Virus record (IMG/VR): IMGVR_UViG_3300005264_000176
Span: 1-24,671 of that record
From: a virus
Reading direction: 5' to 3' (one strand)
DNA length: 24,671 bases
Shown here: positions 1-24,671 of the stretch, in pieces
Layout: each line of letters begins with the position of its first letter
Numbering within the stretch: position 1 is the first letter of the stretch
Made by a program: the position numbers and the translations under genes
The notes under the pieces: generated by a model
What the model was told of the DNA's origin: nothing
What the model saw: only the letters and a program-made list of their open reading frames with translations
Database searches by the model: none

Positions 1-750
1 AAATATGTAACGTCAAATGCTTCTATTAATGTAGAGCGTTACAGTTATACGCAGTGGATCGCCTTTTTTGACCGTATTAATAAAGACACCAGTCCGGAAA
101 ATGCGGGGAATATTTTAAGGCGTTTTAAAACATTTGTTCGCTGGGCTAAGTCACGCGGGCGCATTAAGCAATCTCACTTGCTTGATATTCCAACACTTGC
201 TGTTGGTAATCATCAGCGTAGGCGAGATAGAACGTTAGAGTGGTTTGAAGTGGCTAAGTTGTGGCGTGAAATTGAGATGAGCAGGGCAGCGCTTAGTTGT
301 CGTGTTTGTACTCAATTACTCATTTTAACCGGTGCGCGTAATAGTGAAATTCGTGAAGCTAGAATAACTGAGTTTGATTTAGAGCGTGGCATCTGGATAT
401 TACCTGCAGAACGCTCTAAAACGAAAAAGGCGATCAGGCGTGCGTTATCGATTAAGGTGATTGAATTAATCAGATCGCTCGATTTAGCTTATGGCCATCA
501 ACGTGAGTTTTTAATCCCCGGGCAATCGGTTAAAAAGCCACTCACCAGCCATGCACAAAACCGTTTTGTACAACGGCTGAATGATAGAATGAAGCTGGAG
601 CACTTTGTACCGCATGATTTCAGACGCACTATTGTTACCCGTTTAAGTGAAAATGAGGTGATGCCCCATGTTACTGAAAAGATGTTAGGGCATGAACTGG
701 GGGGAATAATGGCGATTTATAATAAGCATGATTGGCTGGATGAACAGTGA
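1..750 (+). CDS. int: tyrosine recombinase / phage integrase, 3' part (5' end outside window)
   Basis: The reading frame is open from base 1 to the TGA at 748-750 and gives 249 residues, so the start codon lies before the window. The visible part holds the end of the core-binding domain and a whole catalytic domain. The first catalytic Arg is in TGARNSEIREA (around base 337), the HxxR box is HDFRRT (His codon 613-615), the second His is in GHELGG, and the nucleophile Tyr is in IYNKHDW near 720. The spacing and the YNKHDW ending resemble P4-type and related phage integrases. It lacks the extra segment before the HxxR box that marks integron integrases. It runs convergently into the GNAT gene and the two 3' ends overlap by 34 bp. 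It probably integrates the prophage or a neighbouring element; which attachment site it uses cannot be seen. Confidence 0.93.
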   Translation, partial: KYVTSNASINVERYSYTQWIAFFDRINKDTSPENAGNILRRFKTFVRWAKSRGRIKQSHLLDIPTLAVGNHQRRRDRTLEWFEVAKLWREIEMSRAALSCRVCTQLLILTGARNSEIREARITEFDLERGIWILPAERSKTKKAIRRALSIKVIELIRSLDLAYGHQREFLIPGQSVKKPLTSHAQNRFVQRLNDRMKLEHFVPHDFRRTIVTRLSENEVMPHVTEKMLGHELGGIMAIYNKHDWLDEQ

Positions 751-1289
751 AGTAGGTCTATAAACATGATGGGATTTTCTGCTTTTTTGTTATCTTCAGT
801 ATCCAATAAAGTGAATCCCTGTTTTTTATAAAACTCAACCGCTTCTTTTTTTGAGTCTGTGATAATGAAGCGACAGCCAACTTGTTTTGAAATAACTTCA
901 ACTGCAATAGCAACTGCTAAATCAACTAAAGCTTGGCCCAGTTTCATCCCTTTGAAGCGAGCATCTACAGCTAAACGCGCTATTTTTATAGCCGGAAGGG
1001 AGTCATAGTTGTTCGCATGGTGACAATCATCAATTGTGTAACCATTTCTAAGATCAACTTCACTGCAAGTAAGAGTGATAAATCCCATTATTCCCCGACT
1101 GCTTTCATTTTCTGAATCGTCAATTTTTTTAGCAACATAAGTTTGTGCTACCATGGATTTTTCAAAATCCAACGCTTGATTTTTCAGGAAGTTTTTAAGG
1201 GGCAGGAATGATTTGTTGCCTGTTTTAAAAGTCGATGTTTGATCAGATTCTTGAATAGGTCTAATGATGTAGTCTGTAAATAGTTCCAT
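717..1289 (-). CDS. GNAT-family acetyltransferase, TacT/AtaT-like toxin candidate
   Basis: A 190-aa GNAT-fold protein. Residues 103-120 hold the beta4/alpha3 acetyl-CoA region (IARLAVDARFKGMKLG), followed by a conserved strand and FYKKQGF at 153-159, whose Tyr154 matches the general acid of TacT/AtaT-type toxins. Those toxins acetylate the amino group of charged tRNAs and stop translation. The pyrophosphate loop is unusual: the family motif Q/RxxGxG/A reads RFKGMK, with Lys where Gly or Ala is normal. The gene starts 16 bp after the stop of a 52-aa gene, without a clear ribosome binding site, which suggests coupled translation as in GNAT toxin-antitoxin pairs. Its 3' end overlaps the integrase gene on the other strand. 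It could instead be an ordinary acetyltransferase. The GNAT call is firm; the toxin role is inferred. Confidence 0.85.
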   Translation of the reverse strand: MELFTDYIIRPIQESDQTSTFKTGNKSFLPLKNFLKNQALDFEKSMVAQTYVAKKIDDSENESSRGIMGFITLTCSEVDLRNGYTIDDCHHANNYDSLPAIKIARLAVDARFKGMKLGQALVDLAVAIAVEVISKQVGCRFIITDSKKEAVEFYKKQGFTLLDTEDNKKAENPIMFIDLLHCSSSQSCLL

Positions 1290-1305
1290 TAATTAATAAT
1301 AGGAA

Positions 1306-1464
1306 CTATTTACGTGAATTTAAGCTAGCCAGAATAGCGCGACCACGTTGTAGTGATGATTTTGCTTGGCGGTTTGGCTTATCTTCTTTCATGTGCTTTA
1401 TAAAACGCGCAGCATCAGCACCACTCAGTTCAACACGACCAAATGTAGAGCTTTTAATTGCCAT
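1306..1464 (-). CDS. small putative antitoxin partner of the GNAT protein
   Basis: A 52-aa basic protein starting MAIKSSTFGRVELSG. The start is set by a near-perfect Shine-Dalgarno (AAAGGAGGT, in bases 1468-1476) five bases before the ATG at 1464; a longer reading to 1515 ignores this site. The residues from 12 onward (ELSGADAARFIKHM) look like a short DNA-binding or dimerisation segment, and the basic, helical tail could wrap the toxin. I do not recognise the family by name. The antitoxin call rests on size, position directly upstream of a GNAT gene, co-transcription, and a TGCAAG/CTTGCA palindrome just upstream that looks like a self-repression operator. Confidence 0.6.
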   Translation of the reverse strand: MAIKSSTFGRVELSGADAARFIKHMKEDKPNRQAKSSLQRGRAILASLNSRK

Positions 1465-1497
1465 GGTGACCTCCTTTGTGATTTGATGAAAAAGAAA

Positions 1498-1523
1498 TGC
1501 AAGGTAATCTTGCAATAATTATA
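1498..1523 (-). promoter_or_regulatory. promoter -10 and operator palindrome of the toxin-antitoxin pair
   Basis: On the minus strand a perfect -10 box TATAAT (bases 1523-1518) is followed immediately by the inverted repeat TGCAAG-5 nt-CTTGCA (1498-1514). A protein bound there would cover the transcription start. No good -35 box is seen at the right distance. This fits an autoregulated toxin-antitoxin promoter. Confidence 0.55.
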
Positions 1524-1639
1524 GTGCACTTTACGTTTGTAGGTGTACGAAAGCAAGATAATATTTGCTTTTAAGATGTATACAAAACAACAATAACAAA
1601 CAAAACACAACATAAAACAACCTGCTTAATGTTTTCAAT

Positions 1640-1680
1640 AAGGGCTAATGAAAGCCCTTTTTAGTCTCCTGTATGAGACT
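1640..1680 (+). terminator. intrinsic-terminator-like hairpin plus a second small hairpin
   Basis: Stem AAGGGCT (1640-1646) pairs with AGCCCTT (1653-1659) around a 6-nt loop and runs into TTTTT (1658-1662), a rho-independent terminator on the plus strand. Directly after it AGTCTC (1663-1668) pairs with GAGACT (1675-1680). No plus-strand gene ends here, so it may be a remnant or may insulate the array from transcription out of the integrase. Bases 1465-1808 otherwise hold only the TA promoter, these hairpins and an eroded array end. Confidence 0.5.
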
Positions 1681-1738
1681 ACTCAAAATCCCCGAAACCT
1701 TTCCCACTGGCCGTTTTTAAGTTGTCGAGATAGATACT

Positions 1739-1805
1739 ACAGTGACGCATTTGTCAGATAACCGCTGAAATATATGTCACTGTGATTGTGATAACAGTGT
1801 TATAT
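1739..1805 (-). repeat. degenerate attC-like end of the cassette array
   Basis: Just after the stop of the last cassette gene, the minus strand has an R''-like box ATATAAC (1799-1805). ACAGTGAC (1739-1746) and GTCACTGT (1776-1783) form a perfect 8-bp inverted repeat, and ACAGTG appears again at 1794-1799. The conserved 3' half seen in the other sites is not recognisable. I read this as an eroded or rearranged terminal attC, with low certainty. Confidence 0.3.
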
Positions 1806-1808
1806 TGC

Positions 1809-2003
1809 CTAATTCTTTTTTATTGCAAAGCTGGGGCACGTTTCTTTTATTAGCATCTCCCTTGCTTTTTTGTTTTCCATCCACACCACTGTAAGCCTGC
1901 TGATTGTAATTCTGCTGTATACAACCTTATTGTTTTTGTTGCGTATTAACTTCTTGCTAAAGTGATCAATGTTTATTTCTTTGTACCAAGAAACCATAAA
2001 CAT
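1809..2003 (-). CDS. hypothetical gene-cassette protein (64 aa)
   Basis: A 64-aa basic protein starting MFMVSWYKEINIDHF. The ATG at 2003 is chosen because AGGAG (2016-2012) sits 8 nt upstream; a longer reading to 2039 would run into the preceding attC. No domain is recognised and no membrane segment is convincing. It is the most distal single-gene cassette of the array, with its own ribosome binding site, and its stop lies 3 bp before an ATATAAC box. Function unknown. Confidence 0.6.
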   Translation of the reverse strand: MFMVSWYKEINIDHFSKKLIRNKNNKVVYSRITISRLTVVWMENKKAREMLIKETCPSFAIKKN

Positions 2004-2030
2004 AATTTTTTCTCCTAAACCTCCACGGCA

Positions 2031-2089
2031 TTCTAACAACTCAAAGCAGTGGACAGATAAAGCCCTGCCACTGTTTTATGCGGTTATAT
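2031..2089 (-). repeat. attC: integron attC recombination site (59 bp)
   Basis: Minus-strand order: R'' ATATAAC (2089-2083), L'' CAGTGGCAG, a short central spacer, L' CTG-T-CCACTG, then R' GTTAGAA (2037-2031). L'' and L' pair fully except for one unpaired T, the extrahelical base that directs bottom-strand recognition by IntI. The 3' half carries TTGAGTTGTTA, shared with the other sites. Confidence 0.85.
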
Positions 2090-2332
2090 TTTTTCCCGAT
2101 GTTCATTTAAACCAATGCGCTTTAAATTTGAATAATCATTATCCAACAGCATCCACCCAAGCATTACATAATAATGGAGCATTGCTACAACTCGCAAATA
2201 TTCACCAAAACCGAACACAAAGCCAATTACTAGAATCAGCGCGGCAGTTGGCAGTCCTATTAGAGCGCACAGTCTGGTGATGTCGTTATACCACATCCAA
2301 ATCCAAGCGCGTTTAAATCTATTCTTTTCCAT
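2084..2332 (-). CDS. small membrane protein, integron gene cassette
   Basis: An 82-aa protein starting MEKNRFKRAWIWMW. A hydrophobic stretch around residues 22-45 (ALIGLPTAALILVIGFVFGF) is a clear membrane span, and a second weaker one covers roughly residues 46-63. The start is supported by AGAGGAAAAGAT directly before the ATG. The stop codon TAA is formed by the R'' box of the following attC (ATAACCGC), so gene and site are fused. No family is recognised. Small membrane proteins are common among integron cassettes and may act on the envelope or in phage exclusion, but there is no direct evidence for that here. Confidence 0.7.
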   Translation of the reverse strand: MEKNRFKRAWIWMWYNDITRLCALIGLPTAALILVIGFVFGFGEYLRVVAMLHYYVMLGWMLLDNDYSNLKRIGLNEHREKI

Positions 2333-2364
2333 ATCTTTTCCTCTAATTAACCGCTAAAACCAAA

Positions 2365-2450
2365 ATATAACAACTCAATAAACTGGACGCTAAACAGTTG
2401 ATTGTTAAGTTATTCGTGTTTTTACCGCCAGTTATTTTTTGCGGTTATAT
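2365..2450 (-). repeat. attC: integron attC recombination site (86 bp)
   Basis: R'' ATATAAC (2450-2444) and R' GTTATAT (2371-2365) are exact complements. Inside, L'' ACTGGCG pairs with L' CG-T-CCAGT, leaving one extrahelical T. Ends match the other sites (ATAACCGCA at 5', TTGAGTTGTTAT at 3'). Confidence 0.88.
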
Positions 2451-2669
2451 TACTTTTCGCTTCGCTCTTTGTGTGAGCGCATCAGCATTTAATACTAGCG
2501 CAGCAGAAACAAAAACACCCAAAGAACTTACACGGCTGTTTCGCTTGCGTGCGTATTTTTCAGGGTTTTCTAATCTGTCTTTTTCAAAAGCGATTCTTCT
2601 AGCCTTTTCCTCTGCTCTAGCTTTATTGTATCGCTCAGCTTCTTCTTTTTTATATGCGTAATTACCCAT
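2445..2669 (-). CDS. hypothetical gene-cassette protein, charged helical N-part (74 aa)
   Basis: Residues 7-45 are very rich in Lys, Arg and Glu and should form a long charged helix or coiled coil (KKEEAERYNKARAEEKARR). Residues 46-65 are moderately hydrophobic (VSSLGVFVSAALVL) and could be a membrane anchor. The ATG at 2669 follows AGAGGGCGGT. The stop TAA comes from the R'' box of the attC behind it. No known family recognised. An antisense reading of this segment, starting at 2398, is a shadow. Confidence 0.65.
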   Translation of the reverse strand: MGNYAYKKEEAERYNKARAEEKARRIAFEKDRLENPEKYARKRNSRVSSLGVFVSAALVLNADALTQRAKRKVI

Positions 2670-2698
2670 ACCGCCCTCTTAATTAATAATAAAAGTAA

Positions 2699-2785
2699 AT
2701 ATAACAACTCAATAAACCAGATGGCTCACGGTTGTTATTGTTAAAATTCAGTGGTCTAAGCCACTGGTTATTTTTGCGGTTATAT
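2699..2785 (-). repeat. attC: integron attC recombination site (87 bp)
   Basis: R'' ATATAAC (2785-2779) and R' GTTATAT (2705-2699) are exact complements. L'' ACCAGTGGC pairs with L' GCCA-T-CTGGT with a single extrahelical T. Very similar over its whole length to the site at 3080-3167, so the two cassettes come from the same attC family. Confidence 0.9.
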
Positions 2786-2794
2786 GTACTTGCT

Positions 2795-3052
2795 TTATAA
2801 GTCTAAGTCTAGATCTGCTTTAACACGCTTTTCCCACTCTTTTTGCTTTTTATCCTGCTGTATAATAATAATTGCCGACAGTGGAAAAGCTAATGCAAAC
2901 AACACTCGAAAAACATAAAACAATACAATCATTAGCGACGACTTAAACCCATACAACAAAATCTGAAAAGCGTTCCCACAAGCAGCGTCTCGCACTAAAA
3001 CGCCACCCCAATTATCTGCAATAGCACCCCAACAGCCTTTTAAATACTTCAT
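2795..3052 (-). CDS. small membrane protein, integron gene cassette (85 aa)
   Basis: Starts MKYLKGCWGAIADNWGG with AGAGGTTTAA before the ATG. Residues about 31-65 are strongly hydrophobic (two membrane segments, or one long one), followed by a charged cytoplasmic tail (KKQKEWEKRVKADLDLDL). Three Cys or paired Trp positions lie in the N-terminal part. The stop lies 9 bp before the attC R'' box instead of inside it. Family unknown; a membrane role is the only supported statement. Confidence 0.68.
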   Translation of the reverse strand: MKYLKGCWGAIADNWGGVLVRDAACGNAFQILLYGFKSSLMIVLFYVFRVLFALAFPLSAIIIIQQDKKQKEWEKRVKADLDLDL

Positions 3053-3079
3053 TTAAACCTCTTTATTAATAAAACGCAC

Positions 3080-3167
3080 ATATAACAACTCAATAAACCA
3101 GATGGTTCACGGCTGTTATTGTTAAAATTCAGCGACCTAAGCCACTGGTTATTTTCTGCGGTTATGT
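3080..3167 (-). repeat. attC: integron attC recombination site (88 bp)
   Basis: R'' ACATAAC (3167-3161) and R' GTTATAT (3086-3080) pair over six positions. L'' ACCAGTGG pairs with L' CCA-T-CTGGT, again with one extrahelical T. Central spacer about 40 nt. The 3' half is TTTATTGAGTTGTTAT. Confidence 0.9.
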
Positions 3168-3425
3168 TTCTTTGTTTTTATTAATGGCAAGATAGGCTAT
3201 TGTTGATCCTTCATCCATCCTGACGCTAGGTAGGTTTTTAATTTCATTTAGAGCAACTACCAAGTCTTTATTTTTAATATGCATCTTACTCATATCTTTA
3301 TAAACTCTTTTAGCTGATCTGTTTATTGAGTTAATAAGGCTTACATTAAATACATCTTCATTACTTTCAGGGCAAGAAACGCCGAGTGTTACAGCCAAAC
3401 GTCTTATTGCTTCAAAACTACCCAT
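3162..3425 (-). CDS. hypothetical gene-cassette protein (87 aa)
   Basis: Starts MGSFEAIRRLAVTLGVSCPE; the ATG at 3425 follows TTGGAGAAATTT, so the longer TTG reading to 3437 would start in the ribosome binding site. The predicted protein is soluble, with helical N- and middle parts and basic KNKDLVVALNEIKNLP. No domain is recognised. The stop TAA is again supplied by the attC R'' box (ACATAACC). One gene per cassette, with its own ribosome binding site and no visible promoter. Confidence 0.65.
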   Translation of the reverse strand: MGSFEAIRRLAVTLGVSCPESNEDVFNVSLINSINRSAKRVYKDMSKMHIKNKDLVVALNEIKNLPSVRMDEGSTIAYLAINKNKET

Positions 3426-3450
3426 AAATTTCTCCAATTAGTTACTAAAA

Positions 3451-3506
3451 ACATAACAACTCAATGAACGCGGACAACAAGTTGCCTGTTATCTGTATGG
3501 TTATGT
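3451..3506 (-). repeat. attC: integron attC recombination site, short (56 bp)
   Basis: R'' ACATAAC (3506-3500) and R' GTTATGT (3457-3451) are exact complements. The inner stem is GGCAAC against GTTG-T-CC, with one unpaired T. The 3' half reads CATTGAGTTGTTATG as in the longer sites. The inner stem is shorter than in the others. Confidence 0.78.
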
Positions 3507-3719
3507 TTCTAATTCATTGCTAAGCCTACCCGCTAACAACTGCCAATCTTCGAAATTACAAGTTGCACACTGCTCAGACTCTTGCACTAATTGCTGTTTT
3601 GTCTGCAAACTCAACTCTTCCCAAACACTCAGCACATAACGAACAACCGCTAAAGCACCACCTGTTTTTCTGTCATGCGCATATCTGCAAGCGAAAACAA
3701 TCATTATTTGATGGTTCAT
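3501..3719 (-). CDS. hypothetical protein (72 aa), first gene of the cassette array
   Basis: Starts MNHQIMIVFACRYAHDRKTG after AGGGGATTAAAT. The CRYAHDRKTG(x)AVVxxxL pattern reminds me of small uncharacterised proteins of phages and plasmids (CRYALxRxTY-like), whose function is unknown. Later residues include a CATC pair that could bind metal. Its stop TAA is formed by the R'' box of the attC at 3451-3506, which places it inside a cassette, not in the phage operon proper. No attI or other attC is seen upstream. Confidence 0.65.
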   Translation of the reverse strand: MNHQIMIVFACRYAHDRKTGGALAVVRYVLSVWEELSLQTKQQLVQESEQCATCNFEDWQLLAGRLSNELET

Positions 3720-3721
3720 AT

Positions 3722-3817
3722 TTAATCCCCTAAAACCATTTTGTTGATAGCAAGCTCTTTATAAGCTCTAAAATCTCTAGTTGCGCAAGCATCAGAAATT
3801 CCAAAATAATCAGTTAA
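3722..3817 (-). pseudogene. 31-codon remnant in frame behind the upstream gene's stop
   Basis: Directly after the TAA of the upstream gene (3820-3818), in the same frame, an open stretch runs to a TAA at 3724-3722. It reads LTDYFGISDACATRDFRAYK and then ELAINKMVLGD. The pattern FGIS-x3-A-T-R-D-x2-x-YKEL looks like the recognition helix of a winged HTH of the kind found before WYL domains. There is no start codon or ribosome binding site. I read it as a leftover 3' fragment, possibly marking the junction between the phage operon and the cassette array. Weak evidence. Confidence 0.3.
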
Positions 3818-4525
3818 TTAGTAGTTATGACCGATATAAACAGTCTCACCAATACAGTTGTCTAAATCCATTATCTCAGTACGAGCAGCATACATTTTGA
3901 ATAGCCATGCCAATAAGTCATGGCATTGAGTAGATGCCGTAATTGTGTCGGATATGCGACCGTTTTGGCCATTATATAAATAACCTATGTACCAACCTTT
4001 AGTTGATGACATTCCTTTATGGCGATAGAAAGTTGCTTTAATGTTGTACCAATCATATTCAGGGTGAATAATTTTTAATTCAATGCGTTCATTTTCATCA
4101 TCACCATCCCATTCAATACCAATAGTGTCATGACCATGATTCAAGCATTCATCACCCCAATAGCTTTTTATTTTATCGGTAAGAGCTTCAAAGGCCATTT
4201 CTTTAGGCACTGGTGTTAACTTGTCCTCGATTACTTCAACTATTTGCTTTTGGGCTTGTTCTTTTAGATTTGATTCAAACGCTGAAACAACTGTGTGAGC
4301 AATGAAATTATTGTACTCAGGGAGTGATACTTGGGTTAATGATGCACCAATTGACGCTTCAATCTTTTCACCAATAGCTTTACCAAAGTCGCTATAAGAG
4401 CGTATAGCCGAATCAACTTGATCCTTTAGCATTTTCTTTAGGCTATCTTCAATCATTCCCTCAAGCGTTCCATCAGTGCATAACTGTTGCATTTTTTGTG
4501 CGGTTAATTCGTTTAATTCTTTCAT
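3818..4525 (-). CDS. hypothetical phage protein (235 aa)
   Basis: Start ATG at 4525 follows TAGGAAATAAA. The N-terminal 100 residues are helical and charged, with many Gln, Lys and Glu (EQAQKQIVEVIEDKL). The C-terminal half is mixed alpha/beta with an acidic patch (IEWDGDDENERIELK) and aromatic-rich strands (HPEYDWYNIKATFYRHKG). No signal peptide or membrane segment. I do not recognise a domain. It is the last full gene of the leftward early operon, 8 bp after the gene before it, and is likely expressed early from the immunity-region side. Confidence 0.75.
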   Translation of the reverse strand: MKELNELTAQKMQQLCTDGTLEGMIEDSLKKMLKDQVDSAIRSYSDFGKAIGEKIEASIGASLTQVSLPEYNNFIAHTVVSAFESNLKEQAQKQIVEVIEDKLTPVPKEMAFEALTDKIKSYWGDECLNHGHDTIGIEWDGDDENERIELKIIHPEYDWYNIKATFYRHKGMSSTKGWYIGYLYNGQNGRISDTITASTQCHDLLAWLFKMYAARTEIMDLDNCIGETVYIGHNY

Positions 4526-4533
4526 TTTATTTC

Positions 4534-4734
4534 CTAGATTAAGTTAATTAATTTTTCAACTTTTTTTAGACAAGCAGCGCACGTTTGGCGAGCGGCTTCG
4601 ATTGGCTCGTCTGACGTTACGCCATCTGATGAAAGCGGTTCTCGCCCACACAAGCTAGCCTCACCTGCTTTTTTATCAATTAAGAAAGCGTGACAGGCGC
4701 GTTTAGGGTTAGATCCTTGCCATTTTGTTTTCAT
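4534..4734 (-). CDS. small Cys/His-rich hypothetical protein
   Basis: About 66 aa from MKTKWQGSNPKRACHAF; an alternative ATG at 4749 overlaps the previous gene by 11 bp. I prefer 4734 because GGGAAA lies about 8 nt upstream, but the upstream start cannot be excluded. Cysteines occur in ACHAF, LCGREP and TCAACLKK, a spacing that can bind one zinc. Proteins with this Cys layout (CHA...CG....CxxC) are common small phage early proteins of unknown role. Confidence 0.65.
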   Translation of the reverse strand: MKTKWQGSNPKRACHAFLIDKKAGEASLCGREPLSSDGVTSDEPIEAARQTCAACLKKVEKLINLI

Positions 4735-4738
4735 CGAA

Positions 4739-5011
4739 TTATTTCCCATTTAATTTATCTAATGATTTTTGCTTTCTCTCTTGGTATTCATAACAACCAA
4801 AATTAAAGCCCACTAAAACTGTTAATGCTTTACAACTTGCGCAGGGTCGCATTGATGGCAAATGCATATCTGTAGAAGAAATTGATAATGCAGTTGATAA
4901 CTTCACTAACTTAGCTTGAAGGTGCTCAGAGCATGAATGACTACCATCACGACCACGAACCCACTCAAAACCACAAGAACAACAGGCGCATAAGTCCTCT
5001 TTTTTAGGCAT
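4739..5011 (-). CDS. small zinc-binding hypothetical protein
   Basis: A 90-aa protein. It starts MPKKEDLCACCSCGFEWVRG, with Cys8, 10, 11 and 13, then GSHSCSEH, CASC and one later Cys. The block CSCGFEWxRGxDGSHSCSE is reminiscent of small uncharacterised phage early proteins. It probably folds around one or two zinc ions. It overlaps or abuts the next gene and is separated by 19 bp from the HTH gene upstream, so it belongs to the leftward operon. Function unknown. Confidence 0.7.
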   Translation of the reverse strand: MPKKEDLCACCSCGFEWVRGRDGSHSCSEHLQAKLVKLSTALSISSTDMHLPSMRPCASCKALTVLVGFNFGCYEYQERKQKSLDKLNGK

Positions 5012-5030
5012 GTTTTAATTCCTATTACAT

Positions 5031-5264
5031 TCAATGAGAGTGATTTTCTGATACTTTCCGGCTTTCAATAAACTTCAGCACGTCACTGAATTTATAAAGC
5101 GGTCTGCCGTTTCCGTATAAATGCACGGGAGGAACGATTTCTAAAAAGTTGGTGTGTTTAACTAACTTCATGCTGAAGTAATGGCGGCTTACGCCCATTA
5201 AACGGGTGATTTCGTTAACATTGATTAAACGCTCACGATCTAATTCTTCTGCAGTGATTGGCAT
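5031..5264 (-). CDS. AlpA/excisionase-like helix-turn-helix protein
   Basis: A 77-aa protein after a strong AAGGAGCCAGTT site. Residues 14-40 (INVNEITRLMGVSRHYFSMK) form a MerR/AlpA-type HTH: Ile-Asn-x-x-Glu-Ile-x-x-hydrophobic-hydrophobic-Gly-Val-Ser-Arg. It is followed by a wing with GNGRPLYKFSDVLKFIESRK, the usual wing and helix of AlpA and Xis proteins. Such proteins bind DNA near att sites and promote excision, or switch on integrase genes. It lies in the leftward operon facing the integrase end, as expected of an excision factor. The excisionase role is inferred; the HTH is fairly clear. Confidence 0.65.
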   Translation of the reverse strand: MPITAEELDRERLINVNEITRLMGVSRHYFSMKLVKHTNFLEIVPPVHLYGNGRPLYKFSDVLKFIESRKVSENHSH

Positions 5265-5274
5265 AACTGGCTCC

Positions 5275-5514
5275 TTATAACGTTAAATCGTTAGCTAATA
5301 AATTTTGAATCCGATCGCCTGCATGTTGAAAACCTGAGTGCCATGCATCTGCTTCGGGTGTTGCTTCTTTGTAGGGGCGCAATATGCGTTGACCGTTTAT
5401 TTTTTGGTTTAATTTATCGGCAAAACCATTGTGATAAGCCACACTACGAGGAATCCCACTATCAAAACGGTTTTTGTAAATTTCACTGGCGTTTAAATCG
5501 GTTAGTTTCAACAT
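5275..5514 (-). CDS. hypothetical phage protein (79 aa)
   Basis: I choose the second of two adjacent ATGs (5514), because AGGAG at 5524-5520 lies 5 nt upstream; the longer reading to 5550 starts inside the previous gene without support. It begins MLKLTDLNASEIYKNRFDSG. Residues include IPRSVAYHNGFADKLN and EADAWHSGFQHAGDRI: two YHNGF/WHSGF-like elements, perhaps an internal duplication of a His-Gly-Phe motif. No domain is named. It sits 10 bp before the HTH gene in the same operon. Confidence 0.65.
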   Translation of the reverse strand: MLKLTDLNASEIYKNRFDSGIPRSVAYHNGFADKLNQKINGQRILRPYKEATPEADAWHSGFQHAGDRIQNLLANDLTL

Positions 5515-5522
5515 CATTGCTC

Positions 5523-5981
5523 CTAAGCCGCTTTCGGCAACGGCATCCATGCTTTAAGTGCATCGGAACACTCATATTCGCTTTCAAAATAGGTGTCGTT
5601 CCATTTTCCGCGGAAAAGGTTTACCTGCATGTTGGCAATCGTCCATTGCTGTTCTGGTTCGTTCCATGCACAGCAAACGGGAAGCGGGTAGTTATCAAAA
5701 CAGCCAATAATTACATCACCTTTCGGGGCGCTTTGTGCAGGTTGCCAGCCTCCGTTCATTTGTTTGGCTTTTTGATTCCATGCTTCAGCGAGTTTTTCGC
5801 CGTCAAAGCCAGTTGATAAACTATGACCGCAAGTAGTGCAGCTGATGCTGTAGGGCTCTTGTGCATAAGGGCCACCTTTCAGCTGCGCAATGCCTTTACA
5901 AGCAGGGCAGGCTAATAGGGTTTTATTTATTTTTTGATGGAATTTTTTAATGATCCCATCGCGTACTTTTCCACTTGGCAT
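5523..5981 (-). CDS. Lar-like zinc ribbon fused to a DUF551 domain
   Basis: A 152-aa protein. Residues about 20-68 form a Lar/restriction-alleviation-type zinc ribbon: LLACPACKG, ISCTTCGHS, then EAWNQKA, the hallmark end of Lar-like proteins. Residues about 75-152 match the DUF551 pattern: GGWQPAQSAPKGD at its start and AWMPLPKAA at its end. Lar proteins of Rac and lambdoid phages soften type I restriction in E. coli; the DUF551 function is unknown. The start follows a weak GCGGGA site. Its end overlaps the ribosome binding site of the next gene. The fused architecture is probably known in prophages. Anti-restriction activity is only inferred. Confidence 0.8.
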   Translation of the reverse strand: MPSGKVRDGIIKKFHQKINKTLLACPACKGIAQLKGGPYAQEPYSISCTTCGHSLSTGFDGEKLAEAWNQKAKQMNGGWQPAQSAPKGDVIIGCFDNYPLPVCCAWNEPEQQWTIANMQVNLFRGKWNDTYFESEYECSDALKAWMPLPKAA

Positions 5982-5985
5982 GTTG

Positions 5986-6240
5986 TTATCCCGCTTTTAA
6001 TAATGACTGATTGCCTAACAGGCGACTTTTGATAAAGCGTGTCGGCTGGCGTTTACCGTTTTGGCTGTAACCTGGCATGGCAACAACGAGCTTTTTATTG
6101 ATCATAAAATCAATAACAACTTGCACTTGCTCTGTGCTACTTTCACATTCCAAGCTGTTTTTCATTCCATCAATTGTGCAACCGTTTGTGCGTGAGCAAG
6201 CAGCGAGTAGAGTGGTTAAAATGGTAAAATTAATTTTCAT
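5986..6240 (-). CDS. hypothetical small winged-helix-like protein (84 aa)
   Basis: The ATG at 6240 follows AAGGAAAAGCAAA; an upstream ATG at 6264 lacks such a site. It starts MKINFTILTTLLAACSRTNG. The order helix, helix, then EQVQVVIDFMINKKLVVAM and PGYSQNGKRQPTRFIKS looks like a small winged-helix protein: recognition helix then a two-stranded wing ending in a basic tail. This is a structural guess, not a family match. It overlaps the 34-codon gene upstream by 11 bp. Confidence 0.65.
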   Translation of the reverse strand: MKINFTILTTLLAACSRTNGCTIDGMKNSLECESSTEQVQVVIDFMINKKLVVAMPGYSQNGKRQPTRFIKSRLLGNQSLLKAG

Positions 6241-6334
6241 TTTGCTTTTCCTTAAGCTTATCAATCGGTAGTGAAGCCACCGCTGGTATCAAAAAACGGA
6301 TTAAATTTTCTATTTTTAAGTGTTGACCGGGCAT
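6230..6334 (-). CDS. very small hypothetical protein (34 aa), translationally coupled
   Basis: Its ATG comes one base after the TAA of the previous gene (TAATATG), and AAGAGG lies about 8 nt upstream inside that gene. It ends 11 bp inside the next gene. The peptide MPGQHLKIENLIRFLIPAVA continues SLPIDKLKEKQNEN, an amphipathic helix with a charged tail. The tight packing between two genes is the main evidence that it is real. Confidence 0.45.
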   Translation of the reverse strand: MPGQHLKIENLIRFLIPAVASLPIDKLKEKQNEN

Positions 6335-6335
6335 A

Positions 6336-6575
6336 TTAATGTACCTCTTGACCTGCCGAGTAGTCGATGTCGGGATCTTCATCTAGTGCTTTTTGGATCC
6401 AGACAAATACATTTTCATACCCTTCAATGAGCTTGAGCGCTTCAATTAATAGCTCTGGTGAGCGTGCTTTTGCTTCTGAGTGTGTGGTGATGCTTGCAGC
6501 TTCCAGCTTTAACGCTTTTGAGCGTTCACCCAGTTCAGTGCCGTCTGGTGTTCTGATTTTGGTTTTCATTGCCAT
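6336..6575 (-). CDS. hypothetical phage early protein (79 aa)
   Basis: Starts MAMKTKIRTPDGTELGERSK after AAAGGATTGCATC. Middle residues SPELLIEALKLIEGYENVFVW suggest a helix pair; the acidic end reads ALDEDPDIDYSAGQEVH. No domain recognised. It is one of the first genes of the leftward early operon, whose promoter must lie further right. Confidence 0.65.
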   Translation of the reverse strand: MAMKTKIRTPDGTELGERSKALKLEAASITTHSEAKARSPELLIEALKLIEGYENVFVWIQKALDEDPDIDYSAGQEVH

Positions 6576-6606
6576 GATGCAATCCTTTTTAATTGTGACC
6601 TGTCAC

Positions 6607-6786
6607 TTACTTATTAAGCTGTGCGCGTTTTTTTAAATAAACGCTGCGGTTGTCAATTTCACGCACGGTAAAATCAATCGGCGTGGTGTTGAATGCTGGT
6701 GTTTTTAACAGTGTTGCTGTTTGTTGTTTTATCTGTTTTGTGAAATAAAAATAACTAAAGGTGGTTTTTAGTTGGGGGTGGGGCAT
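6607..6786 (-). CDS. possible small phage protein (59 aa)
   Basis: An open frame from ATG at 6786 to TAA at 6609-6607 starts MPHPQLKTTFSYFYFTKQIK and ends FTVREIDNRSVYLKKRAQLN plus K. The C-terminal half reads like a real protein and is followed closely by the next gene, but the ATG sits only four bases after a terminator hairpin and has no ribosome binding site. Either it is leaderless, or only the 3' part of an older gene remains. Without this gene, 6576-6842 would hold only the terminator. Confidence 0.4.
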   Translation of the reverse strand: MPHPQLKTTFSYFYFTKQIKQQTATLLKTPAFNTTPIDFTVREIDNRSVYLKKRAQLNK

Positions 6787-6790
6787 AAAA

Positions 6791-6809
6791 AAAGGGCGTT
6801 AAGCCCTTT
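6791..6809 (-). terminator. rho-independent terminator of the triple-HTH gene
   Basis: On the minus strand AAAGGGC pairs with GCCCTTT around TTAAC, followed by a run of T. It lies 34 bp after the stop at 6843 and separates the regulator from the leftward operon. Confidence 0.8.
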
Positions 6810-6842
6810 ATATCGTTATTTCATGTGGAAGAATTCTAAAGG

Positions 6843-7683
6843 TTAAGTGCTGTGATGCTTGGCTACCTGCAAAACAAGCACTTTATCTTTCTCGGAGCAA
6901 AGTGAAAAGTAACGAAGCAGTTGTTTGCTTTGGCTGTCAGTTATACCCATCTCTTGTGATAATTCAGCTTCTAGTAAGCGTTGGTATTGAGTGAGATGGT
7001 AGCTTGAAGTGTTGGTTTGATATGCACTGTTATTTTCATTCAATAGCTCTTGTGGTGAGCATTGTAGTATCTCTGTAAGCTTAGTGAGATTTTTACCATT
7101 GGCTTCTGTTTGATGTGAGATTTTTACCATTGGCTTCTGTTTGATTGGCTTCCCATAATGAAACAGAAGCTTTACTTATACCAATAAAGTCAGCAACTTC
7201 AATTTGTGTAAGTTGTAAGGCTTTTCTCCGTGCTTTAATTTTATCTCCGGCAGAGGTTGGCTTCACTGTCGAGACGGTGCCAGATAACCATCTTGGATCG
7301 CAATTTAAGGCATCTGCCAACTCAAATATTTTTACTGTTTGGATTACTTTCCCTGTTAATAATCGGTGAATGTTAACTTGTGACATACCTGATTTTATTG
7401 CCAATTCATTTTGAGTGAGTGCCATTATATCCATGCGCTCTTTGATATTGAGAGCGAGTAGATTTGTTGGTTTGGATTCGATTTCATTGTCACCGTGTTG
7501 TAGCCACTCTGGGGAGCAATTTAATGTTTCAGCTAGTTCAAAAATTTTCCGTGGGTTATCTGTTGTACCATCTTCAAGCTTGTGAATTGCATTTTGGGAA
7601 ATGCCGACACTTTCAGCAAGTTCTTGTTGGCTGAGGCTTAGTTCAGTACGTTTGTTTTTAATGCGTTCGCCCAGAGTATTCAT
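6843..7683 (-). pseudogene. triple-HTH (XRE) regulator, frameshifted by a 31-bp tandem duplication
   Basis: Read from the ATG at 7683, the first frame encodes two full XRE/HTH_3 domains (residues about 4-65 and 73-134; LSQQELAESVGISQNAIHKLE and LTQNELAIKSGMSQVNIHRLL) and most of a third (LTQIEVADFIGISKASVSLW). It then goes out of frame and stops at 7093. The rest of the third domain (KLTEILQCSPQELLN) and a helical C-terminal tail continue in another frame to 6843. At the switch lies an exact 31-bp tandem repeat (7084-7145); removing one copy restores a single frame of about 270 residues. There is no S24 peptidase domain. It is likely an additional immunity or early-gene regulator. The truncated form still has two complete HTH domains and may be active. 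Confidence 0.85.
7084..7145. repeat. 31-bp perfect tandem duplication inside the triple-HTH gene
   Basis: Bases 7084-7114 and 7115-7145 are identical over 31 positions (beginning GTGAGATTTTTACC), and the match stops exactly at both edges. Because 31 is one more than a multiple of three, the second copy shifts the reading frame. Protein-level proof: NQTEANGKNLT appears at the end of the first frame and again at the start of the second. Confidence 0.97.
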
Positions 7684-7894
7684 GTTATTTCCAGCTAATA
7701 TATTGAGATACAACTTATAATACTATCTTGTTTTAAAATCTATATTTGTTTTTAATTAATGTGTTTTTTGATTTAGATCTCGGTGGTTATGAGTAAATAA
7801 TTTGCAGGAAAGCGGTGGTAAAGCGGTTTTTTAGTGAATTTTGCTAGGGAATAGGCTTAACAAGTTTGGGATTTTAAAAATTGGGGATGTAAAA

Positions 7895-7913
7895 AAAGGG
7901 CGGAGAGCCCTTT
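7895..7913 (-). terminator. rho-independent terminator of the S24-repressor operon
   Basis: Minus-strand AAAGGGC-TCTCC-GCCCTTT followed by a run of T, 57 bp after the stop at 7970. The rest of 7684-7969 is gene-free and should contain the promoter of the triple-HTH gene, but I see no clear -35/-10 pair. Confidence 0.8.
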
Positions 7914-7969
7914 GGTTTGTTTTAGTGGAAAATGAAATAAGTTGGTGGTGTGATTTTCGCTTAGTGCGT

Positions 7970-8176
7970 TTAATTTAAATAACGCATGATAGCAAAAGCA
8001 AGGGCTGTGCTCGCCTCTACCCTGAAATCAGTTAAGTCTTTCTGTATGACTTTGATATCTGATTTTATTTCAGAAACATCTTTTTCGAGGTGAGTAACTC
8101 GCACTTCCAGTGTTGTCATCGGTGGTTCGCCTCCGTTGTTCTTGGTAGTAAAGTCTACAGAATGAATATTACTCAT
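7970..8176 (-). CDS. small coiled-coil hypothetical protein (68 aa)
   Basis: Starts MSNIHSVDFTTKNNGGEPPM; the ATG at 8176 overlaps the stop of the gene upstream (ATGAGTAA) and has AGGTG just before it. Residues 21-50 (TLEVRVTHLEKDVSEIKSDI) show a heptad pattern of a short coiled coil, then a hydrophobic end FAIMRYLN. Similar short coiled coils occur next to phage repressors and in XhlA-like proteins, but I cannot assign a family. Last gene of the repressor operon before the terminator. Confidence 0.65.
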   Translation of the reverse strand: MSNIHSVDFTTKNNGGEPPMTTLEVRVTHLEKDVSEIKSDIKVIQKDLTDFRVEASTALAFAIMRYLN

Positions 8177-8441
8177 TATCACCTGCCTTTTCCTTATTGT
8201 CCAAGTTTCCCTCTTTTAAATTGGCTTTTACGTAGTCAAGATGGAATTCCATTACGTAACCGCAACGCCCGCAAAGCACTTTCATGTATTCGTCTTTGGG
8301 TTGTTCGTAAGGTATGCCCCAGCCAGCATGGTTATGACAAATAGGACAGGCCAGCCCACCGTTATACTTTGATTCTAATATATTTTGAAGGGTAAACAGG
8401 TTGTCAGTGACCCATTGATCTTTTGTTTTTTTATTGTCCAT
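8169..8441 (-). CDS. zinc-ribbon hypothetical protein (90 aa)
   Basis: Starts MDNKKTKDQWVTDNLFTLQN. A zinc ribbon is visible: ACPICHNHAGWG, then about 20 residues later LCGRCGYVMEF, i.e. CxxC...CxxC. The C-terminus is highly charged. Its ATG overlaps the stop of the S24 frame (TAATG), so translation is coupled to the repressor. A role in immunity control is possible only by position. Confidence 0.72.
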   Translation of the reverse strand: MDNKKTKDQWVTDNLFTLQNILESKYNGGLACPICHNHAGWGIPYEQPKDEYMKVLCGRCGYVMEFHLDYVKANLKEGNLDNKEKAGDNE

Positions 8442-8967
8442 TAAAATAATCTTCCTGCAAAAATCACTACACCGACTATTGTGCAGTTGCCGTTTATTGG
8501 TAATATTTTGTTGGGCCAGTCTGGGTTGGTGGCTTTTAGGTAGCGTTCGCCACCTTCGATAATCAGCTGTTTGAGGGTTGCTTCGTTTTCATCATCTAAT
8601 CTTGCTACTACATATTTGCCGTTGACCGGCTGAACTTCGGGGTCGATAAATATCAGATCATCTTCGTTAAATGTACCCTGCATGCTTTGACCGCGCACTT
8701 TTAACAGGAATGTTCTCTCTGAGCATTTAACCGGGCAGGGGTAGTGATCTGCATCAGTGTGGTGAATTTCATTAATTGCCCAAACAATAACCAATCTGGC
8801 TCACATTTTAGCACTTCTGCTAATTTTATAATTTTTCGAGGGTTTGATACTTGTCCGCTCTCGATTCTTTGTAATGACTGTTGAGACATATCAAGGCTCT
8901 CGGCTACATACCTTTGGGTAAAGCCTAGCTCAATTCTTCTTGCTTTAATTCTTGTTGCCAAGTTCAT
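8441..8967 (-). pseudogene. CI/LexA-like S24 repressor, frameshifted between HTH and peptidase parts
   Basis: From ATG 8967 (site AAAGGAAAG) the frame gives a clear XRE HTH (residues 6-62; LGFTQRYVAESLDMSQQSLQ) ending CEPDWLLFG. It then changes frame near 8760-8781 and stops at 8701 in junk. In the -1 frame the S24 domain follows: INEIHHTDADHYPCPVKC, catalytic Ser in KVRGQSMQG, catalytic Lys in ATLKQLI, and it ends at 8441. Intact relatives carry a linker with an Ala-Gly cleavage site (like SWVQAG) between WLLFG and this point. Here that segment is missing, so a deletion has removed the linker and the frame. No slippery heptamer is seen that would support programmed frameshifting. The HTH part alone is unlikely to repress well without its dimerisation domain. 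Confidence 0.85.
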
Positions 8968-8988
8968 TTACTAACTTTCCTTTGGCGA

Positions 8989-9083
8989 GAGAAATCAATT
9001 TTCTCTTTCTTTATGGAAGTGTCACAACTTTAAATAGTGTTGACAAGCACGTTAAAGTTGTTGTTAAATACAATTCTTAATTG
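8989..9083. promoter_or_regulatory. divergent immunity operators and rightward early promoter
   Basis: Three palindromic elements lie between repressor and Cro: GAGAAA-5 nt-TTTCTC (8989-9005); the perfect 10-bp pair ACAACTTTAA (9024-9033) and TTAAAGTTGT (9052-9061); and CAATT-3 nt-AATTG (9071-9083). A -35 box TTGACA (9040-9045) sits between the 10-bp arms, with a -10 candidate TTAAAT (9064-9069) 18 bp on. Repressor binding at the arms would cover the promoter. Confidence 0.6.
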
Positions 9084-9099
9084 TTTAATGGTGGTCATT

Positions 9100-9303
9100 A
9101 TGTCTTCAATTGAAAAAGCAACTGAATTAATTGGCGGTCAAACTGCTGTTGCCAAGCTGTTTCATATTAAACAGGGTCACGTTTGGGCATGGGTGAGTAA
9201 ACGCAAGCGTGCCCCTGCCAAATATATCCGACAAATATCTAAAGCCACTAACGGCAAGGTTAGCGTTGATGATCTTCTTAAAGACCATGAGGATTCTAGC
9301 TGA
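9100..9303 (+). CDS. cro: Cro-like (YdaS-type) HTH regulator
   Basis: A 67-aa protein; ATG 9100 is used because an earlier start at 9037 would place the promoter inside the gene. It starts MSSIEKATELIGGQTAVAKL. Residues 9-45 match the YdaS/Cro-type HTH: GGQTAVAKLFHIKQGHVWAW, then RAPAKYIRQISKATNGKVS, the usual ending that sets the dimer. As the first rightward gene opposite the CI-like gene it should repress the repressor promoter and favour lytic growth. The ribosome binding site (GGTGG) is modest. Confidence 0.85.
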   Translation: MSSIEKATELIGGQTAVAKLFHIKQGHVWAWVSKRKRAPAKYIRQISKATNGKVSVDDLLKDHEDSS

Positions 9304-9362
9304 TTGTTATTTTAAGTTAACTATTTGAATAAAAACAAGATAAACAATAAAAAGGGGATTAC

Positions 9363-9797
9363 ATGGACAGTTTAGATTTAGCGATTCATCAGACGGCACA
9401 TAGCGATTTACCGCTGCTTGCAAAGCAGATGGGGATCAATGAGCAGGGTTTGCGTAATAAGGTTTGTCCGACTAATACGACGGCAAAGCTTTCGGTGCGC
9501 GAGTTGTTGTCGATGATGTTAATTACCGATGATTGGTCGGTGCTGAGCGTTTTAGCGCAAGAGGTGGGCTGCAAGGTGGTAGCGAGTGAGCCGATGCAGA
9601 GCAGCTCTATTTTAGGGGCTCTGCTGGTTTTTGGTAAAGAGCAGGGCGATGTGTCGGCTTCTATTCAATCAGCATTAAGTGATGGCCGTATCAGTGTGCG
9701 TGAGCATGGTTGTATCAATAAGGAGATTGAAGAGGCGATTAATGCACTGCATCTTCTTAAAAAGTCGGTTCAAAATCAAGCAGGGAGTTTGTTATGA
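9363..9797 (+). CDS. phage regulatory protein CII, CP76 family
   Basis: A 144-aa protein after AAAAAGGGGATTAC. The pattern MDSLDLAIHQTAHSD...LAKQMGINEQGLRNKV...TAKLSVRELLSMMLIT is typical of the Phage_CP76 (CII) family found next to Cro in vibrio- and shewanella-type prophages. An N-terminal HTH is followed by a helical C-terminus. These proteins are thought to act as early transcription regulators. Gap 9304-9362 holds no gene. It overlaps the next gene by 4 bp. Confidence 0.85.
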   Translation: MDSLDLAIHQTAHSDLPLLAKQMGINEQGLRNKVCPTNTTAKLSVRELLSMMLITDDWSVLSVLAQEVGCKVVASEPMQSSSILGALLVFGKEQGDVSASIQSALSDGRISVREHGCINKEIEEAINALHLLKKSVQNQAGSLL

Positions 9798-10159
9798 GTC
9801 TGATTAAAAACCACAGAGAACAGTTATTGCCAAAATGCGGGTATGAAAAAGCCCTGCGCAAACAGGGCTCTCCAACACTTGCCAAAACACCAACCTCGGT
9901 TGCAAAGGAAGTGGTGGGAGATTATACCCGTTGGGCTGATATTGCAATAGGTTGTGTGCAGTTTGTTGATGGAGAGCCTGTCAATGCGTCTTTGCGATTC
10001 GGGCTAACACGGCAATGTGAAGGGCTTCGTGCGTCTATTGGCGGGCGAGACGGAAGGGCTGAGTGTTTTTTAATGAGTCTTAAGCAGGTTGATGAAGTGA
10101 TTGAACGGTTGGAAATTTTAAAAGTGATGCAGTTTGGTGGGCAAGGGGCGATTGAATGA
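9794..10159 (+). CDS. hypothetical phage protein (121 aa)
   Basis: Starts MSLIKNHREQLLPKCGYEKA with an ATGA overlap with CII. The middle carries CVQFVDGEPVNASLRFGLTR and IGGRDGRAECFLMSLKQVDE. It ends with a helix (EVIERLEILKVMQFG). Co-transcribed with CII and the O-like gene (4-bp overlap). No domain is named; a replication or regulatory role is suggested by position only. Confidence 0.68.
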   Translation: MSLIKNHREQLLPKCGYEKALRKQGSPTLAKTPTSVAKEVVGDYTRWADIAIGCVQFVDGEPVNASLRFGLTRQCEGLRASIGGRDGRAECFLMSLKQVDEVIERLEILKVMQFGGQGAIE

Positions 10160-10982
10160 GTGATGTAGAAAGAGGTTTTAAAGGGGTTTGGATACCTGCT
10201 GCAGTAATGCGCATTTCTCTGAGTTTTTTAATGTGGGTAAGGCGCGTTGTTCGCAAATTATTAATTCATTGGAAAAGAAAAAACTGATCACTATTGTGTT
10301 AATTCGCAAGGGTAAGAGTGTGGTTAAACGCATCTTAAAATGTACCGGAAATAGTTTAAAACGGGTTCCTAAAATCACGCCTAAAGCACCTCAAAACGGG
10401 GTAGGGAAAACCGTGAAAACTAAGCCGTTGAAGGTGGTTAATATATTAAACAAGGTGGTTAATAAATTAAACAACCCTATTAAATTTATTAAACAACCCT
10501 ATTTAATAAATGATCAGGGTAGTAATACAAAGACCTTTAATAATACAAAAGAGAGTAATACAAGTAATAAACACTTGTCTGATTCCCCTGCTCAGCCCGT
10601 TGTTTCGGTTTCTGTGAAAGCTCATCCAACCCCCATTGAGCAACCTAAAAAACAAAATGGTTTGCTTGATGTTTTCAAGCAGTATCCGGCTCATCGCCGT
10701 GGTGGTACAAACGCTTATCTTCGCAAGCTTTGGAAATCTGAAAAACTGACTGAGCAAGACGCTCAAGATTGTTTGACTTGGTTGGTTCAAGCCTCTGAAC
10801 GTGATCCGCAATGGTCGACTGATGGCAATGGCAGGTATGTGCTTGGGATAACCAATTTTGTACGTCAACGAAAATGGCTTGCTCCTCTGCCTGATGATAC
10901 GCGTGTACTGCCTCAGTTTGGTGAGCAAGCGCAGGGTACAGTGAATAATTTACAGAACTGGCAACCGCCAGTACAGGGGTGA
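10156..10982 (+). pseudogene. O-like replication protein (N-terminal HTH), frame broken by internal deletion
   Basis: The proper start ATG 10156 (ATGA overlap) gives MSDVERGFKGVWIPA, the usual opening of phage helix-turn-helix replication proteins. It then leaves frame at about 10195 and stops at 10287. The rest is in the -1 frame from about 10195 to 10982: CSNAHFSEFFNVGKARCSQI with KKLITIVLIRKGKSVVKRI (the second half of the HTH and wing), a low-complexity middle encoded by the iterons, and a C-terminal domain (LDVFKQYPAHRRGGTNAYLR). Relatives have about 30 residues between WIPA and the CSNAHF part, so roughly 90 bp plus one base are missing, probably across a TGC/TGC junction. A TTG at 10188 is too close to any ribosome binding site to be a good start. 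Confidence 0.78.
10431..10510. repeat. ori: iteron-like repeats, candidate phage replication origin
   Basis: Two head-to-tail 21-bp units AAGGTGGTTAATAWATTAAAC (10431-10451, 10452-10472) differ at one base. They are followed by two 22-bp-spaced units starting AACCCTATT (10473-10494 and from 10495). The tract is very AT-rich and TAATACAA repeats follow at about 10522-10567. The layout, iterons inside the O-like gene, is as in lambda ori. Inferred from pattern only. Confidence 0.6.
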
Positions 10983-10985
10983 TTT

Positions 10986-11564
10986 ATGGATATTTGTGAT
11001 CGTGACGAAGTGCTTCAAACCGTTGTTGGTTTGAGTGAACTGTACGGTAAAACATTCACTGAATCAGCGATGAGTATTTACTGGCTTGCATTGAAAAACA
11101 TGAGCTTAGGCGATTTTAACCGAGCTGTTGAGTTGCATGTGACAGATCCCGAATCTGGGCGGTTTTTTCCGAAGCCGTGTGATTTAATCGGTCGTGTTTC
11201 TCGCTCTGGCAAGCAGAATTCTGAGCTGGTTGCTCAGTCGGCTGAGCTTGGCTGGTCGCTGGTGATGGGGCGTTTGCGCTCGGTTGGTTCGTATGGAACT
11301 CTTAAAATTAGCGATCAGGTGGCGATTGAAACGGTGCGTCAAATGGGCGGTTGGAAGTCGCTTTGTGCAACCAATCTCGACAAGATGGCGTTTAAGCAAC
11401 GTGAGTTTATGAGTTTGTATCAAACGGTGGTGAAAGCGCCTGTTGAGTTGTTACCAAGTGAGCTTGCTGGGCGTATTGGTTTGAGTAAACAAAACTCGAA
11501 GGTGATGCAGGTGTTACGCGCTCCGCAGTCGGTGAGGGCGATGCTTGAGGAGAGAGTGACATGA
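10986..11564 (+). CDS. phage replication protein, P-like / DUF6475-type
   Basis: A 192-aa protein 3 bp after the O-like gene. The N-terminal pattern (LYGKTFTESAMSIYWLALKN, then FNRAVELHVTDPESGRFFP and PKPCDLIG) is that of a family of phage proteins next to O-like genes (DUF6475), whose layout resembles lambda P/helicase-loader partners. Later residues QMGGWKSLC are also typical. Role in loading a host helicase is inferred from position and analogy. It overlaps the next gene by 4 bp. Confidence 0.75.
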   Translation: MDICDRDEVLQTVVGLSELYGKTFTESAMSIYWLALKNMSLGDFNRAVELHVTDPESGRFFPKPCDLIGRVSRSGKQNSELVAQSAELGWSLVMGRLRSVGSYGTLKISDQVAIETVRQMGGWKSLCATNLDKMAFKQREFMSLYQTVVKAPVELLPSELAGRIGLSKQNSKVMQVLRAPQSVRAMLEERVT

Positions 11565-11767
11565 TCAGACCTACGATTGATTTGGGTGATAAGCCTGGTG
11601 AATATAAATCACGCATGGGTGTTGGTTATGCGGGGCGTTATGGACCTAAAAAATCTAAACGTCCGAAAGCGCAGTTTTTCAAAGCAGAAAAAACAACCGC
11701 TGCTGTTTCTCAGGATGTTGCAATTGCAAACGCTGAAGCTTTGAAAAAAATGGTGGGCATTGCATGA
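11561..11767 (+). CDS. hypothetical basic protein (68 aa)
   Basis: Starts MIRPTIDLGDKPGEYKSRMG, overlapping its neighbours by 4 bp on both sides (ATGA). Residues 15-45 are Gly-, Lys- and Arg-rich (GRYGPKKSKRPKAQFF) and the end is an Ala-rich helix. Probably disordered and nucleic-acid-binding in part. No family recognised. Confidence 0.62.
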   Translation: MIRPTIDLGDKPGEYKSRMGVGYAGRYGPKKSKRPKAQFFKAEKTTAAVSQDVAIANAEALKKMVGIA

Positions 11768-12960
11768 GTAAAACCCTTGCTGTGCGTATCTCTGATGCTC
11801 AAATTAAACGCTATGCGGGTGATGATTCAGTGGAGTGGCTTAGCGATACTCGCCACAAGGCGCTGTTTTTTCGCTACACCTCGACAGGTGGCTCTTGGTG
11901 GTTGGTGGTTTATCGTAACGGCAAGCGTTTGACGCATCGTTTTTCATTCTTTCCGGAGGTGAAAACACGGGCGGTTAGGGCTCATGTTGATTATGTTTTA
12001 GCGCAGTTTTTATTACGGGGTGAGCGTGAAGTGGTTTCTGGTTTTGTTGATGTAAACGCATTGCTGGATTGGTATGAGCCGCGCGCACTGTCGAATGCTT
12101 CACTTGGGAAAAAACGCAAGGCGAGTATTAAATCTCAAATTAAATTACACCTGAGGCCATTGCTTGGGGAGTTGTTGGTTGATGAACTTGATCATGCAAT
12201 TTTAGATAGGGTTTTTATCTGGCCGTTACAAGAAAAGTATAAAACAGCAACCGTGCGGAAATGCTTTGGCGTGTTGAAAACGGCTCTTTCTCACGCTAAG
12301 AAATTGAAACTTATCTCGTTTAATCCGCTTGTTGATGTGATGTTTACGGACTTTGTGGTGTCTAAAATTATTCCGAAAGGGTGCGCACTGCAAGCGAACG
12401 CGGTGCCTCAATTGGCTAGGCAACTGCAAAAAGTGGATGAGTTGCAACGGGTGTTTGTGTTGATGATGCTATTGCACGGCACGCGCATTGGTGAAACACG
12501 GCTGGCCAAGTGGACTCATATTGATTTTGAGAATAAAACTTGGTTTATTCCGAAAGAGAATACTAAGACGAAAGTAGATCTTGCTTTGCCACTTTCTGAC
12601 GTGGCGGTGTCTTTGTTGGCTGATTTTTCTGATGGTATTCGTGTTGGCTTTATCTTCAAGCTCAGCCCTAAAGTTGGACTGTCGGAAAATACGGCAAACG
12701 GTATCATTCAGTGTGTCAGTGGTCGTGATTGGTGTGCGCATGATCTGCGTAAGTTTGCGCGGACTGCGTGGGCAAATCTGGGCGTTGATTACTTGCCGGG
12801 AGAGATGTTGCTCAACCATGCGTTAAGCAAGATGGATAAAACCTATATCCACACCCACGCCAATGATTTAATGCGCAGTGCGCTGGTTAAATATCATGAT
12901 TGGTTGATTAAACAGGGGCTGGATGTGGTGTTGAAAAAAGAGACGGCAGGGTGGTGTTAG
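11764..12960 (+). CDS. int: complete tyrosine recombinase (398 aa) inside the replication operon
   Basis: An Arm/N-terminal part (1-95), a core-binding domain (about 96-190) and a catalytic domain (about 200-375). All catalytic residues are visible: Arg241 (LLHGTRIGETRLAKW), Lys268/270 (KENTKTKVD), His326 and Arg329 (CAHDLRKFART), His352 (LLNHALSKMDKTY) and Tyr361. It starts by ATGA overlap with the previous gene and ends one codon before the next ATG, so it is a true member of the early rightward operon and would be expressed during lytic growth or induction. It lacks the integron-integrase insertion. It may be the prophage's own integrase, with the partial one at the left end belonging to another element, or a recombinase that resolves genome multimers. 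Confidence 0.92.
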   Translation: MSKTLAVRISDAQIKRYAGDDSVEWLSDTRHKALFFRYTSTGGSWWLVVYRNGKRLTHRFSFFPEVKTRAVRAHVDYVLAQFLLRGEREVVSGFVDVNALLDWYEPRALSNASLGKKRKASIKSQIKLHLRPLLGELLVDELDHAILDRVFIWPLQEKYKTATVRKCFGVLKTALSHAKKLKLISFNPLVDVMFTDFVVSKIIPKGCALQANAVPQLARQLQKVDELQRVFVLMMLLHGTRIGETRLAKWTHIDFENKTWFIPKENTKTKVDLALPLSDVAVSLLADFSDGIRVGFIFKLSPKVGLSENTANGIIQCVSGRDWCAHDLRKFARTAWANLGVDYLPGEMLLNHALSKMDKTYIHTHANDLMRSALVKYHDWLIKQGLDVVLKKETAGWC

Positions 12961-13290
12961 ATGGCTAAAACGGTTAATGAGCGCAAGCAAGCACAGCGTG
13001 AAAAATTAAGAGCGATGGATATTACGGTGGTTGAGGTGAAGCTTTCTGCCAGTGAGCGCGTGATGTTGGACGAGGGTTGTATTGTACGTGGCGGCGTGGG
13101 TGGTGCTTATTCGCGTGATGAGTATATTGCGACGCTTATCCGCAATGATAATAATAATTTAAAAAGTGACCTGTCACAGTTGGGGCATTGTAAAAAATGT
13201 GATGAAGATTTGCCTGTGGGCTGTAATGGTTTGTTTAAGGGTGATTGTGAATGTTTTCATACGCTTAAGGCTAAGTCGTTAATGTTGTAG
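12961..13290 (+). CDS. hypothetical phage protein with Cys-rich tail (109 aa)
   Basis: ATG follows the integrase TAG directly (TAGATG). The N-terminal half, NERKQAQREKLRAMDITVVE then KLSASERVMLDEGCIVRGGV and YSRDEYIATLIRND, resembles a ribbon-helix-helix-like DNA-binding segment seen in small phage proteins. The C-terminal CKKCDEDLPVGCNG with a later CECF could bind zinc. No named family. In the operon just before the antiterminator. Confidence 0.68.
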   Translation: MAKTVNERKQAQREKLRAMDITVVEVKLSASERVMLDEGCIVRGGVGGAYSRDEYIATLIRNDNNNLKSDLSQLGHCKKCDEDLPVGCNGLFKGDCECFHTLKAKSLML

Positions 13291-13319
13291 TTGTGGTTTT
13301 TCTTTGGGGAAAGGGATTG

Positions 13320-13766
13320 ATGCAGTTAAATTCTAATACATGTTGGTTGTTATCGCAGTGGGCCGTGTGGGCGCGGATTAATGGCGCGACGCCTAAGGGT
13401 TACGGTGAAAGTCCGATGTTTAGGGCGGTGGCTTCTAAAATTGTGAAGCCGAATATTTTGATTTCAGATGATGAAGCGGTGGAGATTGACGCGATTATCG
13501 CTAATTTAAAACAACGTGACAGTGAGATGGCAAAAGCGTTGGTGACTTATTATTTCAGCGGTGGCAATGCGTCCCATGTGGCAAGGGTGCTGACTTATGA
13601 TGCAAAAAAGAAGATCAACCGCAAATATGCCGATGTGTTAGTTAAATCAGGTACGGCATGGGTTGATGCCTGTTTAGTGACGAATAGGCAAATGCAGGAA
13701 GTGCTTAAAAAAGCAGGTGTTACCTGCCTTCACGCTCATTTGATGTTGGTGAAGGAGGAGGTTTGA
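13320..13766 (+). CDS. Q-type antitermination protein
   Basis: A 148-aa protein from ATG 13320 with GGGAAAGGGATTG before it; an upstream GTG at 13293 lacks support. The pattern WAVWARINGATPKGYGESPM, ISDDEAVEIDAIIANL, YYFSGGNASHVARVLTYDA and GTAWVDACL matches the Phage_antitermQ family. Q binds a site near the late promoter and RNA polymerase, and lets it pass terminators into lysis and head genes. The gene ends the early operon; its target would be the hairpin-rich leader at 16.3-16.87 kb. Confidence 0.85.
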   Translation: MQLNSNTCWLLSQWAVWARINGATPKGYGESPMFRAVASKIVKPNILISDDEAVEIDAIIANLKQRDSEMAKALVTYYFSGGNASHVARVLTYDAKKKINRKYADVLVKSGTAWVDACLVTNRQMQEVLKKAGVTCLHAHLMLVKEEV

Positions 13767-13767
13767 T

Positions 13768-14130
13768 TTAATCAAGCAACTCTTTAGCACCTTCTATCTG
13801 TAATTGTATAAAATGATTCACTCTATCAATATTCTCTTTTGAGGATGATGAAATCATAGTTCGCATTTTCAAATTATTATTACATACTTTACTTGGAGCT
13901 GGTTTGTCTTCTTGGCATTCAGAGTCAATATAGCTGTAATGCTCATCAGGACTAATTAATGCCATAAGAATATTTTTCATTGCTGCTTGCTCTTCATTTA
14001 TAAAATTAAATTCTGAGCACGCTCTTTTAAACGCAAAGTTATTTAGAAAACGAGGCGCGTTCTCTGTTGCACATTGCTCTGCTAGTTTAAGTAGCTCTTG
14101 GTTACTCTTTGATAAATTATCATTTTTCAC
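13768..14130 (-). CDS. accessory hypothetical protein (120 aa), own promoter
   Basis: A GTG start at 14130 is preceded by AAGGACAGTAAA. The protein is soluble and helical (SNQELLKLAEQCATENAPRF, FAFKRACSEFNFINEEQAA), with a short Ser-rich middle and helical end. It is convergent with Q, one base from its stop, and carries its own -10 box, so it is likely a moron expressed from the prophage. More AT-rich than its neighbours. No family recognised. Confidence 0.68.
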   Translation of the reverse strand: MKNDNLSKSNQELLKLAEQCATENAPRFLNNFAFKRACSEFNFINEEQAAMKNILMALISPDEHYSYIDSECQEDKPAPSKVCNNNLKMRTMISSSSKENIDRVNHFIQLQIEGAKELLD

Positions 14131-14164
14131 TTTACTGTCCTTATTTGTAGGAGTTCTTTAAGTC

Positions 14165-14170
14165 ATTATA
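14165..14170 (-). promoter_or_regulatory. -10 box of the accessory minus-strand gene
   Basis: A perfect TATAAT on the minus strand 35 bp before the GTG start. A TTGAAT further upstream has a 21-bp spacer, too long for a standard -35, so only the -10 is convincing. Confidence 0.4.
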
Positions 14171-14243
14171 TTTTAATGCCATTGACTTTACATTCAACTT
14201 AATTAATACTCTTTTCAACGAGGCGTAGTAACCTCAAACTAAA

Positions 14244-14292
14244 CGGCGGACAGAATACCGCCAATACAACAGTATTTTTAGGCGGTATTTTT
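14244..14292 (+). terminator. terminator with overlapping alternative hairpin (attenuator-like)
   Basis: ATACCGCC (14255-14262) pairs with GGCGGTAT (14281-14288) and leads into TTTTT (14288-14292), a plus-strand terminator. Upstream GGCGG (14244-14248) can instead pair with the same CCGCC (14258-14262), and the two hairpins exclude each other. It lies between the Q gene end and the c4-like RNA. Confidence 0.55.
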
Positions 14293-14314
14293 GTGTCCAA
14301 TACTCCAGTTTTAT

Positions 14315-14401
14315 GTCGGGAGGGCGAGGAATACAATACCCTTTGGGGGAATAACTCCGCCTGATCCGTTTAGCAGGTTACTAACCTCCCGACACCCTCC
14401 C
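14315..14401 (+). ncRNA. c4: c4-like antisense RNA controlling the KilA-N antirepressor
   Basis: A compact structured segment 40-130 bp before a KilA-N gene. GTCGGGAGG (14315-14323) pairs perfectly with CCTCCCGAC (14385-14393). Inside are GGCGAG against CTCCGCC with a CCC-TTT-GGG tip, and CCTG-CAGG displaying ATCCGTTTA in the loop. That loop (TCCGTTTA) is complementary to AAACGGA at the ribosome binding site of the next gene. GGGAGGG can also pair with CCCTCCC (14395-14401). P1/P7 c4 RNA works this way on ant. The family call is from memory of its structure, without a covariance search. Confidence 0.75.
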
Positions 14402-14442
14402 ATCGTAGTAAATGGGATAATTAAATAAAACGGAGCTTCATC

Positions 14443-15237
14443 ATGAGCAATCTAACTATCCTTTCAAAAGCAATTCGCCAATTAGATGATCTATATTCTC
14501 TTAATGATCTGCATAAAACCTCTGGTGCTGATAAAAAACATCAACCAGCTAACTTTATGCGTATTGAACAAACTCAAGAATTAGTTAAAGAAATTGAGCG
14601 TTCCTCAAATATGAGGAACGCTTTTAAAGTAAGCCAAGGTGGAAAAACTCAAGGCACTTATGTTTGCAAAGAGTTGGTTTATGCTTATGCAATGTGGATC
14701 AGCCCTAAATTCAATTTAGCGGTCATTCGTGCATTTGATGAGATGCAACAACCTATTATTCAAATTGAAAGTAATGAGCCCACGCTAACAAGTGATCAAC
14801 GTTTGCATATTCGTGAGCAGGTAAGCGTTCTGGTCAATGCAGATGAAACGAACTCGTTCCCCAAGCAATACGGCAAACTGCAAAACAAGTTCCGTAAAAA
14901 CAGCTATAAAGATATTTTAGCGAAAGACTACCCAAAGGCGTGTGAATATTTAGGCTGTAAACCCTTTTTACCTGCCGTTATTGAAACAGAAACACCCGAA
15001 GAGAAACCAACCTACCACGATGCCGACAAGTACCAGCTGATTAATAAGATGATCGAACAGATGGGCCTGAAAGATAAACCCACGGTTGTGCCTTACCTTG
15101 AGCTGGAAAAATTAGTTAACCGAAGCCGTGATATTCAGCAATCAACAGTCAATCTATTACGTGCATGTGGTGGTATTGACGATGCGATTGGTAATTTGAA
15201 AGATGTAACTGGGAAAAGTTTGTTTGATGTTGCTTAG
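14443..15237 (+). CDS. KilA-N domain antirepressor with ORF6C-like C-terminal part
   Basis: A 264-aa protein. Residues 1-105 form a KilA-N DNA-binding domain: SLNDLHKTSGADKKHQPANF, FMRIEQTQELVKEI, then GTYVCKELVYAYAMWISPKF and VIRAFDEMQ. Residues about 118-170 (REQVSVLVN, NKFRKNSYKDILAKDY, ACEYLGCKP) look like the ORF6C-type domain of phage antirepressors. Antirepressors of this type inactivate or bypass the phage repressor. The ribosome binding site (ACGGAG) is complementary to loops of the c4-like RNA just upstream, so translation should be blocked by it. The gene ends before a strong two-way terminator. Confidence 0.88.
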   Translation: MSNLTILSKAIRQLDDLYSLNDLHKTSGADKKHQPANFMRIEQTQELVKEIERSSNMRNAFKVSQGGKTQGTYVCKELVYAYAMWISPKFNLAVIRAFDEMQQPIIQIESNEPTLTSDQRLHIREQVSVLVNADETNSFPKQYGKLQNKFRKNSYKDILAKDYPKACEYLGCKPFLPAVIETETPEEKPTYHDADKYQLINKMIEQMGLKDKPTVVPYLELEKLVNRSRDIQQSTVNLLRACGGIDDAIGNLKDVTGKSLFDVA

Positions 15238-15244
15238 TTGATAA

Positions 15245-15278
15245 ACCACCATGTTGTTGAGCTTAACAATATGGTGGT
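15245..15278. terminator. bidirectional terminator between convergent genes
   Basis: ACCACCAT plus GTTGTT (15245-15258) pair with AACAAT plus ATGGTGGT (15265-15278) around GAGCTT: a 14-bp stem with one G-U. It lies between the KilA-N gene and the convergent lipoprotein gene. The T runs are poor, but the stem is long. Confidence 0.6.
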
Positions 15279-15286
15279 TATGTGAT

Positions 15287-15874
15287 TTAGTAGTAACCGA
15301 ATGTTATATCACAATTGCTACTGCCAAAAACATCCTCAAACTTATAATAAAAACCATCATCAAACCATGAGTATGTAAATTCAATTGCCTTATCATGTAA
15401 AAATGAATCGAACTGTTTCACTTGTCCGCCATAGTTATCTAATACACCTTGAATATCGCTTGTGCAGACATTATCACTAGGTACAAAACTTGTATTTCTA
15501 AACGTAGTAAAGTAAGTATCTGAACATCCTTCATAAGGGCCTCCCCATGTATAATAAAATCGCCAATTGCGATCACCATCCTCCCACCTGTAATTATGAT
15601 GATGAATATCTCCATTTAATGAGTTTTCAAATTCATAATCATTCCCCATTAAGTCAATTGCATTTTTTATTTCCGCATCACAATTAACTGTAATAGGTTT
15701 ATCTGGGTTTGTTTCTTCAGGTTTATCTGGAATTGTTTCTTCAGGCTTATCTGGAATTGTTTCTTCAGGCTTATCTATATAGTCAGGTTGATCATCTGTG
15801 CCTTCCATCGATGTTCCATCACAGCCCTGTAATCCAACCAGCAACAATATGGCAATCGTAACCTTAATATTCAT
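15287..15874 (-). CDS. putative lipoprotein with Pro/Glu octapeptide repeats (accessory)
   Basis: I use the second of two ATGs (15874), 5 nt after AAAGGAG. Residues 1-18 are a signal peptide ending in a lipobox (LVGLQGC), so the protein should be lipidated and sit in the outer or inner membrane. A linker follows with three full DKPEETIP-type repeats encoded by 24-bp units. The mature domain of about 135 residues is rich in Trp, Tyr, Phe and Asp with four Cys that could form disulphides. No family recognised. It is on the opposite strand to the late genes and lies in an accessory block, as do lysogenic-conversion or superinfection-exclusion lipoproteins. That role is a guess. Confidence 0.75.
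   Translation of the reverse strand: MNIKVTIAILLLVGLQGCDGTSMEGTDDQPDYIDKPEETIPDKPEETIPDKPEETNPDKPITVNCDAEIKNAIDLMGNDYEFENSLNGDIHHHNYRWEDGDRNWRFYYTWGGPYEGCSDTYFTTFRNTSFVPSDNVCTSDIQGVLDNYGGQVKQFDSFLHDKAIEFTYSWFDDGFYYKFEDVFGSSNCDITFGYY
15696..15767 (-). repeat. three 24-bp tandem repeats coding an octapeptide linker
   Basis: Three consecutive 24-bp units (15696-15719, 15720-15743, 15744-15767) with a partial fourth differ at a few positions. They keep the frame and encode DKPEETxP linkers of the lipoprotein. Copy number can vary without frameshift and would change how far the domain stands off the membrane. Confidence 0.85.
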
Positions 15875-15905
15875 CATTACTCCTTTAATTCAAAAAATTG
15901 AGTGG

Positions 15906-16247
15906 TTAGCGAGACTTGCTTAATCTAACTGCTGACTTTCCACAAAATCTGCATTCGCGAGCTTTTATGCTGATTAATTCTGCGCAGTACCTGCATCGTT
16001 GTTGAGTCTTTGATATGCCTTTAGTGGAGTCTTTCCCTAAATACATAAGAGCACTACCACCAAGTATTGATATAAAAGCAAAAAGCATTCCATCAGACCT
16101 TTGTGCCATTAACCCTATGTTGTGCACTCTTTTTATTTCCTCAATATTTACTGCAATAGTTGTATCAAAGACAAAGTAGTAGTAAATAAGAGACGCTATT
16201 CCACCGAAAAACAATGCAAGACCGATCATTCGAAATAAAGATTTCAT
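15906..16247 (-). CDS. two-span membrane protein with C-terminal zinc ribbon (accessory)
   Basis: A 113-aa protein after AAAAGGGTTATAT. Two hydrophobic spans, around residues 7-28 (IGLALFFGGIASLIYYYFVF) and 53-69 (LFAFISILGGSALMYL), surround a short loop. A zinc-ribbon tail follows: CRYCAELISIKARECRFCGK (CxxC-x10-CxxC). Membrane proteins with such a cytoplasmic ribbon occur widely and have no single function. It precedes the lipoprotein by 31 bp on the same strand, so the two likely form a unit. Confidence 0.72.
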   Translation of the reverse strand: MKSLFRMIGLALFFGGIASLIYYYFVFDTTIAVNIEEIKRVHNIGLMAQRSDGMLFAFISILGGSALMYLGKDSTKGISKTQQRCRYCAELISIKARECRFCGKSAVRLSKSR

Positions 16248-16342
16248 ATATAACCCTTTTAAAATAAAAACAAACTACTTGTAATCAATGTAATGTCAAC
16301 AAAGTCCGTTTTATACTTTAGGCAGGTTCACAGATGTTATTA

Positions 16343-16388
16343 AAAGATAAGAATAAAGAAGCTAATTAGATCCTTTATTCTTATCTTT
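16343..16388. repeat. 16-bp perfect inverted repeat upstream of the accessory operon
   Basis: AAAGATAAGAATAAAG (16343-16358) and its exact reverse complement (16373-16388) flank a 14-nt loop. One extra A interrupts the outer TTAA/TTAA. The arms are long and AT-rich and are not followed by a clear T run, so it could be an operator, a cruciform or an RNA hairpin. Confidence 0.75.
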
Positions 16389-16609
16389 AACAATTCACTA
16401 TGATAGATAGCGTTTTTTAAATAATATTCAATTGGCAATAAAATAGTTTTCAAACTGAGATATTACCGAGACAGATTTTTTTAACCAATATTTAAAGCTA
16501 TTAATTACCACACGGAGACCGCACGCGAGTTTTTAAGCTATTGGCGATGCGCTCAATAACCATCAATCACACAGCGTTTTGAGATATTTATCATAGAGGA
16601 ACATGTTTA

Positions 16610-16854
16610 GCCTGTTTTTGGGCGTTTTTTTATTGTGAATTATGTTGTTTTTTGGAGTGTCCAGCGTGGGCAGGTGAATATGTGAAATTTTATTAGTTGC
16701 AAATGTGGACCCACTCAAGTAGTCTAAATCACATATCGTTAGATACATGCGCCTCGACAATGTTTAAACATTAATCGGGGCGTTTTTGTATCTGCTACAA
16801 AATAAGTTTAATCCCTTTTAGCCTCGTTCAGCTTTTGCTGTTCGGGGTTTTTTT
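16610..16854 (+). terminator. three stacked terminator-like hairpins in the late leader
   Basis: (1) GCCT (16610-16613) with GGGC (16620-16623), then a run of seven T. (2) GCCTCG (16751-16756) with CGGGGC (16776-16781) around the perfect palindrome AATGTTTAAACATT, then TTTTT. (3) CCTCG (16822-16826) with CGGGG (16843-16847) and an inner CAGC/GCTG stem, then TTTTTTT. All point at the lysis genes, so rightward transcription would stop here unless antiterminated, the expected target of Q. The gene-free stretch 16248-16870 holds these, the 16-bp inverted repeat, and no convincing gene or promoter. Confidence 0.7.
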
Positions 16855-16870
16855 ATGTCTGGTGAAAAGC

Positions 16871-17284
16871 ATGCAAACACAGAATTTCAAACCAAGTGAG
16901 TTTAATTGTCCATGTTGCGGTCGTGGTGAAGCTTCTATTGCTTTGCTTTTAGTTTGTGAGAATTTACGTGAGCATTTCGGTGTGCCGTTCACACCAAATA
17001 ACGCGTCACGTTGCACGTTACATCAAGCAGAGATTTATCAAGAGTTATCAGCTAAAGCAGGCAAAACAATTAATCCTCCTAAAAAATCAGATCACTCAAT
17101 AGTGAATGAGAATGGTGGTGAGATTGAATGTAATGGTGTTGACCTAACGATTCCTGGTGTACCTCCTCAAGCTGTTTATGACTATTTAGATGGTTGTGCC
17201 TTTTCGGATATTTTGGCGTTGGGTAGCTATGAAACATTTACTCATGTCGGTGTTCGCGGTTATCGCGCACGTTGGGAGGGGTAA
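16871..17284 (+). CDS. endolysin, M15-family peptidase
   Basis: A 137-aa protein; start ATG 16871 follows GGTGAAAAGC and the product begins MQTQNFKPSEFNCPCCG, the usual opening of M15A phage endopeptidases. Zinc ligands can be placed as His75 (SDHSI), Asp91 (NGVDLT) and His125 (FTHVGVRG), with SRCTLHQ at 46-52. The His-to-Asp spacing is longer than the usual seven, because of an ENGGEIECNG insertion; this looks tolerated in relatives but deserves a check. It should cut peptide cross-links in peptidoglycan at lysis. First gene of the late operon; it overlaps the next by one base. Confidence 0.85.
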   Translation: MQTQNFKPSEFNCPCCGRGEASIALLLVCENLREHFGVPFTPNNASRCTLHQAEIYQELSAKAGKTINPPKKSDHSIVNENGGEIECNGVDLTIPGVPPQAVYDYLDGCAFSDILALGSYETFTHVGVRGYRARWEG

Positions 17285-17514
17285 TGGAGAAGGTGATTGT
17301 TGGGTTGGTAGCATCGTTAATCGTTATTCAATTAACGTGGGTTGGTACAACGGTTACTGAAAGTCAGGTGTCATTGGCAAGAATACAAGTGTTAGTGGCA
17401 TCGTTAACGATTGATGTTAATGATGCAGTTGAAGCGGGTAAAAACACACAGGCCCGTCTCAGACAGGTAGAAAGAGATTCAGATCGTATTAAACAAAAAC
17501 TAAATATTAATTAA
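17284..17514 (+). CDS. single-span membrane/coiled-coil protein, i-spanin-like
   Basis: A 76-aa protein whose ATG overlaps the endolysin stop (TAATG). Residues 4-24 (VIVGLVASLIVIQLTWVG) are one membrane span near the N-terminus. Residues 45-76 (DAVEAGKNTQARLRQVERDS) are a coiled coil. A small N-in, C-out protein with a periplasmic coiled coil fits an inner-membrane spanin. It could also be a holin accessory protein. Role inferred from topology and location. Confidence 0.65.
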   Translation: MEKVIVGLVASLIVIQLTWVGTTVTESQVSLARIQVLVASLTIDVNDAVEAGKNTQARLRQVERDSDRIKQKLNIN

Positions 17515-17532
17515 ACAAAAAAGGAGAGTGTT

Positions 17533-17892
17533 ATGAGTATTAAAGCGTTATTAAAAGAGTGTTTGGTTGTTTTCATTGTCTTGATGTTGGCATTGTTTGC
17601 ATTCAGTTTGTTCCCACCTGTTGCCCACGCGTCTGAAATGGCTGCAGGTGCTACTGATAATTCAGTACCTCTATTTGAAATGTTAGCTCTGTTGGTTGGC
17701 GGTGAAAAAGCAGCGCAGTGGTTGGGCGCTATTGGTTTTGTGGCTTACCTGTTAACGCAGCTTATCCCTTGGATACCTGCATCGTGGCTCGATAAGCTAC
17801 CGAGTTGGGTATTGAAGTTATTGCATTACATTGCCGGTAATTACCGAGGAACGAAGAATGAGCTATCTAGCCCTGCTAAGCGCATTACCTAA
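17533..17892 (+). CDS. holin-like membrane protein (119 aa)
   Basis: ATG after AAAAGGAGAGTGTT, the strongest site in the lysis block. Residues 9-33 are a first hydrophobic span with a signal-peptide-like end (VAHASE). A second region around 59-79 (AQWLGAIGFVAYLLTQLIPW) is another span, and the tail is basic. The two-span layout and place between endolysin and spanins fit a holin or pinholin, or a pore-regulating membrane protein. No family named with certainty. Confidence 0.65.
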   Translation: MSIKALLKECLVVFIVLMLALFAFSLFPPVAHASEMAAGATDNSVPLFEMLALLVGGEKAAQWLGAIGFVAYLLTQLIPWIPASWLDKLPSWVLKLLHYIAGNYRGTKNELSSPAKRIT

Positions 17893-18112
17893 GTTAATTA
17901 ACCGATTACTGGATAAGTTAGATGAATTCGACAGAACACGCAAACAGCTTCAACGTGAAGAACGTAGCGCTAGTGTGCAGGCAAACCCTGACGAAGCTTT
18001 TGCTGATCTGTTTGGTAAGTCTCGCAATATCAAGTTGCACAAACCCATCAACCGTGAAGCGCACAATGTGCGATCCAACTCCGCCACAACTGGAGTGGAT
18101 AATGACAGCTGA
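17858..18112 (+). CDS. hypothetical lysis-block protein (84 aa)
   Basis: ATG 17858 with GAGGAACGAAGA before it. It starts MSYLALLSALPKLINRLLDK with an amphipathic N-terminal helix, then a charged coiled coil (DEFDRTRKQLQREERSASVQ) and a tail without a membrane span. It overlaps the holin gene at its 5' end and contains the start of the lipoprotein gene in another frame. The embedded overlap is typical of Rz/Rz1-type pairs, though this protein lacks the membrane anchor of a classical i-spanin. Confidence 0.62.
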   Translation: MSYLALLSALPKLINRLLDKLDEFDRTRKQLQREERSASVQANPDEAFADLFGKSRNIKLHKPINREAHNVRSNSATTGVDNDS

Positions 18113-18236
18113 AGGTTATGTTACGACAGCTCAAGGTCAAGTAGCTATCGAGGCGCGAGGTGCTTACCTTTCGCCTCGCTCTCTTGGTGAATTGACCAAT
18201 TATGTCCATGATTTGCGTGATTGTATCCATGATTGA
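17922..18236 (+). CDS. o-spanin-like lipoprotein (Rz1 type)
   Basis: A 104-aa product overlapping the previous gene in the +1 frame for most of that gene's length. Residues 23-39 (LTKLLLICLVSLAISSC) are a signal peptide with lipobox (LAISSC). The mature part starts CTNPSTV and has a Pro-containing CDPTPPQ region, as in outer-membrane spanins. It should join an inner-membrane spanin and fuse the membranes at the last step of lysis. The long N-terminal extension before the lipobox is unusual; a later start is possible but none has a good ribosome binding site. Confidence 0.72.
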   Translation: MNSTEHANSFNVKNVALVCRQTLTKLLLICLVSLAISSCTNPSTVKRTMCDPTPPQLEWIMTAEGYVTTAQGQVAIEARGAYLSPRSLGELTNYVHDLRDCIHD

Positions 18237-18270
18237 CCCGATGTTCCCCGAACTATCAGCTTTCTTGATA

Positions 18271-18293
18271 TTTTGCACTGACTTGGTGCAAAA
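18271..18293. other. perfect 8-bp inverted repeat in the lysis-terminase gap
   Basis: TTTTGCAC (18271-18278) and GTGCAAAA (18286-18293) flank TGACTTG. No T run follows, so it is not a terminator in either direction with certainty. The gap 18237-18415 otherwise shows nothing coding. Such gaps before terminase genes often hold the packaging (cos/pac) site, but I cannot identify one here. Confidence 0.45.
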
Positions 18294-18415
18294 GGTACTC
18301 CTGAGCTCTGGTAGCACACGGGGGCGCTGAAATGTCGGGTTTCGGCTGATTTTCGGGTTCTATGTTCAACAGCAGGGTATCTATTTAACCCCCCTCAGAG
18401 CGAGTTAGTTAAAAA

Positions 18416-18880
18416 ATGAGCAAAACCATTCATCAATACAACATCACTCAGATTGCGGATATGTTCGGTTTTCACCGTGACACCTTACGCAAACGGTTTA
18501 AAGGTGCTGGGTTGCGAGCGTCTGGGCGAGATGGAAATGCAGATTTATATCTGCTTTCTGAGGCTGGGCCGGCTGTTTTTGGTGGTACGGGCTCTAGCGT
18601 GGTGGGTGTTGATCCCGATTCACTTCAACCCACTGATCGCCGAGCTTGGTTTCAATCTGAAAATGAACGTCTTAAATTTGAGGTGGAAGTCGGTCAATTG
18701 TGCCTTGATGAAGAGGTTCGTATTGAGATGGCTAACTTGGTTAAACCCATGTTGGCTGAGTTAGAAGTATTACCTGATCTGCTTGAGCGTGATTGTGGTT
18801 TGTCACCCAAAGCCGTTAAGTATGTGCAGGATAAGATTGATGATATTAGAAATTCAATGGCAGAGAGGATGAGTAATTGA
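18416..18880 (+). CDS. terS: terminase small subunit, DUF1441 family
   Basis: A 154-aa protein. An N-terminal HTH (ITQIADMFGFHRDTLRKRFK) is followed by SGRDGNADLYLLSEAGPAVF, a Ser/Gly linker, DRRAWFQSENERLKFEVEVG and a C-terminal helix pair. This order is that of the DUF1441 family, which lies directly before GpA-type large terminases. It recognises the packaging site and loads TerL. Its stop overlaps the TerL start by 4 bp. Confidence 0.88.
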   Translation: MSKTIHQYNITQIADMFGFHRDTLRKRFKGAGLRASGRDGNADLYLLSEAGPAVFGGTGSSVVGVDPDSLQPTDRRAWFQSENERLKFEVEVGQLCLDEEVRIEMANLVKPMLAELEVLPDLLERDCGLSPKAVKYVQDKIDDIRNSMAERMSN

Positions 18881-20976
18881 AATATGCCTCTGCTCGTAAA
18901 ATTCGTTTAGATATTGCATCAAGTGTTAAAGCGCCTATTCGCATGCCAGTAGCGGAAGCCGCTGAAAAATATATGCGCGTGCCGAAAGGTGGCGCGAACA
19001 GTGTGCCGTGGGATGCAAATTTAGCGCCTTATGTGATTGAACCAATGAACTGCCTTGCATCGCGTGAATATGATGCGGTTATTTTTGTCGGTCCAGCTCG
19101 AACCGGTAAAACCAACGGTTTAATAGAGGGGTGGATGACGCATATTATGATTTGCGATCCCTCTGATATGTTGATTGTTCAACTAACTGAAGAGAAAGCG
19201 CGTGAGTTTTCTAAAAAACGTATTGACCGTTGTTTGCGTGTTAGTCCTGAACTTAAAAAACGGTTAAGCCCTTCGCGTAACGATAATAACGTGCATGATA
19301 AAATATTCCGTGATGGTACTTATCTTAAAATCGGCTGGCCAAGTATCAATATTCTCAGTTCATCTGATTACCGCTATGTTGCGTTAACCGATTACGACCG
19401 TTGGGAAAATGATATTAACGGTGAGGGTGACGGTTTTTCTCTAGCCAGTAAACGTACCACCACTTTTATGTCGTCTGGCATGACAATGGCGGAAAGTTCA
19501 CCGGGCTTTGATGTGGAAGATCCCCGTTGGAAACCTAAAACAGAACATGAAGGCCCACCGTGTGAAGGGATAATGGGATTATATAATCAAGGCAATCGCC
19601 AGAAATGGTACTGGCAATGCCCTGAATGCAAAGAATACTTTCAGCCGGTGTATGAAACTTTAACCGGTTATCAAGATGCAGTTGATGCAAAAACAGGATC
19701 AGACAATGTAGAGATGCAGTGCCCGCACTGTAAACACCTTCTTCAATCCCATCAAAAACGCGACTTAAACGGTGGCGGTGTCTGGCTGAAAGAGGGGCAG
19801 AAAATAGATAAAAAAGGGAAAGTGACAGGTCACGCAAGACAAAGCCGAATTGCCTCTTTTTGGATGGAGGGACCCGCGGCCGCTTTCCAAACATGGCAAC
19901 AACTGGTTTATAAGTTTCTCAGCGCAGAAGAGGAGTTTGAATTAACAGGCTCACAAAAGAAACTGCAAGCCGTTACCAATACCGATTTAGGCAAACCCTA
20001 TATCCCCCGAACAGGCATAGAAAACTGTACCGTTGAAGAGTTAATGGCTCGCGCTGAGCCGAATGCAAAACGGATAGTTCCTAAAGGTGTACGTCTTTTA
20101 GTGGCGACGATTGATGTGCAAGGTGGGCGAACGGCTCGCTTTGTTGTGCAGATCACAGGTTATGGCAAAAGCGGTGAAAAATGGCTGATTGATCGTTACA
20201 ACATTAAATATTCAAAGCGATTTGATGATGATGGTGTGGTTGAACGGATTAATCCTGCGGGTTTTGCCGAAGATTGGGATCTCATTATTTCTGATGTGAT
20301 GCAAAAGAGTTACCAGTTAGATGATGATAGCGGTCGCAGAATGCCGATTCAATTTACTGGATGTGATCATGGTGGTGAAGATGGGGTATCAGATAACGCT
20401 TATAAATTTTATCGCCGTTTGAAGATAAAAGGGCTGCATCGTCGTTTCTTTTTATTGAAGGGCGCAAGCAGTGCAAATTCTAAAATTATTCGAGAAAGTT
20501 TTCCTGATAATACAAAAAACTCATCCCGCAAAGCAAAAGCGTTTGGTGATGTGCCTTTGTATTTATTGCAAACCGACGAATTAAAAGACCGCTTAAGTGC
20601 TTCGCTTGAACGTGACCAAGCAGGACCAAACTATATCCATTTTCCCGAATGGATAGGGGAATGGTTTTATGAAGAGTTAACCGCAGAAGTGCGGGCTAAC
20701 GGCAAGTGGACCAAAATTTCACAACGCGCACGCAATGAAGCGGTGGATCTCTTCTGTTATGCAAACGCTATTTTACTGCTTAAAGGTTACGACAAAATCA
20801 ACTGGGATAAACCGCCTGCATGGGCGAAAGATTGGTCTGATAATCCGAACTTAATTATTGGTGAGGGCGATTGTGTTAAAGCTGTCACCATTGAAAAGCC
20901 TGCAACAAAAACAAAACCGAAAAACAAACCTAAAAATAAATTTGTTAACCGAAACTCAGGAGGCAGTTGGTTGTGA
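18877..20976 (+). CDS. terL: terminase large subunit, GpA family
   Basis: A 699-aa protein starting at a TTG overlapping the TerS stop, with AGAGGATGAG before it. It has a GpA-type ATPase: P-loop VGPARTGKTNG at 71-81 and a Walker B-like VALTDYDRW near 168-176. A zinc-finger-like pair follows, WQCPECKEYF and QCPHCKHLL. The nuclease half has LLVATIDVQGG, then GCDHGGEDG and the C-terminal RNEAVDLFCYA, acidic residues placed as in RNase H-like terminase nucleases. Full length for this family. It pumps DNA into proheads and cuts it. Frame intact. Confidence 0.95.
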   Translation: MKYASARKIRLDIASSVKAPIRMPVAEAAEKYMRVPKGGANSVPWDANLAPYVIEPMNCLASREYDAVIFVGPARTGKTNGLIEGWMTHIMICDPSDMLIVQLTEEKAREFSKKRIDRCLRVSPELKKRLSPSRNDNNVHDKIFRDGTYLKIGWPSINILSSSDYRYVALTDYDRWENDINGEGDGFSLASKRTTTFMSSGMTMAESSPGFDVEDPRWKPKTEHEGPPCEGIMGLYNQGNRQKWYWQCPECKEYFQPVYETLTGYQDAVDAKTGSDNVEMQCPHCKHLLQSHQKRDLNGGGVWLKEGQKIDKKGKVTGHARQSRIASFWMEGPAAAFQTWQQLVYKFLSAEEEFELTGSQKKLQAVTNTDLGKPYIPRTGIENCTVEELMARAEPNAKRIVPKGVRLLVATIDVQGGRTARFVVQITGYGKSGEKWLIDRYNIKYSKRFDDDGVVERINPAGFAEDWDLIISDVMQKSYQLDDDSGRRMPIQFTGCDHGGEDGVSDNAYKFYRRLKIKGLHRRFFLLKGASSANSKIIRESFPDNTKNSSRKAKAFGDVPLYLLQTDELKDRLSASLERDQAGPNYIHFPEWIGEWFYEELTAEVRANGKWTKISQRARNEAVDLFCYANAILLLKGYDKINWDKPPAWAKDWSDNPNLIIGEGDCVKAVTIEKPATKTKPKNKPKNKFVNRNSGGSWL

Positions 20977-21182
20977 TCACTAAACAAAAATGTATCGACA
21001 TGATAACCAAGTATGAAGAGGCAGAATTAAACCTGCTTGAAGGCAAAAACTTTATGATCGGCAACCGTATGTTTCAGTCGGAAAATTTGGGTGAAATTCG
21101 CCAAGGCCGTCAAGAGTGGGAGCGCCGTTTACTACGTTTAAACCGCAAAAGTTACGGCCCTAAAACTGTTCGTTTAATCTAA
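20973..21182 (+). CDS. gpW-like head-tail joining protein
   Basis: A 69-aa protein. GTG 20973 overlaps the TerL stop (GTGA) and follows AGGAGG at 9 nt; a TTG at 20967 is the alternative. Residues MITKQKCIDMITKYEEAELN and KSYGPKTVRLI with RQGRQEWERR fit the gpW family, which sits between TerL and portal genes and closes the head before the tail joins. Confidence 0.85.
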   Translation: MITKQKCIDMITKYEEAELNLLEGKNFMIGNRMFQSENLGEIRQGRQEWERRLLRLNRKSYGPKTVRLI

Positions 21183-21192
21183 AGAGTTTCCT

Positions 21193-22626
21193 ATGAACCT
21201 ATTTGAAAAAAGCATCTTGGCACTTGCGCCCGGGTGGGCATCTTCACGCGCTGAAAACCGTCATAAGGTTAATGCCTATGAAGCAGCCCTGCCAAGTCGC
21301 ACCCATAAAGCAAATAAAGAGATGCGCAGTGCTAACCAAGCTGTGTTTGCTTCAGGTAAATCACTGCGTGAACAAGCTCGCTGGCTTGATGAAAACCATG
21401 ATATCTCTATCGGTATTCTTGATAAATTGGAAGAGCGTGTGATTGGTGCCAACGGCATGATGATTGAACCTCAGCCCCGCACGTTAACAGGTGAAATTGA
21501 TACCAAACTGGCAGAGGAGATCAGTGAGCGTTTTAAAAACTGGAGTTTAAAGCCAGAAGTAACCGGCCGTTTTACCCGCCCGCAGATGGAGCGAATGGTA
21601 CTGCGCTCTTGGCTTCGTGACGGTGAAATATTCGCACAATTGATTAAAGGCAAAGTGCCTGCTTATAAATATCTGACTAAAACAGAGTTTGCACTGGAGT
21701 TATTAGAAGCCGATTTTGTGCCGATTCAAGATGATTTAGCTAAAAAGGTACGTCAAGGCATTGCGGTTAATACATGGGGCAGGGCAACAGGCTTTCATGT
21801 TTTATATGAACATCCATCAGAAATAATGACCAGAAGTAACACTAAACTAATTGCTGCTGAAAATATGCTGCATCTGGCACTGCGAAAACGTATTCATCAA
21901 CTGCGCGGTGTAACGCTGTTTCACGGCATTATCACCCGTTTATCAGATCTTAAAGAGTATGAAGAATCAGAGCGAGTTGCTGCCAGAATCGCGGCCGCTT
22001 TGGGTATGTATATCAAAAAAGGTTCACCTGATCTGTATGACCCGGAAAGTGAGCCGGATGATCAGCGTCATTTTGATTTAAGCCCCGGCGCGATGTTTGA
22101 TGAACTTCAACCGGGTGAAGAGGTCGGCATGATTGAATCAAACCGTCCAAGCGCACAAGTAGTTGATTGGCGAAGCGGTCAACTTAAAGCTGTGGTATCA
22201 GGCGTTCGTTCAAGTTACAGCTCAGTTGCCCGTGATTATGGCGGTTCCTATTCATCACAACGACAAGAGTTAGTGGAATCAACGCTTGGCTTTGAAGTAT
22301 TACAAGATGAATTTATCTCGCAGTGGTCACGGCCTGTTTATCGTAACTGGTTAGAGATGGAATTGCTGGGCGACTTAAAGCTTCCTGCAAATTTAGATCA
22401 TACAACTCTGTTTGATGCTACCTACTTGGCCCCAAGCATGCCGTGGATTGACCCTGCAAAAGAGGCTAACGCTTGGAAAGTGCTTAAAGAAGATAAAGTG
22501 GCAAGTCGTGCTGAGCAAATTCGAGCGCGTGGCAAAGTGCCTCGTGAAATTCAGCGTCAAATTGATGCGGAAGAAAAATTAAACCCAACATTGCCCGAGG
22601 AGGGTAAAAAAGATGAACAAAAGTAA
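21193..22626 (+). CDS. portal protein, lambda gpB family
   Basis: A 477-aa protein. It starts MNLFEKSILALAPGWASSRA. Hallmarks of the lambda-type portal family: a Met-Gln-Glu-Arg segment around SREQARWLDENHDISIGILD and WLRDGEIFAQL in the stem and wing, LELLEADFVP, and the later HQLRGVTLFHGIITRLSDLK and QELVESTLGFEVLQDEFISQW. Full length. It forms the dodecameric ring through which DNA enters. The 3' end overlaps the next gene by 14 bp. Confidence 0.93.
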   Translation: MNLFEKSILALAPGWASSRAENRHKVNAYEAALPSRTHKANKEMRSANQAVFASGKSLREQARWLDENHDISIGILDKLEERVIGANGMMIEPQPRTLTGEIDTKLAEEISERFKNWSLKPEVTGRFTRPQMERMVLRSWLRDGEIFAQLIKGKVPAYKYLTKTEFALELLEADFVPIQDDLAKKVRQGIAVNTWGRATGFHVLYEHPSEIMTRSNTKLIAAENMLHLALRKRIHQLRGVTLFHGIITRLSDLKEYEESERVAARIAAALGMYIKKGSPDLYDPESEPDDQRHFDLSPGAMFDELQPGEEVGMIESNRPSAQVVDWRSGQLKAVVSGVRSSYSSVARDYGGSYSSQRQELVESTLGFEVLQDEFISQWSRPVYRNWLEMELLGDLKLPANLDHTTLFDATYLAPSMPWIDPAKEANAWKVLKEDKVASRAEQIRARGKVPREIQRQIDAEEKLNPTLPEEGKKDEQK

Positions 22627-24624
22627 ACAAGATTTCCCCCTTCGTGCCAGCGCTGGCTTAAAACCTGAAAACTCTTGGTTTTCAATTCAAGCCAAAGCCA
22701 ATACACTTTGTACGATGAAATCGGCGGTTGGGGCATTACTGCTAAACAGTTTGCCGAAGAGTTAACCGCGTTAGGTAATGTGCAGAATATTGAGATGCGC
22801 ATCCATTCGCCTGGGGGAGATGTGTTTGAAGGGATGACTATCTACAACCTGTTAAAAGGCTGCTCTGCTTATATTACCTGTTATGTCGATGGATTAGCCG
22901 CCTCGATGGGCAGTGTGATTGCAATGGCTGCCGACAAAATTATTATGCCAGAAAACGCCTTTATGATGATCCACAAACCGTGGGGCGGTCAGATGGGTGA
23001 CGCTGATGATATGCGTAAATATGCCGAGTTATTGGATAAAGTAGAAAGCACATTGCTTAACTCTTATGTTCAAAAAACAGGTAAAACAGAAGAAGAAATT
23101 TCCGACTTACTTGCTGAAGAAACTTGGTTTACCGGATCAGAAGCAGTAGCGGCAGGGTTCGCTGATGAGTTAAGCGAACCACTAGAAACTGCCAACTTTT
23201 TAAACTCAAACAGAATGAAGGACTACAACATGCCACAAAAACTACAAGCATTGCTACAGCCTAAAGCGACTGCAAAGCCAACTTCTGATCCAAAACCATC
23301 ACCTGCACCACAGGCGGGAGCGGATCCGCAACCAACCCAAGCAACTGAAGCAGATATCCGTGCTGCAGTGATGGCGGAAGAAACAACACGCCGTAGCAAT
23401 ATCACTAATCTGTTTGCTAACTTCGGCGGTAAGCATTTAGATGTTCAAGCCGAGTGTTTAAACGATATGAATTGCACACTTGAAAAAGCTAAAGATAAAA
23501 TCTTAGCGACTTTAGGGCGTGAAACGACACCTGCAGCGCCTGCAAACGGTGCGCACTTGCATGCCGGCAACGGTAATATTGTTGGTGACAGTTTACGTGC
23601 GGCTATTGAAGCGCGCACTGGTAACGGTGAAGCGCAGGTTGATAATAATTACAACAACTATAACTTGCGTGAACTTGCGCGTGCATCATTGGCAGATCGC
23701 GGTATCAGTTGTGCAATGCTTTCGCCAATGGCGATGGTAGGGCTTGCCTTTACTCATTCCAGCTCTGATTTTGGTCAAATCTTAATTGATGTGGCACATA
23801 AATCACTGCTTAAAGGGTGGGAAGAGTCAGAAGAGACCTTTGAGGGCTGGACTAATAAAGGCTCTCTCAGTGACTTTAAAACCTCTAAACGTGTTGGTTT
23901 AGGTGCGTTTGGTTCATTGCGTGAAGTGCGCGAAGGGGCCGAGTACAAATATATCACCACCTCTGATCACGGTGAAGAGATTGCCTTAGCAACATACGGT
24001 GAGATTTTCTCAATCTCTCGCCAAGCGATTATCAATGATGATCTCTCTGTGTTAACCCGTATCCCTGCGATGATGGGTCGAGCCGCTAAAGCAACGATTG
24101 CGGATCTGGTTTATGCGATTTTAACCAGTAATCCGAAGATGGCAGACGGAACAGCGCTGTTCCATGCTGATCACGGTAACTTAGGCTCTGGTGCGATTTC
24201 TGATATCAGCAAATTAGATACATTACGTCAGTTAATGCGCACGCAGAAAAACGGCAAACGTAACCTTAATATTCGTCCTGAATTTATTATCGGTCCCACT
24301 TGCCTTGAAGCGCAGGCATTGCAAACCATTGGTTCAGCATCAATAAAAGGTGCTGATGTTAACGCTGGCATTATCAACCCGCTACAAAACTTTGCTAAAT
24401 ACATTGGCGAGCCTCGTTTAGATGACGATAGCGCAACTAAGTTCTACTTAGCAGCCGGTCAAGGTCGAGACACCATTGAAGTTGCTTACCTGAACGGTAT
24501 CGACACGCCATATATGGAGCAGGAGCAAGGTTTCACCGTTGACGGTGTGGCAACAAAAGTGCGTATTGACGCAGGTGTTGCGCCACTTGATCACCGTGGT
24601 CTGGTTAGTTCAACAGGCGTTTAG
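22613..24624 (+). CDS. ClpP-like prohead protease / major capsid protein fusion, frameshifted near its 5' end
   Basis: Read from ATG 22613, the start is MNKSKQDFPLRASAGL then ENSWFSIQAKAN, the usual N-terminal style of lambda-type S14 prohead proteases. It leaves frame around 22705-22720 and stops 150 bp in. The rest, in the -1 frame, is TLYDEIGGWGITAKQFAEEL to the TAG at 24624. The S14 protease domain has a Ser in GLAASMGSVIA and a His in MMIHKPWGG; an ETWFTGSEAVAAGFAD element ends it. A Pro/Ala-rich linker and scaffold-like helices follow, then the major capsid domain (from about SLRAAIEARTGNGE). About five residues normally between AKA and YDEIGG are missing. Protease is probably lost or weak; the capsid part is intact and has its own internal start. 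Confidence 0.85.
23218..23232 (+). promoter_or_regulatory. internal ribosome binding site and start for the scaffold/capsid part
   Basis: AAGGA (23218-23222) lies 7 nt before an in-frame ATG (23230) that begins MPQKLQALLQPKATAKPTSD. This is a good start in the middle of the fusion gene, similar in idea to Nu3 inside lambda C. It would give capsid protein even though the protease part is out of frame. Confidence 0.5.
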
Positions 24625-24650
24625 TCCCGCGTTTTAAAAAACAAAACAGG

Positions 24651-24671
24651 AAGCCCCGAAAGGGGTTTTTT
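24651..24671 (+). terminator. rho-independent terminator after the capsid gene
   Basis: AAGCCCC-GAAA-GGGGTT followed by a run of T to the window end; the GAAA tetraloop makes it a strong terminator. It lies 27 bp after the capsid stop, inside the late operon, so downstream genes would need antitermination or another promoter. Confidence 0.85.

Follow-up and report, generated by a model that had tools for sequence, protein, structure and literature searches.

Integron cassettes with genes opposed to their attC sites in a prophage-like virus record

Introduction

Integrons are usually seen as platforms in which a single promoter beside attI serves the cassettes, gene and attC site having the same direction. 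Both integrons and clusters of attC sites lacking an integrase (CALINs) have already been described in phage genomes, for example those of H101/PH101, TJE1 and M16-3, and in assays of attC sites from three virulent phages IntI1 recombined five of six with attI1 (Qi et al. 2023, PMC9892861). The cassettes of H101 were called typical, the text being silent on gene direction relative to attC polarity (PMC9892861). Scored by the method applied below to other arrays, the Shewanella prophage M16-3, which has a host-derived integron as well as a CALIN, holds sense cassettes, the Tetrasphaera phage TJE1 has one sense site and the Pseudoalteromonas phage H101 is mixed, its four sites lying on the + strand and its annotated genes on the - strand, which is that of the operon, with a credible ORF on the + strand as well in two cassettes. 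Because M16-3 and TJE1 are of the sense type and H101 is mixed, mirroring, in which gene and attC point opposite ways, is not universal in phage arrays; it is a trait of the kind of array described here and not of every phage array. The published phage CALINs resemble that kind in being attC arrays in phages without intI, but the present kind is consistently inverted and has GGTTA boxes. The open-access literature searched contained no description of arrays in which genes run counter to attC; as far as it shows, phage CALINs are already known whereas a class of mirrored arrays having its own motif at the crossover has gone unreported.

Two further systems invite comparison. Insertion at attG puts cassettes outside integrons (Loot et al. 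2024, as cited in PMC11023631) and, as far as the citing account goes, would account for the entry of a first cassette at a GTT site outside attC, such as the left end of the present array at 1799; it differs in that the array described here consists of several cassettes at the stop codon of a phage gene. Phage morons and lysogenic-conversion cargo are likewise accessory genes at a similar place near a prophage end (compare the viral contig L003, below), but here each gene is a unit bounded by attC.

The array and its surroundings

The DNA analysed (the window) is the whole of IMG/VR virus record IMGVR_UViG_3300005264_000176, one linear sequence of 24,671 bases. At 24.7 kb the record is probably a fragment, and the absence of intI reported below covers the record only, the host and the rest of the phage lying outside it. 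An earlier note, made from the sequence alone, had drawn attention to an integron-like array at 1809-3719, beside or inside a prophage. The five cassettes are indeed there (Table 1), between a prophage integrase and a leftward operon and co-directional with that operon, their genes being on the - strand; the gene at 3501-3719 has to be taken out of the array, as it lies outside the last attC and is phage-like (phrog_11947, E 9e-6). When this gene is included the leftward operon is counted from 3501 (3501-8794, - strand). To the right of the operon lie rightward early genes, an M15-type peptidase ORF, terminase, portal and protease/capsid ORFs, the last of these names being given partly by eye. 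The array most likely belongs to the prophage and lies towards its left end, because relatives of the integrase in viral contigs are mostly at the left end of their records and because in one of them, L004, a leftward operon directly adjoins the integrase. In L003, which holds the closest integrase relative (65%), other genes come next.

Table 1. Features of the window, with the array of phage H101 for comparison (bits are scores of the attC covariance model R1)
Feature	Position	Strand	Evidence or remark
Phage integrase, cut by window start	1-750	+	PF00589 E 3e-23, phrog_1; relatives at prophage left ends
GNAT acetyltransferase and small 53-aa ORF	717-1467	-	between integrase and array
attC array proper, five cassettes	1800-3500	attC +, genes -	G^TT boundaries, R1 matches
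Cassette 1	1800-2083	attC +	G^TT boxes at 1799 and 2083; ORF 1809-2003 and s1
Cassette 1 ORF, inverted	1809-2003	-	RBS AGGAG, best codon score of six frames
attC s1, 59 bp	2031-2089	+	18.5 bits on + (match 2028-2092), none on - up to E 10
Cassette 2	2084-2444	attC +	ORF 2084-2332 and s2; stop TAA is complement of crossover TTA
Cassette 2 ORF, inverted, 82 aa, hydrophobic small protein	2084-2332	-	RBS AGAGG, best codon score of six frames
attC s2, 86 bp	2365-2450	+	36.1 bits on +, 11.1 on -
Cassette 3	2445-2779	attC +	ORF 2445-2669 and s3
Cassette 3 ORF, inverted, 74 aa	2445-2669	-	RBS AAGAGGG
attC s3, 87 bp	2699-2785	+	25.2 bits on +, 14.8 on -
Cassette 4	2780-3161	attC +	ORF 2795-3052 and s4
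Cassette 4 ORF, inverted, 85 aa, hydrophobic small protein	2795-3052	-	RBS AAAGAGG
attC s4, 88 bp	3080-3167	+	20.6 bits on +, 12.2 on -
Cassette 5	3162-3500	attC +	ORF 3162-3425 and s5
Cassette 5 ORF, inverted, 87 aa from ATG	3162-3425	-	RBS TTGGAG
attC s5, 56 bp	3451-3506	+	24.4 bits on +, 11.2 on -; R' box TTA is stop codon of phage gene 3501-3719
Final phage gene ahead of array	3501-3719	-	phrog_11947 E 8.7e-6; TAACC at stop, TAA^C abuts s5 crossover
Leftward phage operon incl. repressors	3818-8794	-	phrog_2600, transcription-regulator PHROGs
CALIN of phage H101	L126:25916-27990		genes against attC polarity; convergent sense ORFs in two cassettes

A number of other features of the record can be mentioned here. 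The GNAT ORF overlaps the 3' end of the integrase, which stops about 14 aa short of its relative in L003, and together with the 53-aa ORF it possibly forms a toxin-antitoxin pair. A second, complete tyrosine recombinase (phrog_1, 11764-12960, + strand) is found amid the rightward early genes, far from the left-end integrase. The Rfam family sRNA-Xcc1, described from an integron cassette in Xanthomonas, has a match (RF02221, 66.7 bits) at 14315-14401 on the + strand, and directly downstream is a phage gene (14443-15237) related to transcription-regulator and anti-repressor families.

Identity and polarity of the attC sites

The earlier note had proposed five attC sites of 56-88 bp separating small ORFs on the - strand, and five sites of 59, 86, 87, 88 and 56 bp do separate small ORFs on that strand. 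The R'' and R' boxes are complementary at 7/7, 7/7 and 6/7 letters in s2 to s4, AAC and GTT are kept in all five sites, and the L'' and L' arms are paired with an extrahelical base in L'', as in attC. A motif scan for R' and R'' boxes and L arms with one bulge, using a threshold score of at least 14, returned three of the five and nothing else in the window, compared with one such match in the 20 dinucleotide shuffles that served as control. Folding of single sites as DNA is weak evidence (z of -0.6 to -2.7 against shuffles); pairing lies above all shuffles in both cells paired and covariation score. A search with an attC covariance model had also been suggested, and it was run with a model independent of the window. 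In the family of G002, a Pseudoalteromonas, 143 of 197 genomes have integron integrases matching TIGR02249 (NCBIfam) above its cut-off, and array-side flanks of such genes yielded 44 attC candidates oriented with the array and 2 oriented against it; 27 of the 44 were used to build the model R1 (alignment A2), which contains no window sequence and the structure of which is backed by 81 cells with two-sided changes. The first five places in the R1 search of the window are taken by exactly the five sites (E 5e-7 to 0.017), the best match elsewhere reaching 10.9 bits. A sixth candidate at 1755-1805, with GTTATAT at 1799, had no R1 match and was rejected. By structure and by an independent model, the five attC sites are real.

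Neither of the two recombinases of the window matches TIGR02249, in keeping with the description of both as not of the integron type. The window thus holds no intI gene and no complete integron, and, having two or more neighbouring attC sites and no intI, the array is a CALIN, as it had been labelled, for this 24.7 kb and probably fragmentary record.

The polarity of the sites is a separate matter. The best R1 score is on the + strand in all five, four of them scoring 36 to 20 bits there against 15 to 11 bits on the - strand and s1 being without a - match; in a control on 212 reference matches beside intI, R1 gave 211 of them the direction of their array. On the + strand there is also an unpaired extra base in the L'' arm and TAACAA after R'', which lie on the side of the polarity strand in 44 of 46 reference candidates, and of the sites at which this can be decided, 29 of 31 in phages and 155 of 162 in the reference carry the extra base in the L'' arm of the polarity strand. 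Bouvier et al. (PMC2727003) found that the position of the extrahelical bases (EHBs) sets the recombining strand and that their inversion switches the strand preferred and shifts the crossover to R''. Because the R1 scores, the TAACAA after R'' and the extra base in L'' all agree on the + strand, the sites point right while the genes point left, and every cassette gene is inverted with respect to its attC. The ordinary cassette layout implied by the earlier note is not supported on this account.

Mirrored cassettes in the window and in other viral contigs

For all the cassette ORFs of the window the annotated - frame is preceded by an RBS and scores best of six by codons, and in each of the four cassettes bounded by two attC the longer ORF is opposite to the attC strand. 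Cassette 1, the left end of which is a GTTATAT box at 1799 that is part of no detected attC, also has its ORF on the - strand, so that none of the cassettes is canonical in the sense of gene and attC running the same way. Cassette boundaries stay at G^TT, and the stop codon TAA is the exact complement of the crossover TTA in cassettes 2, 3 and 5 and in the phage gene at 3501-3719.

Chromosomal cassettes behave quite differently. Of the reference cassettes, 143 have an ORF of 50 aa or more; all come from one bacterial family (that of G002) and, with direction taken as the strand of the longer ORF, 140 are sense and 3 inverted. Further viral contigs were found by a pattern search followed by R1 and by a search with a 22-base sequence, with motifs from the window or the first contigs, so that the sample represents its own kind only. 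Seven contigs with attC were obtained, namely L084 (four sites), L085 (six), L097 (four), L109 (two), L091 (one), L123 (13) and L122 (one, through the 22-base match), and the five with complete cassettes have nearly all of these inverted. Together with the window, 27 cassettes between neighbouring sites are inverted and one, a marginal exception, is sense. Fisher's exact test of phage arrays against the reference gives 5e-27, or 6e-24 without the window, figures that express a contrast and not a probability as cassettes are not independent. The longest mirrored array among these sequences is that of L123 (IMGVR_UViG_3300019768_000037, 16.4 kb), with its 13 attC at 8187-14098.

ORF direction was scored by length, with a homology check for some genes only, and by that check the inverted reading is the coding one: the inverted gene at L084:1604-2218 (- strand) is a Mom-family DNA-modification protein (PHROG 1.9e-35, Pfam 2.9e-25) and further inverted genes match phrog_8970 (8.7e-43), phrog_26542 (6e-14) and phrog 1411. 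The arrays of L084, L097 and L123 run in the same direction as their neighbours, which are a RecE-like exonuclease adjoining the array of L084, a DNA primase and a polymerase exonuclease subunit. Of the stops measured in phage arrays, 15 of 35 fall exactly on the TTA of R'. Near-identical attC DNA (46-122 bp) is common to six different contigs, which outside attC match in short stretches only, such as 218 bp at 74% between L085 and L123; this is as expected of cassettes that would be mobile. No tyrosine recombinase (PF00589) or intI was found in the seven contigs, all of which may be fragments.

The phage sites have a signature of their own. In 33 of 35 phage sites, but in 1 of 180 chromosomal ones, a G stands immediately before the GTT of R', so that GGTTA at the crossover box is near-invariant in the former and almost absent from the latter, although the search pattern, derived from the window, demanded GG at one site in each contig found with it and about two dozen of the 35 are free of this bias. 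Chromosomal cassettes beside TIGR02249 genes share with the window type the R''/L''/L'/R' plan, the bulge in L'' and TAACAA after R''; they differ in having the opposite gene direction, C and not G before the R' core (139/180) and an intI gene. R2, a model of phage sites alone, gives attC-like matches in 162 of the 395 genomes from the order of G002. In the collection of phages the attC sequences gave a convincing match to H101 only and the L123 array as a whole gave none; MW202573 and P12002L had one weak R1 match or none and were left out. An exact 18-mer from an attC had no match in the viral contigs, cassette proteins were not found in plasmids, and in the 197 genomes of the family of G002 there was one weak match to them (E 9e-4).

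Relatives without the array

The earlier note had advised a comparison with related genomes with and without the array, and this could be followed part of the way. Homologues of the phage gene at 3818-4525 were found in four of 391 genomes of the order of G003 (29-34%) and in none of 395 of the order of G002. In three prophage-like regions of two genomes of the former order such a homologue (29-33%) occurs with an integrase-like ORF, and R1 finds no attC between the two. Because these three relatives are without attC at that place, the comparison supports the array being an accessory insertion in the prophage. The predicted empty site of the window was in none of the relatives, the three prophages being too distant to show one. 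The viral contigs contained no relatives of the phage genes at 3818-4525, 5523-5981 and 3501-3719 or of the GNAT gene, and the window integrase was not found in 369 genomes of the class at E 1e-45, a threshold that is perhaps too strict. Two attC sites, apparently of the ordinary sense type, lie close to a prophage relative in one genome of the order of G003 (L156:11821-12948).

Discussion

The reading favoured here, to which we would give a probability of about 0.6, is that these are mirror-image integron cassettes in a prophage, joined at TAA^C by IntI acting in trans and read by the phage operon. The most conventional alternative is that the array is an ordinary CALIN with attC polarity along the genes, on the - strand, a piece of a host chromosomal integron that a phage has carried off. 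The stops do overlap an R box and genes start about 30 nt past the other R box, which fits a - reading too, but because the R boxes are symmetric stop codons cannot decide polarity, and the R1 score of the - reading is 8 to 25 bits lower at four sites and nil at the fifth, while the extra base and TAACAA lie on the + side just as in the reference candidates, making this explanation very improbable. A different matter is whether the sites are still used as such. They may be derived from attC and no longer used by an integrase, serving as shared hairpin leaders through which genes spread by homologous recombination in a mosaic exchange, and the near-identical attC DNA in otherwise different contigs, the RecE-like exonuclease beside the L084 array and the lack of a recombinase in cis in the seven contigs would all be accounted for in this way. 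That the L arms and bulges are kept, with pairing beyond all shuffles, and that cassette boundaries stay at G^TT argues against it, and it is judged unlikely, though by no means negligible.

It is distinctly improbable that a different recombinase, borne by a phage or a satellite, uses the GGTTA sites in a capture system of its own that merely resembles an integron. The contrast in GGTTA between phage and chromosomal sites and the reversed cassette orientation speak for such a system, but the chromosomal and phage attC models find each other's sites and the seven contigs, possibly incomplete, hold no tyrosine recombinase. A broader proposal, speculative and on balance unlikely, is that phages, probably of marine Gammaproteobacteria, share a mirror-image pool of GGTTA cassettes and swap small counter-defence or takeover genes that are appended behind the stops of early operons, possibly through a novel recombinase or an attI-like site.

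Returning to mirror-image cassettes joined by an integron integrase, a mechanism can be proposed from what the sequences display directly, that is attC identity and polarity, gene orientation, position at the end of an operon and recurrence in other viral contigs. Each cassette has its attC ahead of the gene and not behind it, and the crossover would fall right after the stop codon of the preceding gene, at what reads TAA^C along the gene and G^TTA along the attC. The host cell would supply an integron integrase in trans that folds and cuts the attC hairpin, and the cassette would be joined behind the stop of the phage gene that precedes the array or at the R' box of a resident attC; recombination of the window sites by such an enzyme is inferred. 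Insertion at TAA^C would damage no gene in a compact operon. To judge from their co-direction, which is its basis, the cassettes would be transcribed with the phage operon, and it may well be that phages keep the inverted orientation because only an inverted gene is read from their own operon, so that selection would retain mirrored cassettes. For the first cassette the point of entry would have been a GTT site not belonging to an attC, and attG insertion, in the account cited above, may be a precedent for this.

The near-exceptionless reversal in these phage arrays suggests that the cassette module can be remodelled to suit a compact operon, with the crossover behind a stop codon and the gene read from the phage genes upstream. 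Mirrored arrays give a way of testing directly the origin of cassettes and the selection of attC polarity. They also point to small phage genes, including a Mom-type DNA-modification gene, that form a shared pool and may move as cassettes, and the finding suggests that the gene-capture system known to spread resistance genes has a mirror-image form that viruses use.
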